64,000 nt of DNA from contig JAIQEU010000006.1 of the NCBI GenBank assembly GCA_020073665.1, positions 186,001-250,000 of the forward strand. Direction: 5' to 3'. The translations under genes were made by a program, and so were the position numbers. Source of the stretch: Terriglobia bacterium (lineage in GTDB: Bacteria; Acidobacteriota; Terriglobia; Terriglobales; Acidobacteriaceae). The notes under the pieces were generated by a model. It made no database searches, had not been told where the DNA came from, and worked only from the letters and a program-made list of their open reading frames with translations. Positions 1-64,000 of this stretch are shown in pieces. How positions within the stretch are numbered: the stretch's first letter is position 1; every line of letters begins with the position of its first letter.

Positions 1-132
1 ATCGGTGAAGTAAGCAGGAGAAGCCGGACCGCGACTGGGCGGGGTCTGCGCGCGGGAAACAGTAAGTAGGAAGAAGGCAAACGACAGCAGAGCGAGGACC
101 GGTCGAGAGGCTCGGGGAATACTTGAAATCAT
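1..132 (-). CDS. Secreted protein, N-terminal 44 residues only (clipped by window edge)
   Basis: Reading the minus strand from an ATG at 132 gives an uninterrupted 44-codon frame to the window edge. It starts with a textbook signal peptide: arginines near the N-terminus, a hydrophobic core (VLALLSFAFFLLTV) and an SRA-Q cleavage site around residue 28. The mature protein would begin QTPPSRG. Nothing can be said about function because the rest lies outside the window. It follows the nucleoside hydrolase on the same strand after about 90 bp, so the two may be co-transcribed and both exported. Confidence 0.6.
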   Translation of the reverse strand, partial: MISSIPRASRPVLALLSFAFFLLTVSRAQTPPSRGPASPAYFTD

Positions 133-221
133 GGCCCGATGCGCATGCTATATCGCAGGGTGGGCCGGGTCAAGCTTGCCCACAGCGGTAACGGTATTCC
201 TGCTGTCGAAGCCTTGCTTGC

Positions 222-1301
222 CTAGTGTGGCGACGGCGTGGGCGCAGTCAGTAGATTCACAAGCAGTTTGTAAAGCCTCTCGGTGTCAAGATCAGCTTGG
301 ATCTCGACCGGCTGGACATCGAGTTTGGGCTTGTCTTGATCCGTCCACGACAGGATGTTGCCGTAGCCAGCGCCACGGTCGAGTTCCACATCCAGGAATC
401 GCGTTTCTTTTTTCGTAATCAAGCTGGGATCGAGCCACGCCGCTGCTGCCAGTTCATCCCACAAGTAGTTGTATTCGCCGTGCAGGCGGGCATACTTGCC
501 CACATAGCGCGCCGCGGGCGAATCACCTGCTTTGATCCGGTTGATCAATTCGGCAGTCATTCGCGTCTTCACGGAGATATCCACCGTGGTACAGACAATC
601 TTCTTCCATGGGGCTCGAAGCACAATGTGGGCCGCCTCCGGATCGAACCAGATGTTGAATTCACGCCGCGGAGTGTTGATGAACTCCGGATCGGTGGTCT
701 CGGGGTTCAAGCTGGCCCCCATGAACACCAGTTCTTTGGCCAACCGCGGAAATTCGGGATCGATGGAGATGGCCAGCGCCAAGTTGGTCATCGGACCACC
801 CGCGTAAATGGTCACCTCGCCGGGAAATCGGTGCACCATGCGAACCAGAAAGTGTGCGGCATCTTCGTCGAGAGCTTTGGTGCTGGGCCTGCCTTCTGGC
901 ATCTCTCCCAACTGGTCGGGTGGGTGGTAGAGCTGTGGAGTCCAGGCTCCCAGCCAGGCTACGGAGCCATAGCGTTGCTCCCAGAGTTCAGTTTCCTCTT
1001 TTTGCCTTACCAGCGGATACTCCGCACCCGGCACCAACGGAATGTCGCTTCGTCCAATGAGTTCGAGCATGCGCAAGGTATGTGCCACTTCCGCCTTGAG
1101 CCACTGATCGCCTGTCACCACCGTGATGCCTAGAACTTGCGTCTGTGGAGACTGGATCAGCAGAAGTGTCGACTGCAGATCGGTCCCGGCGGGCCCGGCC
1201 GCATCCTGGTCAATGATGATTTTGCGCTTGTCTTGTCCCCAGCAGGTGAGGCAGGTCAGCAGTGCTACCATCGCCAAAACCCAGGCTCGGCCGAATTTCA
1301 T
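222..1301 (-). CDS. Secreted nucleoside hydrolase (IUNH superfamily)
   Basis: 359 aa. A signal peptide (residues 1 to about 22, ending CWG-Q) precedes an inosine-uridine-preferring nucleoside hydrolase fold, which cleaves the N-glycosidic bond of ribonucleosides to base plus ribose. The calcium-binding N-terminal motif is present in an expanded form: IIIDQD at 28-33, then an insertion and TD at 40-41, where the family normally has DxDPxxDD. The C-terminal catalytic segment reads YLWDELA (W281, D282), where group I enzymes have HD. A Trp-Asp pair is instead found in group II purine-preferring enzymes such as the Trypanosoma vivax IAG hydrolase. Export suggests scavenging of extracellular nucleosides, in line with the nucleoside salvage genes on the opposite strand at 3165-6181. 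Family assignment is firm; the purine preference is inferred. Confidence 0.85.
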   Translation of the reverse strand: MKFGRAWVLAMVALLTCLTCWGQDKRKIIIDQDAAGPAGTDLQSTLLLIQSPQTQVLGITVVTGDQWLKAEVAHTLRMLELIGRSDIPLVPGAEYPLVRQKEETELWEQRYGSVAWLGAWTPQLYHPPDQLGEMPEGRPSTKALDEDAAHFLVRMVHRFPGEVTIYAGGPMTNLALAISIDPEFPRLAKELVFMGASLNPETTDPEFINTPRREFNIWFDPEAAHIVLRAPWKKIVCTTVDISVKTRMTAELINRIKAGDSPAARYVGKYARLHGEYNYLWDELAAAAWLDPSLITKKETRFLDVELDRGAGYGNILSWTDQDKPKLDVQPVEIQADLDTERLYKLLVNLLTAPTPSPH

Positions 1302-1424
1302 CAGTCACCTCGGAGTTACCCGATAAAGTTACGAACCACTCCCAAGCAGAGTAAAACGCATGACCGCCTTGGTTTGTTCATCGCCCTGTCAGGATTTAAC
1401 AGCTGCTGATCCCGCGAGTCCTAT

Positions 1425-1452
1425 TGCGGATCGCGGCTTCGACGACTAGAAT
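1425..1452 (+). promoter_or_regulatory. Candidate sigma-70 promoter for the TPR gene
   Basis: TTGCGG (1425-1430), a 16-bp spacer and TAGAAT (1447-1452). Transcription from here would begin near 1459, after the divergent nucleoside hydrolase start and about 95 bp before the preferred ATG at 1553. The -35 match is only partial. Confidence 0.3.
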
Positions 1453-1552
1453 ACGCGCGCACGACTGATTGCGCCTCACCTTTTCGATTCGCGTTCGTCC
1501 TATGGGTTGTCCCCGCTTGAACGCACACCAATCCGGACACTCTGGAGCGGGT

Positions 1553-3148
1553 ATGGCGACATGCGTCCTGACCGTGATCGCGTTGATCACCCCACTTATC
1601 AGCCAGGGGCAATCTCAGGGTAGCGCGGGCTCGGCCATGTTGCAGGGATCGGTGCGCGATTCACGTGGCCACCCGCTGGTTGCCGCCAAGGTTTGTCTCC
1701 AAAGTCAGAGTGGAGCTCAGATTCTAGCCGTAAACACCGATGCGGAGGGAACCTATCGCTTTCCTGCGCTTCCCGAAGGCGCCTACACTCTGCGCGCGGA
1801 GATGGCCGGATACACCGAAGCTACTTTCGGCCCCGTTGTGCTTGGACCGCGAGCTTCGAAAACGGTTGGCCTCACGCTCGAGCCTCCGACGGAAAACTCC
1901 GCCGCGAAATTGCCTGAGTTTTTCGACGAACCACAATTTACCGTGGCCGGCGTTACGGAAAGCATGAATCCCGGCGGACATGGGTCCGACCGGATCTTGC
2001 GCACCGCAGAAAGTCTGGCCCGGGACACCGCGTCGTTAAGCAGAAAGACGCCCAATCGTTCACAGCCCGCATCCTCGCAGACAGGGGAAGACTCCCTGCG
2101 AGCGGCTGTCCAACATGAGCCAGGAAGCTTTGACGCAAATTATCGCCTTGGAAAAACTCTGGTGGATGGCGGGAAGGCCGGAGAAGCGCTCCCTTACCTT
2201 GAGCATGCATCTGAGCTCAAGCCGGCTGACTATGAGAGCGCTTACGAACTGGCAGTGGCTTACGTAGACGCCGGTAAGTACGAACTCGCGCGCGCAAAAC
2301 TCGGAACTCTGCCCGCGCAACAGGGCCGCGCTGAACTTCATCACTTGCTGGGCGACATCGACGAAAAGCAAGGTAATTCTCTGGAAGCTGTTCGGGAGTA
2401 CCAGCGGGCAGCGGAACTGAGCTTGAGCGAGCCAAATCTGTTCGATTGGGGATCCGAGCTGCTGATCCATCGGGCCGCGGAACCGGCCATCGAAGTCTTT
2501 GCCAAGGGCAATCGCTTGTTCCCGCGGTCCGTTCGAATGCTGATCGCCCTCGGGGTGGCATGGTACGCTCGCGGCTCCTACGACCAGGCCGCGACATTTC
2601 TCTGCGAGGCGTCAGACCTCAATCCCAACGATCCAACTCCCTACCTGTTCCTGGGCAAGATGCAGGGTGTCGAGACCACGCAGTCTGAGGAAATGGTAGA
2701 GAAGCTGGCGCGCTTTGCGCGGCTGCAACCTCAAAATGCGCTAGCCAATTACTACTACGCGGTCAGTCTTTGGAAACAGCGGCAGAACCCGTCCGGTAGC
2801 CAGAGCGCGGCGCAGGTTGAGTCTTTGCTGGAGAAGGCAGTCCGTATCGATCCTCAGCTTGGCCCCGCCTATCTGCAACTCGGCATTGTCTATGCCGACC
2901 GGCAGGAATTTCGCAAGGCCATCCCCGCTTATCAGAAGGCAATCGAAGTCGCTCCTCAGCTGGAAGAGGCGTATTATCGCCTCTCGCAAGCCTATACGAG
3001 AACCGGAAACAGGGTGGAAGCACAAAAGCAACTACAGCTGTACGACCAGGTGTCAAAGAAAACAGCGGACGAAGTCGAGCGCGAGCGGCGTGAGATGCAG
3101 CAGTTTGTGTATACCTTGCGAGGCGGAGGGTCTGCGTTGCCGCAGTAG
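1553..3148 (+). CDS. Secreted TPR protein with carboxypeptidase-regulatory-like domain
   Basis: 531 aa from the chosen ATG at 1553, which has GGAG five bases upstream and begins a signal peptide (MATCVLTVIALITPLISQ). In-frame starts at 1469 (TTG) and 1502 (ATG) would put 28 or 17 polar residues before it. Residues of about 25-110 form a CarboxypepD_reg-type beta sandwich (GSVRDSRGHPLVAAKV, then GTYRFPALPEGAYTLRAEMAGY). From about 180 to the end come tandem tetratricopeptide repeats, the last ones well conserved (AYLQLGIVYADRQEFRKAIP). This combination is typical of acidobacterial envelope scaffold proteins; no enzymatic motif is seen. Only 16 bp separate it from the cytidine deaminase, so it probably heads the salvage operon, though a functional link is not obvious. 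Confidence 0.8.
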   Translation: MATCVLTVIALITPLISQGQSQGSAGSAMLQGSVRDSRGHPLVAAKVCLQSQSGAQILAVNTDAEGTYRFPALPEGAYTLRAEMAGYTEATFGPVVLGPRASKTVGLTLEPPTENSAAKLPEFFDEPQFTVAGVTESMNPGGHGSDRILRTAESLARDTASLSRKTPNRSQPASSQTGEDSLRAAVQHEPGSFDANYRLGKTLVDGGKAGEALPYLEHASELKPADYESAYELAVAYVDAGKYELARAKLGTLPAQQGRAELHHLLGDIDEKQGNSLEAVREYQRAAELSLSEPNLFDWGSELLIHRAAEPAIEVFAKGNRLFPRSVRMLIALGVAWYARGSYDQAATFLCEASDLNPNDPTPYLFLGKMQGVETTQSEEMVEKLARFARLQPQNALANYYYAVSLWKQRQNPSGSQSAAQVESLLEKAVRIDPQLGPAYLQLGIVYADRQEFRKAIPAYQKAIEVAPQLEEAYYRLSQAYTRTGNRVEAQKQLQLYDQVSKKTADEVERERREMQQFVYTLRGGGSALPQ

Positions 3149-3164
3149 AACGCGCCATGTCTAT

Positions 3165-3572
3165 ATGAAGAATCGAAACCCTTCTAAATCAAGTCAGGCG
3201 TTGCTGCGAGCCGCCAAGACCGCGATGAAGAATGCGCACGCTCCTTATTCCAAGTTCAAGGTGGGCGCGGCCATGCTTACGACGAAGGGAGAGGTGTTTA
3301 CCGGCTGCAACGTAGAAAACGCGTCCTACGGACTCACCAATTGCGCCGAGCGCACTGCGATCTTTGCCGCGGTTGCCAAGGTCGGTCCCAAGATGCGAAT
3401 TCGCGCGATCGCGGTGGTTAACGACCATGGCGTGCCCTGCTCTCCTTGCGGTGCGTGCCGCCAGGTGATCTACGAATTCGGCCCTGAGGCGAGGGTGTTT
3501 TTCCATAGCAAGAAGGATGGCTGGCAGGAGGCCGCCATCACTGACCTTTTGCCGGAAGGATTCCGACTCTAG
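3165..3572 (+). CDS. cdd: Cytidine deaminase
   Basis: 135 aa. Converts cytidine or deoxycytidine to the uridine form with release of ammonia, in the cytoplasm. The zinc site is of the homotetrameric class: CAERTA (C60, E62) and PCSPCGACR (C92, C95), with the substrate loop FKVGAA and GCNVENASYG ahead. Length matches the short tetrameric family (about 130-136 aa). The ATG at 3165 is used; an open frame extends upstream into the TPR gene but encodes nothing family-like. The stop TAG shares its last base with the GTG start of the phosphorylase. Confidence 0.93.
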   Translation: MKNRNPSKSSQALLRAAKTAMKNAHAPYSKFKVGAAMLTTKGEVFTGCNVENASYGLTNCAERTAIFAAVAKVGPKMRIRAIAVVNDHGVPCSPCGACRQVIYEFGPEARVFFHSKKDGWQEAAITDLLPEGFRL

Positions 3573-4933
3573 TGGACAAGCCCGCTGCCGGTTCCACTCC
3601 TCACACCTTCCGCGCCGTCGATCTCATCCGCAAGAAGCGGGATGGGGGCGAATTGTCGCGCGCGGAAATCGACTACCTGGTGCGTGGTAACACCAGCGGC
3701 GATATCCCTGATTACCAGGTATCCGCGTGGCTGATGGCGGCTCTGCTTCGCGGTCTCTCGCGCGCCGAGACCGCCGCCCTCACCGATGCCATGCTGCACT
3801 CCGGCGTGGTGCTGGACCTCTCTGCTCTGAGCGCGAGGAAGGTGGACAAGCACTCAACCGGCGGCGTGGGCGATAAGACTTCGCTGGTGCTCGCGCCGGT
3901 CGCTGCCGCCGGCGGGCTCGCGGTCCCCATGATCAGCGGACGCGGGCTGGGCCACACCGGCGGTACTCTCGACAAGTTGGAATCTATTCCCGGATTCAAT
4001 GTAAATCTTCCAGTAGACCGCTTTCTCAGTGTCTTGCAAAAGTGCGGCTGCGCCATGATCGGGCAGACAGCAGAAATCGCTCCGGCAGACCGCAAGTTCT
4101 ACGCACTCCGCGACGTCACCGGCACGGTAGAGAGTCCGTATCTCATCTGTGCCTCCATCATGAGCAAGAAGCTGGCTGAAGGGATCGATGCGCTGGTGCT
4201 CGATGTGAAGACCGGTTCAGGCGCCTTCATGAAAAAGGAAGAGGACGCGGTCTTTCTGGCCGAGTTGATGGTCGAAACCGGGGAGCGGATGGGCAAGAAG
4301 ATGGCAGCCCTGATTACCGACATGGACCAGCCGCTGGGGCTGCATGTGGGTAATGCGCTGGAAGTGGAAGAGATTCTGGATGTGCTGCGTGGCGAAGGCC
4401 CTGACGATCTCCGCCAACTCTGCTTCGAACTGGCCGGTTGGATGTTCTACCTCGGAGAGCGCACCTCAACCGTAGCAGAGGGAAAGCAGTTGGCAGAGAA
4501 ATTGATCCGGTCCGGCGCGGCGGTGGAAACGTTCCGCAGCATGGTGGAACAGCAAGGTGGAGACCCAGGTGTGATCGACGATCCCAAGCGCCTGCCGCAA
4601 GCTAAGCACACTATGGTCGTAACCAGCCCGAGGGACGGATATGTTACAGCGATCGCCTGCGAACAAGTGGGTACGGCCTGTGTGATCCTGGGCGGTGGCC
4701 GTGAGCGCAAAGAAGATGCTGTAGACCCGGCGGTTGGGCAGGTTCTGCACAAGAAGGTTGGTGACCGCGTCACCAAGAGCGAGCCGTTGTGCACGATTCA
4801 CTACAACTCCGAAGATCGCGCAGCGCGTGTCACGCAGTTGATGGAAGAAAGCTACCGGATCGACGAAGCACCTCCCAGGCAGCAAAGGCCGCTGATTCAC
4901 CGAGTCATTCCAACTACTGGAGAGAAAAACTAA
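3572..4933 (+). CDS. deoA: Pyrimidine-nucleoside (thymidine) phosphorylase
   Basis: 453 aa, GTG start overlapping the cytidine deaminase stop by one base, with GGAAGGA upstream inside cdd. Splits uridine, thymidine or deoxyuridine with phosphate into base plus (deoxy)ribose-1-phosphate. The glycosyltransferase family 3 signature SGRGLGHTGGTLDKLE is intact, preceded by the phosphate/substrate stretch KHSTGGVGDKTS. MSKKLAEGIDALVLDVK carries the usual base-contacting lysine region. It takes the product of the deaminase encoded just before it and uridine imported by the transporter encoded after it. Bacillus-type pdp is an equally valid name; substrate range between thymidine and uridine cannot be read from sequence. 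Confidence 0.93.
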   Translation: MDKPAAGSTPHTFRAVDLIRKKRDGGELSRAEIDYLVRGNTSGDIPDYQVSAWLMAALLRGLSRAETAALTDAMLHSGVVLDLSALSARKVDKHSTGGVGDKTSLVLAPVAAAGGLAVPMISGRGLGHTGGTLDKLESIPGFNVNLPVDRFLSVLQKCGCAMIGQTAEIAPADRKFYALRDVTGTVESPYLICASIMSKKLAEGIDALVLDVKTGSGAFMKKEEDAVFLAELMVETGERMGKKMAALITDMDQPLGLHVGNALEVEEILDVLRGEGPDDLRQLCFELAGWMFYLGERTSTVAEGKQLAEKLIRSGAAVETFRSMVEQQGGDPGVIDDPKRLPQAKHTMVVTSPRDGYVTAIACEQVGTACVILGGGRERKEDAVDPAVGQVLHKKVGDRVTKSEPLCTIHYNSEDRAARVTQLMEESYRIDEAPPRQQRPLIHRVIPTTGEKN

Positions 4934-6181
4934 ATGGGCCGATTCACCGGTATTCTCGGTCTGCTCACCATGCTGGGCCTGGCATTCGCCTTCTCCACTA
5001 ACCGCAAGGCCATTCGCTTGAAAACGGTAGCCTGGGGGCTGGGGCTGCAAATCGTCTTTGCGGTGTTTGTGCTTAAAGTGGAGATCGGCCGCCAGATCTT
5101 CCAAAGCGCTGGAGACACGGTCAACCGGCTGCTCCGCTATGCTTTTGCGGGCTCGCAGTTTGTGTTTGGCGACCTGGGGAAACAAGGCTCGCCCATGGGA
5201 TTTTATTTTGCCTTCCAGGTACTGCCGACCATCATCTTCATCGCGGCGTTTTTCGCGGTGCTCTACCACTACGGGGTGATGCAGTTCATCATTAAGCAGG
5301 TGGCCCGGGTCATGACGCGCTTCATGGGCGCAAGCGGCGCCGAATCACTGAACGTGGCTGCGAGCATTTTCATGGGGCAGACCGAGGCGCCTCTAACCAT
5401 CCGACCGTTCCTGCCAGACCTGACCCGCTCCGAACTGATGACGGTCATGACCAGCGGCATGGCGCACGTTTCCGGCGGAATTATGGCCGCCTACATCGCA
5501 TTCGGTATCGATCCTAAACACCTGTTGAGTGCGGTGATCATGACTGCGCCGGGCACCATCCTGATGGCCAAGATGCTGGTGCCGGAGACGGAGGCACCCA
5601 AGACCGCCGGTAAAGTCGTGATGAGCGAAGATGAAGAGGAGGCGGAGAGAAGCGAGAACCTGCTGGGCGCGATTGCGCGAGGGACTACGGACGGTCTGCA
5701 CCTGGCGCTCAATATCGCGGCCATGCTGATCTCGTTTCTGGCGCTGATTGCGTTGGCGAACGGCATTATGGGCGGAATCCACAATGGTCTGGCGCACTTC
5801 GGGATCACGTGGTTCCCATCCAGCCTGGAACAGGTTTTTGGCACGCTGTTTGCCCCGGTGGCATGGGTGATCGGAATCCCGTGGCACGACTGCCCCGCAA
5901 TTGGCAGCCTGCTGGGAACGCGCATGGTGCTCAACGAACTGGTCGCATTTTCTCAGCTCGGACCGCAGAAGGGGATTCTCGATCCGCGTTCCTTCACGAT
6001 TGCAACGTTCGCGCTATGTGGCTTCGCGAACCTCAGTTCGATCGGAATTCAGATCGGTGGCATCGGGGCACTGGCGCCCAACAAGAGGGGTGAACTGGCC
6101 AAGCTCGGCGTACGCGCCATGTTGGCAGGGACCATGGCCAACCTGATGTCGGCCTCCATCGCAGGCATGCTGCTTTCTTGA
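4934..6181 (+). CDS. nupC: Concentrative nucleoside transporter (CNT/NupC family)
   Basis: 415 aa integral membrane protein whose ATG directly follows the phosphorylase stop. It imports nucleosides with H+ or Na+. CNT hallmarks include the nucleoside-binding stretch GQTEAPLTIRPFL, the SGMAHVSGG loop and the C-terminal GFANLSSIGIQIGG segment. About ten hydrophobic segments are visible, plus a short acidic cytoplasmic loop (SEDEEEAERSE). With cdd and deoA it forms an import-and-degrade unit for pyrimidine nucleosides. The next gene is convergent, only 15 bp away. Confidence 0.92.
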   Translation: MGRFTGILGLLTMLGLAFAFSTNRKAIRLKTVAWGLGLQIVFAVFVLKVEIGRQIFQSAGDTVNRLLRYAFAGSQFVFGDLGKQGSPMGFYFAFQVLPTIIFIAAFFAVLYHYGVMQFIIKQVARVMTRFMGASGAESLNVAASIFMGQTEAPLTIRPFLPDLTRSELMTVMTSGMAHVSGGIMAAYIAFGIDPKHLLSAVIMTAPGTILMAKMLVPETEAPKTAGKVVMSEDEEEAERSENLLGAIARGTTDGLHLALNIAAMLISFLALIALANGIMGGIHNGLAHFGITWFPSSLEQVFGTLFAPVAWVIGIPWHDCPAIGSLLGTRMVLNELVAFSQLGPQKGILDPRSFTIATFALCGFANLSSIGIQIGGIGALAPNKRGELAKLGVRAMLAGTMANLMSASIAGMLLS

Positions 6182-6196
6182 AGCGAGCCGGATTCG

Positions 6197-6829
6197 CTAG
6201 CCAGCTTTGCTGGCCGGCTTGGCTTTTGCCAGAGCCAGAGCCTGGTCCGTGCTGATCATTCTTACCCCGAGCGATTGAAGTTCAGCGATGGTCCGGTGTC
6301 CGTCGGCAGGGTTTAAAGTCTCAATGGCATCCCGCACAACAGAAACCCTGCGCCCGCGCTCCCGTAAACCCATGGCGGCGAAGCGAACGCAGTATTCAGT
6401 TACCACGCCGAACACTACAAATTCGGCTTCCCGCGGCAAGCGCTCCACCAGCGCATCCGCATGGCAGCTCTCGAAGATGTTTAGAGTTTGCTTCTCGAGG
6501 AGGATCTGCTGGAACTTCGACAGGTCTGCGGGCAGGGAAGCCGAAGGCAGGTTCGGGACTTTCGCCACTTTCTCAGTGAGCGCTTCGGGCACGAGTTGGG
6601 CTCCAACCGTTCCCTGCAGGCAGTGGGGCGGAAAGGTCGCGAATTCGGGATCGCCTTCGGGGTGGAAACAGCCGTGTGAAACTAGGAATACTTCTCCGCT
6701 GCGTGCGGCATCCGTCAGGCGACGGAGGTTGGGCAGCAATTTTTCCGCTCCCGGCACGTACAGCTTGCCGCCGGGGAGCATGAAATCGGCTTGGGCATCG
6801 ACTTCCCAGAACACGAGATCAGATCGCAT
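6197..6829 (-). CDS. Nicotinamidase-like cysteine hydrolase (isochorismatase superfamily)
   Basis: 210 aa. The catalytic triad of the superfamily is visible: D11 in VDAQADF, K113 in LLEKQTLN and C147 in VVTEYCVR. FPPHCLQGTVGA strongly resembles the PPHC.xGTPGA segment of PncA nicotinamidases, which deamidate nicotinamide to nicotinate. The metal site differs: where PncA has D-x-H and a second His six residues on, this protein has C54-F-H56 and Pro at the second position, while H69 is kept. It is divergently placed from the enamidase and shares the intergenic region with its promoter and putative operator. This supports feeding nicotinamide into nicotinate breakdown, but another amide substrate is possible. 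Confidence 0.72.
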   Translation of the reverse strand: MRSDLVFWEVDAQADFMLPGGKLYVPGAEKLLPNLRRLTDAARSGEVFLVSHGCFHPEGDPEFATFPPHCLQGTVGAQLVPEALTEKVAKVPNLPSASLPADLSKFQQILLEKQTLNIFESCHADALVERLPREAEFVVFGVVTEYCVRFAAMGLRERGRRVSVVRDAIETLNPADGHRTIAELQSLGVRMISTDQALALAKAKPASKAG

Positions 6830-6931
6830 GCAATTTTCCTGACGCGCTTTTCCTACAGAGTTGAGGATGCGAGCTTATTTTGTTTGCCGGCGGATGGCAA
6901 GCTTCCAGGTGCTTGTCTGACCGCGATCCGC

Positions 6932-6959
6932 TTGCACGCACCGGAATCATTTGTATACT
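6932..6959 (+). promoter_or_regulatory. Candidate sigma-70 promoter for the enamidase gene
   Basis: TTGCAC (6932-6937), a 16-bp spacer and TATACT (6954-6959). The predicted start near 6966 leaves a roughly 90-nt leader before the ATG at 7056. This also argues against the upstream TTG at 6951, which lies inside the -10 region. Confidence 0.45.
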
Positions 6960-6964
6960 AGCGG
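6949..6964. promoter_or_regulatory. Putative operator ATTTGTATACTAGCGG overlapping the enamidase -10
   Basis: A 16-bp element, 14 of 16 bases identical to one at 15635-15650 upstream of the hydroxylase/reductase operon. The core TTGTATAC resembles half-dyad operators of GntR regulators of the FadR/VanR (FCD) class. Overlap with the -10 would fit repression. It lies between the divergent nicotinamidase-like and enamidase genes, so it could serve both. No regulator gene is in the window. Confidence 0.5.
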
Positions 6965-7055
6965 ACGCAAAGCCGCCGCTGCGGGATCATTCCACAACTT
7001 CCACATGCACGGAACCTGGGAGCGATTCCAAATCTGCAGCAAATGGGTAGGAGCC

Positions 7056-8255
7056 ATGGCTCATGACGAACCTACGAAGGCCAGTGGTCCGAACAAGCTG
7101 GTAGTCCGTAATATTGGCCTTCTGCTGTCCGGGGACTTGCGAAGCCCGATTCTCGATGCTGACACGGTGGTCGTGCTCGATGGAAGAATTGCAGCCGTAG
7201 GCAAAGAGAAAGACGTCGATACCGCAGCCGCCACGACGACCATCGACGCCAAGGGAACTGCGCTCGCTCCCGGGCTGATTGATAGCCACGTTCATCCCGT
7301 CGCGGGCGACTGGACGCCGCGGCAGAACCAGTTGGGTTGGATTGACAGTTGCCTGCACGGCGGCGTAACCACGATGGTCTCGGCGGGAGAGGTGCATACC
7401 CCGGGGCGCCCGAAGGACGTGGTCGGGCTGAAAGCCATGGCCGTTTTTGCCCAGCGTGCGTTCACGGCATTTCGGCCCGGTGGGGTGCGAGTGTACGCCG
7501 GAGCGCCGGTGATCGAGCATGGCATGGTCGAAGACGACTTCAAGGAACTGGCCGCGGCCGGGGTTACGATTCTCGGCGAGATCGGACTGGGTAGCGTCAA
7601 GGATGGCAAGACGGCGCGGCAGATGGTCTCCTGGGCGCGAAAATACGGCATTCAGAGCACCATCCACACTGGCGGCCCATCCATTCCTGGCTCCAGCCTC
7701 ATCGACAAAGATATGGTGCTCGAGACCGATGCTGACGTCATCGGACACATCAACGGCGGCCACACGGCCTTGCCCGATGATCAAATCGTTGCCCTCTGCG
7801 AACGCTCCACGCGAGCGCTTGAGATTGTGCACAACGGCAACGAGCGTGCTGCTCTGTTAACCCTGCGCACTGCCAAGGACCTCAAGAAACTCGGCCGGGT
7901 GATTTTGGGGACCGACTCGCCCGCAGGTTCGGGAGTGCAGCCATTGGGCATTCTCCGCATGATCTCGTTGTTGTCGTCAGTGGGAGATATCCCGGCGGAA
8001 GTTGCAGTCTGCTTCGCCACCGGCAACACGGCAAAGATACGCAATCTTGATTGCGGGCTGGTAGCGCCCGGCCGCGCGGCAAATTTCGTGATGATGGACC
8101 GCGCGCAGCATTCGGCGGGCAAGGACCTGCTCGAGAGTATTCAACTCGGTGACTTGCCCGGCATTGGGATGGTGATCATCGACGGTGCCATCAGCACCCA
8201 ACGAAGCCGCAACACGCCGCCGGCGACCACGGTACCCGAGGTCGTGAAACACTGA
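7056..8255 (+). CDS. ena: Enamidase (6-oxo-1,4,5,6-tetrahydronicotinate amidohydrolase)
   Basis: 399 aa amidohydrolase. In Eubacterium barkeri nicotinate fermentation, enamidase hydrolyses 6-oxotetrahydronicotinate to 2-formylglutarate and ammonia. From memory of that protein the match runs end to end: NIGLLLSGDLRSPILDADT, the SCLHGGVTTMVSAGE loop, FRPGGVRVYAGAPVIEHGM, STIHTGGPSIPGSS, GHINGGHTALPD, AVCFATGNTAKIR and a closing SRNTPPA. Metal ligands include SHVHP (HxH) and the bridging acid region GEIGLG. Start chosen at ATG 7056, after AGGAG; ATG 7005 is possible and 6951 lies within the promoter. It is convergent with the operon at 8451-15580, which supplies the preceding steps. Confidence 0.85.
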   Translation: MAHDEPTKASGPNKLVVRNIGLLLSGDLRSPILDADTVVVLDGRIAAVGKEKDVDTAAATTTIDAKGTALAPGLIDSHVHPVAGDWTPRQNQLGWIDSCLHGGVTTMVSAGEVHTPGRPKDVVGLKAMAVFAQRAFTAFRPGGVRVYAGAPVIEHGMVEDDFKELAAAGVTILGEIGLGSVKDGKTARQMVSWARKYGIQSTIHTGGPSIPGSSLIDKDMVLETDADVIGHINGGHTALPDDQIVALCERSTRALEIVHNGNERAALLTLRTAKDLKKLGRVILGTDSPAGSGVQPLGILRMISLLSSVGDIPAEVAVCFATGNTAKIRNLDCGLVAPGRAANFVMMDRAQHSAGKDLLESIQLGDLPGIGMVIIDGAISTQRSRNTPPATTVPEVVKH

Positions 8256-8288
8256 AGGTGATCGGCATGCATTTTGCAGCGGAAGAAA

Positions 8289-8313
8289 AGGGTGAGCCAC
8301 TGCGGCTCGCCCT
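8289..8313. terminator. Hairpin between convergent enamidase and DUF1185 operon
   Basis: AGGGTGAGCC, a 5-nt loop and GGCTCGCCCT form a 10-bp stem with one G-U pair, about 35 bp after the enamidase stop. There is no clean T-run on either side, so factor-independent termination is only a possibility. The rest of the 8256-8450 gap shows no gene. Confidence 0.35.
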
Positions 8314-8450
8314 GGCATTCGCTGCGGCTCTTTTCGCTTAGTCTGCCGCAGCCGTGTCTTTGCCGGGACCAACGACCTATCCGCGCCGCGGGGGTGCCAG
8401 TTGACCTGTTGGTACTTGAGCCTCCCGGGCGTCGCTCCCTGCGCGACTTA

Positions 8451-9035
8451 CTACCGAAGCCCATCCTCACCTTTGATCTGATCTTTCGTCAGGCCACCCA
8501 CCCGCGGCAGCGGGCGTCCGCTATCGGTGACGGCAATCGCCACCATGATCTCGTTGGCGCGGGGCGCGTCGTTGATTCGTACCTCCATGCCGTCGAAGTG
8601 GCTGCGCACAAAGGCGGCGTCTTTGTGGCCCAGGGGTATGTCGAGAACAACGCCGGGGCCGCCGCGTTTCTTTGACGACGGGATGAGTGCCGCTCCTTTT
8701 CCCAACACTCGCCGTACCGGTGTTCCCAGCTTTGGATGCAAGATGGCCGCGGCATGTTCGATCTCGCCGTTCTCTCCGACTGCGGCCGCTTTGCCGTAAC
8801 TTTCGGCTGTGGTGGGGGGAATTCCCAGGGCGGCAACAGCTTTCTGGGTCAGCAGTTCTCCCAACTCCTCCCCAATCGTCATCAGCTCAGACAGATCCTC
8901 GACATACTTCCCGGCAAAGGGATTGTCAATCACCGCCACGGCCGCGGCCCGCCGGGTAGGCGGTTTCACACTGCGCCCCATTTCCGTGAGTGTCTCCTCC
9001 AGAAACACCGCCACTTTGCGGATCTTCGCCTTCAT
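8451..9035 (-). CDS. PF06684 (amino acid synthesis, DUF1185) family protein, copy A
   Basis: 194 aa, last gene of the minus-strand operon; its ATG overlaps the stop of copy B by 4 bp. The two copies are clearly homologous: RRAA..V.DNPFAG.YVED, YGK.A.VG..GEIEHAA, GG.G..LDIP..H..A..VRSHFD.ME, and an identical tail IKGEDGLR. Solved members of this family show a variant of the Bacillus chorismate mutase fold; no reaction is established as far as I know. Conserved placement beside 6-hydroxynicotinate reductase suggests a step in, or protection during, N-heterocycle breakdown. Polar residues such as the GEIEHA and RSHFD motifs are obvious active-site candidates. Confidence 0.8.
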   Translation of the reverse strand: MKAKIRKVAVFLEETLTEMGRSVKPPTRRAAAVAVIDNPFAGKYVEDLSELMTIGEELGELLTQKAVAALGIPPTTAESYGKAAAVGENGEIEHAAAILHPKLGTPVRRVLGKGAALIPSSKKRGGPGVVLDIPLGHKDAAFVRSHFDGMEVRINDAPRANEIMVAIAVTDSGRPLPRVGGLTKDQIKGEDGLR

Positions 9036-9616
9036 CTCAGTCCGTCCTCTCCTTTGATCTCGGATGCCTTGAGCCCGCCGACGCGGGCATGAATTCTTGC
9101 TCCCGTCGTCATGACCAGCGCCAGCAATATCTCGTCGGAACGCGGGGCATCAGCCAATCCGATTTCCATGGCGTCGAAATGGCTGCGGACATAGGAGGCG
9201 TTGATGTGGGTGATGGGTACATCCAGCCGCGTGCCGGGGCCGCCAACTTTCTTGGTGGACGACACAATGGCCTGGGCGCCTCCTAGAACTTCGCGCATGG
9301 CGTACCCCCCGGGAACGTGCCACAACGCCCCATGCTCAATTTCTCCCGCCGTCCCCACGATCGCGCCCTTGCCATAGCCCTCGACAACTTTGGCGTCTCC
9401 TCCCAGCGCTTCCACCAGCGCTCGCGCCATGTCGAGGCCCAGAGGCTTGAGGTCATCCATGAAGCCCGCGATATTTTCGATGTAGGCGCCGGCAAATGGA
9501 TTGTGAATCACGACCAGCAGCGCCGCCCGCCGCAGTGGGGTCGACGCGACCGCTCCTCCCTCGTGGAAAATCTCCTCGACAACGGTCAGCTTCTTGCGAA
9601 CTCGGACTTCAGGCAT
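9032..9616 (-). CDS. PF06684 (amino acid synthesis, DUF1185) family protein, copy B
   Basis: 194 aa from ATG 9616, which has AGGAG eight bases upstream; an in-frame ATG at 9655 would overlap UPF0280 by 47 bp. It is a paralogue of the following gene with the same core motifs (HNPFAGAYIENI, GKGAIVGTAGEIEHGA, PGTRLDVPITHINASYVRSHFDAMEIGLADAPRSDE split over the mid and late part). Tandem homologues in one operon suggest a heteromeric complex or two successive substrates. The start overlaps the UPF0280 stop by 8 bp, so translation is probably coupled. Confidence 0.8.
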   Translation of the reverse strand: MPEVRVRKKLTVVEEIFHEGGAVASTPLRRAALLVVIHNPFAGAYIENIAGFMDDLKPLGLDMARALVEALGGDAKVVEGYGKGAIVGTAGEIEHGALWHVPGGYAMREVLGGAQAIVSSTKKVGGPGTRLDVPITHINASYVRSHFDAMEIGLADAPRSDEILLALVMTTGARIHARVGGLKASEIKGEDGLR

Positions 9617-10499
9617 GGACCAGGCTCCTGGAGGAAGAAAGCATACTCGCAGCATCGGGTGGAGCCACGACTCGGGTCTCGCGGTTCAGGCACAGTGCCG
9701 CCGACCTGATCAGTCCCGCCGCCAGCAGCGATTCTGCAACCGCGGCTCCGGCCGCGAGTGCGGCTCCGGTTTCGGTGGGAAGCAGCTCTCCTACGAACCG
9801 GGTCACTGGGTAATTTCCCAGATCGCAGTCAGGTGCAATCTCGCAGGCGGGCTGACGCACGATGTTGGGGTGGCCGGGCAGATTCACCGCATTGGCGATG
9901 ATGGTTGCCGCCGCGTCGGCCATGGCCGCGTGGTCGGCGAGCACGGTGACAGCATCCGCAATGCCCAGGGAGAAGCTACGTCCCCGCCACCCGCTGGTGG
10001 CGATGCCGCGCACAGGCTGCGACGCTTGCAGCGTAACGGCTCCGAATAGCGAAGGCCGGTCCGGACACTCGATCATCCCTGCGACAAATTGCTCGCCCGG
10101 CGAAAGATGGAACGCTATGTCGCCGCCGTTGTTCACGTAAGCCTTCGCCAAGGTCGCCGCGGAGGTCATGGCCTCTAGAATTTCCTCGGCGACCGCTCCC
10201 GCCACCGCAGCCATGGGCGTGATGAAGCAACGCTCGGCATAAGGTGCCACCGCCAGCGCCATCCGTCTGGCCACCACGCCCGAGGGCAGGGAAACTCCCG
10301 ATCGTGCCGGCAGGCGGAGAAGTGGGAGTTCGCTGCAGAGTTCATCCAGCACCGTCACGAAGCGGTGTGCCGCCGCTCGGTAAGCTGACTGAACCTCTTC
10401 CTGCGTGCCGAACGCCTCCACGATCAAGTCGATGGGTCCATCGTGCAGATAGAGGCGCCGCCCATCGGGAAGCAGTCGGACCTGGGGCGGTTCTCTCAT
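9609..10499 (-). CDS. UPF0280 family protein (ApbE-like fold)
   Basis: 296 aa, ATG overlapping the stop of the reductase gene by 4 bp. Recognised by the UPF0280 pattern: an N-terminal LYLHDGPIDLIVEAFG, central FITPMAAVAGAVAEEI, YVNNGGDIAFHL and GIATSGWRGRSFSLGIADAVTVLA. These are related to ApbE flavin transferases (GGDI and the metal-binding TSG...ADAVTV region), but the family lacks a proven activity. The setting next to a flavin-dependent reductase makes flavin handling or flavinylation an attractive guess. No ApbE target motif was noticed in the neighbouring proteins, so this stays a guess. Confidence 0.78.
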   Translation of the reverse strand: MREPPQVRLLPDGRRLYLHDGPIDLIVEAFGTQEEVQSAYRAAAHRFVTVLDELCSELPLLRLPARSGVSLPSGVVARRMALAVAPYAERCFITPMAAVAGAVAEEILEAMTSAATLAKAYVNNGGDIAFHLSPGEQFVAGMIECPDRPSLFGAVTLQASQPVRGIATSGWRGRSFSLGIADAVTVLADHAAMADAAATIIANAVNLPGHPNIVRQPACEIAPDCDLGNYPVTRFVGELLPTETGAALAAGAAVAESLLAAGLIRSAALCLNRETRVVAPPDAASMLSSSRSLVHA

Positions 10500-11965
10500 T
10501 TCTCCGACCTCGGGGGTTTGGATGCCGACAGCGGCCAGGGATTCTCCGGGTTAGCTTGGACATGCCGGCGGCCTCCTTCAGGCATGATCGAAGACAAGGG
10601 GCGGACAGAATCCATGTAGCCCCCCAGAGCCGCGTAATCCGCGAGCTTCAAGGTGAACTCAATGGGGGCAACAATTGCCGGGGTGGGAACATAACCGAAA
10701 GCGTTCTCGGGCATGCGAGTCACATCTACCATGAGTGTGATACCGCCGCCAGGCCAGACGTACACCGGAGCGCCCCCGCACGTGACCTGGGTCAGCGCGT
10801 CTCGTACCGAGTGCGTCAGCCGCACCGGATTCTCTGTCACCCCCGCGCGCAACGACCCGCCTGCTCCCCCCATGAACAGAACCGTGCACAGCGCCGGTTC
10901 GCAATTCTCCTTGATCCTGGCTACCGACTCTTGCAGCGAGGGTGGTAGATCTTTTTCAACCGGCCGCAGGACATCGTCGAGTTCGAAGTAAGCGGAGTGC
11001 TCTCCGGTGGTGCTCACCATGAGCAGGCGCAGGCCGGGCCAGGCAGACTTTTTGTCAAATGGCTTCAAAATCGAGAGCGGGTCCTCTATATCGGTGCCGC
11101 CCCAAGCCGTGCCGGGCTCAGCCACCTGGAAATACCGGCCGGGAGTGGAACGCCGTCCTTTCAGCTTGATTCCGGTCTCGGGTATCCCCAGCAGTTTGCC
11201 CGCCTGGTGCTCCGACAGCACGCCGGTAATGTGATCGTCCACGACCACTACGTCATCCACCTTGCCGAACCATTGCTTGGCAAACATGCCGATGGTCGCC
11301 GACCCGCATCCGACTCGCATGCGTTCTTCCAGCGTGCCATCCACGACCGGTGGCTTCCCGGCTTGCACCAACACGCGGGCGCCTTCGTCAATCTGCAACT
11401 CCACCGCCTTGCCATTACACAGGTCGAGTAGAGTCTCGCAGGTAACGGTGCCTTCGCGACGGCTTCCACCGGTCAGATGGCGCACCCCACCAAGCGAGAG
11501 CATCTGCGATCCGTACTCGCTGGTGGTAACGTGCCCCACGGGCTCGCCTTGTGCCCGCACCAGGTTGCGCTCAGGTCCGAGGTGGCGGTCGGTGTCGATT
11601 TTCAGCTTGACTCCGCAATAACTGAAGATGCCCTCGGTCACCACTGTCACCATATCCACGCCGGCTACTTCTGAGGAGATGATGAAGGGCGCCGGTTTGT
11701 AGTCCGGATAAGTGGTGCCCGCGCCAATGGCGGTCACAAAAGGTTCCGGGCTGTTGACGATGTTGCCGTCCCACTCGCGGCTGTTTTCGAGAAAGGGAAC
11801 GATGGAATCTCCACGTGACAGCGCGTGGTCGAGTACCACGTGCGGATCCAGTCGCACCAACTGTCCCTCACGATTACCGTAGCGGTCGCAAGCTCCCGTC
11901 CGGCCCGGTTTGATGTAACAGAGGACTGGGCAGGCATCGCAGCGGATGGCATCGTCGTCAGGCAT
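10496..11965 (-). CDS. hnr: 6-hydroxynicotinate reductase
   Basis: 489 aa from ATG 11965, chosen because GGAGG lies five bases upstream; an upstream in-frame ATG at 12004 adds 13 residues inside the hydroxylase gene. The N-terminus carries a four-cysteine Fe-S motif, C9-DA-C12-PVL-C16 followed by GRTGAC26DRYGN, as remembered for 6-hydroxynicotinate reductases. In E. barkeri this Fe-S flavoprotein uses reduced ferredoxin to make 6-oxotetrahydronicotinate, the substrate of enamidase. Other landmarks are GIFSYCGVKLKIDTDRHLGPE, HVTTSEYGSQMLSLGGV, HLTGG and a C-terminal GGGITLMVDVTRMP. Its stop overlaps UPF0280, and the hydroxylase stop overlaps its start by 8 bp. Together with ena this is strong evidence for a reductive nicotinate route. 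Confidence 0.82.
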   Translation of the reverse strand: MPDDDAIRCDACPVLCYIKPGRTGACDRYGNREGQLVRLDPHVVLDHALSRGDSIVPFLENSREWDGNIVNSPEPFVTAIGAGTTYPDYKPAPFIISSEVAGVDMVTVVTEGIFSYCGVKLKIDTDRHLGPERNLVRAQGEPVGHVTTSEYGSQMLSLGGVRHLTGGSRREGTVTCETLLDLCNGKAVELQIDEGARVLVQAGKPPVVDGTLEERMRVGCGSATIGMFAKQWFGKVDDVVVVDDHITGVLSEHQAGKLLGIPETGIKLKGRRSTPGRYFQVAEPGTAWGGTDIEDPLSILKPFDKKSAWPGLRLLMVSTTGEHSAYFELDDVLRPVEKDLPPSLQESVARIKENCEPALCTVLFMGGAGGSLRAGVTENPVRLTHSVRDALTQVTCGGAPVYVWPGGGITLMVDVTRMPENAFGYVPTPAIVAPIEFTLKLADYAALGGYMDSVRPLSSIMPEGGRRHVQANPENPWPLSASKPPRSEK

Positions 11966-14747
11966 GTGGACCTCCGCGGCGGGTAGCGGCCAGTACAGTG
12001 GCACGCACGCGATCGGGCGTGGCAGGGACCTTGTGGATGCGTGCTCCTATTGCGTCATGGATCGCGTTGAGGATCGCCGGGGCGGTCGGGATCACCGCTT
12101 GCTCACCGATGCCCTTCGCGCCGAATGGGCCGACTGGCGATGCATCTTCGATCAGGATGGACTCGACGGGGGGCACATCGCCGGACGAGGGAATCAGGTA
12201 GTCGTGCAGGTTCTCGCCCGTTCCAGGGAAGAACTCTTCCATGAGCGCCATACCTAACCCTTGGGCGACGCCGCCCTCGATCTGACCTTCAATGAGCGTG
12301 GGGTTGATGGCCCGGCCCACGTCATGAGCTGCCGTGACCTTGAGTACCTTTACCGTACCCAGTTCGAGGTCAACTTCGATCTCTGCCATGTGCGCACCAA
12401 AACCAAAAGCCGCGTAGGGTGTGCCCTGGCCATTCTCGTCAAGCGGGCTGGTCAGCGGATCAAAAGTGGCTTCGCTGGTGAGCACGTAGCCATGTTTGTC
12501 CAAGGGTAGATCCCCGAGCTTGACAGTGTGCCGCTTCTCTTCCTCGACGATGGTGATGCACCCGTCTCCGAATTCGATCGTCGCACACTCGCAACCCTTC
12601 GCCAGGCGCAGGATCGCACTCCGCAAGGCGGTTCCTGCCATGTGTGCTGCCTTGCCGGTGACAAAAGTCTGGCGTGACGCGGAGGTCTTTCCGCAGTCGG
12701 GAGTGATCGCGGTATCGCCGGAGAGAAGATCGAACCGATCTATGGGAGCGACCAGCGCATCCGCACAAATCTGGGTGACGATAGTGTTCGATCCTTGTCC
12801 AATGTCCACCGCGCCTTGGTGCAGCGCAATCCTGCCGTCGCGCTTTAAGCCCATACGGACTGTGGACGGATTCGGAAGCGATGTATTTCCGCAGCCATAC
12901 CACATGCCGGCAATCCCGACGCCCCTGCGAAGCGGTTCCTTGGCGGCTGCATTGAACGTCGCAGCTTCGGCACGTGCCGTACTCCATTTCGGCCGCAAGG
13001 CCTCGAAGCACGCGCGGATTCCTACGCCCTCGCCGAGCACCTGCCCGGTGACCGTCGGCGTCTGGTCGTCCAGCGCGTTCATGACGCGGAACTCCAGGCG
13101 ATCAATCCCACAGCGGTCGGCAAGGTCGTCGTAAAGCTGTTCCTGAGCGATGGCGCCCTGGGGCACGCCGAATCCGCGAAACGCTCCCGCGGGCGTCTGA
13201 TGCGTGTGCACGGCCCGAGTGAGCGCGCGGTAGTGAGGCACGTAGTAGGGACCGGAGGCGTGCACGGGGACGCGGGCAGCGACCGTAGGACCCCACGATG
13301 AATACGCGCCGGTATTGAAGTCCGCAGCAAAATCCATGGCCACGAGCTTGCCGTCCTTCATCGCGCCGGCACGTGCACGCATGCGTGCAGGATGACGCTT
13401 GGTGGTGCTCATGATCGATTCGACCCGCGAGTAGACCATCCGAACGGGTCGCCGTAGGTGCCAGGCTGCCAGTGCGATGAAAGGCTGAACTGAGAGATCC
13501 AGCTTGGCGCCGAAACCGCCGCCCACCGCGGTGGGAATGATGCGCACTGCTTCCGGTGTGATTCCGAGGATGGCCGCGATGTCGGCTCGATCCATGTACG
13601 GAGATTGGGTGCAGGCCTGAATTTCAATCTGATCGCCAACGCGCCGTGCAAAGCCCGCTTCGGGTTCGATATAGGCGTGCTCGACAAAGCCAGTCTCGTA
13701 TTCGCCGTCCACCACGATGTCCGCTTCGGCGAGCGCTCTCTCCACGTCGCCACGTACCACCCGGCCGCGGACCAGCACGTTGCCTTCGCGGTTGGCGTGT
13801 ACCAGCGGTGCATCGGGAGCCAGCGCGGCATCGATTGTGGTCAGGGGCGGCAGCTGTTCCCACGAAACCGGAAAATTCGCGGGATCAAGCGCTTCGATCA
13901 CTTTCTCTTCCCCCACCACAGCTGCCACCGCCTCACCCCGGAATCGAGACTCCTTCTCGGCGAAGACCGGTTGATCTGCGAAACGTGGAATCACGCCAAA
14001 GCAGTTTTTCCCGGGAATATCTCCGGCAGTAAAGACTGCATGGATACCGGAATGGGCCGTGACAAACGCCGCAAGATCACCGAAGTCAAAGCGCGCGCGG
14101 TGGTGCGGGCTGCGGATGACTCGAACCGCAAGCGCTCCCGCCGGAATCTCATCCGCACCGAAGATCTCGGTACCGTCTGCTTTACGTTTGCCGTCGAGGC
14201 GCACCAGGCGTTTTCCAACCGCCTTTCCGGCTGCAGCAGAACATTCTGGGGATCGTTTTGCGCGTGCCTCCAGCACAGCGGTAATGATCTTGCGATAGCC
14301 GGTGCAGCGACAAAGGACCCCGCCGATTGCGTCCATCACTTCGGTCTCGCTTGGCGACTGCGTTCGCTCCAGCAGGGCGGTGGCAGCCACCAGCATCCCG
14401 GGAGTGCATATTCCACACTGTGCCGCCCCATGCTCCAGAAACGATCGCTGCAGGTTGTCGTAAAGTGGCGCACGGCTCGCCAAGCCTTCGACCGTCGTGA
14501 TCTCGCAGTTCTCGACCTGGCCTGCGGCCACCAGGCAAGAGCAGACGGGGGCGCCGTCTAGCAAGACCGTACACGCCCCGCAATCGCCGGCATCACAGCC
14601 GACCTTCGTCCCCATCAAGCCGAGTTCGTCGCGCAGCACTCGGGATAGCCGCTGCACAGGCGAAGTCGCAACTTTAACCCGGCGGCCATTCACAGAGAAC
14701 GTCAGCTCTACCTCAACTGGTGTGACGGCCGTGGCGCTGGTTGTCAT
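11958..14747 (-). CDS. Molybdenum hydroxylase, [2Fe-2S] and molybdopterin domains fused (nicotinate dehydrogenase-like)
   Basis: 929 aa, xanthine oxidase superfamily. Residues 11-90 form the plant-type [2Fe-2S] domain (C51, C56, C59, C71); 95-170 hold the second cluster (C111, C114, C146, C148 in CGICTPG and CRCTGY). From about 180 onward is the molybdopterin domain with VGGGFGAKLD, AGAFRGFGVPQG, GQGSNTIVTQ and the catalytic base E882 in GAKGIGEQAV. The FeS-Moco fusion recalls Desulfovibrio aldehyde oxidoreductase, but here a separate FAD subunit is encoded upstream, overlapping by 4 bp. In context the reaction is hydroxylation of nicotinate to 6-hydroxynicotinate; xanthine or another N-heterocycle cannot be excluded from sequence alone. 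Confidence 0.85.
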   Translation of the reverse strand: MTTSATAVTPVEVELTFSVNGRRVKVATSPVQRLSRVLRDELGLMGTKVGCDAGDCGACTVLLDGAPVCSCLVAAGQVENCEITTVEGLASRAPLYDNLQRSFLEHGAAQCGICTPGMLVAATALLERTQSPSETEVMDAIGGVLCRCTGYRKIITAVLEARAKRSPECSAAAGKAVGKRLVRLDGKRKADGTEIFGADEIPAGALAVRVIRSPHHRARFDFGDLAAFVTAHSGIHAVFTAGDIPGKNCFGVIPRFADQPVFAEKESRFRGEAVAAVVGEEKVIEALDPANFPVSWEQLPPLTTIDAALAPDAPLVHANREGNVLVRGRVVRGDVERALAEADIVVDGEYETGFVEHAYIEPEAGFARRVGDQIEIQACTQSPYMDRADIAAILGITPEAVRIIPTAVGGGFGAKLDLSVQPFIALAAWHLRRPVRMVYSRVESIMSTTKRHPARMRARAGAMKDGKLVAMDFAADFNTGAYSSWGPTVAARVPVHASGPYYVPHYRALTRAVHTHQTPAGAFRGFGVPQGAIAQEQLYDDLADRCGIDRLEFRVMNALDDQTPTVTGQVLGEGVGIRACFEALRPKWSTARAEAATFNAAAKEPLRRGVGIAGMWYGCGNTSLPNPSTVRMGLKRDGRIALHQGAVDIGQGSNTIVTQICADALVAPIDRFDLLSGDTAITPDCGKTSASRQTFVTGKAAHMAGTALRSAILRLAKGCECATIEFGDGCITIVEEEKRHTVKLGDLPLDKHGYVLTSEATFDPLTSPLDENGQGTPYAAFGFGAHMAEIEVDLELGTVKVLKVTAAHDVGRAINPTLIEGQIEGGVAQGLGMALMEEFFPGTGENLHDYLIPSSGDVPPVESILIEDASPVGPFGAKGIGEQAVIPTAPAILNAIHDAIGARIHKVPATPDRVRATVLAATRRGGPHA

Positions 14748-15580
14748 GCGTGACTCCCCGCGCAGAGCTCAAGTACGCGCCGGACCAGCAGCAAGGCCGC
14801 GTCTGTGCGGTAGGCAGCCGGCGCCCGGACATCGTCGATCGGAGAAAGTCGGGAAAGGTGCTCGGGTTTGACCAGGGAACCAAGTCCGGGACCGAAGGGT
14901 GCACCAGCCAGAACCGTCTCTAGCTCGGTCAACCTCTGGGCGGTCACGGAGCATGCTCCGACCGCGACTCGAGCTTCCGCAATCCGACCGTGCTCATCGG
15001 GCACCAGCAGTGCCGCCACCATGGCAATCGAAATCACTAAGTAGCGTCGCGCACCCAGCTTCAGAAAGGCGGATACTCCTTCATTCCCTCGGCAGGGAAT
15101 GACCACAGTTGCAAGGATTTCATCCGGGCGGCGCACCGTTTTTCGATTGCCCACAATAAAGTCGCTGACCCGCACTCGCCGCCTGCCCGCAGCAGAAACC
15201 AGTTCGACCTCGGCATCGAGCACCAGCAGCGGAGGGACTCCGTCAGCCGCGGGCGACGCGTTGCAGAGGTTGCCCGCAATTGTGCCGCGGTTCTGGATCT
15301 GGACGCCCCCAACCTCGCGAGCGGCTGCCCTCAGCGCGTCAAAGCGCCGGGGAAGTGGAGTGGCAACGATTTCGCTCCAGGTCGTAGCCCCTCCGATCCG
15401 TATGTGGTCGGCCGCGATGGAGATGCCTTGGATCTCAGTGAGAGCGGTAACGTCAATGACGATCCCCGTGCTCGGACGATCGCCGAGGGCTGGGAAAAAA
15501 TCTGTTCCGCCGGCCAGAACCCGGCCTCCGCGAGCAAGCGCCTCGCTAGCTTCGCTGAGTGTTCTGGGCCTGAGGTACAA
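14744..15580 (-). CDS. FAD-binding subunit of molybdenum hydroxylase (CoxM/XdhB-like)
   Basis: 278 aa from a TTG at 15580 with GGAG nine bases upstream; the open frame continues to another TTG at 15691, but those residues run through the putative operator and look non-coding. VYLRP-type start (here LYLRPRTLSEASEAL), the first FAD loop VLAGGTDFFP and the second TIAGNLCNASPAADG are the family's two pyrophosphate-binding signatures. It passes electrons from the Mo/Fe-S subunit to an external acceptor. Stop and the next ATG overlap by 4 bp. It is the first gene of the six-gene operon. Confidence 0.8.
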   Translation of the reverse strand: MYLRPRTLSEASEALARGGRVLAGGTDFFPALGDRPSTGIVIDVTALTEIQGISIAADHIRIGGATTWSEIVATPLPRRFDALRAAAREVGGVQIQNRGTIAGNLCNASPAADGVPPLLVLDAEVELVSAAGRRRVRVSDFIVGNRKTVRRPDEILATVVIPCRGNEGVSAFLKLGARRYLVISIAMVAALLVPDEHGRIAEARVAVGACSVTAQRLTELETVLAGAPFGPGLGSLVKPEHLSRLSPIDDVRAPAAYRTDAALLLVRRVLELCAGSHA

Positions 15581-15634
15581 GGGTACGCGCTCCGGTGGGG
15601 CCTGTTGACTGCCGGTCCGGCGAGATTTCCCGTT

Positions 15635-15650
15635 ATTTGTATACCAACGG
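15635..15650. promoter_or_regulatory. Putative operator ATTTGTATACCAACGG upstream of the hydroxylase operon
   Basis: Matches 14 of 16 bases of the element at 6949-6964. It lies about 55 bp before the FAD-subunit start. In minus-strand orientation it contains TATACA, which may act as the -10. A second TGTACA dyad (CTTGTACAG) sits about 20 bp away. Together these suggest one transcription factor serving both promoters. Confidence 0.5.
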
Positions 15651-15742
15651 TCTGGTCTTGTACAGCCAACCGCATGGCCCTTTCGGCTCAACCGCGGCTA
15701 TCCTTGCCAACCGCCGCCGCCGCCGCTTATGATGCACCAGCC

Positions 15743-16318
15743 ATGAACTCGCCATCTTTACCCAACCCCGTGAAAATTCAGCAGAAAGCCCAGCTGATGT
15801 CAGCCTCGGAAATCGATCGAACGTTGACTCGCTTGGCTTACGAAATCATCGAAAAGAACAACGGCACGGAAGGTCTGGCGCTGGTCGGCATTCGTCGCCG
15901 TGGCGTCCCCCTGGCACAGCGACTCGGCCAGATGATCGAGCGCATTGAGAAGCAGCCGGTGAGAGTAGGCACACTCGACATCAGCCTTTATCGCGACGAT
16001 CTTTCCACGCTGGGACCAAAGCCCGTGGTGCAAAAAAAGGAAATCGGAGTCGACATTGCCGGCAAGTTCGTGGTGCTGGTTGACGACGTGCTCTACACCG
16101 GGCGCACCGTGCGCGCCGCAATGGACGTGCTCTTTCATGAAGGAAGGCCGGGCCGGGTCCAACTTTGCGTCCTGATCGATCGCGGCCATCGCGAGTTGCC
16201 CATCGAGGCCGCATTTATCGGCCGCACCGTTCAGACCACGCAACGGGAAATCATCGAGGTCAAATTGCGCGAGATCGACGACGCGGAAAAAGTTTTGTTG
16301 ATGGAAAAGCAAGGGTGA
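15743..16318 (+). CDS. pyrR: PyrR bifunctional pyrimidine operon regulator / uracil phosphoribosyltransferase
   Basis: 191 aa. The PRPP-binding signature VVLVDDVLYTGRTVRAA and the preceding LALVGIRRRGVPLAQRL are typical of PyrR. So is the late VLIDRGHRELPIEAAFIGRTV stretch (read in two parts), which separates it from plain Upp enzymes. The ATG at 15743 gives the usual PyrR length; a longer open frame from 15404 is antisense to the FAD subunit gene. No pyr biosynthetic gene follows: the next gene is formate-THF ligase, so any RNA-binding attenuation target must lie elsewhere. The salvage genes at 3165-6181 are a metabolic but not genetic neighbour. Confidence 0.9.
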   Translation: MNSPSLPNPVKIQQKAQLMSASEIDRTLTRLAYEIIEKNNGTEGLALVGIRRRGVPLAQRLGQMIERIEKQPVRVGTLDISLYRDDLSTLGPKPVVQKKEIGVDIAGKFVVLVDDVLYTGRTVRAAMDVLFHEGRPGRVQLCVLIDRGHRELPIEAAFIGRTVQTTQREIIEVKLREIDDAEKVLLMEKQG

Positions 16319-16479
16319 CCCCAGGCCGCACGGTACCGGAAAATGCAGTAGTAGAGCCGCCCATATATTAAAGAGGCCGGACCAAGTCACAACGGTCGCA
16401 GTCACCCATCATTGACCTTTTCCCGAACCAGCATTTGGCAACCAGCAGTTGGTAACTCTCCGTGTCGGAAGGAGCCTGC

Positions 16480-18117
16480 ATGCAGTCTGAACTAAGGCCG
16501 ATCAAGCAGATTGCGGAAAAGTTTGCCATAGAGGACCAGTACCTGGAGTTTTGGGGTGCTCACATGGCGAAGCTGCGGTTGGAACTTCTCTCCGCTTCAC
16601 GGCCGCCTACTAAACGCAAATTGATCCTCGTAACCGCGATGACCTCCACCAGCAGCGGTGAGGGCAAGACGGTCACCTCTATTGGACTGGCGCAAGCCTT
16701 GGAAAAAATCGGCAAGAAAGCGGTGGTTACGCTGCGCGAGCCGTCGCTGGGCCCGGTATTCGGCCTGAAAGGCGGAGCCACCGGAGGCGGTCAATCCCAA
16801 GTGGAACCCAGCGATCGAATCAATCTCCACTTCACCGGCGACTTCCATGCGGTGACGGCTGCCCACAACCTGCTGGCTGCGATGCTCGACGCCCACATCC
16901 ATCACGGCAACGTCCTGCGCGTGGACGTAAACAGCATCATGTGGCCGCGCACCATGGACATGAACGATCGGGCGCTGCGAAGCATTGTCACTGGACTAGG
17001 CGGGCATACCAACGGACCAGCGCGGGAAACCGGCTTTGTGATCACTGCTGCATCCGAGGTCATGGCGATTCTCGCACTCTGTTCTGGCCAGCAGGACCTG
17101 CGGCGGCGTTTGAACGAAATTATGGTGGGTTTTGATTTGGATGGTAAACCGGTTCGGGCTGCAGACCTGAAGGCGACCGGCGCAATGATGGTGCTGTTGA
17201 ATGACGCCCTCAAGCCAAACCTGGTGCAGACCACCGAGGGCACACCCGCTATCGTGCACGCCGGACCATTTGGAAACATTGCCCACGGCACCAGCAGCGT
17301 CTTGGCGCAAAGGATGGCTCTGCACCTCGCGGATTATGTGGTCAACGAGAGCGGATTCGGTTCGGACCTGGGGGCAGAGAAATACTTCGACTTGGTCATG
17401 CCCGCGGCAAATCTGCAGCCTGCGGTTGCGGTGATTATCACTTCCAGCCGATCCCTCGTAAGGCATGCCGGAAAGACTGCGGGCACGGGAGATCAGGCTT
17501 TTCGTGCTGGCTTCGAGAATCTCGCCAAGCATGTAGAAAACCTCAAGAAATTTGGTGTTCCCATCGTCGTTGCGCTCAACCGGTTCACATCCGACACACC
17601 CGAACAGTTGCGTGCGATCCAGTCATTCTGTTCGAGCCTGGGGGTCGAGAGTGCGGTCTCCGAGGTCTACGCGAAGGGTGGAGCGGGTGGCATCGAGTTG
17701 GCAGAGAAGGTCGTGACAGCGGCCGATTCGGCGGTGCCCAGGGAACTGAAGCCGCTTTATCCGACTACTGCGAGCCTCACGGAGAAGATCGAGACGGTGG
17801 CGAAGCAGATTTACGGTGCGGGGGAAGTTGTGTTCGAATCCGCCGCAAAAAAGAAACTGGAGAAGTTCACGGAGCTGGGTTACGGAACATTGCCGGTCTG
17901 CATGGCCAAGACACAGGCGTCGTTGACCGACGACCCAACGATACTGGGTGCGCCCCGGGGCTGGACCCTGACTGTAAGCGATGCCTTGCTGTCAGCCGGT
18001 GCGGGCTGGGTCGTGGTGGTTCTGGGCGAGATGATGCTCATGCCGGGCCTCGGCAAGTCGCCCCAGGCAACAAAACTCGATGTGGACGAACTAGGCGTGA
18101 TCCAGGGAATGAGTTGA
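16480..18117 (+). CDS. fhs: Formate--tetrahydrofolate ligase
   Basis: 545 aa. ATP-dependent ligation of formate to tetrahydrofolate, giving 10-formyl-THF for purine synthesis or one-carbon metabolism. The P-loop-like TSTSSGEGKTVTSIGLAQAL lies near residues 56-75, followed by REPSLGPVFGLKGGATGGG and NLHFTGDFHAVTAAHNLLAA, all hallmark segments. ATG 16480 has AGGAG six bases upstream; a GTG at 16462 would add six residues. Length is close to the usual 550-560. The gene's stop lies about 20 bp before the next gene. Confidence 0.95.
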   Translation: MQSELRPIKQIAEKFAIEDQYLEFWGAHMAKLRLELLSASRPPTKRKLILVTAMTSTSSGEGKTVTSIGLAQALEKIGKKAVVTLREPSLGPVFGLKGGATGGGQSQVEPSDRINLHFTGDFHAVTAAHNLLAAMLDAHIHHGNVLRVDVNSIMWPRTMDMNDRALRSIVTGLGGHTNGPARETGFVITAASEVMAILALCSGQQDLRRRLNEIMVGFDLDGKPVRAADLKATGAMMVLLNDALKPNLVQTTEGTPAIVHAGPFGNIAHGTSSVLAQRMALHLADYVVNESGFGSDLGAEKYFDLVMPAANLQPAVAVIITSSRSLVRHAGKTAGTGDQAFRAGFENLAKHVENLKKFGVPIVVALNRFTSDTPEQLRAIQSFCSSLGVESAVSEVYAKGGAGGIELAEKVVTAADSAVPRELKPLYPTTASLTEKIETVAKQIYGAGEVVFESAAKKKLEKFTELGYGTLPVCMAKTQASLTDDPTILGAPRGWTLTVSDALLSAGAGWVVVVLGEMMLMPGLGKSPQATKLDVDELGVIQGMS

Positions 18118-18137
18118 ACCGACTCCGGGGGTGTTCG

Positions 18138-19868
18138 ATGAAACTTCGTGGATACCTTGGCTTGAGTGCCCTGATCGCAATTTGTTTCTCGTCTGTCCTC
18201 TGGGCTCAAGCTGGCAAGGCAACCGAGCGTGTGTTGTACAACGGCAAGATATTCACCGCGGAGCCAGACCGTCCCTATGTGGAGGCGGTGGCTATCCACG
18301 GCGACAAGATCGTTGCTGTCGGTACCCATGCCGAAGTGGCGAAGGCGGTTGGGAAGGACGCCGAAAGCGTTGACTTGCAGGGAAGGGTGTTACTGCCCGG
18401 CCTGATCGACAGCCACCAACATGCGCTCGACGGCGGAATTACGTTCATTACTGCCGATGTTGGCGACAAAGTTGAGACGATGGACGAGTTGGCTGCGTTT
18501 GCCGCCGATGCGAAAAAAACCGGCAAGGGGATGCGTGGCGACATCCTGTACATTACTGGCCTTCCCCTCGAGTTCTGGACAAAGATAGATGAGCTGAATG
18601 CAAGATTCAGTAGCGGAGCCTACGCAGACCAACCCGTGCTTCTTGCCGGGTCGGATGGCCACACGGGTTGGGCGAACCACGCACTGCTCCGCCGCACCGG
18701 GGTCACGAAAGAATTTCTGACCCACCTCTCGAAAACGGAACGCAGGTACTACGGCTTTGACTCGGACCTCGCGCCCAACGGCTTTGTAGTGGATGCCAGC
18801 ATGGACAAGGTTGATGCCCCATTACCGGACTTTTCCCCCGAGCAACTTCTTCAGGCTGGCCGTGCCGCAATCGGTTACAACCATACTTTGGGAATCACCG
18901 CCTGGTTGGAGCCGTCTGATGCATCTTTGCCGTTGGCCACCTATCGACGCGACATCCTGATGGTCTACAGGAGCCTCTCGGAGCGCGGGGAAATGACGGT
19001 ACATGTGGCTGCGTTCCCGCTGATTGATCCTAAGGTCAGCGGTGACCAACTGGCCCAGGTGCTGGCTCTGCAGCGGGAATTCAAGGATGTGCCGAACCTC
19101 ACCGTCCCCGGCGTCAAATTCTTTGAAGATGGGGTGGTCGAATATCCGTCACATACCGCGGCTCTGTCGAGGCCTTATCGCGACGGCACAAACGGTGAGT
19201 TACTTTTCGATCCAGCCCGCTTCGCGGCGCTGGCTACGGCCGCGGACAAACTGGGTTTGATCGTGCACGTCCACGCCATTGGGGATCAGGCCGTAAAGGT
19301 CGCGCTCGATGCCATTGAGGCGGCCCGCAAGGCGAACGGCAACAGCGGCCTGCCCCACACCATCACCCACATCCAATTTGCCAGTCCAGCCGACGTTCTG
19401 CGATTTCGCCAACTCGGGGTCGTTGCTTCGATGCAATTGCTGTGGGCTCAAGGTGAGCCCGACACCATCGAAATGATCAAACCCTACATCGATCCCGAAA
19501 TCTACCAATGGCAGTATCCTGCCCGCTCGTTGCTGCAGGCAGGTGCTACGATCGCAGGCGCCAGCGACTGGTCGGTATCCAGCCCCAACGTGTTTGAAGC
19601 GATGTATTACGCGGAAACCCGCAAAGGCGTGGAGGGCGTGCTGCTTCCCGGCGAACGCATGCCGCGCGAAGCCATGCTTTATGCCTACACCCGGAACTCA
19701 GCCCGTGCCATGAACCAGTTGGATAGGATCGGATCCATCGCGCCCGGCAAGCAGGCAGACTTCGTCCTGGTGGATCGGGATGTGCTCACCGTCTCCGCAG
19801 AAGAATTGAAAGAAACGAAAGTTGTGTGGACCATGTTTGGTGGCCAAATTGTCTACCGCGCCCAGTAA
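18138..19868 (+). CDS. Secreted amidohydrolase (YtcJ-like, Amidohydro_3)
   Basis: 576 aa from ATG 18138. It starts with a signal peptide (MKLRGYLGLSALIAICFSSVLWAQ). The metal-dependent hydrolase core shows LLPGLIDSHQHALDGG with the HxH ligands near the N-terminus, VHVHAIGDQAV and HIQFASPADVLRF in the barrel, and GSIAPGKQADFVLVDRD closing the beta-sandwich domain. YtcJ-like proteins have poorly known substrates (amides, formamides, cyclic amides). Exported versions are common in acidobacteria. It probably shares a transcript with fhs (20 bp gap). Confidence 0.82.
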   Translation: MKLRGYLGLSALIAICFSSVLWAQAGKATERVLYNGKIFTAEPDRPYVEAVAIHGDKIVAVGTHAEVAKAVGKDAESVDLQGRVLLPGLIDSHQHALDGGITFITADVGDKVETMDELAAFAADAKKTGKGMRGDILYITGLPLEFWTKIDELNARFSSGAYADQPVLLAGSDGHTGWANHALLRRTGVTKEFLTHLSKTERRYYGFDSDLAPNGFVVDASMDKVDAPLPDFSPEQLLQAGRAAIGYNHTLGITAWLEPSDASLPLATYRRDILMVYRSLSERGEMTVHVAAFPLIDPKVSGDQLAQVLALQREFKDVPNLTVPGVKFFEDGVVEYPSHTAALSRPYRDGTNGELLFDPARFAALATAADKLGLIVHVHAIGDQAVKVALDAIEAARKANGNSGLPHTITHIQFASPADVLRFRQLGVVASMQLLWAQGEPDTIEMIKPYIDPEIYQWQYPARSLLQAGATIAGASDWSVSSPNVFEAMYYAETRKGVEGVLLPGERMPREAMLYAYTRNSARAMNQLDRIGSIAPGKQADFVLVDRDVLTVSAEELKETKVVWTMFGGQIVYRAQ

Positions 19869-19879
19869 AATCAACCCGC

Positions 19880-19918
19880 AAAAAAAAAGCGGGAGAAGCG
19901 CCGTGGCTCTTCTCCCGC
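19880..19918 (-). terminator. Intrinsic terminator of the aldehyde dehydrogenase gene
   Basis: On the minus strand a perfect 10-bp stem (GCGGGAGAAG / CTTCTCCCGC, 10-nt loop) is followed at once by nine T residues (the A-run at 19880-19888). It begins 17 bp after the dehydrogenase stop. The plus strand lacks a T-run, so it acts one way. Confidence 0.9.
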
Positions 19919-19935
19919 AGCTAAACCAGTTTCCT

Positions 19936-21441
19936 TTAGATCGCCGCGCAGACCGCTTTTACTTCGGTGTAGAGTTCGAGTACGTCCTTGCCCATTTCGC
20001 GTCCCCAGCCTGACTGCTTGTACCCGCCAAAGGGAAGAGCAGCGTCGAAAATGTTGTAGCAGTTGATCCAGACAGTGCCCGCGCGCAGTTGCGATGCAAT
20101 GCGATGGGCCTTCTGAATGTCACGGGTCCAGATTCCGGCAGCCAGTCCATAGACCGTATCGTTCGCCTTGGTCACCAACTCCTCAGTGTCTTTGAACGGA
20201 ATTGCGGTGACCACGGGTCCGAAGATCTCTTCCTGCACGACCTTCATCTTGTCGTTGGTGTTCACCAGTACCGTCGGCTTGACGAAGTATCCCTTGTCGC
20301 CGAACCGGCTGCCGCCCACCACAGCTTTTGCGCCATCCGACAGTCCGGACTCCAGATAACCGCAGACGCGGTTCAACTGTTCTTCGGAAACCAGCGGGCC
20401 CATGTCGGTTGTCGAATCCATTCCTGAGCCCACGCGGATCTTTCCGGCTTGTTCGGCAACCCCTTCCACGACCCGGTCGAAGATCTGGTCTTCAATGTAA
20501 AGCCGTGAACCAGCGCAGCAGCACTGTCCATGGTTAAAGAAGATGGCGCTAGCCGAACCCGCGATGGCGGCGTTCACGTCGACGTCCCCCAGAACCACGT
20601 TAGGAGACTTCCCGCCCAATTCGAGGGAGACCTTCTTCAGGTTACCCGCGGCAGCTTGCAGAATCAGCTTGCCTACTTCCGTTGACCCGGTGAAAGCGAT
20701 CTTGTCGACACCCGGATGCGCTGCCAGCGCGGCACCCGCAGTCTCGCCATAGCCCGGAACAATGTTGACCACGCCGTCGGGAATGCCGGCTTCCTGGACC
20801 AACTCGCCCAGGCGAATGCAGGTCAACGGGGTTTGTTCTGCCGGCTTAATGACTACGGTGCAACCGGTCGCCAGCGCCGGCCCCAGTTTCCAGGCTGCCA
20901 TCAGAAGCGGAAAGTTCCACGGAATGATCTGGCCGACCACGCCCACTGGTTCCCGCAGGGTGTAGGCGAGATATTTCGCGCCGGGCGCGTAAGGCACGGA
21001 GATTGGGATGGTGGTGCCTTCAATCTTGGTGGCCCAACCGGCCATGTAGCGGAATAGATCGACCGCGAGGGGCACATCGGCTACACGCGCCACCTTGAAC
21101 GGTTTGCCATTGTCCAGAGTTTCAAGCTCGGCGAACTCCTCAAGATTCTGCTCCAGAAGGTCCGCCAGCTTCCAGATCAGTCGTCCCCGCTCGGAAGGGG
21201 TGAGTCTCGACCACGGACCGGTTTCAAACGCCGCGCGAGCTGACTTCACGGCGCGATCAATGTCCTCGCGGTCGCCCTCAGCAATGCGGGAGAGCACTTC
21301 TCCAGTGGCCGGGTTGTAGGTCGGAAAGGTCTTGCCAGACACTGCTTCGACCCATTGGCCGTTGATGAGCATCTTGTGGGTCCTGGAAACAAAATCCATG
21401 GCCCGGCTGTCGGGTTGAGCGATCGAACGAACGGTTGCCAT
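19936..21441 (-). CDS. NAD(P)-dependent aldehyde dehydrogenase
   Basis: 501 aa, class 1/2 ALDH. Oxidises aldehydes to carboxylates. Visible are the Rossmann-type cofactor segment (IIPWNFPLLMAAWKLGPALA, FTGSTEVGK), the general base in SLELGGKSPNVV and the nucleophile in FFNHGQCCCAGSRLY. The C-terminal PFGGYKQSGWGREMG is standard. The ATG at 21441 has GGAGGTAAGGAT just upstream. Specificity cannot be told: betaine, acetaldehyde and semialdehyde substrates are all possible. It is monocistronic, with its own terminator. A role on 2-formylglutarate from the enamidase reaction is conceivable but unsupported. Confidence 0.92.
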   Translation of the reverse strand: MATVRSIAQPDSRAMDFVSRTHKMLINGQWVEAVSGKTFPTYNPATGEVLSRIAEGDREDIDRAVKSARAAFETGPWSRLTPSERGRLIWKLADLLEQNLEEFAELETLDNGKPFKVARVADVPLAVDLFRYMAGWATKIEGTTIPISVPYAPGAKYLAYTLREPVGVVGQIIPWNFPLLMAAWKLGPALATGCTVVIKPAEQTPLTCIRLGELVQEAGIPDGVVNIVPGYGETAGAALAAHPGVDKIAFTGSTEVGKLILQAAAGNLKKVSLELGGKSPNVVLGDVDVNAAIAGSASAIFFNHGQCCCAGSRLYIEDQIFDRVVEGVAEQAGKIRVGSGMDSTTDMGPLVSEEQLNRVCGYLESGLSDGAKAVVGGSRFGDKGYFVKPTVLVNTNDKMKVVQEEIFGPVVTAIPFKDTEELVTKANDTVYGLAAGIWTRDIQKAHRIASQLRAGTVWINCYNIFDAALPFGGYKQSGWGREMGKDVLELYTEVKAVCAAI

Positions 21442-21723
21442 ATCCTTACCTCCCTATTTGGAGTCGGGCGATACCTTGTCCCGCGTAAATTGCTCGAATT
21501 GTTTTTGAAGACCTTTAACCCCGAAGTTGGCTGTCAGCGTTTGCGCACGAGACAGACATGAGGCGGGGTAACCTGTCTGGCTTCGTGGGAACAGATTTTA
21601 GCGCATTTGCCGCTACTTGGAGTAAAGCAAGTAAAAAGCGTACTTCTGGCAGACTCGGGAACCGCCTTGCCGGCCGCGTCATCGCCAGTGTTTATGGCCT
21701 CCTGGAACCGCTGGCGGGCGCGG

Positions 21724-22857
21724 TTATTCAATCGATTTGTGGAAGCGTAGTACGCTGATCGCCAGCATGCTGAGGGCGATGGTGAGCATGGCGGCCATCT
21801 GCGGCCAGAGCACGTCCACCCCGATTCCTTTGAGGTAAACGCCGCGAATCACCACCAGAAAATAGCGCAGCGGATCGAAGTAGGTCAGGTACTGCAGCCA
21901 GTGCGGCATGCTGGAGATGGGGGTGCCAAACCCGGAGAAGATGACCGCCGGCATGATGAAGAAGAATGACGAAACCATCGCCTGCTGCTGAGTGGCGGAA
22001 ACCGTGGAGATGAACAACCCAACGCCCAGTACGCACAGCAGGAACAACACCACGCCTAAACCGAGCACCCAGACGCTGCCTCGAAAGGGTACGCGGAACC
22101 ATAGCGTGCCCACCAGTGAGATGAGAGTGGCATCGAGCAAGCCAATGAGAAAGAAAGGTATGGTTTTACCCAGGATGAACTCCACCCGCCGGATTGGCGT
22201 GACCATGATCTGCTCCAGGGTACCGATCTCGCGCTCGCGGACCACGGCGAACGCCGTCAGGATCACCACAATCACCATGATCAGGTTGCCAATGACTCCC
22301 GGGACGAAGAACCACTGGCTCCGCAGATCAGGATTGAACCAGGGCTGCCGCTGCAGCACGATATTCGGCGTCGCGGCGGCCAACATGGGAGACGTTCTCT
22401 GCATCAGGTCAAACTGGTAATCCTGGGCAAACTTGGCTGCGATCTGGTTGACGTAGCCGAGCGCAACCAGGGCGGTGTTGGAGTTGCTGCTGTCGACTAT
22501 GGCCTGTACCGAGGCGGTCTGGCCCTTGCGCAGGTCTTGCGCGAAACCGCGGTCAATCCTGAGCCCGAGAATGACCTGGCCACGGTCAATCAGGTCACGA
22601 ATCTCGCCCGGGTCGGACACCCGCTGTTGCACGTGGAAGTACGGGCTACCCGAGAAGTGAAAGATAAGGTCGCGGCTTTCAAGGGTGTTGTCGTAGTCCA
22701 GCACGGCAGTGGCCACGTGTCGAATGTCGAGCGTGGCCGCATACCCGAAAATCAGCATTTGCGCGAGCGGAGGAATGAACAGGACAAAACGTGACCGCTT
22801 GTCGCGGAACACCTGGATGAACTCCTTGATCAGCATCTGCTTCAGCCGGTTCCACAT
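21724..22857 (-). CDS. ABC-2 type exporter permease (YhhJ-like), second copy
   Basis: 377 aa. One N-terminal membrane helix (residues about 25-43), a large extracytoplasmic domain (about 44-170) and five C-terminal helices with the ABC-2 motif EREIGTLEQIMVTPIRR just before them. This layout belongs to the YhhJ/YbhR drug-exporter permeases. It is 7 bp from its paralogue upstream, and the two would form a heterodimeric channel driven by the ATPases encoded further upstream. Last gene of the TetR operon; no obvious terminator follows, and the 282 bp to the next gene show nothing recognisable. Confidence 0.85.
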   Translation of the reverse strand: MWNRLKQMLIKEFIQVFRDKRSRFVLFIPPLAQMLIFGYAATLDIRHVATAVLDYDNTLESRDLIFHFSGSPYFHVQQRVSDPGEIRDLIDRGQVILGLRIDRGFAQDLRKGQTASVQAIVDSSNSNTALVALGYVNQIAAKFAQDYQFDLMQRTSPMLAAATPNIVLQRQPWFNPDLRSQWFFVPGVIGNLIMVIVVILTAFAVVREREIGTLEQIMVTPIRRVEFILGKTIPFFLIGLLDATLISLVGTLWFRVPFRGSVWVLGLGVVLFLLCVLGVGLFISTVSATQQQAMVSSFFFIMPAVIFSGFGTPISSMPHWLQYLTYFDPLRYFLVVIRGVYLKGIGVDVLWPQMAAMLTIALSMLAISVLRFHKSIE

Positions 22858-22864
22858 AAGGTCC

Positions 22865-23998
22865 TCACCCCAGTTCCTTCTTGAAGGCCCGCGTGGCCAC
22901 CAACGTGAGCAGCACCGCGAAAACGATTAACGAGAGAAGATCGTCGCGCAGTACCCCGAGCGACGTCCCCTTCAGGAATACGCTGCGGCTGATGGTCATG
23001 AAATAACGTGCCGGAATGACCCGCGTGATGATCTGGACCACTGCCGGCATCTGGTCAATGGGATAGATGAAGCCGGAAAGCAGAAACGCGGGCAGGAACG
23101 TTGCAGTCAGCGAGGCTTGGCTGGCAGCAAGCTGCGACTTGGCCACGACCGAAAACGTGTAGCCCATCGACAGTACGACCATAAGAAATAACAACGAAGA
23201 CAGGAAGAAAACGTACACCTCGCCACGGAAGGGAACTTTGAACCACCAGATGCCCATGCCTACGCAGATTGCAGTATCGATGAAGCCTATAACCAGGTAG
23301 GGCGACAGCTTGCCCAGCATGACTTCGAGCGGGGTGACGGGAGTCGAGACCAGTTGCTCCATGGTGCCGCGTTCCCACTCGCGAGCAATGGTCAGCGAGG
23401 TTAAGAAAGTGCCTACCACAGCCATGACGATGGCGACCACGCCGGGGACGATGTTGGCCATGCTCTCCAGGTCTTCGTTGAACCAGGTGCGCGCCTGCAC
23501 CTGGAGAGGGAGCGTCACCGCCTTGCGTCCCTTACGCTGCAGGTACTCGAGCCGGACGCTGCCGGAGAATGACTGCACCACGGCTTCGCTGTAGCTCATG
23601 CCGAGATTAGCGGAATTGCTGTCGGTGCCATCTAGGATCGCCTGCACCCCTACAGGTTCGCCGGTAGCAAGACTACGCGCAAAATCTGGTGGAACCACGA
23701 TGCCGATCTGGCATTTACCGGCGTCAATGGCGCGCACCAAGTCTGGGTAGTTGTCCACAGAGCGGACAAGGTTGAAATATTCCGACGCCTGAAAGTGCTT
23801 GAGCAGATCCTGGCTTTGCTGGGTTCCGTCGCGATCAAAGACGTACAGCGGGATGTGCTTGGTGTCGAAGCTTACACCGTAGCCGAAGGCCAGCATCAGA
23901 ATCACCGGCATGGCCACGACAATGAGCAAACTGCGGGAATCGCGGAAGATCTGGATGATTTCCTTCCGAGCCATGGCTTGCAGCCGGTGCCATTTCAT
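22865..23998 (-). CDS. ABC-2 type exporter permease (YhhJ-like), first copy
   Basis: 377 aa paralogue of the next gene with the same topology and the motif REWERGTMEQLVSTPVTPLEV before the C-terminal membrane bundle. Its ATG overlaps the stop of the ATPase gene upstream by 4 bp, indicating translational coupling and fixed stoichiometry. The large periplasmic loop probably meets the HlyD-type adaptor. Confidence 0.85.
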   Translation of the reverse strand: MKWHRLQAMARKEIIQIFRDSRSLLIVVAMPVILMLAFGYGVSFDTKHIPLYVFDRDGTQQSQDLLKHFQASEYFNLVRSVDNYPDLVRAIDAGKCQIGIVVPPDFARSLATGEPVGVQAILDGTDSNSANLGMSYSEAVVQSFSGSVRLEYLQRKGRKAVTLPLQVQARTWFNEDLESMANIVPGVVAIVMAVVGTFLTSLTIAREWERGTMEQLVSTPVTPLEVMLGKLSPYLVIGFIDTAICVGMGIWWFKVPFRGEVYVFFLSSLLFLMVVLSMGYTFSVVAKSQLAASQASLTATFLPAFLLSGFIYPIDQMPAVVQIITRVIPARYFMTISRSVFLKGTSLGVLRDDLLSLIVFAVLLTLVATRAFKKELG

Positions 23999-24954
23999 GC
24001 CTTCACCTCGGGCTGCGGCTGAGGGCGGTTGGCGGTCAGCGAAACGAAGACATCTTCCAGTGTGGGGCGGATGGGCTCCACCCGATTGACCCGGATATTG
24101 TTCGTCGCCAGGTATTGCGACAGCGCAAGCCTGGCCTTGGCCGCGTCTTGAACCACCAGGTGAATCGCATTCCCGAAGACAGCAGCATCCTCTACGCCGG
24201 GAGCGGTCTGGAGGAGTTCCAGCGCAGGGCCAAGAGGCTCAGCCTCGACCAGAAGAAGCTCACCTTTCATGAAGTGTGTCTTGAGTTCAAGCGGCGATCC
24301 CGCAGCCACTATCTTGCCGCGATAGATCAGCACCAGGCGATTGCAATACTCGGCTTCGTCCATGTAGTGCGTGGTCACGAACACGGTGACGCCTTCCGCG
24401 GCCATACGATGAATCAGTTCCCAAAACTGGCGGCGGGAAATGGGGTCCACGCCGGACGTGGGCTCGTCAAGAAACAGGATGGGAGGTTTGTGCAATACGG
24501 CGCAGCCCAGCGCGAGGCGCTGCTTCCATCCGGCGGCGAGGGTGCCGGTAATCGAATTCTCACGGCCGGTCAGGCCCGACATCTCCAAGGCCCAGCCAAT
24601 GCGCTCGGGCAGCACGTCGCTGGCTACGTTGTACATGCCGGCAAAGAAGCGGATGTTCTCTACGACCGTGAGATCGTTGTACAGCGAAAACTTCTGCGAC
24701 ATGTAGCCAATATGTTGGCGGACCTGCTCGGACTGGCGGGCCACGTCGAGTCCGGCTACCGTGGCCACGCCCGAAGTTGGCCGCAGCAAGCCGCAAAGCA
24801 TGCGAATGGTTGTGGACTTGCCGGCGCCGTTCGGACCCAGGAAACCGAAGATCTCGCCTTTGTGCGCTTCCAGGCTGATGTGGTCCACCGCGACGAAATC
24901 ACCAAAGCGTTTGACTAGGTCGCGGACCACCACAGAGCGGTTATCGGCGTCCAT
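23995..24954 (-). CDS. ABC transporter ATP-binding protein with degenerate signature loop
   Basis: 319 aa from ATG 24954; the frame stays open upstream through the preceding ATPase gene, but homology starts here (VVVRDLVKRFGDFVAVDHIS). Walker A GPNGAGKST, Walker B ILFLDEPTSGVDP and the H-loop TTHYMDEAE are intact. The signature is LAAGWKQRLAL rather than LSGGQ, so this half of an ATPase pair may be catalytically weaker. C-terminal part after about residue 225 is the extra domain of drug-exporter ATPases. It overlaps the first ATPase gene by 14 bp. Confidence 0.88.
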   Translation of the reverse strand: MDADNRSVVVRDLVKRFGDFVAVDHISLEAHKGEIFGFLGPNGAGKSTTIRMLCGLLRPTSGVATVAGLDVARQSEQVRQHIGYMSQKFSLYNDLTVVENIRFFAGMYNVASDVLPERIGWALEMSGLTGRENSITGTLAAGWKQRLALGCAVLHKPPILFLDEPTSGVDPISRRQFWELIHRMAAEGVTVFVTTHYMDEAEYCNRLVLIYRGKIVAAGSPLELKTHFMKGELLLVEAEPLGPALELLQTAPGVEDAAVFGNAIHLVVQDAAKARLALSQYLATNNIRVNRVEPIRPTLEDVFVSLTANRPQPQPEVKA

Positions 24955-25894
24955 CAGCGCCCTCCCCGCTACCGGATTCGACGGCTGAAACGAAAAGGTC
25001 CTCAATTGTGGGCGTGACCTGGTCAATGGTTTCCACGGGGACGCCTTGGGCTTGGAGGAGCGCCCGCAGTTCGGGCACACGCTTGCGCCCGTCATCCACG
25101 AACAGGTGAACGCCGTCTCCGACAAGAACCAGGCTGCGGACGCCTTCGGCATGCTCCAGCGCGTCTCGCAAACGGCGCGGCTCGGGTCCAACTACCGCCA
25201 GCACTGCACCCGGCAGGTTCGCCTTGAGCCTCGCTGGGGTGTCGCAAAAGAGCAATCGTCCCTGGTGCAGCAGGGCGACGCGATGGCAGCGCTCCGCTTC
25301 ATCCAGGTATGCAGTCGTAGTCAGGATCGCCACGCCCTCTTCCAACAGCGAGTACAGAATGCCCCAGAAATCGCGGCGCGAAACCGGGTCGACGCCGTTG
25401 GTCGGTTCATCGAGCAAGATCACTTTAGGGGTGTGAATGAGGGCGCACACCAGGCCGAGTTTCTGCTTCATCCCCCCTGAAAGTTTGCCCGCGAGCCGGC
25501 CGCGGAATTCGGCCATGCCCGCGGCTTGGAGCAGTCTTGAGGCGCGCTCTTCTTTCTGCTTGTGCGACACCCCGAAGATGTCGGCATAGAAGCGAATGTT
25601 CTCATCGACGGTGAGATCTTCGTAAAGACCGAAGCGTTGTGGCATGTAGCTGAGGTGATGCTTGGCGGCTTCGGGATCACGGACCATGTCGAAGCCGGCG
25701 ACCACGGCGGAGCCGGAGTCGGGCTTGAGCACGCCCGCCAGCATCCGCATGGTCGTGGTCTTGCCCGCGCCGTCCGGACCCACGAGCCCGAAGATCTCAC
25801 CGGCAGTCACCTGGAAGCTGAGATGGTCCACGGCAGTTACGCCGGGAAAGCTCCGGGTAAGCTCGGATGTCTGGATAGCAAAATTCTGTGCCAT
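24941..25894 (-). CDS. ABC transporter ATP-binding protein (first of a pair)
   Basis: 317 aa. Walker A GPDGAGKTTTMRML, canonical signature KLSGGMKQKLGL, Walker B VILLDEPTNGVDP and the switch region TTTAYLDEAERC are all intact. The paired ATPases correspond to the two nucleotide-binding halves fused in RbbA/YhiH. The gene starts 5 bp after the HlyD stop. Export of drugs or other hydrophobic compounds with the adaptor and TolC-like channel is the likely role. Confidence 0.9.
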   Translation of the reverse strand: MAQNFAIQTSELTRSFPGVTAVDHLSFQVTAGEIFGLVGPDGAGKTTTMRMLAGVLKPDSGSAVVAGFDMVRDPEAAKHHLSYMPQRFGLYEDLTVDENIRFYADIFGVSHKQKEERASRLLQAAGMAEFRGRLAGKLSGGMKQKLGLVCALIHTPKVILLDEPTNGVDPVSRRDFWGILYSLLEEGVAILTTTAYLDEAERCHRVALLHQGRLLFCDTPARLKANLPGAVLAVVGPEPRRLRDALEHAEGVRSLVLVGDGVHLFVDDGRKRVPELRALLQAQGVPVETIDQVTPTIEDLFVSAVESGSGEGADGRR

Positions 25895-25899
25895 GGTCG

Positions 25900-26886
25900 C
25901 TAGTTCGACGAGGTTTCGATGACCGCATCTGCCGGCATGCCGGGTTTCAGTTCGTGGTTTGGGTTCTCAACGTCGATCTTCACGCGGTACACCAGCGTGA
26001 CCCGCTCCTTGTGGGTCTCGACGCTCTTGGGAGTGAATTCAGCCTCCGACGAAATGAACGAAACCCGTCCTTTATAGGTCTTGCCGGGAAAAGTATCAGT
26101 CTGGACGGTGGCGGCCTGTCCCCACTTGACGCGGCCGAGATCGGTTTCAGCAATGTAGCCTCGTACCCAGAGGTGATCGACATCCGCGATGGTGCACACG
26201 GGCGTACCCGGGGCTACGACTTCACCTTTTTCTGCCTGGCGAACCAGCACCACTCCGTCGGTGGGCGCGTCCAGCTGCGTGTAATCGAGCTTCAGCCGGG
26301 AAACGCCCAGGCTCTGCTCGGCCAAATTGACGTTGGCGCGATTTACCTCGATCTGTTCCTTGCGCGTGCCTTCTGCGACCTGGTCGTACACCTGCTTGGC
26401 GTGCTCGTAGGTGGCTTGCGATCGCTGCAGGTTGGTACGGACGGTGTCGAGCGTCTCCGCCGAGACTTCATCCTTGTCGTGGAGCGCCTGGTTGCGCTGG
26501 AACTCGAGCTTGCGCAATTCCAGGTCGGCCTCGGCATTCTTCAGCGTCTCCTCCGCGGCCCTAATCTCCTGGGGGCGGCTGCCGGCCAGCGCCAGTTGCA
26601 GTTCAGCGGTGCGGGCGTGCACCTGGGCGGTATCCACTGCAATCTGGCGGCGGTAGTCGTCGCTATCAAGGCGCGCCAGCAAATCTCCAGTCTTGACGGA
26701 TTGCCCCTCTTGCACCGGCAAATCGACGATGCGTCCTTGCACTTTGAAGCTGACAATACTCTCGTGGGCTTCGATATTGCCTGAGATGTGCAGCGAGGTG
26801 TCGGGAACCTGCTGATTGCTGCGGAAGTAGAAGACCGCGGCCACCACCGCCGCCAGGACAATTGCGATCAGGATGATTTTCTTCAT
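25900..26886 (-). CDS. HlyD family membrane-fusion (periplasmic adaptor) protein
   Basis: 328 aa. An N-terminal membrane anchor (IILIAIVLAAVVAAVFYF) is followed by the biotinyl-lipoyl half motif VSFKVQGRIVDLPVQEGQSVKTGDLLARLD. A long alpha-helical hairpin rich in Glu, Gln and Arg covers residues about 70-190; then come LDAPTDGVVL and the beta-barrel domain. YhiI-like. It bridges the inner-membrane ABC pump and the outer-membrane channel encoded just upstream. Confidence 0.92.
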   Translation of the reverse strand: MKKIILIAIVLAAVVAAVFYFRSNQQVPDTSLHISGNIEAHESIVSFKVQGRIVDLPVQEGQSVKTGDLLARLDSDDYRRQIAVDTAQVHARTAELQLALAGSRPQEIRAAEETLKNAEADLELRKLEFQRNQALHDKDEVSAETLDTVRTNLQRSQATYEHAKQVYDQVAEGTRKEQIEVNRANVNLAEQSLGVSRLKLDYTQLDAPTDGVVLVRQAEKGEVVAPGTPVCTIADVDHLWVRGYIAETDLGRVKWGQAATVQTDTFPGKTYKGRVSFISSEAEFTPKSVETHKERVTLVYRVKIDVENPNHELKPGMPADAVIETSSN

Positions 26887-26943
26887 CGACCTTTCTCCAT
26901 GCTGGCGGCGATCAAGACACGTGGAATCTCGCCGCCTGCTGCC

Positions 26944-28290
26944 TCAGTGAATTCCTAGGAAGCTTTCATAACTTTTCTCCGTATCACCCAGAGCGCGAGC
27001 CAGGGCAACCTTGGCGTCGGCGTGCAGGGTGAGAGCGGTGATCAGGTTTTGCTGTGCGCGCTCCACCGAATCTTGAGCACTGATCACCTCAATATTGTTC
27101 GTGACCCCGTGCTGGAAGCGATCGCGGGACAGCTCGAGCTCGCGCTGGGCCAGTTCCAGTCCACTCTTGGCCACGCCTACCTGATCGGCCGCCGACTCCA
27201 GGTTGAGCAACGCTTGGCCGACATCCTGTTCGATTCCCAGGCGTAGGTCGGACATCTGGCGCTCAATGCGTTCGATGCGGCTCTTGATTTCCTGCGCTTC
27301 TCCCTGGCGGTCGCGGTCGAACACGTTCAACGTAAGATTGGCCTGCAGGGCGCCGGTCCCGGTAATGTCCGGGAGCGACCTGCCGGTACCGCCGTAATTG
27401 CCGCTCACTCCAATGCGGGGAAGGTAACGGGCCTGGCTGGCCTTCAACTGTTCCGACAGTGCCGCGCGTTGTCTGGCCAGAGACTGGTAGTCGGAGCGGG
27501 CTTCAAGAGCGGTGCGGATCGCACTCTCGCGATCCAGTGGAGCCAGTGGCTGGAAGTCAAGCGGTTCGGCCAGTTCCAGCGGCGTGCCGGGGTGCATTCC
27601 GATATTGCGCTCCAGAGCGAGAAGCGCAATCTTGGCAGCGTTTTGGTTGGCCAGCAGGCTTTGTCGGTCGTTGGCCAGCTGTACTTGGGCGCGCAGCACG
27701 TCCACCCCGGTAGCCGTGCCTTGATCGTGCTGGTCGCTGGCCAGTTTATAAAGCGCGTCTGAAACCGTCACCCGCGACGCGGCCGCATCGGCCAGGGCAA
27801 GGTTGGCTTGTGCATTCAGGTACAGCCCCGCCACGGCGCGGACGATCTGGTCGCGGACGTCGTGGTAATCGCTGCGAGTTGACTGTTCTTGTTGCTCGCT
27901 GGCTTTCCAGTTGTGGTAGGACTGTAAGTCGAGGATGGTCTGGTCGGCGTAGAAACGAAAATCATACGTTCCAAAAGGGCCGACGACTTCCGGTGCTAAA
28001 GGTATGCTGATGCCCTGGGTCTTGAGATTCCGGTTCTGATACGTAAGCGGTGTCTCGATGTGCGCGTGCGGAAGCAGGTTGGCGAAACGGCGTTGCCGGG
28101 TGCCTTCCGCCTCCTCGATCCTGGTCTGCGACACCAGTCCGCTCAGGTTGGCCTGCAGGCCGCGCTGGATGGCGTCCTTCAGTGTCAAGTGATAGGGCGC
28201 CTCGGTCTGGGCGAGCGCGGGGGTGGCGAACACAGCAAGCCACAAGATCAACCCTCGGCGCATTGCGCGCATTTCGAACCATCGGCACAT
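26944..28290 (-). CDS. TolC/OprM-like outer membrane efflux protein
   Basis: 448 aa from ATG 28290, which has GAGGAG eight bases upstream. Signal peptide MRRGLILWLAVFATPALAQ within the first 28 residues. Two OEP repeats are visible, each with long helices (LTLKDAIQRGLQANL..., then LDFQPLAPLDRESAIRTALEARSDY) and the second beta-hairpin region GVSGNYGG. It is the trimeric exit duct of the tripartite exporter. Located 13 bp after the TetR stop and 57 bp before HlyD. Confidence 0.9.
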   Translation of the reverse strand: MCRWFEMRAMRRGLILWLAVFATPALAQTEAPYHLTLKDAIQRGLQANLSGLVSQTRIEEAEGTRQRRFANLLPHAHIETPLTYQNRNLKTQGISIPLAPEVVGPFGTYDFRFYADQTILDLQSYHNWKASEQQEQSTRSDYHDVRDQIVRAVAGLYLNAQANLALADAAASRVTVSDALYKLASDQHDQGTATGVDVLRAQVQLANDRQSLLANQNAAKIALLALERNIGMHPGTPLELAEPLDFQPLAPLDRESAIRTALEARSDYQSLARQRAALSEQLKASQARYLPRIGVSGNYGGTGRSLPDITGTGALQANLTLNVFDRDRQGEAQEIKSRIERIERQMSDLRLGIEQDVGQALLNLESAADQVGVAKSGLELAQRELELSRDRFQHGVTNNIEVISAQDSVERAQQNLITALTLHADAKVALARALGDTEKSYESFLGIH

Positions 28291-28303
28291 GGCTTCCACT
28301 CCT

Positions 28304-28975
28304 CTACGCTGTCGTTCCCGCCTGGTGGCGGCCTTTCCCGGGGCACTTTGCCGGGGACGATCCGGCCCCGATGCCGGACCACAAGACTTTAAACGTGGTG
28401 TCAAGCCAATCTGGCAGCGGGCTGGCGGGATGCACCGACCACATCATCAGGGTTCCGAAAAAGGATCGTTGAAAGGTTGCAGCCAGTTCCAGGGCAGAGA
28501 GATCGCGGCGCAACTCCCCCCGTGACTGCCCTAGTTCCATTAATTCCGCCAGCTTCCGGCGGGCCCCCTCCATGTAGCGTTGCATCAGCATGCGCACAGT
28601 CTGGTTCGAAAGGTTGGCAATCAACATGTTTCGAAACATGGCCTGGCTACGCCCGAGCTCTTCCGCCAGAGCTTGGGTCAGTTCATACAAGACCTGCTGC
28701 ACCGGCTTTCCGCTTGCAGGTGCCGCGTCTACAAAACGCACCATCTTGGCAACCTGCATTTCCCCCAGATGGGCCAGGATGTGCTCCTTGCTGGGAAAGT
28801 AGTTGAAGAAGGTGCCCTTGCCCACGTCGGCAGCTTCCGTGATGTCCTCCACCGTGGTGGCGACAAAACCGTGTTCCGAGAACAAGCGAAGAGCGGCGCG
28901 GAACAGCTTCTCCCGAGTTTCCGCGCTGCGACGTTCGCGCCTTCCCACTCGCGGCAATAAGGTTTTCCTGGGCAT
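28304..28975 (-). CDS. TetR/AcrR family transcriptional regulator
   Basis: 223 aa from ATG 28975 with TAGGA just upstream; a TTG at 28987 would add four residues. The DNA-binding domain is clear: REKLFRAALRLFSEHGFVATTVEDITEAADVGKGTFFNYFPSKEHI at about 22-67 (quoted here as landmarks RLFSEHGF, TTVEDI, GKGTFFNYF). The variable C-terminal domain would sense the effector. It is the first gene of the exporter operon and lies directly downstream of two palindromes, so it most likely represses its own operon. Confidence 0.92.
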   Translation of the reverse strand: MPRKTLLPRVGRRERRSAETREKLFRAALRLFSEHGFVATTVEDITEAADVGKGTFFNYFPSKEHILAHLGEMQVAKMVRFVDAAPASGKPVQQVLYELTQALAEELGRSQAMFRNMLIANLSNQTVRMLMQRYMEGARRKLAELMELGQSRGELRRDLSALELAATFQRSFFGTLMMWSVHPASPLPDWLDTTFKVLWSGIGAGSSPAKCPGKGRHQAGTTA

Positions 28976-28990
28976 GCGTCCTACCAAACA

Positions 28991-29021
28991 TGAATTATAT
29001 TCATAGTTGACTAATAGTCAA
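28991..29021. promoter_or_regulatory. Double palindromic operator upstream of the TetR exporter operon
   Basis: TGAATTATATTCA (28991-29003) is a 13-bp dyad and TTGACTAATAGTCAA (29007-29021) a perfect 15-bp dyad, four bases apart, starting 16 bp before the TetR ATG. The second has the TGACTnnTAGTCA form common in TetR-family operators. The AT-rich stretch also stands out in a GC-rich region and may contain the promoter. Confidence 0.75.
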
Positions 29022-29121
29022 GTATGAAATCTACGATGCTGGGCCCATGCGAACCTCGCACCCGGTCGGCGCTACTCGATGAATCGAAACTCCGGTCCGA
29101 ACCGTCTAATGGGCTTAGCCG

Positions 29122-29127
29122 TATAAT
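29122..29127 (+). promoter_or_regulatory. Perfect TATAAT -10 box before the ABC exporter gene
   Basis: TATAAT lies 14 bp before the ATG at 29142, so the transcript would have a very short leader or none. No good -35 box is seen 16-18 bp upstream, and no ribosome binding site fits between. Confidence 0.4.
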
Positions 29128-29141
29128 CGGCACTCATTGCT

Positions 29142-30905
29142 ATGAATCTCCTGCTTGACTACGCCAAGCACTATTGGAAGCTGGTGGTGGTGGCCCTGCT
29201 GCTGGCCGCTACCAATCAGATTTTCTCGCTGCTCGATCCCCTGATCTTCCGTTACGTCATTGACGGGTACGCCACCAAACACAATCAATACACGCAAATG
29301 CAGTTCGTGCGCGGGGCAGGACTGTTGCTGCTGGCGGCGGTTGGGGTCGCCTTCATTTCGCGCGTGGCCAAGAACTTCCAGGACTACTTCGTCAACGTCA
29401 TCGTGCAACGGTTGGGTGCCCAAATGTATTCCGACGGCATTCGGCATTCACTCGACCTGCCTTACCAGGTCTTCGAAGACCAGCGCAGCGGGGAAACGCT
29501 GGGCAAGCTGCAGAAGGTGAGACTTGACGTGGAGCGCTTCATCACTGCGGCAATCAACATCCTGTTCACATCGATCGTCGGCATTGTGTTCGTGATGGTC
29601 TACGCCTTCCGCGTGCACTGGGTCATCGTGCCGGCTTTCTTGGTCGCAGTACCACTGTTGGGATTCATCAGTTCGACCTTGAGCAAGCGCATCAAGAAAA
29701 TCCAGAAGACCATCGTGGCCGAAACCACCGCCCTGGCCGGTTCCACCACCGAATCCCTGCGTAACATTGAGCTCGTCAAGAGCCTGGGGTTGGCCGGGCA
29801 GGAGGTACACCGCCTAAACAGCATCACCGGCAAGATCTTGAAGCTGGAATTGAAGAAAGTGAAATACCTGCGCAGCCTGAGCTTCATCCAGGGAACATCG
29901 GTGAACGCGCTGCGCACCAGCATCCTGTTCCTGATGCTTTACCTGATCTTCCGCCAGCAGATCACCATCGGCCAGTTCTTTTCCCTGATGTTGTATTCGT
30001 TCTACATCTTCACGCCATTGCAGGAACTGGGGAACGTCATCGGCATCTATCGTGAGACCGAGGTCTCGCTGCAGAACTTCCAGGACATCCTCGACACTCC
30101 GCGTGACCCCAAGCCGGTGGATCCGGCAGCGGTCGACGAGTTGATGACCCTGCAGTTCGATCAAGTCAGCTTCCAGCATCAAAGCGCCAGCGCGCCTGCC
30201 CTGAACGAGATCACGTTCAGCGCCGCGCGCGGCGACACCATTGCATTTGTCGGACCTTCCGGGGCAGGAAAGACGACCCTGGTCAAACTGCTGGTTGGCC
30301 TGTACCCGCCAAAGTCGGGCGAGATTCTCTACAACGGTATTCCTTCCCAGCGTGTCGACCTCGACGAACTGCGGGAGAAGATCGGCTTTGTCACCCAGGA
30401 CACACAGTTGTTTTCCGGCTCCATCCGCGAGAACCTGCTGTTTGTGAATCCCAAGGCCACCGACGACGAGTGCATGGAGGTGCTGCAGCAGGCGGCGGCG
30501 GATACTTTGCTGGCCCGCGCCGATCGCGGGCTCGACACCGTCATTGGGGAAGGCGGAGTTAAGGTATCCGGCGGCGAAAAGCAGCGGCTATCGATTGCGC
30601 GGGCCTTGCTGCGCCGGCCACAGCTGCTGGTGTTTGACGAAGCTACTTCGTCGCTCGATTCGCTCACCGAAGAAGAAGTGAGCCGGACCATCCGCGAGGT
30701 GGCCGTGAATCGCGAGGCCGTCACCATTGTGATTGCCCATCGCCTCTCCACCGTGATGCACGCCGACCGCATCTACGTGTTGGAACGCGGCCGCATTGTG
30801 GAGTCGGGCGACCATGGCCAGTTGCTGGAGAACAAGGGCCTGTATTACGCCATGTGGCGCCAGCAGGTGGGAGAACGCGAACCAGAGGCGGTGCGCTACA
30901 GTTAG
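29142..30905 (+). CDS. ABC exporter, fused membrane and ATPase domains (MsbA/multidrug type)
   Basis: 587 aa half-transporter that works as a dimer. Residues 1-310 contain six membrane helices with the coupling helix region; 330-570 form the ATPase: Walker A GPSGAGKTTLVKLL, Q-loop VTQDTQLFSG, signature VSGGEKQRLSIARAL, Walker B LLVFDEATSSLD and the switch His in IVIAHRLSTV. All catalytic residues are intact. Lipid, peptide or drug export cannot be separated by sequence. It stands alone, convergent with the VPS10-like gene. Confidence 0.9.
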   Translation: MNLLLDYAKHYWKLVVVALLLAATNQIFSLLDPLIFRYVIDGYATKHNQYTQMQFVRGAGLLLLAAVGVAFISRVAKNFQDYFVNVIVQRLGAQMYSDGIRHSLDLPYQVFEDQRSGETLGKLQKVRLDVERFITAAINILFTSIVGIVFVMVYAFRVHWVIVPAFLVAVPLLGFISSTLSKRIKKIQKTIVAETTALAGSTTESLRNIELVKSLGLAGQEVHRLNSITGKILKLELKKVKYLRSLSFIQGTSVNALRTSILFLMLYLIFRQQITIGQFFSLMLYSFYIFTPLQELGNVIGIYRETEVSLQNFQDILDTPRDPKPVDPAAVDELMTLQFDQVSFQHQSASAPALNEITFSAARGDTIAFVGPSGAGKTTLVKLLVGLYPPKSGEILYNGIPSQRVDLDELREKIGFVTQDTQLFSGSIRENLLFVNPKATDDECMEVLQQAAADTLLARADRGLDTVIGEGGVKVSGGEKQRLSIARALLRRPQLLVFDEATSSLDSLTEEEVSRTIREVAVNREAVTIVIAHRLSTVMHADRIYVLERGRIVESGDHGQLLENKGLYYAMWRQQVGEREPEAVRYS

Positions 30906-30957
30906 ACCGTCGTGGGTCCTTGGTCAGGCCAACGACGAAACGACCAACCACGAAATA

Positions 30958-33900
30958 TCAGTCCCTGTCCACCCCGCCCTCACCCATCTGCGGAGCGGCC
31001 TCGATACGAAGCTCGGGCTGCCCTGTCCCTTTGAGTTGATGGTTGAATTGCGGAACATCCGTCGTCTTGAGTTCATTCCAACGTTTCATGACGGCTGCGG
31101 AGTCTGCTTCGATAGCCGCTGCTCCGTTGATCTGGGCGATCGTCGGGATGCCGTCGGATTGCGCCAGATGTCCATAGATCGTGCCGGCCTGGCTGTTTAC
31201 TCGGCTAAGGGTTGCTTCGGCGGAGTCAGATGCTCCAAGCACCGCGGCAAGTTTCTTCTGCAAAGCAGCGATTCCATCGGTTACGCCGCTACCCGCCTGG
31301 CCTGAGAGCTTCTGTAGTTGGTCGCGGAGCGAACGGGCCTGCATAACCGCCTCTGAACTCTCACTGATCACAGAGGCGAGGTGAGTTTCCAACTGGAATT
31401 TCTGTTCGAGCCCATTTGGCGGCGTTTTCACGCGGGGATCCATTTTTACCGTGATCGGCGCGCTCGAACTATGGTCGCCCACAGTGAGCCGCACGGTATA
31501 TTGCCCAGGTAGCGCACTCGGGCCGAGCGGTGTTCGCGGAGTGTCGTTGGGAGTGGCAGAAATCGGGAAGTCGTGTTGCGTGGAAACCGGTGGAGCGTAG
31601 TGCACATCCCACACCCAGCGATGCATTCCCGCGCCCGTGCGAAGACTCTTCGGCATGCGAATCCAGTACAAGGGAATCAGTTGCTTTTCCATCTCAGCCT
31701 GTGTCATTTCCGGTGGGTCAGTGCTGGCGTAGCGGCGCACTGGATTGCCCCGGGAGTCCAGGATTTCAAGCGTCACAGCACCCGTTGCAGGCCTCGGCAG
31801 AAAATAATCGATGATGGCGCCATCCGGAGGGTTCTGCCCAGCAGGCTCGTCGGGCGGGATGGGAGTGTCAGTGTTGGTATTGCGCGGCACGCGGTACGCC
31901 GGCGCAGGCTTAAAGAGGTAGGCATCGGAACTTGCTACCGCCTCCGTCAGCTGCCGCAGCGGGGCGATGTCGTCGAGAATCCAGAACGAGCGTCCATGCG
32001 TGGCGACGATCAGGTCATCGCCTTGAATCAACAGGTCGCGCATCGAAGTATGTGGCAGGTTGAGCTGCAGCGACTGCCAATGATCCCCATCATCGAACGA
32101 AACCCACACTCCGGTTTCGGTGCCGGCAAACAGCAGGCCCTTGCGCACCGGATCTTCGCGGACCGTGTCCACCGGGGAGTCATCCGGCAGGCCTGTGACG
32201 ATGGATTGCCATGTCTTGCCGCCATCGCGCGTGCGATAGATGTAAGGCCGGAGGTCAGCGATGCGGAACCGGCTTACCGAGGCGTAGGCGGTCTGCTCGT
32301 CGAAATGTGAGGCGCTGATTTGCGTCACCTTGCTCCACGGAGTCAGCTCCGGGGGAGTAATGTTCGTCCAGTTCTTGCCGCCATCTCGCGTCGCCCAAAT
32401 CAGTCCGTCGTCGGTCCCCGCCCACAGGCTATTCACGTTCTTGAAAGACGGGGCCAGTGCATAGATGACGCCGCGCTGTTTCTCGGCACCTTTGGAAACC
32501 AGTTTTCCAACGCTGGCCGGAGCTCCGGGATCCGGACGCGTGAGGTCCGGGCTGATCGTCTCCCATGAATGCCCGCCGTCCATGGTCTTGAAGAGCACGT
32601 TCGTCGAGTAATAGAGCAGGTGCGGATCAACCGGTGAGAACATGAGCGGTTCCGTGCGATCGGTGCGGTACTGGCCATTCTGCACAGGAATCGGAGTTAC
32701 GATCTGCGTCTGGCCTGTGGACCAGTGGAACTTGGAAACTTCACTCCTGCCGGCGCCGTAGACTACGTCGGGATCAAGCGGGTCGGGCGCGACATATCCG
32801 TACTCGATCGTGCCCACCGGGTGCCAGTCGCGAAAATTGATGGAGCCATCGTTGCCGCGGCTCAAGATGCACACCGAACCGCTCTCCTGTTGTCCGGCGC
32901 ACACCCGGTAAGGGAAGGTGTTGGTGGCTGAGACGTGATACAGCTGTGCGGTGGGCTGGTTGTACCACGAACTCCACGTCTGGCCGCCGTTGACCGTCAC
33001 AATGGCCCCTTGGTCGGCGACCAGCAGGATGATGTTGGGATCGTTGGGATTGATCCACAGGTTCTGGTAGTCGTCGCCGCCGGGGGCGCCGCGAAAGCTC
33101 ATCCAGGTCTTGCCGCCATCGTTGGAGCGCACGGTTACGATGCTTGCGCAATACACAACGTCGGGGTTCTTGGGATCCACCCTGGGCACCGACAGGTCGC
33201 CGCCACCAATTTTCATCGCGGCACGCGGGTCGGTGGTCACGCGGTACCAGTTCTCACCGGCGTCGTCGGAGCGGAACACGCCGAGGCCCGCGTCCGTGCC
33301 ATAACCTCCCGGATGATCCGTCGAGAGCGTGATGTACAACCGGCTGGGCTGGCTTGGGGAGATGGCCAGGTTGACTTGCGCAATGTCTTTGGGCAGTCCG
33401 TTGGTCAGCGGATGCCAGGTGCTTCCACCGTCCGTGGACTTGAAAAGGCCTCCACCGGTCCCGTTGAACAGGTTGTTGTCCTCCCACGGACCTTCACGTG
33501 CCTCCCACAGTGAAGCGTAGAGCACCTCTGGGTTCGAGGGATCCATCTCAATGTCGAAGCCACCGGTGTTTTCGTCTTTCGTGAGCACCTTTTCCCAGGT
33601 TTGACCACCGTCATTGGAGCGGTAGATGCCGCGCTCCGGGCTGGGACCGTAGGGATTGCCCAGCACGGCGGCGAACAGCCGGTTGGGGTCGCGCGGGTCG
33701 ACCACCAGCGCCGGGATTTGCTGGCCGTCACGCAGGCCGAGGTGAGTCCAGGTCTTGCCAGCGTCGGTGGAGCGGTAAATGCCGTTGCCGACGGAAAGGT
33801 CCGGGCGGTGCAAGCCTTCGCCACTCGCCACGTAGACGATATTGGGGTCAGAGGGAGCGACCGCAATGGCGCCGATGGATTGCGTGGGCTGCGAGTCGAA

Positions 33901-34158
33901 GATCGGATTCCAGGTCCGGCCATAATCGGTCGACTTCCACACTCCGCCATTGACCGCACCGATGTAAAAGACATTCGGCTGTCTGGGTACACCGGCCACG
34001 GCGCGCGTCCTGCCACCGCGGAATGGCCCAATCATGCGCCAGTGCATTTCCTGGTACAACGTTTCGGGATATCGCGCCGTTTCACCGGCAAGCGCAGCAC
34101 AGAAAGTAAGAATGCAGACCAACCCGACGGCCAGTTGGCGAAGGGGGAGTGGGATCAC
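30958..34158 (-). CDS. Secreted VPS10/sortilin-like beta-propeller protein ('glycosyl hydrolase' family of acidobacteria)
   Basis: 1066 aa. Signal peptide to about residue 25 (LVCILTFCAALAG). Then many BNR/Asp-box-type repeats of the form S.DGG.TW (STDYGRTWNPI, STDAGKTWTHLG, SNDGGQTWEKV, SDDAGENWYRV, TRDGGKNWTNI, SFDDGDHWQSL), which build one or two large propellers up to about residue 720. The C-terminal 300 residues contain a beta-sandwich and a helical region (LETHLASVISESSEAVMQARSLRDQL). Proteins of this form are commonly labelled glycosyl hydrolase or VPS10-domain proteins, but no catalytic residues are established. Probably outer-surface binding or scaffold. Confidence 0.8.
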   Translation of the reverse strand: MIPLPLRQLAVGLVCILTFCAALAGETARYPETLYQEMHWRMIGPFRGGRTRAVAGVPRQPNVFYIGAVNGGVWKSTDYGRTWNPIFDSQPTQSIGAIAVAPSDPNIVYVASGEGLHRPDLSVGNGIYRSTDAGKTWTHLGLRDGQQIPALVVDPRDPNRLFAAVLGNPYGPSPERGIYRSNDGGQTWEKVLTKDENTGGFDIEMDPSNPEVLYASLWEAREGPWEDNNLFNGTGGGLFKSTDGGSTWHPLTNGLPKDIAQVNLAISPSQPSRLYITLSTDHPGGYGTDAGLGVFRSDDAGENWYRVTTDPRAAMKIGGGDLSVPRVDPKNPDVVYCASIVTVRSNDGGKTWMSFRGAPGGDDYQNLWINPNDPNIILLVADQGAIVTVNGGQTWSSWYNQPTAQLYHVSATNTFPYRVCAGQQESGSVCILSRGNDGSINFRDWHPVGTIEYGYVAPDPLDPDVVYGAGRSEVSKFHWSTGQTQIVTPIPVQNGQYRTDRTEPLMFSPVDPHLLYYSTNVLFKTMDGGHSWETISPDLTRPDPGAPASVGKLVSKGAEKQRGVIYALAPSFKNVNSLWAGTDDGLIWATRDGGKNWTNITPPELTPWSKVTQISASHFDEQTAYASVSRFRIADLRPYIYRTRDGGKTWQSIVTGLPDDSPVDTVREDPVRKGLLFAGTETGVWVSFDDGDHWQSLQLNLPHTSMRDLLIQGDDLIVATHGRSFWILDDIAPLRQLTEAVASSDAYLFKPAPAYRVPRNTNTDTPIPPDEPAGQNPPDGAIIDYFLPRPATGAVTLEILDSRGNPVRRYASTDPPEMTQAEMEKQLIPLYWIRMPKSLRTGAGMHRWVWDVHYAPPVSTQHDFPISATPNDTPRTPLGPSALPGQYTVRLTVGDHSSSAPITVKMDPRVKTPPNGLEQKFQLETHLASVISESSEAVMQARSLRDQLQKLSGQAGSGVTDGIAALQKKLAAVLGASDSAEATLSRVNSQAGTIYGHLAQSDGIPTIAQINGAAAIEADSAAVMKRWNELKTTDVPQFNHQLKGTGQPELRIEAAPQMGEGGVDRD

Positions 34159-34284
34159 GCAGTGCCTCCGTAGAATTGCTCAGCGGCCCAGCATAAATCA
34201 AAGCCGTCCGGATGGGAGGGAAATTGTGAGCCGAGCGCGAGCGACGGGTGTCACGTAGCTAACAGTTTGCTCAGAAGCCCCCTC

Positions 34285-35709
34285 ATGATAGATTTCCCCG
34301 GCCCACACTGGCACATGCCACCATCCAACCCCATGAATGCGAATTCGACTGCCGGTGTACCCGCGCTGGCGCGCCAGGTCGGCTTGTTCGACGCCACCAT
34401 GGTAGTCATGGGCGGAATAGTCGGCGCCGGAATTTTCATTAATCCTTACGTAGTCGCGCGCCAGGTTCACACTCCGGTGCTCATTCTTGCGACGTGGATT
34501 GCGGGTGGACTGCTGGCCATGGTGGGTGCCTTCATCTATGCTGAACTGGCCGACCGCATGCCCAACGTGGGCGGCCAGTATTCGTATCTGCGCGAAGCCT
34601 ATCACCCGGCTTTGGGTTTCCTGTATGGGTGGGTGCTGCTGCTGGTGGTGCAGACCGGTGGCATGGCTGCGGTGACCATTACCTTTGCCCGATATTTTCT
34701 CGAACTGACCGGATTGAAGTTCTCCGATCGACTGGTCGCCGTCGTCGCCCTGGCGCTGCTCACCGTCATCAACTGCTTGGGAGTGAAGCTGGGCAGCCGC
34801 GTCCAAAGCGGCCTGATGTTGCTGAAGATCGCTGCCATCGCTGGCCTGATCGTCGCCGGCCTTTGGCTCATACCCGCGCCCCATTCGGTGGTGCGGCCGG
34901 TGCTGGACCAACCGGTTTCCCTGGGATTGCTGGCTTCGCTGGGAACGGCCATGGTGCCCGTGCTTTTTGCCTATGGAGGATGGCAGACGGCAAACTTCAT
35001 TGCTGGCGAAATCAAACAACCTCGGCGCAACCTGCCACGTGCCCTGCTGATGGGTGTGGCCGGGGTAATCGCGCTATATGTGGCCGTGAATCTGGTTTGT
35101 GTGCGTGCCCTGGGACCAGCGGCCTTGGCCAACACCACGGTACCCGCAACCGCCGTCATGCGTCTTGCCCTGGGCGATCGCGGCGCTACCCTGATCGCGC
35201 TGGGGATAGCGATCTCGACGCTGGGATTTCTCAGCCAGTCGATCCTCACGGCACCACGAGTCTATTTCGCTATGGCTGAAGACGGAGTATTTTTCCGCGG
35301 CGTTGCTTCGGTGAATGCCCGAACTCATGTTCCCGCGGTGGCGATTATCCTGCAGAGCGTATGGGCGGCGGTGGTGGCCCTTTCCGGACGTTACGAACAA
35401 ATCTTGAACTACGTAGTCTCTATGGATTTTCTCTTTGTCGGGCTAACCGCCACCTGCATCTTCGTCTTTCGCCACCGCGAACGACAAGGATCGACTGCGG
35501 CGGCCGGTGATCCGGGTGAAATTGGGTACCGTGTCCCCGGACACCCGTTTACCACCGGCGCATTCGTGCTTGCCTGCTGGCTGGTAGTAGCGACTACCAT
35601 CTATCGGTATCCGGCAAACAGCCTGCTCGGCATGCTGATCCTAGTACTGGGATTGCCCGTGTATGCTCTCTGGAGCCGGCGACAGAAAGCAGGAACTGAC
35701 CAGGCATGA
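34285..35709 (+). CDS. Amino acid permease (APC superfamily)
   Basis: 474 aa from ATG 34285; ATGs at 34315 and 34333 and a TTG at 34267 are alternatives and none has a convincing ribosome binding site. Twelve membrane segments. The first helix carries the APC unwound motif MGGIVGAGIFINP, and GGQYSYLREAYHPALGFLYGW and APRVYFAMAEDGVFF are typical of the LAT/APA branch. It takes up or exchanges amino acids. ATGA overlap with the aminotransferase gene suggests import followed by transamination of the same substrate. Confidence 0.85.
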   Translation: MIDFPGPHWHMPPSNPMNANSTAGVPALARQVGLFDATMVVMGGIVGAGIFINPYVVARQVHTPVLILATWIAGGLLAMVGAFIYAELADRMPNVGGQYSYLREAYHPALGFLYGWVLLLVVQTGGMAAVTITFARYFLELTGLKFSDRLVAVVALALLTVINCLGVKLGSRVQSGLMLLKIAAIAGLIVAGLWLIPAPHSVVRPVLDQPVSLGLLASLGTAMVPVLFAYGGWQTANFIAGEIKQPRRNLPRALLMGVAGVIALYVAVNLVCVRALGPAALANTTVPATAVMRLALGDRGATLIALGIAISTLGFLSQSILTAPRVYFAMAEDGVFFRGVASVNARTHVPAVAIILQSVWAAVVALSGRYEQILNYVVSMDFLFVGLTATCIFVFRHRERQGSTAAAGDPGEIGYRVPGHPFTTGAFVLACWLVVATTIYRYPANSLLGMLILVLGLPVYALWSRRQKAGTDQA

Positions 35710-36786
35710 AGCTCTCACGCAGCACAGCCCGCTCTCCCTACATGGAATTTGCCAAGCTGCGCTCGGCAGCAAAGTACAACCTTGCCGCCAGCGGCGTGAT
35801 GAGCTATCCCCTGGCGGAGCTTCCGGTGCACATGCAGGATCTGGAGATCAATGGCCAGACCATCTACGGCTACGCGCCGTTGCAGGAAAGCCTGGCGCGG
35901 AAGAACCAGGTTTCGCCCGACTGTGTAGTGGCAGCGGCGGGTACGTCGATGGCCAACCATCTGGCCATGGCCGCAACCTTCGAGCCGGGTGACGAGGTTC
36001 TGATCGAAGAGCCTACTTATGAACTGCTCTTAAGTGCAGCAAAGTACCTGGGAGCAGAAATTCGACGCTTCCCCCGGCGCTTTGAGGAAGGCTTCCGCAT
36101 CAACCCAGAGGAGGTTGCCAGACAGATCACGTCTCGCACCCGCTTAGTGGTGATCACGAACCTGCACAATCCCAGCAGCGCCTTCACCGACGAAGCGACG
36201 CTCACTGCCGTAGGGGACATTGCACATAGGGTTGGTGCACGAGTTCTGGTGGACGAAGTCTACCTGGAAGCTATGTTTGACCAACCGACTCGCTCCGCGT
36301 TTCACCTCGGCAGTCATTTCCTAGCCACCAATAGCCTGACTAAGGCCTACGGATTAAGCGGTCTACGCTGTGGCTGGATACTGGCGGAGCCCGAACTCTC
36401 CGAGCGCATCTACCCCGGTGCATATTGCGGAACTGCTAAGCGTGCTTGCCCTGAATAACCTGGATCGAGTCGGGGCGCGAGCCAAGGCGCTTCTGGACGC
36501 CAACCGGCAATGTTTGAACGCACTCCTGGATTCGCGTCCTGACCTGGAGTGTTTTCGCCCGGCATTTGGAACCGTGGTGTTTCCCAAGCTGCGCCAAGGC
36601 AGCGTTGACGAACTATTTGCCTTGCTGGGGCGAGAGTACGAGACCAGCGTGGTGCCCGGACGCTACTTTGACATGCCTCAGCATTTTCGCATCGGAATCG
36701 GTGGCCCTGTCGAAATGACCGCCGAAGGCCTTGCCCGGCTGGGCCGGGCGCTCGACCAGATGGCCGCAGAATTAACCAAACTTTAA
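35706..36786 (+). pseudogene. PLP-dependent aminotransferase (class I/II), frameshifted
   Basis: The 5' part (35706-36458) encodes a class I/II aminotransferase N-terminal portion through the PLP lysine region (TNSLTKAYGLSGLRCGW). After SERI near 36411 the frame runs into unrelated residues and stops. The homologous C-terminal part resumes one frame on (HIAELLSVLALNNLDRVGARAKALL through RIGIGGPVEM) and ends at 36786. Relatives usually have about ten extra residues at the junction, so this looks like a short deletion that is not a multiple of three, or an assembly error. The small domain and the Arg that binds the carboxylate (FRIGIGG) are in the second frame, so an unrepaired product would be inactive. 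The start overlaps the permease stop by ATGA. Confidence 0.75.
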
Positions 36787-36793
36787 TGACCCC

Positions 36794-36815
36794 GCAACAA
36801 TCCTGCAACAAGCCT
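36794..36815. promoter_or_regulatory. 11-bp tandem direct repeat before the response regulator gene
   Basis: GCAACAATCCT followed directly by GCAACAAGCCT (10 of 11 identical). Direct repeats with 11-bp period are the usual binding pattern of OmpR/PhoB regulators, which suggests autoregulation of the gene starting at 36883. Confidence 0.4.
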
Positions 36816-36882
36816 GGCGCAAACTCTTGGCACCACCAAGCCTTGGCGTTTCAGTGCCTTTTGCGGAGTCAGGCCCAGCAGA

Positions 36883-37614
36883 ATGAGCTCTCTCGAGTCT
36901 CCCCAGCAACTCTGGACTGCAAAACCCCTGATCTTCGTCGTTGAAGATGACGAGGATATCGCCCGCCTGATCTGCTACCACCTGGATAGTTCCGGCTATC
37001 TGACCCGCTGGTTTCCGGATTCCTCGTCGGTCATTGAAGAGGCTGTCCGCACTGTGCCGTCGCTGTTTCTCCTGGACGTCATGATCCCCGGCAGTGACGG
37101 GTTCGAACTCTGCCGCCACATCCGCTCGACCAAAGTCCTGTCAGCGGCGCACATCATTTTCCTGACGGCAAGGGGAGGCGAGACCAACCGCGTTAAAGGC
37201 CTGGAATTAGGTGGAGACGATTACATTACCAAGCCTTTCAGCCCCCGCGAACTAGTGGCCAGAGTGCGGGCTGTGCTGCGCAGCTCGCAGGACTTCTCCG
37301 CACCCGAACTGCTGAGGCTGGGTCAGATTGAGATCAATACCGCCTCCATGACCGTAAAAGTGCGCGAGACCCCTGTGCCTACTACGGTGCGTGAGTTCCG
37401 GTTATTAGACTATCTCGCCCGCCACGCTACCCGCGTTTTCACCCGCGACCAGCTTCTGGACGCGGTGTGGACGGAAGCTTCCTTCGTGACACCCCGCTCG
37501 GTGGATGTTTACGTGCGACGTCTGCGCGAGAAAATCGAGCAGGATCCCGACAATCCTGCTTATCTGAAAACCGTGCGTGGCATCGGCTATCGTTTCGATG
37601 TCCCCAAGCAGTAG
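36883..37614 (+). CDS. OmpR/PhoB family response regulator
   Basis: 243 aa. Receiver domain (16-130): acidic pocket VVEDDED, phospho-acceptor Asp in LFLLDVMIPGSDG, switch Thr in FLTARGG and Lys in DDYITKPFS. Winged-helix domain (about 140-243): VPTTVREFRLLDYLARH, TRDQLLDAVWTE, SVDVYVRRLREKIEQDPDNP and TVRGIGYRF. No kinase gene is adjacent, so its partner lies elsewhere. The sequence leans towards the PhoB/PhoP subgroup. Confidence 0.92.
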   Translation: MSSLESPQQLWTAKPLIFVVEDDEDIARLICYHLDSSGYLTRWFPDSSSVIEEAVRTVPSLFLLDVMIPGSDGFELCRHIRSTKVLSAAHIIFLTARGGETNRVKGLELGGDDYITKPFSPRELVARVRAVLRSSQDFSAPELLRLGQIEINTASMTVKVRETPVPTTVREFRLLDYLARHATRVFTRDQLLDAVWTEASFVTPRSVDVYVRRLREKIEQDPDNPAYLKTVRGIGYRFDVPKQ

Positions 37615-37712
37615 CTCGCGGGGGAGTCTTTATCGGTCAGCGAGTTTTTCCCGCCCAGCCAGTTAGGCCCAGACAAGCCACAATTGTTACAATGCTTGGC
37701 CGAGGAGGGCAC

Positions 37713-37946
37713 ATGTCGAACTACACAAGGATGTTGACCGACTTACAGCAGGAACGAACCCGTATGCAGCAAGAAATACGAAGTTTGGATCAAGCCATTG
37801 GAGCCCTGAAGCGGGTTTTGGGGCGAAGCCAGGTTAGCGCAACGGCCGCGCCGAAAAGGAGGTTGTCGCTGGCCGGGCGCCGGAGAATCGCGGCGGCCCA
37901 ACGGGCAAGGTGGGCAAAATTCCGCCAGCAAAAGCTGGCTGCCTAG
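37713..37946 (+). CDS. Small basic protein with coiled coil and RR.AAAQRARWAK tail
   Basis: 77 aa from ATG 37713 with GAGG-AGGG five bases upstream. The first 40 residues predict a coiled coil (LQQERTRMQQEIRSLDQAIGAL). The last 30 are strongly basic (KRRLSLAGRRRIAAAQRARWAKF), a motif I associate with small nucleic-acid-binding proteins of acidobacteria, with similarity to the R-x-x-I-xxAQ+ARWAK tails seen in many copies there. No function is known to me. A DNA-organising role is inferred from charge only. Confidence 0.7.
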   Translation: MSNYTRMLTDLQQERTRMQQEIRSLDQAIGALKRVLGRSQVSATAAPKRRLSLAGRRRIAAAQRARWAKFRQQKLAA

Positions 37947-37952
37947 GAGTGC

Positions 37953-39350
37953 TCACTCTGGCGTTGAGCGACCGTCACCCGGTTCCTGACGAAGCGCCTG
38001 CAAGTCGATTCCGAGTTGCTCCGCTTTTTTATACAAGTGGCTGCGCTCCAGGCCTAGCCCTTTCGCAGTGTTGGTAATGTGGTAATTGCAGCGTTTGAGT
38101 TCGGCCAGGATTACCTCTCGCTCGAAACCTTGCACGCGGTTCGCGAGCGGGCCCGAACCAGTCGCCACGGACTGTGCGTCCATGGGTTGGGGTAACGCCA
38201 GATGCACCGTGGCCAGATCGACCTGCCCGTCCGTTGCCAACAGCATCAGGCGCTCCACCACGTTGCGCAATTCACGGACGTTTCCGGGCCAGGCATGCGC
38301 TTGCAGTGCCTGGACAGCCTCCGGCGTGAAGGGAATCGGTTTCCAGCCGTTTTGCAGGCAGACTTGCCGGGCGAAGTGTTCCACCAGCGTAGGGATATCT
38401 TCGCGGCGCTCGCGTAACGGTGGCAGCAGTAACGGAAAAACGTACACGCGATGAAATAAATCCCGGCGGAACTTCCCCTCGCCAACCAATGTTTCCAGGT
38501 TGCGATGGGTCGCGACGATGACTCGCACGTCGACCGCGACCGGCTTGTCTCCCCCAATGCGTTCGACTTCGCCTTCTTCCAGTACCCGCAGCAACTTGGC
38601 CTGCATCGGCAACGGCATGTCGCCGATTTCATCCAGGAATATCGTGCCGTGGTCTGCTTGCTCAAACTTGCCGAGATGACGGCCGGCGGCGCCGGTGAAC
38701 GAGCCTTTCTCGTGGCCAAACAGTTCTGACTCGATTAACTCTGCCGGAACCGCGGCGCAATTCAAGGTGACAAATGGTCCGGAAGCGCGCGGGCTGCGTT
38801 CGTGCAGGGTGCGAGCGACCAGTTCTTTGCCGGTACCGGTCTCCCCGAGGATGCAGATGCGAGTCTCGCTGGCCGCGACGCGTTCCACCTGGGCCATGAA
38901 CTTGCGCATGGTGTCCCCGCTCCAGATGATCTCGTGCTTGCCCAGGCGCTGCCGCAACTGCCGGTTCTCGGACTCCAACCGCTGCAGGCGAAGCGCGTTC
39001 TCGACCGTGAGCAAAAGCTTTTCGGTGGAGATGGGCTTCTCCAGAAAGTCGAGCGCGCCCAGGCGGGTGGCGCGGACCGCCATCTCGATGTGCGCCTGGC
39101 CCGACATCATGACCACCGGCGTCGCCACTCCTTGCGACTTCAGATCTTCCAGCAGCGACAACCCATCCTTCCCGGGCATCACCACATCGGAAAGCACCAG
39201 GTCGAAGTGCTGCGACTTGGCCAGTTCAAGCGCCCTCGCCGCGTTGTCACACACCGTAGCTTCATGGCCTGCCAGGCGGAAGGCGCGCGACAGCGAAGCC
39301 AGGGTATTGGCTTCGTCATCAACGATCAGCAGATTCGCTTTCTGCAGCAC
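37953..39350 (-). CDS. Sigma-54-dependent response regulator (NtrC/NtrX family)
   Basis: 465 aa. Receiver 1-125 (Asp in LVLSDVVMPGKDG), AAA+ domain about 140-375 with Walker A GETGTGKELVA, the sigma-54 contact loop as GSFTGA (usual GAFTGA), Walker B TIFLDEIGD and the arginine-finger region. A Fis-type helix-turn-helix lies at about 415-455 (VILAELKRCNYHITNTAKGLGLERSHLYKK, in part). It activates sigma-54 promoters when phosphorylated, presumably by the kinase encoded 9 bp upstream. Confidence 0.92.
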   Translation of the reverse strand: MLQKANLLIVDDEANTLASLSRAFRLAGHEATVCDNAARALELAKSQHFDLVLSDVVMPGKDGLSLLEDLKSQGVATPVVMMSGQAHIEMAVRATRLGALDFLEKPISTEKLLLTVENALRLQRLESENRQLRQRLGKHEIIWSGDTMRKFMAQVERVAASETRICILGETGTGKELVARTLHERSPRASGPFVTLNCAAVPAELIESELFGHEKGSFTGAAGRHLGKFEQADHGTIFLDEIGDMPLPMQAKLLRVLEEGEVERIGGDKPVAVDVRVIVATHRNLETLVGEGKFRRDLFHRVYVFPLLLPPLRERREDIPTLVEHFARQVCLQNGWKPIPFTPEAVQALQAHAWPGNVRELRNVVERLMLLATDGQVDLATVHLALPQPMDAQSVATGSGPLANRVQGFEREVILAELKRCNYHITNTAKGLGLERSHLYKKAEQLGIDLQALRQEPGDGRSTPE

Positions 39351-39359
39351 CGGTTCTCC

Positions 39360-41180
39360 TTATCGTGTTGCGCCGGTACTCTGGCCGGGCGGTTGAATTT
39401 TGTCATGATCACGCGGCAGTTCAATCAGGAAAGTTGTCCCGTGTCCGGGTTGGCTCTGCACGCTGATCTTGCCGCCATGGTCGCTCACCACCGACTGCAC
39501 GATGGCCAGCCCCAGCCCGGTGCCATGCGATTTGCTGGTGTAATAGGGCGTAAACAGGCGCTCGCACTCTTCCGGTGTCAGGCCAGTTCCCGTGTCGGAA
39601 ACTTCGAGGAGAGCGTGTTCGCCATCCTGCCGGGTCCGCAGCGTGAGCGTACCACCTCCAGGCATGGCGTCCATGGCATTCAATACCAAATTCGAGATGG
39701 CGCGGTGGAGCAGTTCGGGGTCGGCCGCGATGGATGCCATACCCTCGCCCAGCGCCAGCGTGCACAGGATGGGCGGCCCGTCCGGCAAACGCAGTTGCGC
39801 TTGAAACAGCCGGGCAACGTTCTGTACCACATCATTCAGATCGATCCGCTGGAACTGCGGCTGTGGCATCTTGGAGAATTCGCTGAAGCGGGAAATGATG
39901 GCCTTCAGGTTGGCGATTTCGGCCAGCAACGTGGACGAACTTTCCCGAAAGACCTCTTCAAACTGTTCCGGGCTGTGCTGGCGCGCCCGAACCAGGTTCT
40001 CTACCGTCAATTGCAGTGGGAACAGCGGGTTCTTCAGTTCATGCGCCAGTCGCCGTGCGAGTTCGCGCCACGCAGCTACGCGCTCAGTCTGCACCAGCTG
40101 TTCTTTCTGCTCCAGCAGTTCATGGGTCATGCGGTTAAATGCTGCGGCCAACTCGCCCAGTTCGTCGGATGAGGTGACCTCTACCTGTGTGCTCCAGTTC
40201 CCATCTGCGACCGCGCGCGCCGCTTCTGCGAGTTGTTCCACCGGTCGGGTGACGCGCCCTGCTGCCCAGCCGCTCAGCAGGATTGCCAACACGATGCTCG
40301 CACCTCCCACCAGCATCGCGGCCGAGCGGATGTGCTGGAGTAAGTCCACATAGGGACGAAGCGAGTTGCCGACTAAGAGCACACCCAGCGTCTGCCTGTC
40401 TTGCCCGGCCAGCGGGATGGCGTGTACGGTCTCATCGTCCGCGGCAGCGGACGACCAATGAACGATCTCTGTGCTTTCCTGCTTTTGCAGAAGGACCTGC
40501 TGGATGAGAGGCGCCACCCGGTCCGGATTCTGCAGGCTCCCCGATGGGTCAATCAGAAGTTGCGGCGCAAATCCGGTTCCAAGGTTCTGGTAGAAAAGCG
40601 CCCGCATGCCGCTGGGCAACTCCAGGCTGGCAAGAAACTCCTTATCCACGCGGCGGCCACCGATCACATAAAGCGGCCGCTCGCCCGCGCCCACGGCGCG
40701 CACCGCAGACAAAGCCAGGGTCGCATTTTCGGGCAACTCCTCTTGCTTCAGGAAAGCGTCCTTCGGTGCCGACTGAATTGCTTGCAGGGGGGAGTACTTG
40801 TATCCGAACTTGGCCGGCCACTGCGCCGAGGAAACGATCGTTCCTTCGCTGTTCACGAACTCCAGAAAATCAAGTTGCTGGTTTTCCGCGATATTCCTGG
40901 CTTCGGTTACGTAGGCACTGTAATCAGGAGATCCCTGGGCCAACGCTAGTGCCATCCGGGTAACACTTTCACTGTCGGCGATGGCTTGCACGTGTTGCAC
41001 TACGTCTTCACCTCGGCGATTGAACTCGCGACGGAACTGCGCTACCAGGGCGGTGGTACGTTCTTCGTTCGAACGCTCAAATGCACGACGGGTAATGGCA
41101 GAAACGATCCAGGTAACGGCAGCCACGGAGAGGAAGACGGTCAGCGCGAACACCGCCAGAAGTTTGCGCCGAAAACTCAT
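39360..41180 (-). CDS. NtrY-like membrane sensor histidine kinase
   Basis: 606 aa from ATG 41180, which overlaps the stop of the solute-binding protein by 4 bp. Membrane helix about 6-28, periplasmic sensor of about 250 residues, second helix near 285-305, HAMP (RVTRPVEQLAEAARAVADGNW), H-box RRLAHELKNPLFPLQ, N-box NLVLNAMDAMPGG and G-boxes DTGTGL, GTGLGLAI. The H-box of the form AHEIKNPLTPIQ-like marks NtrY relatives. Coupled synthesis with a solute-binding protein suggests ligand sensing through it. Confidence 0.9.
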   Translation of the reverse strand: MSFRRKLLAVFALTVFLSVAAVTWIVSAITRRAFERSNEERTTALVAQFRREFNRRGEDVVQHVQAIADSESVTRMALALAQGSPDYSAYVTEARNIAENQQLDFLEFVNSEGTIVSSAQWPAKFGYKYSPLQAIQSAPKDAFLKQEELPENATLALSAVRAVGAGERPLYVIGGRRVDKEFLASLELPSGMRALFYQNLGTGFAPQLLIDPSGSLQNPDRVAPLIQQVLLQKQESTEIVHWSSAAADDETVHAIPLAGQDRQTLGVLLVGNSLRPYVDLLQHIRSAAMLVGGASIVLAILLSGWAAGRVTRPVEQLAEAARAVADGNWSTQVEVTSSDELGELAAAFNRMTHELLEQKEQLVQTERVAAWRELARRLAHELKNPLFPLQLTVENLVRARQHSPEQFEEVFRESSSTLLAEIANLKAIISRFSEFSKMPQPQFQRIDLNDVVQNVARLFQAQLRLPDGPPILCTLALGEGMASIAADPELLHRAISNLVLNAMDAMPGGGTLTLRTRQDGEHALLEVSDTGTGLTPEECERLFTPYYTSKSHGTGLGLAIVQSVVSDHGGKISVQSQPGHGTTFLIELPRDHDKIQPPGQSTGATR

Positions 41181-42544
41181 GGCTTCTCCGTCCCCAGCCA
41201 CACCTCCGGCAGTCGCCAGAGTGCATCGGGGTCCTGCCCCCAGTCTTTCACGATTGCCGACAGTGCGTAACTCGAGCGGATATGAAGCAGAGGAATGACC
41301 CGCTGCGACTGGATGAGGGTGCTTTCGGCGGCGTAGAGATCGCTGACTGAGTTCCCGGTGAACTTGGGCGGCGTCAAGCCTAGCCCTGCCGCGACGCCGG
41401 TAAGCGCTACCCTGGCATTCAGCGAGGGCAGCACGATTCGCACCAGGCGCACATCCGCGGAGTTGGCCGCGCTGAGCTGCAGCTTTAAGCCGGCATCGCG
41501 CGCGTTGAGTGAGATTCGTTCCGCCACCACGCGAGCCACCGGATCGGTCGGGTCGTAGCCGAGTGTCCAGATGGGGACTTGCTGCGCCTCATCCCGCAGC
41601 TCGCGAGCCCGCGGCAGATCGGGACCTGTTGGAAAAAGAAAGGCATAGCCGGTCAGCCAGTTGGGCAGCAGGCTGCCCGCGAGTTCGCCTCCGCCTTGCA
41701 GCAGCACCGTGTTGAGTGAACTGCGGTCAAGGCTAAGCGCGAGCGCCTCGCGCGGTTTGCCGTCTTCGGGCGACTGGCGCTCGCGGCTGAAAACCAGAGC
41801 CATCAGTTCAACCGGGGCCGAACTCTCCACCTGCCTGCCTTCTGCGGCGGCGCGGTGCGCCTGCTCCGGCGCAACCTCAACTAAATCGGCCTTGCCGAGG
41901 TCCAGAGAAATCATCTGTTCCCGCAGGCTTTTGCCCATCTCGATTTCGATCGAATCCACGAACGGGCGCCCGCCCCAGTATTCGTCACGGGAGGTTAAGG
42001 TCAGCTTCTTTCCCGGCTGCCAGTCTGCAATCGCAAATGGTCCCGTGCCGAAGAGTTTGTTGCCGTCCCGCTTGGCGATGGCGTTTCGAGGCAGCGCCAG
42101 TTCGGCAGGGAAGTCGGGCACAGCGGCGTCGCATTCAATGATCACCGAGTCCGTGGCGGGAAAGACTTTCCACGTCGGGTTCGAGGCTCGCAGCGAAGCA
42201 GCGACCGTATCGGGCGTGAACGCGGACCCGTTATGAAACTTGACGCCCGTGCGCAGCATAAACTGCCAGCGCTGTCCCCCGGGCTCGGACTGCCACGAAC
42301 TCGCCAGCGCCGGTTGCGCTTGGCCCCGATCATCAAGAATGACCAGCGTGTCAAAGACCAGCCGGGAAATATTCTGGGCCGCCGTGGAATTCGCTTGAAC
42401 CGGATCGGCGGGATCGAGTGACGCCGGCGCGGCTCGAATGGCCACGTGCAAGGTTCCGCCGTAACGCGGACGCGTGGCCGCGCTGCTAACCGCTGCCCAC
42501 ACCAGGCTACTGGCCACAAGTAAGGGTAAGACGATACGCCTCAT
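41177..42544 (-). CDS. ABC-type solute-binding protein, family 5 (peptide/nickel/opine type)
   Basis: 455 aa from ATG 42544. Signal peptide MRRIVLPLLVASSLVWAAVSSA, then the family entry motif RYGGTLHVAIRAAPASLDP and LASSWQSEPGGQRWQFMLRTGVKFHNG. Binds peptides or similar ligands in the periplasm. No permease or ATPase gene is nearby; the downstream partner is a sensor kinase, so it may work as a ligand-presenting co-receptor. The start lies 38 bp inside the gene upstream, an unusually long overlap, but the signal peptide and GGGG ribosome binding site support it. Confidence 0.85.
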   Translation of the reverse strand: MRRIVLPLLVASSLVWAAVSSAATRPRYGGTLHVAIRAAPASLDPADPVQANSTAAQNISRLVFDTLVILDDRGQAQPALASSWQSEPGGQRWQFMLRTGVKFHNGSAFTPDTVAASLRASNPTWKVFPATDSVIIECDAAVPDFPAELALPRNAIAKRDGNKLFGTGPFAIADWQPGKKLTLTSRDEYWGGRPFVDSIEIEMGKSLREQMISLDLGKADLVEVAPEQAHRAAAEGRQVESSAPVELMALVFSRERQSPEDGKPREALALSLDRSSLNTVLLQGGGELAGSLLPNWLTGYAFLFPTGPDLPRARELRDEAQQVPIWTLGYDPTDPVARVVAERISLNARDAGLKLQLSAANSADVRLVRIVLPSLNARVALTGVAAGLGLTPPKFTGNSVSDLYAAESTLIQSQRVIPLLHIRSSYALSAIVKDWGQDPDALWRLPEVWLGTEKP

Positions 42545-43730
42545 ATTTCCCCGATTCCGAATTGTGAGAAACCACCATTGCGCCGCTGCCACCCGAATCC
42601 GCCCACAGCGCGGTGATGCTGCCGTCGAAATCCAGGGCCTGGCTTACCGGCGCCGGCTCGCGGTCTGCCATCTCGAACGCGCGTACGCTATCGGCAGAGA
42701 CATCGCCACTTCGTGTGGCCAGGATCTGCCAACCTGATCCACAACCGGTATGCACGCTGGCGAGGTCGCTGCCCCAGCCCAGCCTGCCCGCAGTCTGATC
42801 GGTAACTCCGTCAAGCAGATGAACCTGGCCGCTCACCGTGGCCAACAGCCACAAGGTGTACTTCTCTCTGGGTAGCGCGGCGGCTGAGTAGAATGCCGGT
42901 GCCGTAGTCTGCTTGCCGATTCCCGGCGTGAGTGCTCCGGTGAAGAAGTTCCTCGCCGGACTAAAGAACGCGTTCAGACTGTTCTGCTCGCTTCCCAAGG
43001 GCCAGGGATCGTCGCTGTCTCGGCAGTTGAGCCCGAGCGGCGCGGTGATTGTGCTCTGGCAGTAGACCCCCGGCAGGTAGGCGTCAAACAGGTGATCTTT
43101 GCGAACGAAAAGTCGCCCCCGCAGATCGCGCGGCCACGGCCGCGAATGTTTTATGGGTAGCGCCTGTTCCATCTGCCAGCGACTGTCCTGAAAACGGTAA
43201 AGCGTGGCTCGGTCGGGATCCAACACCACTAGGTGAGCCGGGCTGCCTTCAAGCACTGCGGCGTCCAGGATGCGATCCTCTTGAGCCCAGAGCAGCGTCT
43301 TGTGGATGGTCAGAGGAGCGCTCTCGCGGGATATGTTTGCCGTTTCCGGATGCGGCAGAGAGATCATCACGACCGACGACTCATTGTTGCCGAGGTGAAT
43401 CTCGGCTACCCAGACGTAACTAGCGATGTTTTCCGAGACTGAAACCTGCACCGTAGCTGCGGCCTGGTCAGCTTTCACAAAACGCAACCCCAATGCGGCA
43501 GCGTGAGTCAACACTTGGCGGCGGACCTCTTCAAAATCGGTCTTAGCAAGGGATGAGCGATTGGTGAATTCCAAGCTCACGGCTCCCGGGCCGGTTACCG
43601 CCACGATTTTGTGCGCCAGTTGCTCGGCGGGCGCACTCCAGTCGGTGGCCGACATCACTGTTGGTAAAAGATACAGGAGGCCAACCAGGGCGCAAGCAAC
43701 GCGTTGGAGGCGTATGGATGAGGCAGGCAT
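42507..43730 (-). CDS. Secreted protein of unknown function, beta-rich
   Basis: 407 aa from ATG 43730. Signal peptide within residues 1-28 (VACALVGLLYLLPTVMSA). No family recognised. Several segments look like blades of a beta-propeller (HLVVLDPDRATLYRFQDSRW, LWLLATVSGQVHLLDGV, ITALWADSGGSGAMVVS). The N-terminal 130 residues (AHKIVAVTGPGAVSLEFTNRSSL) may be a separate domain. Co-transcribed with the binding protein and the kinase/regulator pair. Two cysteines pairs (C near VYCQ..NCRD) could form a disulphide. Confidence 0.65.
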   Translation of the reverse strand: MPASSIRLQRVACALVGLLYLLPTVMSATDWSAPAEQLAHKIVAVTGPGAVSLEFTNRSSLAKTDFEEVRRQVLTHAAALGLRFVKADQAAATVQVSVSENIASYVWVAEIHLGNNESSVVMISLPHPETANISRESAPLTIHKTLLWAQEDRILDAAVLEGSPAHLVVLDPDRATLYRFQDSRWQMEQALPIKHSRPWPRDLRGRLFVRKDHLFDAYLPGVYCQSTITAPLGLNCRDSDDPWPLGSEQNSLNAFFSPARNFFTGALTPGIGKQTTAPAFYSAAALPREKYTLWLLATVSGQVHLLDGVTDQTAGRLGWGSDLASVHTGCGSGWQILATRSGDVSADSVRAFEMADREPAPVSQALDFDGSITALWADSGGSGAMVVSHNSESGKYEAYRLTLTCGQ

Positions 43731-43781
43731 GTCTGGATTGCGCGAATTATAAACCGTGCAGTGCACTGGATTCGCCCTCGA

Positions 43782-43860
43782 CTCGGTGTTCTCCGTGTCC
43801 TCTGTGGTTCAAGTCTTCAAGAACCAAGAATTCACAACCGAGGACACGGAGGACACCGAG
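43782..43860. repeat. Long imperfect inverted repeat with CTCCGTGTCCTCTGTGGTT core
   Basis: Left arm 43782-43810 and right arm 43836-43860 pair over about 24 bp with few mismatches around a 25-nt loop. A related single arm (CTCTGTGTCCCCTGTGGTT) lies at 54060-54078. Similar sequence recurs between genes of soil bacteria, so this is probably a dispersed intergenic repeat, not a gene-specific site. Confidence 0.6.
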
Positions 43861-43876
43861 AAGTTTGTACTCTGGT

Positions 43877-43915
43877 TACCGGGTGACACGACTTCCCATT
43901 GCGTGTCACCCGGTA
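43877..43915. terminator. Perfect 14-bp inverted repeat downstream of the SPFH gene
   Basis: TACCGGGTGACACG, an 11-nt loop and CGTGTCACCCGGTA, 20 bp after the SPFH stop on the minus strand. It is a strong hairpin without a following T-run. Possible terminator or RNA-stability element. Confidence 0.45.
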
Positions 43916-43935
43916 TTCCGGCCGGCTATTAAAAC

Positions 43936-45270
43936 TCAGTTCTGCGGCGGCGCTTCCGGTGCTGCCTCTTCCGCCTGGGCTGCGTGATTCGATACGTTCA
44001 TGCTGCGCAGCACGTCGTTGGCGAAGAAGAACTTCCCATCCGCCGGCACCATCATGATCTGCAGTTTGTCGGAGAGCCGTTCGGCAACAATCTTGTTGAT
44101 CAGCAGGGGATTCTGCTTCAGGATGACGCCTTCGTTCCGCATCCGCTCGGCATCGGCCACCGCCGTTACCCGGATACGATCGGCCTCAGCCTCCGCCAAC
44201 AGCTTACGGCGTTCCATCTCGGCTTTGCTGTCAATGACCTTGGCTTCGGCCTGGGCCTCGGCGTTTTTCACCGTCGCCTCCTTGCGAGCTTCAGCTTCGA
44301 GCTTCGACTGCTGGATCTGCTTCTCCTTCAGCGGAAGCGTGTATTGCATGGCATCAGCCTCGCCCTTGGCTTGGAGCACGCGCACCTGCGCTTGGCCTTC
44401 GGCCTGCTTTACCTCTTGCACCTTCTGGGCTTCGGCATCCAGTTCCGAGATCCTTACCTGCTTCTGATGGAGTTCGGTTTCCACGCCCATGCGGTCGTTC
44501 TCCTGCTCCTTCAGAAGCAGGCTCTCCAGCCCCTTAGCGTATTCCGGCGGCAGCTGGATGTCGCGCAACATCACTTCTTTCACCACAATGCCGTCAGAAG
44601 CCAGCTTCTGAGTAATGACACCGGCGGCGCGTTGCCTGACTTCTTCGCGTTTAGTGGCGAAAACGTCGCGCACCGTGTAGTTGGGAACTAGTTCCCGCCA
44701 GGCGCTGGCCACCACTGCGGGTACGATCTCCTTTTCTACGGGCTGGGGCAGGTTGCTCTGGATGTAATCCAGACGCTTGGGGTCTAGGCGGTACCGCACG
44801 GTGATTGCTAGCCCGACCGTAAGTCCTTCTTTCGCTTGGACATTCAACGGTTCGGCCTTCTGCCCCGCCGCTGAGGGCGTCTTGCCTGCATCCTCATGCG
44901 CCCCAGTAGTGAACAGCTGATCTCGCGTGTCAAACAGGGCCACGCTCTCCGCCAGCGGCGTCACCAAGTGGACTCCCGGATAGAGCGTCCCGGCCAGGGT
45001 CCCCTTGGTCTGGCTGACGCGCACCCCCGCCATCCCAGCGGGAACCACCACGATGCCCAGCGCCAGAAGAATCGGTCCCCAAGCCAGAAGAGAGAGGGCC
45101 AGCGCTCCTCGCCAGCGAATACGGCGCACCGGCGGTAACGGTCCGGGCCCAGCTTCCGCCAGCGCCTGTCGGTATTTCAGTTCGAGGTAAAGGTCATAGG
45201 CGAGAATTCCTGCGGCCACCGCAATCATCCCAATCCCGCCCCACATCAGCATGTATTTCAGGAACAGCAT
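43936..45270 (-). CDS. SPFH/prohibitin-domain membrane protein
   Basis: 444 aa from ATG 45270 with AAGGAG seven bases upstream. Two N-terminal membrane segments (about 8-26 and 54-80), then the SPFH domain (about 85-290: VVVPAGMAGVRVSQTKGTL, LNVQAKEGLTVGLAITVRYRLDP, VPNYTVRDVFATKREEVRQ). A long coiled coil rich in AEA, KAE and EAQ repeats covers about 270-400. Prohibitin/HflK-like proteins form membrane rings and scaffold or regulate proteases. The next gene upstream encodes a 50-aa membrane peptide that may be its partner. Confidence 0.85.
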   Translation of the reverse strand: MLFLKYMLMWGGIGMIAVAAGILAYDLYLELKYRQALAEAGPGPLPPVRRIRWRGALALSLLAWGPILLALGIVVVPAGMAGVRVSQTKGTLAGTLYPGVHLVTPLAESVALFDTRDQLFTTGAHEDAGKTPSAAGQKAEPLNVQAKEGLTVGLAITVRYRLDPKRLDYIQSNLPQPVEKEIVPAVVASAWRELVPNYTVRDVFATKREEVRQRAAGVITQKLASDGIVVKEVMLRDIQLPPEYAKGLESLLLKEQENDRMGVETELHQKQVRISELDAEAQKVQEVKQAEGQAQVRVLQAKGEADAMQYTLPLKEKQIQQSKLEAEARKEATVKNAEAQAEAKVIDSKAEMERRKLLAEAEADRIRVTAVADAERMRNEGVILKQNPLLINKIVAERLSDKLQIMMVPADGKFFFANDVLRSMNVSNHAAQAEEAAPEAPPQN

Positions 45271-45289
45271 ATTGCACTCCTTCTGCGCC

Positions 45290-45442
45290 TTAGCGCTTTT
45301 GCCCCGACTTGACGGTTGCCGCCTGTGGGGCAAAGAACAGGCGGAACACCTTCCCGAAAATCAGTTCTTCGACTAGAAGTGCGATCGCCAGGGAGAAGAC
45401 CATGCCAGCGATGACTGCCAGGGCTGTGATTGCGAGTTGCAT
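45290..45442 (-). CDS. Small single-pass membrane protein (50 aa)
   Basis: ATG at 45442 with AAGGAGG six bases upstream, a near-perfect ribosome binding site, and an open frame to TAA at 45290. Residues 3-28 form one hydrophobic helix (ITALAVIAGMVFSLAIALLV) followed by EELIFGKVFRLFF and a basic tail ending KSGQKR. It sits 19 bp before the SPFH start on the same strand. No homologue recognised. A role as accessory subunit of the SPFH ring is an inference from position. Confidence 0.65.
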   Translation of the reverse strand: MQLAITALAVIAGMVFSLAIALLVEELIFGKVFRLFFAPQAATVKSGQKR

Positions 45443-45483
45443 TGCATCCTCCTTAAGAACCGTATGGATTACCCGTATGAGAG

Positions 45484-46095
45484 TTACTGACCACCGCCAG
45501 CTTCGGCCCCGGCATCAGCTTGCGCCATGGACTTTGCCGTGGTGTCGGCTTCACCGCCGAAGATCTGTGCCAGCTGTTGGTCTCGTTCCCCACGAATCTC
45601 GACCGTGTCGCCCACGTTCACCATGCTGAAGAACTGGACGATGTCCCTGTTCCGCATGCGAATGCAGCCGTGAGACGCCGCCCGGCCAATCGACCGGGGT
45701 TCGTTGGTGCCATGGATCCCGTATCCCTTCTTGTTCAAGCCCACCCAGCGCGGGCCAATCGGGTTGTTGTTGCCTGCTGGAATCACCACGCCGGGGTGGT
45801 AGTAGGTGGGATTGACCAAGCGGCGTACGATCTGGAACCCGCCGGTCGGACTAGGACTAACCGCCGCTCCTACCGCAACTGGGAAAATGCGGATGACTTT
45901 TCCGTCTTCCAGAATTGCCAGCTTGCAATCCGGGATGCTGACCAATATCTGCCGCTTGATTCTCGGTTCAGGCGTGGCATTTCTCGAAGACGCCACCTCT
46001 TGCGCCATCGCCGAAGCCCTGGTGATCAGGGTCAGGGTTAGCAGGATGCTCGCCCTCGCGGTGTGAGTCCTTGACTTGGCTTCTGTCGGTTTCAT
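45484..46095 (-). CDS. L,D-transpeptidase (YkuD family), secreted
   Basis: 203 aa from ATG 46095 (GAGG upstream); a longer frame from 46185 is possible. Signal peptide in residues 1-31, then a YkuD domain: ILVSIPDCKLAILEDGKVIRIFPVAVG and the catalytic motif HGTNEPRSIGRAASHGCIRMRNRD with the nucleophilic Cys in SHGCIRM. It makes 3-3 peptidoglycan cross-links or anchors proteins to peptidoglycan. The C-terminus is a low-complexity Ala/Gly/Asp tail. It lies 41 bp before the 50-aa peptide gene, so it may head that transcript. Confidence 0.9.
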   Translation of the reverse strand: MKPTEAKSRTHTARASILLTLTLITRASAMAQEVASSRNATPEPRIKRQILVSIPDCKLAILEDGKVIRIFPVAVGAAVSPSPTGGFQIVRRLVNPTYYHPGVVIPAGNNNPIGPRWVGLNKKGYGIHGTNEPRSIGRAASHGCIRMRNRDIVQFFSMVNVGDTVEIRGERDQQLAQIFGGEADTTAKSMAQADAGAEAGGGQ

Positions 46096-46218
46096 GGCCG
46101 CCTCGTTATTCGCCGTGCGACCGTCAAGGGGCAGGCCGGCAACCAAACTCCAAGCGATTGATATGCAGGAGGTTACTTGGATCAAGAGGCAGGGAATTCG
46201 TGTCCGGGGAACGACGCT

Positions 46219-46234
46219 GTGTCAGTCCTGACAC
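46219..46234. promoter_or_regulatory. Perfect palindrome GTGTCAGTCCTGACAC
   Basis: Seven-bp arms around TC, 124 bp before the L,D-transpeptidase start. Likely a protein-binding dyad; the cognate factor is unknown. Confidence 0.4.
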
Positions 46235-46260
46235 GCTTGCTTCCTGGTTGTGAGGAGAGA

Positions 46261-46313
46261 ACCCGGCCCCGCCGCTGGGGGCGGCTATGTGGGGTGAAGA
46301 AAGAGGGCCGGGT
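46261..46313. other. Nested hairpin (ACCCGGCCC ... GGGCCGGGT)
   Basis: Nine-bp perfect outer stem enclosing a GCCGC/GCGGC inner stem. On the plus strand it is followed by GATCTTTACTTC. Possibly an RNA structure or terminator; orientation is uncertain. Confidence 0.3.
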
Positions 46314-46384
46314 GATCTTTACTTCTGGGTATTTTAAGACCCGTTTCTAGTGGCTCAGTTGTAACCGGGAACGACTCTGCGTTC

Positions 46385-46400
46385 TGTGATCCCCATCACT
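46385..46400. promoter_or_regulatory. CRP/FNR-type dyad TGTGA-N6-TCACT
   Basis: TGTGATCCCCATCACT fits the TGTGA-N6-TCACA consensus in nine of ten fixed positions. It lies about 180 bp before the ferredoxin start, with a second copy 112 bp downstream. Confidence 0.5.
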
Positions 46401-46496
46401 AATGTTGGTGACGGCAGACGACGGCCATCGTCCCTGTCCTCGGCCTGCCCCCTCTCGCTTCACCCCCTCGGTCTTGAGACACATGCACGCTAATGT

Positions 46497-46512
46497 GGTG
46501 ATGTCCATCACC
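46497..46512. promoter_or_regulatory. CRP/FNR-type dyad GGTGA-N6-TCACC
   Basis: GGTGATGTCCATCACC, centred about 68 bp before the ferredoxin ATG at 46573, a usual distance for a class I or II activator of this family. It shares GTGAT-N4-ATCAC with the copy at 46385. Confidence 0.5.
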
Positions 46513-46572
46513 GCCCCAAACTCGAAGCCCGGGTAATTTGAAGACAGACATGATTTCATCCGGAGAATGGCA

Positions 46573-46824
46573 ATGGCCTACGTAATCACCGATACCTGCA
46601 TCAAGGACTTGCTCTGCGTTGACGTTTGCCCCACCGACTGCATTCATCCCAAGAAGGATGAGGCAGCCTTTGAAGCTGCGACCCAACTGTACGTGGATCC
46701 CGCCGGCTGCATTGACTGCGGGGCCTGCGTGCCGGTGTGCACCTCGGATTCAATTCATCCGGTGGACGAGTTGCCCGAGGAGTTGAAGCAGTTCGCAGAA
46801 AAGAACGCGGCGTTCTACAACTAA
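46573..46824 (+). CDS. Ferredoxin (FdxA-like, two cluster motifs)
   Basis: 83 aa from ATG 46573, preferred over ATG 46567 because GGAG then sits at a normal distance. YVITDTCIKDLLCVDVCPTDC supplies the first cysteine set in the spacing of seven-iron ferredoxins, and CIDCGACVPVC the second CxxCxxCxxxC set, with Thr replacing the usual Pro after its last Cys. Length and the tail FAEKNAAFYN match FdxA-type electron carriers. It could supply low-potential electrons for enzymes such as 6-hydroxynicotinate reductase, though the genes are 35 kb apart. The dyads upstream suggest redox or nutrient control. Confidence 0.9.
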   Translation: MAYVITDTCIKDLLCVDVCPTDCIHPKKDEAAFEAATQLYVDPAGCIDCGACVPVCTSDSIHPVDELPEELKQFAEKNAAFYN

Positions 46825-47025
46825 GAACGGTAGATGCGGCGGGCGTCACTCGGCACGGCTCTGTCGCTTGGCGGACCGCGATCGAGTCTTCGCATTTGTC
46901 GACCACCTTCTCCGGCAAGCCCACCTGGCTGTTTTCCGCCGCCAGGAAAATGGCGGCGGCCGTTATCAAAGACTGGCGGACGTGGAAGAAATCACGCCGG
47001 TCCTGAGTCGGTAGACGAAGTTGAT

Positions 47026-47526
47026 CTAAACCTCCTGCACCACTAACCGCTCATCCCGGGACTCCGTGTCCGGTTTACAGGGAAGCGAAGTACTACGCCG
47101 CAAGGCACCGAGCAGCGCCTCGAGAATCGCCGTCAGGGAATGGGGATTCTCGTCGAGCACCCGTTGCATGCTCTCCCGGTCCACGGCGAGCTCGCCGATT
47201 TGTCGTGCTCCGCTGGTATCGACGTCCGCATCCTTCGCCTCCGCAGCCGCGTGGAGCAGCCGTTTGCCATGGCTGGGCTGGCCCAGTCTGGGTGCTCGGG
47301 CAAACGGAGAGTCAAGACTTCCGGTAATCATCCAATGCACCACCAGTTCCTGCACGTGCTCGGCGGTACAGGCATGGTGGATACCCCGCTGGGTGGCGAG
47401 CCGCTCATTCCATTGCAGAATCCGCAGTTTATCCTGCCAGCGGTTGTTAGCAATGAGGAACCAGGGTTCTGCGCCCTCCCGCAACTCCCCGCAGATTACG
47501 CAAACGTAGGCTCTTGGGCTGTTCAC
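47026..47526 (-). CDS. Small Cys/His-rich protein, acidobacterial hypothetical
   Basis: 166 aa from GTG 47526, which follows the stop of the upstream gene by 11 bp and has GAGG six bases before it; an ATG at 47604 would overlap that gene by 68 bp. The N-terminal half holds a conserved-looking YVCVICGE, EPWFLIANNRWQDKLRILQWN, HHACTAEHVQELVVHW. C-x2-C with H-x-A-C could bind zinc. I recognise the pattern as an acidobacterial conserved hypothetical; function unknown. The C-terminal 60 residues look disordered. Confidence 0.65.
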   Translation of the reverse strand: MNSPRAYVCVICGELREGAEPWFLIANNRWQDKLRILQWNERLATQRGIHHACTAEHVQELVVHWMITGSLDSPFARAPRLGQPSHGKRLLHAAAEAKDADVDTSGARQIGELAVDRESMQRVLDENPHSLTAILEALLGALRRSTSLPCKPDTESRDERLVVQEV

Positions 47527-47536
47527 AGGTTGCCTC

Positions 47537-47872
47537 TCAGCCTTCCCCGCGCAGTCCGGAAACGCGCAGCGGTTCCTGCACGCGTTCAAAGTCGGCACGC
47601 TCAACCGCTGCTACGGTTTTGCGGAGACCCAAGTCCGGCAGAGGGACAGTAATCATGCCGCGATCTTTTTCGAAAGTGAGCGTGAGAAAAGAAGCGCACT
47701 CGTTACATAGCCAGTAGTATTCGACCCGGCGCGGGTTGCGGTTCTGGCGGCCGTTGGTGTTTCTCTCGCTGGCCGGAGCCGCGAGGTACTCGGTCTCGAC
47801 TTGGAACAGTTTGCCTTCGCTCAACCGACGGAACGGATTCGAACAGGCTGGATTGGCGCATTTATGCAGCAT
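47537..47872 (-). CDS. Small zinc-ribbon-like protein, acidobacterial hypothetical
   Basis: 111 aa from ATG 47872 with AGGA upstream; the open frame extends to 48025 without family-like sequence. MLHKCANPACSNPFRRLSEGKLF and RRVEYYWLCNECASFLTLTF give two CxxxxC/CxxC knuckles that probably bind one zinc. EKDRGMITVPLP follows. It is translated just before the Cys/His-rich gene, so the two may act together. Function unknown. Confidence 0.7.
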   Translation of the reverse strand: MLHKCANPACSNPFRRLSEGKLFQVETEYLAAPASERNTNGRQNRNPRRVEYYWLCNECASFLTLTFEKDRGMITVPLPDLGLRKTVAAVERADFERVQEPLRVSGLRGEG

Positions 47873-48334
47873 AAGAAATCCTGAGGAGAATTGTGTGGTT
47901 ACTTCAGCCGGGGTAGCGTTGCTGCCAGAGCACGCGAGTGGCCTAAGCGTTTTGGTGAAGGGTACCGTGGATCTGCCTGTGGGTGCTGTGTCTCCTTTCA
48001 GTTGGTCAGCCGCAGAGCCATGCATCGTGACTGAAATGCCGAATCTCTGTCATCCCTGCCGATGCTCCGTCATGCGTCGCGATCAAAGTGTGAGGTTTCC
48101 GCTCAGGGTTTTATGCGACTGCCATCCCAAGGCGTTCCATTTCGGTTCAAATTGAGGTGGGCAAGCGGCCACGCAGCCCCCGACGGTTCGTGCCTGGCGT
48201 AGAAAATCAGCAAGACACTCACCCACTCTTGTGCGTCAAGTCACATCCACGCGTGATAACCCGCACAGCCCGCGTGCCCACCCAAACGAGAAAATACTTG
48301 GTTAAATCCTGGATTTCCGATGGGGGGCAAAGCC
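47873..48334. other. Intergenic region of about 460 bp before the arginine cluster
   Basis: Divergent promoters must lie here: for the two Cys-rich genes to the left and the GTPase operon to the right. No open frame, strong dyad or consensus promoter stands out. Confidence 0.5.
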
Positions 48335-49678
48335 ATGAAAAGAATCTTAATCTTAGGTGCGGCCGGCAGGGACTTCCATAACTTCAATGTTGTGTTTCGC
48401 AACAATGCTGACTACCAGGTAGTGGCTTTCACCGCTACGCAGATTCCCGATATCGCGGGTCGTCGCTACCCATGCGAGTTGGCTGGGCCGCTCTATCCAG
48501 ATGGCATCCCCATCTTCGAAGAAAAGGACCTGGAACGTTTGGTAGCGGAACTCCACATCGATGCGGTGGTCTTCTCCTACAGCGATGTTTCCCACCCCAA
48601 CGTCATGCACCTGGCCTCTCGGGCCGTGGCTGCGGGGGTTGACTTTTGGTTCCTGGGAACCGAGCACACCCAGGTCAAGTCCTCATTGCCGGTAGTTTCG
48701 ATCTGCGCAGTCCGCACCGGATGCGGTAAAAGCCCACTTTCCCGTTTGGTAGCTGGACAGCTGCGCAAGCTGGGTTGGAAGCCGGTTGTCATTCGTCACC
48801 CCATGCCGTATGGGGATCTGGCCGCGCAGGCAGTGCAGCGCTTTGCCACCATCGAAGACCTCGAGCGCCATCAGTGCACCATCGAAGAACGCGAGGAATA
48901 CGAACCCCACCTGCAGCAGGGCACGGTGGTGTACGCAGGTGTGGACTACGAAAAGATTCTGCGCCAGGCGGAGAAGGAAGCCGACATCATCCTGTGGGAT
49001 GGCGGCAACAACGACACTCCTTTCTATGCGTCGGATCTCGAGATTGTGGTGGCAGACCCGCACCGTCCCGGACACGAGCTGGGCTATTTCCCCGGAGAGG
49101 TGAATCTGCGGCGCGCCCAGGTGGTGGTCATCAACAAGGTTGATACCGCGGCGCCCAAGGATGTGGAGACGGTTCGCAAGAACATTCAACTTAACAATCC
49201 CAAGGCCACCATCGTGGAGATGGCCTGCCGGGTGTCGGTTGCCATGCCGGATCTGATCAAGGGCAGCCGTGTACTGGTGGTGGAAGACGGCCCCACGCTC
49301 ACTCACGGCGAAATGCCCTACGGCGCCGGGGTGGTGGCAGCACGGCAGTGCGGAGCCGCGGAACTGGTGGATCCCCGGCCTTATGCGGTTGGTTCCATCC
49401 GCAGAACGTTCGAGCACTATCCCCACCTGGCGGGCCTGCTTCCGGCCATGGGGTACAGCCCGATGCAAAGACATGAACTCGAGGAAACCATCAGCCGGAC
49501 CCCGTGCGACCTGGTGCTGGTGGCGACACCGATCGACCTGGCTCACGTGATCAAGCTCAACAAGCCCAGCCTGAGAGTCAGCTATGAAGTGGAATCGCTC
49601 ACCAGCCCGGGCCTGATCGAACGGCTCGCGGAATTCACTCACGCGCACCAAGCGGAACTGGCAGGAGCCACTAAATGA
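48335..49678 (+). CDS. Cyclic 2,3-diphosphoglycerate synthetase-like GTPase/ATPase
   Basis: 447 aa from ATG 48335, with a GGGGGG run eight bases upstream; ATG 48320 is an alternative. The Rossmann-like N-terminal domain starts ILILGAAGRDFHNFN and includes TATQIPDIAGRRYPCELAGPLYP and FSYSDVSHP, which I recall from archaeal cyclic-2,3-diphosphoglycerate synthetase homologues. A P-loop domain follows: AVRTGCGKSPLSRLVA (Walker A), WDGGNND and NKVDTA (NKxD nucleotide-specificity motif). The archaeal enzyme cyclises 2,3-bisphosphoglycerate with ATP, but bacteria with this gene are not known to need that compound. ATGA overlap with ornithine carbamoyltransferase ties it to arginine/carbamoyl-phosphate metabolism. 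Confidence 0.78.
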   Translation: MKRILILGAAGRDFHNFNVVFRNNADYQVVAFTATQIPDIAGRRYPCELAGPLYPDGIPIFEEKDLERLVAELHIDAVVFSYSDVSHPNVMHLASRAVAAGVDFWFLGTEHTQVKSSLPVVSICAVRTGCGKSPLSRLVAGQLRKLGWKPVVIRHPMPYGDLAAQAVQRFATIEDLERHQCTIEEREEYEPHLQQGTVVYAGVDYEKILRQAEKEADIILWDGGNNDTPFYASDLEIVVADPHRPGHELGYFPGEVNLRRAQVVVINKVDTAAPKDVETVRKNIQLNNPKATIVEMACRVSVAMPDLIKGSRVLVVEDGPTLTHGEMPYGAGVVAARQCGAAELVDPRPYAVGSIRRTFEHYPHLAGLLPAMGYSPMQRHELEETISRTPCDLVLVATPIDLAHVIKLNKPSLRVSYEVESLTSPGLIERLAEFTHAHQAELAGATK

Positions 49679-50649
49679 ATACCCGCGACTTTCTCTCGAT
49701 TAAGGATTTCACGCCGCTCGAGATCCGTTACCTGCTGGCGCTGGCGAGGCAGATTAAGGCCAACCCTGCCGCCTACTCGGAAACGCTCAAGGGCAAAACT
49801 CTGGCCATGATCTTCGAGAAACCGTCGCTGCGCACGCGGGTGAGCTTTGATGTTGGCATCCACCAGCTCGGAGGTTTCTCGCTCTATCTCTCGCCTGCCG
49901 AAATCAACCTGGGCAAACGCGAGTCGGTTTACGACGTCGCCAAGAACCTGGAGCGCATGGTACAGGGCATCATGATTCGTACTTTTGCCCATGAGATTGT
50001 CGAGGACATGGCTGCCTACGCCGGCATCCCGATCATCAATGGGCTCACCGACTACAGCCATCCCTGCCAGGCCATGGCCGACTATCTCACCCTCTGGGAA
50101 GTAAAGGGCCGGGTTTCGGGGCTCAAGCTAGCCTTCATCGGAGACGGAAACAACGTGGCTCATTCGCTGATGTTTGCGGGAGCACAACTGGGCGCGCATG
50201 TCTGGATTGCCACTCCGCCGGGATACGAGCCGAAGGCCGACGCTATCCTCTGGGCCCGCGAACGCGGCCACCAGACCGGAGGTACCTGCACCATCACCAA
50301 CGACCCGGCTCAGGCCGTGGGGGGCGCGGATGCCATCTACACCGACGTCTGGGCCAGCATGGGTCAGGAGTCCGAAGCTGAAAAGCGCCGCCAGGTATTT
50401 CTCCCCTACCAGGTAAACGGCAGGCTATTCGGCCAGGCCAAGCCCAACGCCATTTTCCTGCACTGTTTGCCCGCCCACCGTGGTGACGAAGTGACTCATG
50501 ACGTGATCGATTCGCCCCGGTCGGTGGTGTTCCAGCAAGCCGAAAATCGGCTCCACGCGCAGAAGGCCATCATGGTCGAACTGATGAAGGACCGGGCCGT
50601 TCCGGTGCCGGAACTGGTGGTGGAGGAGGAAACGGTAGCTGGTCGCTAG
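49675..50649 (+). CDS. argF: Ornithine carbamoyltransferase
   Basis: 324 aa, start overlapping the GTPase gene stop (ATGA). Carbamoyl-phosphate motif FEKPSLRTRVSF (S-x-R-T-R), HPCQ in DYSHPCQAMAD, ornithine-binding DVWASMGQE and the catalytic HCLPAHRG are all present. Interconverts ornithine plus carbamoyl phosphate with citrulline. The position beside carbamate kinase suggests the catabolic direction (ArcB role), although anabolic ArgF cannot be excluded. Confidence 0.92.
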   Translation: MNTRDFLSIKDFTPLEIRYLLALARQIKANPAAYSETLKGKTLAMIFEKPSLRTRVSFDVGIHQLGGFSLYLSPAEINLGKRESVYDVAKNLERMVQGIMIRTFAHEIVEDMAAYAGIPIINGLTDYSHPCQAMADYLTLWEVKGRVSGLKLAFIGDGNNVAHSLMFAGAQLGAHVWIATPPGYEPKADAILWARERGHQTGGTCTITNDPAQAVGGADAIYTDVWASMGQESEAEKRRQVFLPYQVNGRLFGQAKPNAIFLHCLPAHRGDEVTHDVIDSPRSVVFQQAENRLHAQKAIMVELMKDRAVPVPELVVEEETVAGR

Positions 50650-50732
50650 TCGCTGGCAGCTGGGAGAACAGGAATGCCCGGGCATAGAGATTTCGTCGCT
50701 TGGCAGAGAGCTGCCGCCGGACACTTGCCATC

Positions 50733-51728
50733 ATGAAAACTATCCTACTTGCGGTCGGGGGCAACTCTCTCATCCGCGCGGGTGAGAAGGGGACCGTTGC
50801 TGAGCAATTGGCCAATGCCCGGCGGACCGCGGCGAAGATTGTTGGTCTGATTCGCGCCGGCTACCACTTGGTCATCACTCACGGAAACGGTCCCCAGGTG
50901 GGAGCAGCCCTGCTGCGGTCCGAACGGGCTGCCAGCCAGGTGCCCGGTCATCCGCTCGATGTATGCGATGCCTCCACCCAGGGCGAGATCGGATACCTGC
51001 TGCAACAGTCATTGATCAATGAGTTGGCGCTGGTCGGTCTCAGCGTGCCCGTGGTCACGGTGCTCACCCAGAGCGTAGTTTCGCCTGACGATCCGGCGAT
51101 GCAGCATCCCAGCAAGCCTATCGGCCCGTTCTACTCTCGTGCCGATGCCGAGGAGCGCAAGCGTCAGTTGGGTTGGGAGATCGTGGAAGATGCCGCTCGC
51201 GGTTATCGCCGCATCGTGCCCTCTCCTGATCCCATCGAAATTGTGGAACTCGGAGTCATCCGCGATCTGGTCGAGCAAGGTGTGCTGGTCATTGCCTGTG
51301 GCGGAGGCGGCATCCCGGTAGTACGGACCAACGGCACGCTTCACGGAGTGGAAGCGGTCATCGATAAGGATCGCGCATCTGCGCTGCTGGCGGCCAAACT
51401 GGAGGCGGACTTGTTTGTCATCTCCACCGACACCGATTTTGTCTACCTCGACTACAAGAAGCCGACGCAGCAGCCTCTCAGCTACCTGACCGCATCCGAA
51501 CTGGAGCAGCATTTCAACGCCGGCCAGTTCCCACCAGGAAATATGGGTCCCAAAGTAGAGTCGGTGCTGCGGTTCCTGCGCAACGGTGGCCATGAAGCCA
51601 TCATCACTTCGTGCGAGCACCTGAGCGAAGCGGTCGCCGGATCCGCCGGCACCCATATCGTGCCGGACCTTAAGGGCACCGCGGCCCGGCTTCCCAGCCA
51701 TGCCGAACTCCCGGTAGGAGGTCGCTGA
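50733..51728 (+). CDS. arcC: Carbamate kinase
   Basis: 331 aa from ATG 50733; the frame extends to a TTG at 50700. Amino-acid-kinase fold: LLAVGGNSLIRAG at the N-terminus, HGNGPQVG, ACGGGGIPVV and the ADP-binding VIDKDRASALLAAKL. Transfers phosphate from carbamoyl phosphate to ADP, yielding ATP, ammonia and CO2. It ends the citrulline branch with energy gain. Four bp separate it from the next gene. Confidence 0.92.
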   Translation: MKTILLAVGGNSLIRAGEKGTVAEQLANARRTAAKIVGLIRAGYHLVITHGNGPQVGAALLRSERAASQVPGHPLDVCDASTQGEIGYLLQQSLINELALVGLSVPVVTVLTQSVVSPDDPAMQHPSKPIGPFYSRADAEERKRQLGWEIVEDAARGYRRIVPSPDPIEIVELGVIRDLVEQGVLVIACGGGGIPVVRTNGTLHGVEAVIDKDRASALLAAKLEADLFVISTDTDFVYLDYKKPTQQPLSYLTASELEQHFNAGQFPPGNMGPKVESVLRFLRNGGHEAIITSCEHLSEAVAGSAGTHIVPDLKGTAARLPSHAELPVGGR

Positions 51729-51731
51729 GCC

Positions 51732-52715
51732 ATGCCTGACGCCACCTTCGTCCCCACCCACCCGCCCGCGTCCGACCGCGTAGAATCAGACGTGGTCCGC
51801 GACATGAAACTGAGGCACGTGGTCGAGTCACAGCAGTTCACCGTTCCCATGCTGATGGATTTGTTCAACCGGTCGCGCGGGATGGAACGCGTGGTAGCCC
51901 GCGGGGGTACCCTCGACTACCAGAACAGGATCATGGCCACCCTGTTCTACCAGCCATCGACCAGGACGCGATTCTCCTTCGAAGCCGCCATGCATCGCCT
52001 GGGTGGCAGGGTGCTCTCCACCGAACACGCCCGCTCGTTTTCTTCTGAAATCGAAGCTGAGCAGGTGGAGGACTCCATCCGCATCATCGGTAGCTACAGT
52101 GACGTGATTGTGATTCGCCACCACGAAGAAGGCGGCGCATGGCGCGCGGCCCGGGTCTCGCCGGTTCCGGTCATCAATGCTGGTGACGGTAATGGCGGCC
52201 AGCATCCCACGCAGGCGCTGCTCGACATGTACACCATTTATCGCGAGCGCCCGCTGGACGGGCTGAGCGTGGCCATCATCGGCGAACTGGACAAGGGGCG
52301 CACCGCCCGCTCGTTGGCCTACCTATTGGCGAAGTTCGAGCGCGTGAAGATATTCTTTGTCAGCCCGCCCGAACTCCAGATGAAGCCGGACATACTCGAA
52401 TATCTCGACGAGCATGGCGTCCACTACCAACTGGAATCGGAAATCGAGCGCGTAATCGGCGAAGTGGATGTGGTCTACCAGACCCGCATCCGGCCCGAGC
52501 GCGTGACCGATGCCCGCGGCTTGGGCCGGTTCGCCATCAACTCGGCGGTCCTGCGGAAGATGAAATCAGACGCCATGATCCTTCATCCCTTGCCGCGCAC
52601 CGTGGAGTTGGATAAAACGGTGGACGATGATCCGCGCGCCCTCTACTTCCGCCAAGCGGTGAACGGTCTGTACGTGCGCATGGCGCTGCTGACGATGCTG
52701 TTGGACAAAGACTAA
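51732..52715 (+). CDS. Aspartate-carbamoyltransferase-like protein with altered active site
   Basis: 327 aa. The fold and carbamoyl-phosphate site are those of PyrB: FYQPSTRTRFSFE, RHHEEGG (R129), GGQHPTQALLD and LHPLPR. Two key positions differ from E. coli PyrB in my hand alignment: the 80s-loop lysine of KGET is Glu (E108 in EIEAEQ), and the aspartate-contacting Gln in TRVQKER is Arg (TRIRPER). The first 24 residues may be an extension. Position between carbamate kinase and ornithine aminotransferase, not with pyrC/pyrI, suggests a transcarbamylase with another acceptor, as for E. coli YgeW. An ordinary pyrimidine role cannot be ruled out. Confidence 0.8.
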   Translation: MPDATFVPTHPPASDRVESDVVRDMKLRHVVESQQFTVPMLMDLFNRSRGMERVVARGGTLDYQNRIMATLFYQPSTRTRFSFEAAMHRLGGRVLSTEHARSFSSEIEAEQVEDSIRIIGSYSDVIVIRHHEEGGAWRAARVSPVPVINAGDGNGGQHPTQALLDMYTIYRERPLDGLSVAIIGELDKGRTARSLAYLLAKFERVKIFFVSPPELQMKPDILEYLDEHGVHYQLESEIERVIGEVDVVYQTRIRPERVTDARGLGRFAINSAVLRKMKSDAMILHPLPRTVELDKTVDDDPRALYFRQAVNGLYVRMALLTMLLDKD

Positions 52716-52716
52716 T

Positions 52717-52776
52717 AGTTGGCAGCTAGTAGCTGGTAGTTGGAAACCCAAGTACCCAGCCCCTGGCTACCAGCCA
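52717..52776. repeat. Degenerate GCTGGTAGCT-type intergenic repeat
   Basis: AGTTGGCAGCTAGTAGCTGGTAGTTGG followed by GGCTACCAGCC within 60 bp can fold on itself. Related stretches sit at 16428-16456 and 50637-50665. No gene is present in this gap. Confidence 0.45.
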
Positions 52777-52802
52777 CCATTCTTAGATACTGAAAGGACC
52801 TT

Positions 52803-54017
52803 ATGCCCGTCACCGAAGAACTTCTTGGCACCCAGGATTTCGTCGAGCTTGAAAACCAATACGGAGCTCATAACTATCATCCCCTCGATGTTGTCATCGA
52901 GAAGGCCGAGGGCGTCTGGGTGTACGACGTCGACGGCAAACGCTATCTCGACTGCCTGGCCGCTTATTCGGCGGTCAATCAGGGACACTGTCATCCCAAG
53001 ATTCTAAAGACCCTGACCGAACAGGCGCACAAAGTCACGTTGACCTCACGGGCGTTCCGCAACGACCAACTGCCGATGCTTTACAAAGAGCTCCATCAGT
53101 TGACCGGTTTCGATATGGCGCTGCCCATGAACTCGGGCGCCGAGGCCGTCGAGACCGCGGTCAAGACCGCCCGCAAGTGGGGTTACAAAGTAAAAGGCAT
53201 CCCGGAAGGCAAAGCCGAAATCATTGTCTGCTCCAATAATTTCCACGGACGGACCGTGACTATCGTCAGCTTTTCAACCGACGAGCAATATCGCGACGGT
53301 TTCGGGCCGTTCACCCCGGGGTTCAAAGTTATCCCGTTCGGCGATGTCGAGGCGCTGCGCGCTGCCATCACCCCCAACACCTGCGCGTTTCTGGTGGAGC
53401 CAATTCAAGGCGAAGCCGGAATAATTATTCCGCCGAAGGGATTTCTGAAAGAAGCCGCCGAAATCTGCCGCCAGAACCGGGTGTTGCTGATGACTGACGA
53501 GATCCAGTCGGGCCTGGGCCGCACCGGCAAGCTGTTTGCCTACATGCACGAGGGCATTCGGCCCGACCTGCTGATCGTGGGCAAGGCGCTGGCGGGCGGA
53601 TTCTATCCCGTCTCAGCAGTGCTGTCTTCGAAGGAAATTCTCGGCGTCTATAAACCGGGCGATCACGGCAGCACTTTCGGGGGCAATCCCTTGGGCTGTG
53701 CGGTGGCACGGACGGCGTTGCGGGTTCTGATGGAAGAGAAGATGGTCGAGCGCTCCGCCGAACTGGGCGCGTATTTCCTGGAAAAGCTGAAGACCCTCCG
53801 CAGTGCAGATTTGAAGGAAGTCCGCGGCGTCGGTTTGTGGATTGGCATCGAGCTGCACAGTGCAGCGCGGCCCTATTGCGAACAGCTGAAGCAGGAAGGC
53901 ATCCTCTGCAAAGAAACTCACGACCGGGTGATCCGCATCGCGCCGCCGCTGGTCATCAAGCGCGAGGAGATTGACTGGGCATTTGAGCGCATCAAGAAGG
54001 TGATCGAGAAACACTAG
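52803..54017 (+). CDS. rocD: Ornithine aminotransferase
   Basis: 404 aa class III PLP enzyme. Transfers the delta-amino group of ornithine to 2-oxoglutarate, giving glutamate-5-semialdehyde. Family landmarks: [13 protein letters not shown] (substrate Tyr region), [49 protein letters not shown] and the PLP lysine in [16 protein letters not shown], with [14 protein letters not shown] 52803 has AAGGA upstream. It drains ornithine formed by the carbamoyltransferase or the amidinohydrolase. Confidence 0.93.
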
Positions 54018-54027
54018 GAACCGCGTA

Positions 54028-54085
54028 GGGACGGCCGACTCGGCTGTCCCTGCGGAGCCTCTGTGTCCCCTGTGGTTAGTTTGGT
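54028..54085. repeat. Hairpin and CTCTGTGTCCCCTGTGGTT repeat after rocD
   Basis: GGGACGGCCGACTCGGCTGTCCC (two arms of ten bp with one G-U, 54028-54050) is extended by flanking CCG/CGG. It is followed by CTCTGTGTCCCCTGTGGTT (54060-54078), related to the inverted repeat at 43782. Likely a dispersed palindromic element that may also reduce readthrough. Confidence 0.5.
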
Positions 54086-54158
54086 TTGAAATCCGTGTGA
54101 GCCCCCCGCGAGCCCGCGTCTGGCACTCCCCGCCGCCCAGACGCTATCATCAACACGC

Positions 54159-54980
54159 ATGCCCGACACCGTCCTGATGTGCCCGCCCACGTTCTTTGAT
54201 GTCCGCGAAGTCAAGAACCCCTACATGCGGCATGCCATCGACCCCGTGCGGGCACAGCACCAATGGGAGAACCTCCGCCGTGCCCTGCAGCAAGCGGGCC
54301 TGACCGTGGAAATCATCGACCCGGTTAAAGACCTCGAAGACATGGTGTTTGCCGCCAACCAGGTGTTTGTCGGCTACAGCGAGAAGATTGGCAAGTTCAT
54401 CGTCCCCAGCGAAATGCGCTACCTGATCCGGCAGAAGGAGGTACCCCATTACGTGGAGTGGTTTCGCAAGCGGGGTTACCAGATCATTGCACTCGACCTG
54501 AAGGGTGAGTGCCTGGAGGGCCATGGCGATCTGCTCTGGCATCCCGATCACTCGAAGATCTGGGCAGGCTATGGCTTTCGCTCCACCCGCGCCGCCGTAG
54601 ACAAGTTCTCCGCCGCTATGCACGAACTGGGTTTTCCCGTCGCTCCACTGCAGTTGGTGGACGACCACTGCTACCACCTCGACACCTGTCTCTGCCCGCT
54701 CAACCACGAAGCCGTGCTGATTTATCCGGGGGCGTATTCTGCAGATGCCCTGCAAAACGTGCGGCAGGGCTGGAAGCGAATTCACGAGCTAACCCGCGAG
54801 GAAGCAGTCGGGTTCATGGGCAACGGGATTGTCGCCAACCGGCACTACATTACCCCGCGGGTTACCCCGAACTTGCAGAACATCCTGGCCCGGGAAGGAT
54901 TGACCGCGGTGGTGATCGATACCTCGGAGTTCGAGAAGTCCGGTGGCAGCGTGTTCTGCATGAAGTCGCTTATCTGGTAA
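54159..54980 (+). CDS. Arginine deiminase/dihydrolase-like amidinohydrolase (DDAH/ArgZ N-domain type)
   Basis: 273 aa, pentein (GME) superfamily. Landmarks: DMVFAANQVFVG (D62, N67), CLEGHGDLLW, the catalytic His in HCYHLDTCLCPL (H173) and the nucleophile C267 in KSGGSVFCMKSLIW. The single-domain length and the D-MVF-AN motif match dimethylarginine dimethylaminohydrolase-like proteins and the catalytic domain of cyanobacterial ArgZ/AgrE. Converts a guanidino compound, most likely arginine, to citrulline (deiminase) or to ornithine plus ammonia and CO2 (dihydrolase). Either product feeds the neighbouring enzymes. Confidence 0.75.
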   Translation: MPDTVLMCPPTFFDVREVKNPYMRHAIDPVRAQHQWENLRRALQQAGLTVEIIDPVKDLEDMVFAANQVFVGYSEKIGKFIVPSEMRYLIRQKEVPHYVEWFRKRGYQIIALDLKGECLEGHGDLLWHPDHSKIWAGYGFRSTRAAVDKFSAAMHELGFPVAPLQLVDDHCYHLDTCLCPLNHEAVLIYPGAYSADALQNVRQGWKRIHELTREEAVGFMGNGIVANRHYITPRVTPNLQNILAREGLTAVVIDTSEFEKSGGSVFCMKSLIW

Positions 54981-55118
54981 TCGCCCCCGCGGTTACTCGT
55001 TCCTGCCACATTGCCACTGCCTTCCCGCGCGACTGTCGGGGCCAAGATCGCTAACCTAGCTGGAATTTGCCCGTCCTACAAGCCGATAGTAAGATGGCCC
55101 TCAGTAGGGTTGGCTTGG

Positions 55119-55142
55119 GGTGTGGTTGCCCACACCTTTTTT
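55119..55142 (+). terminator. Intrinsic terminator between the arginine cluster and the kinase gene
   Basis: GGTGTGG, loop TTGC, CCACACC and then six T residues. It lies 140 bp after the amidinohydrolase stop and 32 bp before the kinase ATG, so it could also act as an attenuator in the kinase leader. Confidence 0.85.
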
Positions 55143-55173
55143 GCAGACCCGCTGCCCCTGGGAGATCTCCCGC

Positions 55174-57792
55174 ATGGCGGAGTTACAGCCAGTGACGAAC
55201 GCGGAGCGCGCGGCGGAGTCTCTCTCTGGAACCACGGTCGGACGCTTCGTGATCGGGGACCGCCTGGGCAAAGGCGGCATGGGCGAGGTATATCTTGCCC
55301 AGGACACGAAGCTTAAGCGCCAAGTCGCTCTCAAGCGCCTGGCACCCACTCTCCGTGCAGACGCGCTTTACCGCCGTCGCTTCCAGGAGGAAGCCGAGCG
55401 CGCCTCCCGCTTCAGCGATTCCCACGTAGCCGCCCTTTACGACGTACTGGAAGAACAGGGCGAGATGTTTCTCGTCATGGAATACATCGAAGGCGAGAAC
55501 CTGCGGCAGCGCCTGCGCCGTCCCCTTACCCTGGAGCAGTTCTTTGAAATCGCGATGCAGTGCGCCGAAGCATTAGCGGCCGCGCATGAGCGTGGAATCG
55601 TGCATTGCGACATCAAGCCCGAGAACATCATGCTTACCAACTCGGGTCAGGTGAAGATCCTGGATTTCGGTGTGGCCAAACACCTGCCCCAATCTGACCA
55701 GAGTTCGACCGTGGACCGCACCGGTACTATGGGTGGAACTCCTGCGTATATGTCGCCGGAAGTGCTGCTGGAGAAGATTCCCGATGGCCGCGCGGATGTG
55801 TTTTCCCTGGGTGTGGTGTTCTATGAAGCGTTGACCGGGCACCACCCCTTTCTGGCCAGTAGTTTCGTAGCCACGACGGACCGCATTCGCACCGAAACGC
55901 CCACACCCATCCGTATCTTCAATTCGCAAGTTCCCGACGGATTGGAAGTGCTGGTCAGCAAGGCCATGGCCAAGGAGCCGGGACAGCGCTACGCCGGCGC
56001 CCGAGAACTGCTGGAAGATCTTCGCCTGGTGCAAGCCGGATTGACTCCGAGCAAGCTCACTCCGACTCTGCCACAGCGCGTGCGGGACAAGTCCAGACCC
56101 AAACCCTGGACTCTGGCGACGCTTGCGGCGATTGTGATTCTGGGCACGATCGTCGCCTACCGGCAGATGCCCGTGTCACGCTGGCTGGGCTGGGGGATTT
56201 CCTCTCCTGCGGAGCTGGCCGTCCTGCCTTTTTCTCCCACCGGCGACGATCCCGGTGCCAAAGCATTCTGTGACGGGCTCACCCAGACGGTCACGGCGAA
56301 ACTGACTCAGCTAACCGGGAACTACCCGCTTCAGGTAGTACCTACCAGCGAAATCCGCGCCGATGGTGTGAACAGCGTGGAGCAGGCCCGCAAGAACTTC
56401 GGCGTGAATCTGGTTCTGGAAGGCAGCCTGCATGGTTCGGGCAGCCAGATACGCGTCACCTACAGCCTGGTGGACGCCAGGACGCGGCGACAGCTTCGCG
56501 CCGGCACGGTCGACGCCAGCGTGGCCGACGCTTTTGCCGTGGAAGATCGCGTGGTGAACGGTGTCCTCGACATGCTGGGCCTGGAAATCAAGGATAACGA
56601 CCGGGTTGTGCTGGCGGCTCACGGTACCGACAATCCCTCGGCTCACGATCAGTATCTCCGTGGTCGCGGCTTCCTGCTGGACTACCACAAACCGGAGAAC
56701 ATCGATAGCGCCATCTCGGCATTCAATAGCGCTCTCACTTTGGACTCCAGCTATGCGCAGGCGTACGCCGGCTTGGGCGAGGCCTGGCAAGGCTACCAGG
56801 AGGGCTCGCGCAGCAGCGACTGGATGGAGAAGTCTAAAGCGGCGTGTGGTCAGGCCGTGGCTCTGGCGCCCAATCTGGCCGACGGCTACGCCTGCCTGGG
56901 AAGAGTCTTTCGCGGAACGGGAGAGTACGAGAAGGCGGTTGCCCAGTTCCAGAAAGCGACCACGCTTGATCCCACCAGCGACGATGCTTTCAGGGGATTG
57001 GCCGACGCTTATCAAAAGCTGAACCAACCGGGCGAGGCTGAAGCCACCTACCGCCGCGCCATCAGCCTGCGTCCTCACTATTGGGCGGGGTACAGTTCGC
57101 TGGGTGTTTTCTACTACGGCCAGGCTCGCTATGACGAGGCCGCCAAGATGTTTCAGCAAGTCATTAGTCTGGCCCCTGATAACTACCGAGGCTATTCCAA
57201 CCTGGGTGCAATGTATGTCGCCCAGGCCCGTTACCAGGACGCCATTGCCGAACTTGAGAAGTCGGTAGCCATACGTCCCACCGTGGAAGCCTACGACAAC
57301 TTGGGCAACGCCTACTTTGCCATGCGGAAGTTTGATGTAGCCGCTCACAAGTTTGAGGAAGGCTTGAAGTTCGACCAAACCAGTTGGCTCAGTTGGGGAA
57401 ACCTGGGGGATGCATACTATTCGGCCTCGGGAATGCGGCAACAGGCCGCCAATGCCTATCGCGAGGCCATCCGTCTCGCAGACGAAAAACTGAAGGTGAA
57501 TCCGCGGGACGGACATGTGCTGGCGTACCGAGCCGTTTATTTGGCCATGTTGGACCAGAAGGAGGACGCACTGACTTCGCTGCGAAAGGCCATCTCAATT
57601 TCGCCCGATGATCCCGACGTCCAATTTCGCGCCGCACTGGTGTACAACCACTTTGGGGATACGAACCTGACCCTGGAGTGGCTGCAGAAGGCGCTGGCAA
57701 AAGGGTTCCCGGCTGAGTTCGTGCGCACTACTCCTGATTTCGACCATTTGCGCGACGATCCACGGATAAAGAAGTTGCTACAGGGACATTAA
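55174..57792 (+). CDS. Ser/Thr protein kinase with TolB-like domain and TPR repeats
   Basis: 872 aa from ATG 55174 (GGGAG upstream). Kinase domain 24-290: glycine loop LGKGGMGEVYLA, K54 in ALKRL, catalytic loop HCDIKPEN (H144-C145-D146, Arg of HRD replaced), DFG at 164 and GTPAYMSPEVL. A membrane helix lies at about 315-335 (TLATLAAIVILGTIVAY). Outside it are a TolB/adenylate-cyclase-associated domain (LAVLPFSPTGDDPGAKAFCDGL) and eight or more TPRs from about 510 on. This arrangement is a hallmark of acidobacteria. The substrate is unknown; the HCD loop suggests activity without activation-loop phosphorylation. Confidence 0.9.
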   Translation: MAELQPVTNAERAAESLSGTTVGRFVIGDRLGKGGMGEVYLAQDTKLKRQVALKRLAPTLRADALYRRRFQEEAERASRFSDSHVAALYDVLEEQGEMFLVMEYIEGENLRQRLRRPLTLEQFFEIAMQCAEALAAAHERGIVHCDIKPENIMLTNSGQVKILDFGVAKHLPQSDQSSTVDRTGTMGGTPAYMSPEVLLEKIPDGRADVFSLGVVFYEALTGHHPFLASSFVATTDRIRTETPTPIRIFNSQVPDGLEVLVSKAMAKEPGQRYAGARELLEDLRLVQAGLTPSKLTPTLPQRVRDKSRPKPWTLATLAAIVILGTIVAYRQMPVSRWLGWGISSPAELAVLPFSPTGDDPGAKAFCDGLTQTVTAKLTQLTGNYPLQVVPTSEIRADGVNSVEQARKNFGVNLVLEGSLHGSGSQIRVTYSLVDARTRRQLRAGTVDASVADAFAVEDRVVNGVLDMLGLEIKDNDRVVLAAHGTDNPSAHDQYLRGRGFLLDYHKPENIDSAISAFNSALTLDSSYAQAYAGLGEAWQGYQEGSRSSDWMEKSKAACGQAVALAPNLADGYACLGRVFRGTGEYEKAVAQFQKATTLDPTSDDAFRGLADAYQKLNQPGEAEATYRRAISLRPHYWAGYSSLGVFYYGQARYDEAAKMFQQVISLAPDNYRGYSNLGAMYVAQARYQDAIAELEKSVAIRPTVEAYDNLGNAYFAMRKFDVAAHKFEEGLKFDQTSWLSWGNLGDAYYSASGMRQQAANAYREAIRLADEKLKVNPRDGHVLAYRAVYLAMLDQKEDALTSLRKAISISPDDPDVQFRAALVYNHFGDTNLTLEWLQKALAKGFPAEFVRTTPDFDHLRDDPRIKKLLQGH

Positions 57793-57859
57793 GACTCTGA
57801 GCGTAGTACGGCATAGCCTCGAGCGGCCGGCAAGTCCCAAGGCTTAGGAGGAACAAGCG

Positions 57860-58210
57860 ATGAAGAAAAAGACAATTCGTGCCCACAAAACGCGGAAAAC
57901 GAAAAGCAAGCATCCCAGCTTGGCAAAAAAACTCCCGGTCCATATTCACCCGAATGGTGATGTGGACAACGAGATCGTTAATCTGAGGAAATCCGTCGAC
58001 GAGCAGGTGACCTGGTATTCAGAGGGAGACGAGTTCACGATCCAGTTCCCGGTCTCTCCCTTCGCCAATGACACGTTCGTGGTTCCGGCGGGGGGGAGCG
58101 TAAGTTCGGGGCGGCTCAAGGCGGATGCTGCACTCGACCAATATCCGTACTTCGTCAAGAGCGTCGTTCTGGCCATGAGCGCTGACCCCGGTCTCAACGT
58201 TAAGCCGTAG
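57860..58210 (+). CDS. Small protein of unknown function, cupredoxin-like pattern
   Basis: 116 aa, ATG preceded by TAGGAGGAACAAGCG. The first 25 residues are very basic (KKKTIRAHKTRKTKSKH). The remainder alternates hydrophobic and polar residues as in a small beta-sandwich: EQVTWYSEGDEFTIQFPVSPF, VVPAGGSVSSG, YPYFVKSVVLAM. Copper ligands (His-Cys-Met) are absent. No family assigned. Confidence 0.65.
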   Translation: MKKKTIRAHKTRKTKSKHPSLAKKLPVHIHPNGDVDNEIVNLRKSVDEQVTWYSEGDEFTIQFPVSPFANDTFVVPAGGSVSSGRLKADAALDQYPYFVKSVVLAMSADPGLNVKP

Positions 58211-58226
58211 GGTCAGTCCCCTGGAT

Positions 58227-58760
58227 CTACCCGGCGTTGGCGAAGACCCGGCTCTGGCAATTGGGACACAGCGTGCTTTCCTTCAAGTCGATCCACTCCA
58301 CGGCATGCGACGGCGCCATGACGCAGCCATAGTCCTCGCAGTGGGTCAGGTTCAGCGTGTGTCCGATCTCATGCACGGCTTCCTTGAACAACCGCTGCCG
58401 CAGGATGTCCCGGTCTGCCGCAAGCCCGTAGAATTCCTGCCGTAGCCGGTGCGCGGAAACCACGGCGCAAGGTCCGCCCATCTGGGCCTCCCCGAAGACG
58501 AAGGTCAGGATCGGGATGTAGAGGTCAAGCGCGGTCACGCCTAAGACGCGCCACGACTCAGGCCTGATCCGGCCCTGCATGCGGTGCAGCACTTCGGATG
58601 AGTGGTATTGTTGCCGTTCTCCGTGGAAGGCGAATTCTGGGTCGAGGGCTGGGGTAATCACTTCGCAAGGCATGCGAAATGTGTCCGCGAGGGCGGGCCC
58701 CAGGTCCATCAGCAGCTCGCCATCGAGGTTTCCGATCGGCAGCAGTTGCAAAAGCTTCAT
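58227..58760 (-). CDS. amzA: Archaemetzincin-type zinc metalloprotease
   Basis: 177 aa. The metzincin motif EIGHTLNLTHCEDYGC has HExxHxxxxxH followed by Cys; the further pattern VMAPSHAVEWID and CPNCQSRV gives the extra four-cysteine zinc site and Met-turn that mark archaemetzincins. N-terminal VLGVTALDLYIPILTFVFGEAQMGG is also typical. The ATG overlaps the stop of the response regulator by 4 bp, an unexpected partner. Substrate unknown. Confidence 0.87.
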   Translation of the reverse strand: MKLLQLLPIGNLDGELLMDLGPALADTFRMPCEVITPALDPEFAFHGERQQYHSSEVLHRMQGRIRPESWRVLGVTALDLYIPILTFVFGEAQMGGPCAVVSAHRLRQEFYGLAADRDILRQRLFKEAVHEIGHTLNLTHCEDYGCVMAPSHAVEWIDLKESTLCPNCQSRVFANAG

Positions 58761-60109
58761 CGAGTCTCGACCGAGGGTCTGCTCCAGCCGTACTTCTTCA
58801 GCTTGTGGTGCAACGTGACCCGGTCGATCTGCAGCACTTCGGCGGCGCGAGTCTGGTTCCAGTTGCAGGACTCGAGTACCCGCAGGATGTGAGCCTTTTC
58901 CATCTCGTCCAGGCTCTTCGAAGTGCCGTTGGACCCCGTTGCTTTGAAAACAAAATCCTGCTCCCGGATTTCCGGTTCCTGGGCGACCACCATGGCCCGC
59001 TCTACCGCGTTCTCCAACTCCCGCACGTTGCCCATCCAGGGTTGCTGCTGCAGCAGATCCATGGCGGTTGGTGACACCCGTGTGATCTTCTTGTTCATCT
59101 GCAGTGAAAATTTGCGGACGAAATGATTTACCAGCAGCGGGATGTCGTCCCGCCGGTCGCGGAGCGCAGGCAGCTCGATGCGAAACACATTCAAACGGTA
59201 GAAGAGGTCAGGACGGAACCTGCCTTCCTCGATCAGCTTCTCCAGGTCCTTATTGGTGGCGGCCACGCAACGAAAATCCACTTTGATGGGCTGGTTGCTT
59301 CCTACCCGCACGATTTCGCGCTCCTGCAACACGCGCAGCAGGTCGGTCTGGGTCTTCAGGCTGATGTCGCCGATCTCATCCAGGAAAACCGTCCCGCCCT
59401 CGGCAATCTCGAACTTGCCTTTCTTGCGGTACTGGGCTCCGGTGAACGCGCCCTTTTCATGCCCAAACAGTTCGCTCTCCAGCAGGGTCTCCGTCAAAGC
59501 TCCGCAATGAATGACCACCAACGGATGGAACCGCCGTGGGCTGGCGTGGTGGATGGCGCGGGCAACCAGTTCTTTGCCGGTACCGCTCTCGCCCGTGATC
59601 AACACTGTGGCATCGGTCGGGCCGACGGTCTCTATGGCGTCAAACAGCTTCGCCATGGCGGAGCTCTGGCCTACGATGTCTTCCGGCCGCGCCACCTCGG
59701 CCACGGTCTCCCGCAGCCGCACGTTCTCCTGCTCGGTACGTTTGTGCGCCAGTGCTTTCTTCACCAGGTGCGCGATCTCGTCGGGATCCAGCGGCTTGGT
59801 CACATAGTCATAGGCCCCGTTCTTGAGGGCGGTGACGGCAGTCTCGACCGAGGCATAGCCGGTCATCATAATGACCATCAGCTCAGGGTCGATCTCATGC
59901 ATGCGGCGCTGCAGCTCGATGCCGTCGGTGCCCCGCATCTTGATGTCGACCAGGGCCGCGTCCCAGCGCCCTTCCGCCATGCGGGTGAGGGCCTCGTTGG
60001 CATTCTCCGCCGTGCCGACTTCGTAGCCTTCTTCGTGAAACCACTTGCCGAGCGAGTCTCGCACGCTGAGTTCGTCGTCCACGATCAGCAGCTTGCCTTG
60101 TGCGCTCAA
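58757..60109 (-). CDS. Sigma-54-dependent response regulator (NtrC/ZraR type)
   Basis: 450 aa. Receiver 1-120 (Asp in AALVDIKMRGTDG), AAA+ about 140-375 with GESGTGKELVARAIHH, GAFTGA and TVFLDEIGDISL, and a Fis-type helix-turn-helix at the C-terminus (VLESCNWNQTRAAEVLQIDR). Four bp after the kinase stop. It presumably drives a sigma-54 promoter for the respiratory module on a signal from the haem sensor. Confidence 0.93.
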   Translation of the reverse strand: MSAQGKLLIVDDELSVRDSLGKWFHEEGYEVGTAENANEALTRMAEGRWDAALVDIKMRGTDGIELQRRMHEIDPELMVIMMTGYASVETAVTALKNGAYDYVTKPLDPDEIAHLVKKALAHKRTEQENVRLRETVAEVARPEDIVGQSSAMAKLFDAIETVGPTDATVLITGESGTGKELVARAIHHASPRRFHPLVVIHCGALTETLLESELFGHEKGAFTGAQYRKKGKFEIAEGGTVFLDEIGDISLKTQTDLLRVLQEREIVRVGSNQPIKVDFRCVAATNKDLEKLIEEGRFRPDLFYRLNVFRIELPALRDRRDDIPLLVNHFVRKFSLQMNKKITRVSPTAMDLLQQQPWMGNVRELENAVERAMVVAQEPEIREQDFVFKATGSNGTSKSLDEMEKAHILRVLESCNWNQTRAAEVLQIDRVTLHHKLKKYGWSRPSVETR

Positions 60110-60113
60110 GTTA

Positions 60114-61778
60114 TCACCTCGTATAGGTCACTGCAGTTGCGCCCTGGCTTGCGCCGGGTACGGTGCCGGCCGTTCCCAGCGGCAGCGTCAGGATGAAGGT
60201 CGTGCCTTTCCCAGGCTCCGATTGCACTGCTATGTGGCCGTTGTGCCGCTCCATGATGCCGCGGCTGATGGCCAGGCCGAGCCCCACTCCATGGCCGCTT
60301 TCCTTGGTAGTGAGGAACGGTTCAAAGATTTGCGGCAGGATCTCGGGAGGAATCCCCATGCCGTCGTCTCGTACCTGGATTTCGACCTGCTGGCTCGGTT
60401 CAATAAGCTTCGTGCTAAGCCACAAATTGCCGCCGCGCGGCATGGCATCGATGGCATTCATGACCAGCGCCAGGACCACCTGCTCGATTTGCGACGGATC
60501 GCATTGCACGCGTGGCAAGTCGCTCGCCAGGTCGGCCTGCAACTGGATTCCCGTCAATTCCAGCTGGTGCTGTACCAGGCGCACACAGCGGTCGATCACT
60601 GCGTTCAGATCGGCTGGCTCCACGTTCATGGGAGACGTCCGGGAGAAGGTCAGCAGGTTTTTCACCAGTTCGCCGCAACGCCGGCTTTCGCCGGCGATCA
60701 GTTCCAGGCACTGCATCGCCTCGTCGTGTTTTTCGCCTTCGGTCTGGCCACGGTCCAGCCATTTCCGCAGGAGTTTGGCGTAAGTCAATATCCCCGACAA
60801 GGGGTTATTGATCTCGTGGGCCACGATCGCCGCCATCTTGCCGATCGAGGCCATCTTCTCCACGTGTAGAACGTGGTCATGGGCCCGCTTCAGTTCATGG
60901 GTCTTCTGCTCGACCCGGTCCTCCAGCGTTTTGGCCCAGGTGACAACTTCTTCGTTGGCCGCACGCAATTGCAGGCTCATACCATTGAACGACTGCGCCA
61001 GGTCGCCAACCTCATCCTGAGAATGCACCACAATCTGGTAGCCGAGATCGCCTTGGGAGAGCCGCTCGGTGCCCTTCTTGAGCCCCCTGATGGGTACGCC
61101 GACCAGCCGCCACACAAACAGCCAGCTCAGCAATGCGATGGCGACCATGGCCACGATGGTGTAGGCGAGCATGCTGCGGCTGCTGGCCACCAGTTGCGCA
61201 TCGGCCTTGGCCAGGGAGATGTTGGTGTCGAGCACGCCCAGAATCTGTTGACTTGCCGGATGGGCGTGGCAATCGGCATTCGAGCATGCCGGCTGATTTT
61301 CAATCGGAGTAATGATGCCCAGCACCCGCTTCCCGCCGCCATTGCGATAGATGCGGAAGCGGTCTGGACGATCGAGTCGCGCCAGCGGTTGGGACTGGGC
61401 GTGACAGCCGTAACAGGCCTCGGCCCCCTTGTCCACGATGTGGCTGACTTCGGCGGAATCGGTGGAGTAGCTGACCCGGCCTTCCTGATCGAAGATGCGG
61501 ACCTTCACCATGCCGGGTTCGTCGGCGATGGTCCGCATCACGTGGTACAGGCCTTCCCGGTCGTTGCGCAGCATGTAGTAGGTGGTGCTGCGCTTGATGA
61601 CATCGCTGACCCGCTCGGCGCTGCCCAGCGCCGCGGCTTCCAGGTGCTGCCGGTGTAGCCGTATGTTCAAGTACCCTAGCAGCGCGAAGATCACTACCAT
61701 GGCCGCCAGCAGCAGGGTGATCAGTTTTGCACTCAGGCTCCGCGTCCAGCCGCTTCGAGTTGGCTCAGTCTCCCGCAT
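60114..61778 (-). CDS. Sensor histidine kinase with two periplasmic c-type haem motifs
   Basis: 554 aa. Membrane helices at about 19-38 and 203-224 flank a periplasmic domain carrying C122-YG-CH (CxxCH) and C165-SNAD-CH (Cx4CH), each a covalent haem c site. Then come a HAMP domain (VGVPIRGLKKGTERLSQGDL), a coiled coil, the H-box IVAHEINNPLSGI, N-box LVMNAIDAMPRGG and G-boxes DDGMGIP and GVGLGLAIS. It likely reads redox state, NO/O2 or electron-carrier status outside the membrane. The start overlaps the HybB-like gene by 14 bp. Confidence 0.9.
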   Translation of the reverse strand: MRETEPTRSGWTRSLSAKLITLLLAAMVVIFALLGYLNIRLHRQHLEAAALGSAERVSDVIKRSTTYYMLRNDREGLYHVMRTIADEPGMVKVRIFDQEGRVSYSTDSAEVSHIVDKGAEACYGCHAQSQPLARLDRPDRFRIYRNGGGKRVLGIITPIENQPACSNADCHAHPASQQILGVLDTNISLAKADAQLVASSRSMLAYTIVAMVAIALLSWLFVWRLVGVPIRGLKKGTERLSQGDLGYQIVVHSQDEVGDLAQSFNGMSLQLRAANEEVVTWAKTLEDRVEQKTHELKRAHDHVLHVEKMASIGKMAAIVAHEINNPLSGILTYAKLLRKWLDRGQTEGEKHDEAMQCLELIAGESRRCGELVKNLLTFSRTSPMNVEPADLNAVIDRCVRLVQHQLELTGIQLQADLASDLPRVQCDPSQIEQVVLALVMNAIDAMPRGGNLWLSTKLIEPSQQVEIQVRDDGMGIPPEILPQIFEPFLTTKESGHGVGLGLAISRGIMERHNGHIAVQSEPGKGTTFILTLPLGTAGTVPGASQGATAVTYTR

Positions 61779-62934
61779 GGCTTAACACCGGAGTCGCCGC
61801 ACCTGCTTCGACTTCCACTACTGCCGGCTGCTTCTCAGCCGGGAAGATGGGCAGGTACTTCACCGCCAGTCCAAACAGGGCAAAGCCCGCCGCAATGATC
61901 GCGCCCGTCACCGCAACCTCGGTCCACTTCGGGATGTAATGCAGACCCGCGGCTGACTCGAGGCCGGTGATGCTCACGTTCAGCCGGTTGGTGATGAAGC
62001 CAAGCACTACCAGCACCGCCGCCAGGTACAGGCCCCCGGCACTCATGCGCACTTTGCGCTGTGCCAGCAGCAGCAGGGGCAGGATCAGGCTCAGCGAGAT
62101 TTCCAGCCAGAACAGGTACATCTCATAGCCGGGCTGGAACATCAGCTTCAGAACCCCGCGGTGCAGCAAATCTTCGAAGCGCAGGATGCCGTATACCGAT
62201 AGGACCACCACCAGCACGCGTCCCAACTCCTGCAGGATAGGCAACTCCAGCTGCTGCCCAAAGTGGCGGGAACTCATGGACGACTCGAAGATGGTCATGG
62301 CCAGCCCCACCGCAATGGCGGAGATGAAGAAGAACACCGGCAGCAGCGGGCTGTACCAGAAGGGGTGCAGCTTTTCGGGCATGATCAGGTAAAGCGTGCC
62401 CAACGACGATTGGTGCAGGGTGGAGAGAATCACGCCCCCGATTACCAGCGGTACCAACACGCCGCGGATGATCTTCAGTGGCTTTTGCAAGTTGAAGTGT
62501 TCCAGCACGATGGGCGAGAACTCCAGGGACAACACCGCGGTGTAGAGCATCACGCAGTACGCGACTTCAAACATCACGGAATGCGGGTTGCGCATGATCA
62601 GCGGATGCCAGATGCGGTAGGGGCGTCCCAGGTCGTACATCAGGGCTACGCACACCAGCACGTATCCCAGGAAAGCGGTCAGGATGGTGGGCCGCACGAT
62701 GGGGCGCAGCCGCTTGATATTGAAGATATGCACCGCGGCGGTGAGGGTGAAACCGCCGGCCGCCAGCATCACGCCGCATAACACGTCGAAACCGATCCAG
62801 ATGCCCCAGGGGAACTGGTCGCTGAGGTTGGTGGAGCGGCCCAGACCCTGGGTAAAGCGCACCACCGTGGCATAGAATCCGGCGGCCATCAGGGCCAGGA
62901 ACACCAGCTTCCAGAAAGTGAATTTGAGCTTCAT
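61765..62934 (-). CDS. hybB: HybB/NrfD-like quinone-reactive membrane subunit
   Basis: 389 aa from ATG 62934, overlapping the Fe-S gene stop by 4 bp. Ten membrane helices. Close to E. coli HybB by memory: FPWGIWIGFDVLCG, VRPTILTAFLGYVL, NPHSVMFEVAYCVMLY, LEFSPIVLEHF, STLHQSSLGTLYLI and LRFEDLLHRGVL. It would move electrons and protons between quinone and the periplasmic Fe-S subunit. The large and small hydrogenase or other catalytic subunits are not in this window. Confidence 0.85.
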   Translation of the reverse strand: MKLKFTFWKLVFLALMAAGFYATVVRFTQGLGRSTNLSDQFPWGIWIGFDVLCGVMLAAGGFTLTAAVHIFNIKRLRPIVRPTILTAFLGYVLVCVALMYDLGRPYRIWHPLIMRNPHSVMFEVAYCVMLYTAVLSLEFSPIVLEHFNLQKPLKIIRGVLVPLVIGGVILSTLHQSSLGTLYLIMPEKLHPFWYSPLLPVFFFISAIAVGLAMTIFESSMSSRHFGQQLELPILQELGRVLVVVLSVYGILRFEDLLHRGVLKLMFQPGYEMYLFWLEISLSLILPLLLLAQRKVRMSAGGLYLAAVLVVLGFITNRLNVSITGLESAAGLHYIPKWTEVAVTGAIIAAGFALFGLAVKYLPIFPAEKQPAVVEVEAGAATPVLSHAGD

Positions 62935-63713
62935 GGCTTCCTCTCTTTCTGGTCCGGCGTACCGTGGGCGGAGCCGTGGCCCTCCGCTGCAGCCACTTCC
63001 TCTCGCCGGTGCGTGATCCACCACACGCCGCCCAGCAGCATTCCGCCGAGCGGGACAAAATCAGGGATGCGCGACAGCACTCGGTAGGTGAGGACCGGCA
63101 ACGGATCTTTCGAGATGTCGGTGCGGTACCCGAACTCCTCGAAGGCCACACCCGAGAGCAACAGCACCGAGGTCCCACCGACTTCCGTCAGGCCATAGAT
63201 GTGGTTCACGTACTGGCCGGGATTGTCGCGGATGCGTTGTTGCGCCTCAAGGATGAGCGCGTCGCGGTCGCCAAACTTGGTGGCCCCGGTGGGGCAGATT
63301 TCCGCGCAAGCCGTGGGTTGGCCGGTTGCCACGCGGTCCGGACACATGGTGCACTTCTGCACCTTGGGCAGGATCTTGCTCCACTCGTATTTGGGCACGC
63401 CGAAGGGGCAGGCCACCATGCAGTAGCGGCAGCCCATGCAGCGGTCTGCGTCGTAGGTGACTGGGCCGGCCGCGGTCTTGCGCAGCGCCCCGACCGGGCA
63501 TACCGAGGCGCAGGCCGGGTCTTCACAGTTCATGCACAGACGGCGCATGAACCTGTCGCCCTTGGTGAGTACGACCGTGTACTTGTGCTCCGACTGCTGC
63601 TGCTCCGCGGCGACGGCCTCGTCATAACGAAGCTTGTTCTGACCGGCGCAGGCCTGCTCACACTGCTTGCAGCCGATGCACATGGTCGAGTCGTACAGCA
63701 ATGCCTTGCTCAT
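62931..63713 (-). CDS. hybA: HybA-like 4Fe-4S ferredoxin subunit with C-terminal anchor
   Basis: 260 aa. Sixteen-cysteine, four-cluster architecture: CIGCKQCEQAC, CMNCEDPACASVCPVGAL, CMGCRYCMVACPFGVPKY and CTMCPDRVATGQPTACAEICPTGA. The distinctive HybA features HIYGLTEVGGTSVLLLSGVAF and a C-terminal membrane helix (VPLGGMLLGGVWWITH) are present. Unlike E. coli HybA no Tat signal is seen at this start, so export may depend on a partner. It relays electrons between a catalytic subunit and HybB. Confidence 0.82.
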   Translation of the reverse strand: MSKALLYDSTMCIGCKQCEQACAGQNKLRYDEAVAAEQQQSEHKYTVVLTKGDRFMRRLCMNCEDPACASVCPVGALRKTAAGPVTYDADRCMGCRYCMVACPFGVPKYEWSKILPKVQKCTMCPDRVATGQPTACAEICPTGATKFGDRDALILEAQQRIRDNPGQYVNHIYGLTEVGGTSVLLLSGVAFEEFGYRTDISKDPLPVLTYRVLSRIPDFVPLGGMLLGGVWWITHRREEVAAAEGHGSAHGTPDQKERKP

Positions 63714-64000
63714 AGAGTTCGTCTCCTGGCCACTCGGTCACCCGACTTCCGCCCGCGCGAGAACCAGCACGCAAGAGATGGGAAGGGAACGGAATCGGGA
63801 AGCACCCAGAACTTTCTGCCATGGCCGGCGAAGAAAATGGGCCCGGGTCCAGGGGAGTCAGGACCCGGGCGGACAGTTCCCGGAGTGAAATCCAAGCCAA
63901 GAGGGGCTTCCGGACTGGCTGCCGATCGGCCGGTTCTCCGTTCGCAGCGCCGAGTTTCACCGGACGCGTTCACAACATGCCCTCGCGCTTTCTGCGGTCG
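63714..64000. other. Leader of the HybAB operon; end of a clipped upstream gene possible
   Basis: No whole gene. One minus-strand frame enters from the window edge and stops at 63970 after DRRKREGML, which could be the tail of an upstream gene. A second frame stays open to 63710 but has Arg/Pro/Gly-rich, non-coding composition. Confidence 0.4.
63841..63870 (-). terminator. Perfect 10-bp hairpin upstream of hybA
   Basis: GCCCGGGTCC, a 10-nt loop and GGACCCGGGC; on the minus strand CCATTTTCTT follows. It lies between the possible upstream stop at 63970 and hybA, so it may terminate or attenuate transcription. Confidence 0.45.

Follow-up and report, generated by a model that had tools for sequence, protein, structure and literature searches.

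The THON route of nicotinate breakdown is described for Eubacterium barkeri and Azorhizobium caulinodans (PMC9304392), and in the latter it leads from THON through glutarate (PMC3511419). A literature search poor in subscription papers met no report of a reductive nicotinate route in Acidobacteria; where it touches the subject, PMC12874918 contains no more than the listing of a pathway predicted in a mushroom habitat. The window analysed here, the whole stretch of 64,000 nucleotides (bases 186001-250000 of contig JAIQEU010000006.1), belongs to a 5.4 Mb genome of a Terriglobia soil bacterium. Eight genes lie between its positions 6197 and 15691:

6197..6829, minus strand: nicotinamidase-like hydrolase (isochorismatase fold, PncA-like; PF00857)
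7056..8255, plus strand: enamidase (phmmer match to 2VUN; ORF listed from 6951, start inferred)
8451..9035, minus strand: DUF1185/AA_synth paralogue AA2 (PF06684, E 3e-74; tree)
9032..9616, minus strand: DUF1185/AA_synth paralogue AA1 (PF06684, E 7e-70; ORF listed to 9655, start inferred)
9609..10499, minus strand: UPF0280/COG2122, ApbE-fold protein, proposed Hnr maturase (NF003322, 405 bits, cut-off 290)
10496..11965, minus strand: 6-hydroxynicotinate reductase (Hnr), aerobic type (homology; ORF listed to 12004, start inferred)
11958..14747, minus strand: presumed nicotinate hydroxylase, [2Fe-2S] and molybdopterin subunits as a fusion (Pfam Fer2, Fer2_2, MoCoBD_1, MoCoBD_2)
14744..15691, minus strand: FAD subunit of the presumed nicotinate hydroxylase (PF00941 and PF03450; start codon uncertain)

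The nicotinamidase-like gene (minus strand) and the enamidase gene (plus strand) are divergently oriented. The six minus-strand genes for the FAD subunit, the fused [2Fe-2S]/molybdenum subunit, Hnr, UPF0280, AA1 and AA2 have overlapping ends, as in one operon. GC content is 0.619 in the block and 0.597 in the remaining window, a weak difference. An acidobacterial host is supported, short of proof, by a TonB-type protein encoded at another place in the genome: among the best 15 of 24 matches, those that cover 78-97% of its length are all from Granulicella and Acidisarcina plasmids. A first-pass annotation had named the hydroxylase, Hnr, enamidase and nicotinamidase-like genes, all of which are confirmed by domain and homology assignments at the coordinates above. 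The span that it gave, 6197-15580, stops slightly short of the end at 15691; its inventory overlooked UPF0280 and the two PF06684/DUF1185 genes, which make the unit one of eight. Both families are poorly understood and appear well placed to supply helper or enzyme functions that the pathway still lacks: a maturation factor for the reductase, for which no solved fold matched, and proteins concerned with the fate of 2-formylglutarate.

The aerobic nicotinate clusters of Azorhizobium and other Alphaproteobacteria (A. caulinodans, Bradyrhizobiaceae SG-6C; loci L086, L094 and L099) resemble the block in Hnr type, UPF0280, DUF1185 and a nearby enamidase, and the Azorhizobium-type pathway also has in common with the window the Hnr clade, the paired DUF1185 genes and the lack of ferredoxin motifs. 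These three loci encode a NicAB-like hydroxylase; that of the acidobacterial block is fused and comes with an FAD subunit, as in Dongia (L085) and Sulfitobacter S190 (L017). Compared to the Azorhizobium-type cluster the acidobacterial block adds the nicotinamidase-like gene and has no ABC transporter, no transporter gene being present within its eight genes. The E. barkeri cluster, for which that of Acetobacterium bakii (L020) serves as proxy, shares with the block an enamidase, Hnr, UPF0280, one DUF1185 gene and a multi-subunit molybdenum hydroxylase. It differs in a hydroxylase of separate subunits, in two extra N-terminal ferredoxin motifs of Hnr that are absent from the window protein, and in Hgd-, Mgm-, Mii-, Dml- and Dmd-like genes that the acidobacterial block lacks.

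Among 300 sampled genomes of the host's family, Hnr is found in 27, from 11 of 79 genera, and DUF1185 and UPF0280 in 29 each, which places aerobic-type nicotinate breakdown genes in roughly a tenth of those sampled from this acidobacterial family. Hnr occurs with DUF1185 in 26 genomes and with UPF0280 in 26; all three markers are present in 25 and at least one in 30, with pairwise Fisher p values of 5e-33 or below. The markers disagree in five genomes: in G442, G455, G473 and G485 a contig edge falls inside the block, and G501 has solely partial matches at contig edges. In 24 of the other 26 Hnr genomes (G487 and G501 were left out) the locus was compared with the window, and gene order and orientation are identical in all 24 to the limit of each contig. 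Enamidase is present in 20 of these loci and the nicotinamidase-like gene in 18; in the remaining four and six, respectively, the contig ends before the expected place (for L118 and L132 this is deduced from the wider gap between enamidase and AA2 in L119 and L160). Because the order recurs in 24 loci and the three markers coincide across 300 genomes, the arrangement is not due to chance, and the block is one conserved unit. A phylum-wide sample of 396 genomes has a strong Hnr match solely in the own genome, the weak matches in four others (E 2e-4 to 1e-3) being taken as noise.

The nicotinamidase-like hydrolase, presumed to convert nicotinamide to nicotinate, has pyrazinamidase/nicotinamidase as its best PDB match (E 4e-17) and scores 42 bits against the NCBIfam nicotinamidase model, far below its cut-off of 174. 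We take an Asp-Lys-Cys triad and a metal site to be the hallmarks of nicotinamidases: in the alignment the catalytic Asp and Cys are found in 19 of 19 rows, the Lys position lies in a gapped region, and a presumed metal-ligand position is occupied by Cys in 15 rows and by Asp in the other four. The hydroxylase genes encode FAD, [2Fe-2S] and molybdopterin domains (Pfam), and the best 15 of 1292 plasmid records matching the fused subunit all carry Hnr; from homology and this linkage we infer nicotinate as the substrate, which would be converted to 6-hydroxynicotinate. By comparison with characterised homologues, Hnr would then reduce 6-hydroxynicotinate to tetrahydro-6-oxonicotinate, and the enamidase would open the ring of the latter to give 2-formylglutarate and ammonia. 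The enamidase aligns over nearly its whole length with the E. barkeri enzyme (2VUN; phmmer E 1.5e-114, 47% identity), and its His-x-His, Glu, His, His and Asp positions, which we take to be metal ligands, are invariant in the four enzymes aligned; the comparison with a characterised enamidase thus bears out the assignment made earlier.

Related loci were grouped by the identity of their enamidase to that of E. barkeri, 54% or more defining the anaerobe type (E. barkeri-like) and 49% or less the aerobic type, so that both labels rest on enamidase identity and not on lifestyle. The locus list holds the best 80 of 571 and is not a census. The anaerobe type comprises 57 loci (L020-L075 and L078, Desulfobacula), mostly from Clostridia, other Bacillota and sulfate-reducing or syntrophic groups; the aerobic type comprises 30, namely 23 and the seven plasmid loci L013-L019. 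The window Hnr is about 61-78% identical to the proteobacterial aerobic type and about 38-49% to the E. barkeri-like type, with A. bakii L020 (enamidase 82% identical to that of E. barkeri) standing in for E. barkeri, and it is 60.6-68.4% identical to Hnr of 26 plasmid records.

Six Cys are conserved in 48-49 of 49 aligned Hnr sequences, four of them in a cluster motif and two beyond it. Where this core motif is readable by pattern, two ferredoxin motifs lie upstream of it in all 42 anaerobe-type Hnr frames and in none of the 22 aerobic-type or 10 acidobacterial ones, the pattern leaving two, three and 14 frames unread, respectively. Three of these 14 acidobacterial proteins, inspected by eye, show GSC in place of GAC in the four-Cys motif and lack ferredoxin motifs. 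The ferredoxin motifs being absent, the window Hnr therefore belongs to the aerobic type. Hnr of E. barkeri holds three Fe-S clusters, one [2Fe-2S] and two [4Fe-4S], next to a covalently bound flavin. Two of these would be explained by the additional ferredoxin domain of E. barkeri-like Hnr, and the Fe-S cluster set of the window and aerobic-type enzymes, which lack it, therefore probably differs from that of E. barkeri.

In a quick-method tree of 67 Hnr sequences, built with the odd-numbered anaerobe-type loci left out and having long branches among the anaerobe-type rows, the 25 acidobacterial rows form one clade (support 99). Four alphaproteobacterial rows, Dongia and the Xanthobacteraceae Xanthobacter, Azorhizobium doebereinerae and Aquabacter, join it with support 96, and the whole group is nested among the proteobacterial rows; the 20 anaerobe-type rows lie across a branch with support 100. 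Dongia L085 has the gene order of the window, plus a MarR gene and minus the nicotinamidase-like gene. One transfer from an alphaproteobacterium into the acidobacterial lineage is the simplest reading, by which the ancestor of the acidobacterial clade would have acquired the eight-gene unit.

We assign a probability of about 0.8 to the reading that the block encodes the first three steps of the pathway, in its aerobic, Azorhizobium-like type, and came from an alphaproteobacterium. The three-step assignment from nicotinate to 2-formylglutarate, proposed in the first-pass annotation, is well supported by homology and co-occurrence. Its choice of E. barkeri as model fares less well: the window Hnr is of the aerobic type, without ferredoxin motifs, and groups with Xanthobacteraceae and Dongia. 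The model pathway accordingly moves from E. barkeri to Azorhizobium, whose version is the better one because of the Hnr without ferredoxin domain, the lack of a mutase and the glutaryl-CoA dehydrogenase in the genome. The roles of UPF0280 and of the DUF1185 proteins and the onward flow from 2-formylglutarate are the weakest parts of the explanation.

The AF2 model of UPF0280 (pLDDT 94) matches 2O34 with a VIA Z of 20 and the ApbE/Ftp/FmnB flavin transferases with Z 14-17 over 206-223 residues, the next group scoring 8.6; as modelled, the protein has the ApbE flavin transferase fold. PF02424 is recognised, with E values of 1 or lower, in 39 of 45 members; the best E is 4.6e-8, and the window protein, at 0.016, scores under the curated cut-off. 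An ADAxxT motif is retained by 37 of 45. Hnr is followed directly by UPF0280 in 82 of 90 scorable loci, to which are added five stretches cut there and 16 without Hnr; of the eight loci scored as non-adjacent, L032, L048 and L060 have an adjoining UPF0280 below the bit cut-off. Among plasmids it is present in 27 records, including all 26 that bear Hnr; in the 27th, Hydrogenophaga BPS33, it stands beside IS1071 transposases and no Hnr is annotated in the stretch examined. These observations point to Hnr maturation as the most likely role of UPF0280, which would probably attach the flavin. No paper joining ApbE with 6-hydroxynicotinate is among the matches listed (best 15 of 34).

A sizeable possibility, short of even odds, is that UPF0280 serves as a sulfur-transfer or persulfide factor for an Fe-S site of Hnr and not in flavinylation. 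The motif that we take to be the canonical ApbE target is found in 0 of 49 Hnr sequences, and two Cys are conserved outside the four-Cys motif; on the other hand the E. barkeri enzyme is a covalent flavoprotein, and UPF0280 retains the ApbE fold and, in most members, ADAxxT. The other known partner of UPF0280 is DUF39. In the part of PMC5764234 that deals with them, a genetic tie makes COG2122 necessary together with DUF39 for homocysteine synthesis, a persulfide role is suggested for COG2122, and its homology to ApbE seems not to extend to the flavin-binding region. That system is like the present one in that UPF0280 is required with one enzyme (PMC5764234), and unlike it in the partner, DUF39 being found in 0 of 300 family genomes. 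DUF39 is present in 17 of 21 anaerobe-type genomes, where the two roles of UPF0280 are therefore inseparable.

Although Hnr and DUF39 each partner UPF0280, a homology of the two is unsupported: they have a VDVVT-type stretch in common, but hhalign gives P 0.12, and with trimmed columns 2 of 40 column-shuffled controls outscore the real pair in local and global mode. As to the fold of Hnr, sequence comparison with the PDB gave no relative at E values of 1 or less, and Foldseek gave no match at E 0.001 or below. The best VIA match, a glycine cleavage T-protein, has Z 4.5 over 66 residues. Absence of a fold match does not show that the fold is new.

AA1 matches the PDB entries 3BYQ and 2QTP. In a tree of 113 DUF1185 sequences, including the window and 8 of the 24 related acidobacterial loci, the AA1 rows (26 aerobic-type and 9 acidobacterial) fall on one side of a branch with SH-aLRT 99.5. 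By best match AA1 is found in 27 of 30 aerobic-type and 24 of 25 acidobacterial loci, window included, and in 0 of 57 anaerobe-type loci, while AA2 is the kind of paralogue also present in E. barkeri-like loci. The number of DUF1185 copies is exactly one in 14 of 15 anaerobe-type genomes searched, two in the other, and two to four in each of 17 aerobic-type genomes. DUF1185 has been tied to amino-acid metabolism through neighbouring genes for transport and metabolism of branched-chain amino acids (PMC2954203). Among the nicotinate loci, 19 of the 30 aerobic-type and 4 of the 57 anaerobe-type ones have a livK-like gene nearby, which offers another reading of this link.

The family is not specific to nicotinate, an idea ruled out by the 388 plasmid records that contain DUF1185. 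Of ten neighbourhoods, chosen by hand from the 60 records listed, seven have an annotated monooxygenase, a flavin reductase or the like, an aldehyde dehydrogenase and an alpha/beta hydrolase nearby, two have part of this set and one has none of it; three of the ten have an annotated succinate-semialdehyde dehydrogenase. From this gene content we take such loci to be clusters of the trigonelline (N-methylnicotinate; tgn) kind. In the trigonelline route the hydrolysis product would be 2-formylsuccinate, which is the homologue of 2-formylglutarate with a shorter chain. The tgn cluster and the block have a DUF1185 protein in common (TgnF in the former), and they differ in that the trigonelline ring is cleaved by a monooxygenase and in that annotated Hnr or UPF0280 is absent from all ten plasmid stretches. 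As two pathways with such products share DUF1185, the analogy suggests that the family handles 2-formyl dicarboxylates, and the AA1-AA2 pair most likely acts on the unstable enamine or on the 2-formyl product. AA2 is also found in E. barkeri-like loci, where 2-formylglutarate stays whole, and is therefore not simply a decarboxylase there.

Somewhat less probable than the sulfur-transfer role considered for UPF0280, and on balance unlikely, is an arrangement in which the two paralogues assemble into a single mixed hexamer that serves regulation or scaffolding and does not act chemically on 2-formylglutarate. Both DUF1185 proteins of solved structure are hexameric in solution (PMC2954203), and attempts to detect an effect of their relative HcdD failed according to the passage on it in PMC7913881; the same passage, however, cites TgnF, of the same family, as stimulating TgnE-dependent oxidation of succinic semialdehyde. 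Against it also stands the count of Hgd-like or linked MMSDH-like genes, 0 of 30 in aerobic-type and 0 of 25 in acidobacterial loci at the thresholds used.

It is improbable that the hydroxylase and both ring-processing enzymes use a pyrimidine, or some other N-heterocycle, as substrate and belong with the neighbouring genes for salvage of pyrimidine nucleosides. In the window the block is flanked by cdd, pdp, nupC, PyrR and a nucleoside hydrolase gene (some of these names are our own presumptions from sequence), and pdp and nupC also flank it in 6 of the 24 related loci. In the other 18 pieces the salvage neighbours are absent and the eight genes are still together. The near full-length alignment of the enamidase to a nicotinate enzyme and the nicotinamidase-like gene, present in every related locus whose contig reaches its expected place, likewise favour nicotinate as the substrate.

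Least probable by far is a fermentation of the E. barkeri kind, started by the block and completed by genes at other sites of the genome: the first three enzymes are in common and A. bakii L020 has Hgd-, Mgm-, Mii-, Dml- and aconitase-like genes around its enamidase gene (names that we assign from Pfam domains and the presumed pathway order), but 2-methyleneglutarate mutase was not found in the own genome, where its B12-binding part alone (query residues 464-581 of 613) matches other proteins, no Hgd- or Mgm-like gene is present in the 25 acidobacterial pieces, window included, and the window Hnr is of the other type. The earlier statement that the later E. barkeri steps are missing from the window is upheld, and extends to a full mutase in the genome.

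Onward flow in the acidobacterial host would most likely proceed by loss of CO2 to glutarate semialdehyde or glutaryl-CoA and then by glutaryl-CoA dehydrogenase, not by the methyleneglutarate route. The own genome encodes a glutaryl-CoA dehydrogenase (435 bits) and one methylmalonate-semialdehyde dehydrogenase (MMSDH) above cut-off, unlinked to the block; the latter sits among aminotransferase-like genes and may therefore have another role. Succinate-glutarate CoA-transferase was not found in this genome. Of the 30 aerobic-type loci, 6 have a similar gene (504 bits, under the cut-off of 750) linked to them, in agreement with the glutarate route that has been reported. For the own genome glutaryl-CoA is a possible exit. 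Two candidates from the window were rejected. The aldehyde dehydrogenase at 19936-21441 has phenylacetaldehyde and betaine aldehyde dehydrogenases as best NCBIfam models, below their cut-offs, and such a gene is present in 3 of 25 acidobacterial pieces, window included; release of formate feeding the neighbouring fhs was discarded, fhs being found in 0 of 24 related pieces.

Among the 57 anaerobe-type loci, 19 have an Hgd-like gene, 16 an aldehyde dehydrogenase of the L056 kind, none both and 22 neither (Fisher p 4.5e-4), with thresholds picked after viewing the table and Hgd-like set at 45% identity or more; a 35% Hgd match in L060 and L066 is dropped by this threshold, and L060 also has the L056-kind dehydrogenase. 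The best model for the L056 enzyme is MMSDH (387 bits, under the cut-off of 448.5), and by analogy with methylmalonate semialdehyde it would yield glutaryl-CoA and CO2. The most detailed version of our scheme is speculative and, taken whole, doubtful: UPF0280 would be a dedicated Hnr flavin transferase, or other maturase, with a non-canonical target site; DUF1185 would have 2-formyl dicarboxylates as substrates, 2-formylglutarate in this block and 2-formylsuccinate in the degradation of trigonelline; and AA1 would be a non-oxidative 2-formylglutarate decarboxylase producing glutarate semialdehyde, with the linked MMSDH-like enzyme of sulfate reducers and some other anaerobes giving glutaryl-CoA instead. 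In the L056-kind dehydrogenases GQRC is kept in 15 of 15 proteins with readable columns, and a second Arg, presumably the binder of the substrate carboxylate, is present in just 5 of the 15.

Enamidase genes of the anaerobe-type loci L042, L047-L050, L056-L058, L060, L065, L067, L068, L070, L073, L074 and L078 are linked to a methylmalonate-semialdehyde-dehydrogenase-like gene, possibly representing an oxidative branch that leads to glutaryl-CoA. Loci with a strong Hgd-like gene (later step of the E. barkeri route) lack this linked gene. An enamidase-like gene with DUF1185 after it occurs on two short contigs, L069 (4747-5871) and L071 (1378-2505), whose assignment is to the archaeal group Candidatus Hecatellales.

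The genes flanking the nicotinate-degradation block, several of them putatively named, are:
window 222-6181 and 15800-18117, either side of the block: nucleoside hydrolase, cytidine deaminase, pyrimidine nucleoside phosphorylase, NupC transporter, PyrR and formate-THF ligase
The pdp and nupC genes are also found beside the block in 6 of 24 related acidobacterial loci. It is conceivable that the flanking nucleoside genes are a nicotinamide riboside supply line for the block.

UPF0280, the proposed maturase of 6-hydroxynicotinate reductase (Hnr), is encoded near IS1071 transposases in the Hydrogenophaga sp. BPS33 plasmid (L170, 8914-9846), whose record gave four matches. The stretch examined has no annotated Hnr, being the sole such exception in the plasmid set. 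Within Hnr, a VDVVT-type stretch (window 11600-11671) is similar to one in DUF39, the partner of UPF0280 in homocysteine synthesis, a likeness without significance in this analysis.

Three loci contain genes split between two reading frames: L111 (the DUF1185 paralogue AA1 as well as the hydroxylase), L112 (the hydroxylase) and L130 (UPF0280). These are either pseudogenes or assembly errors.
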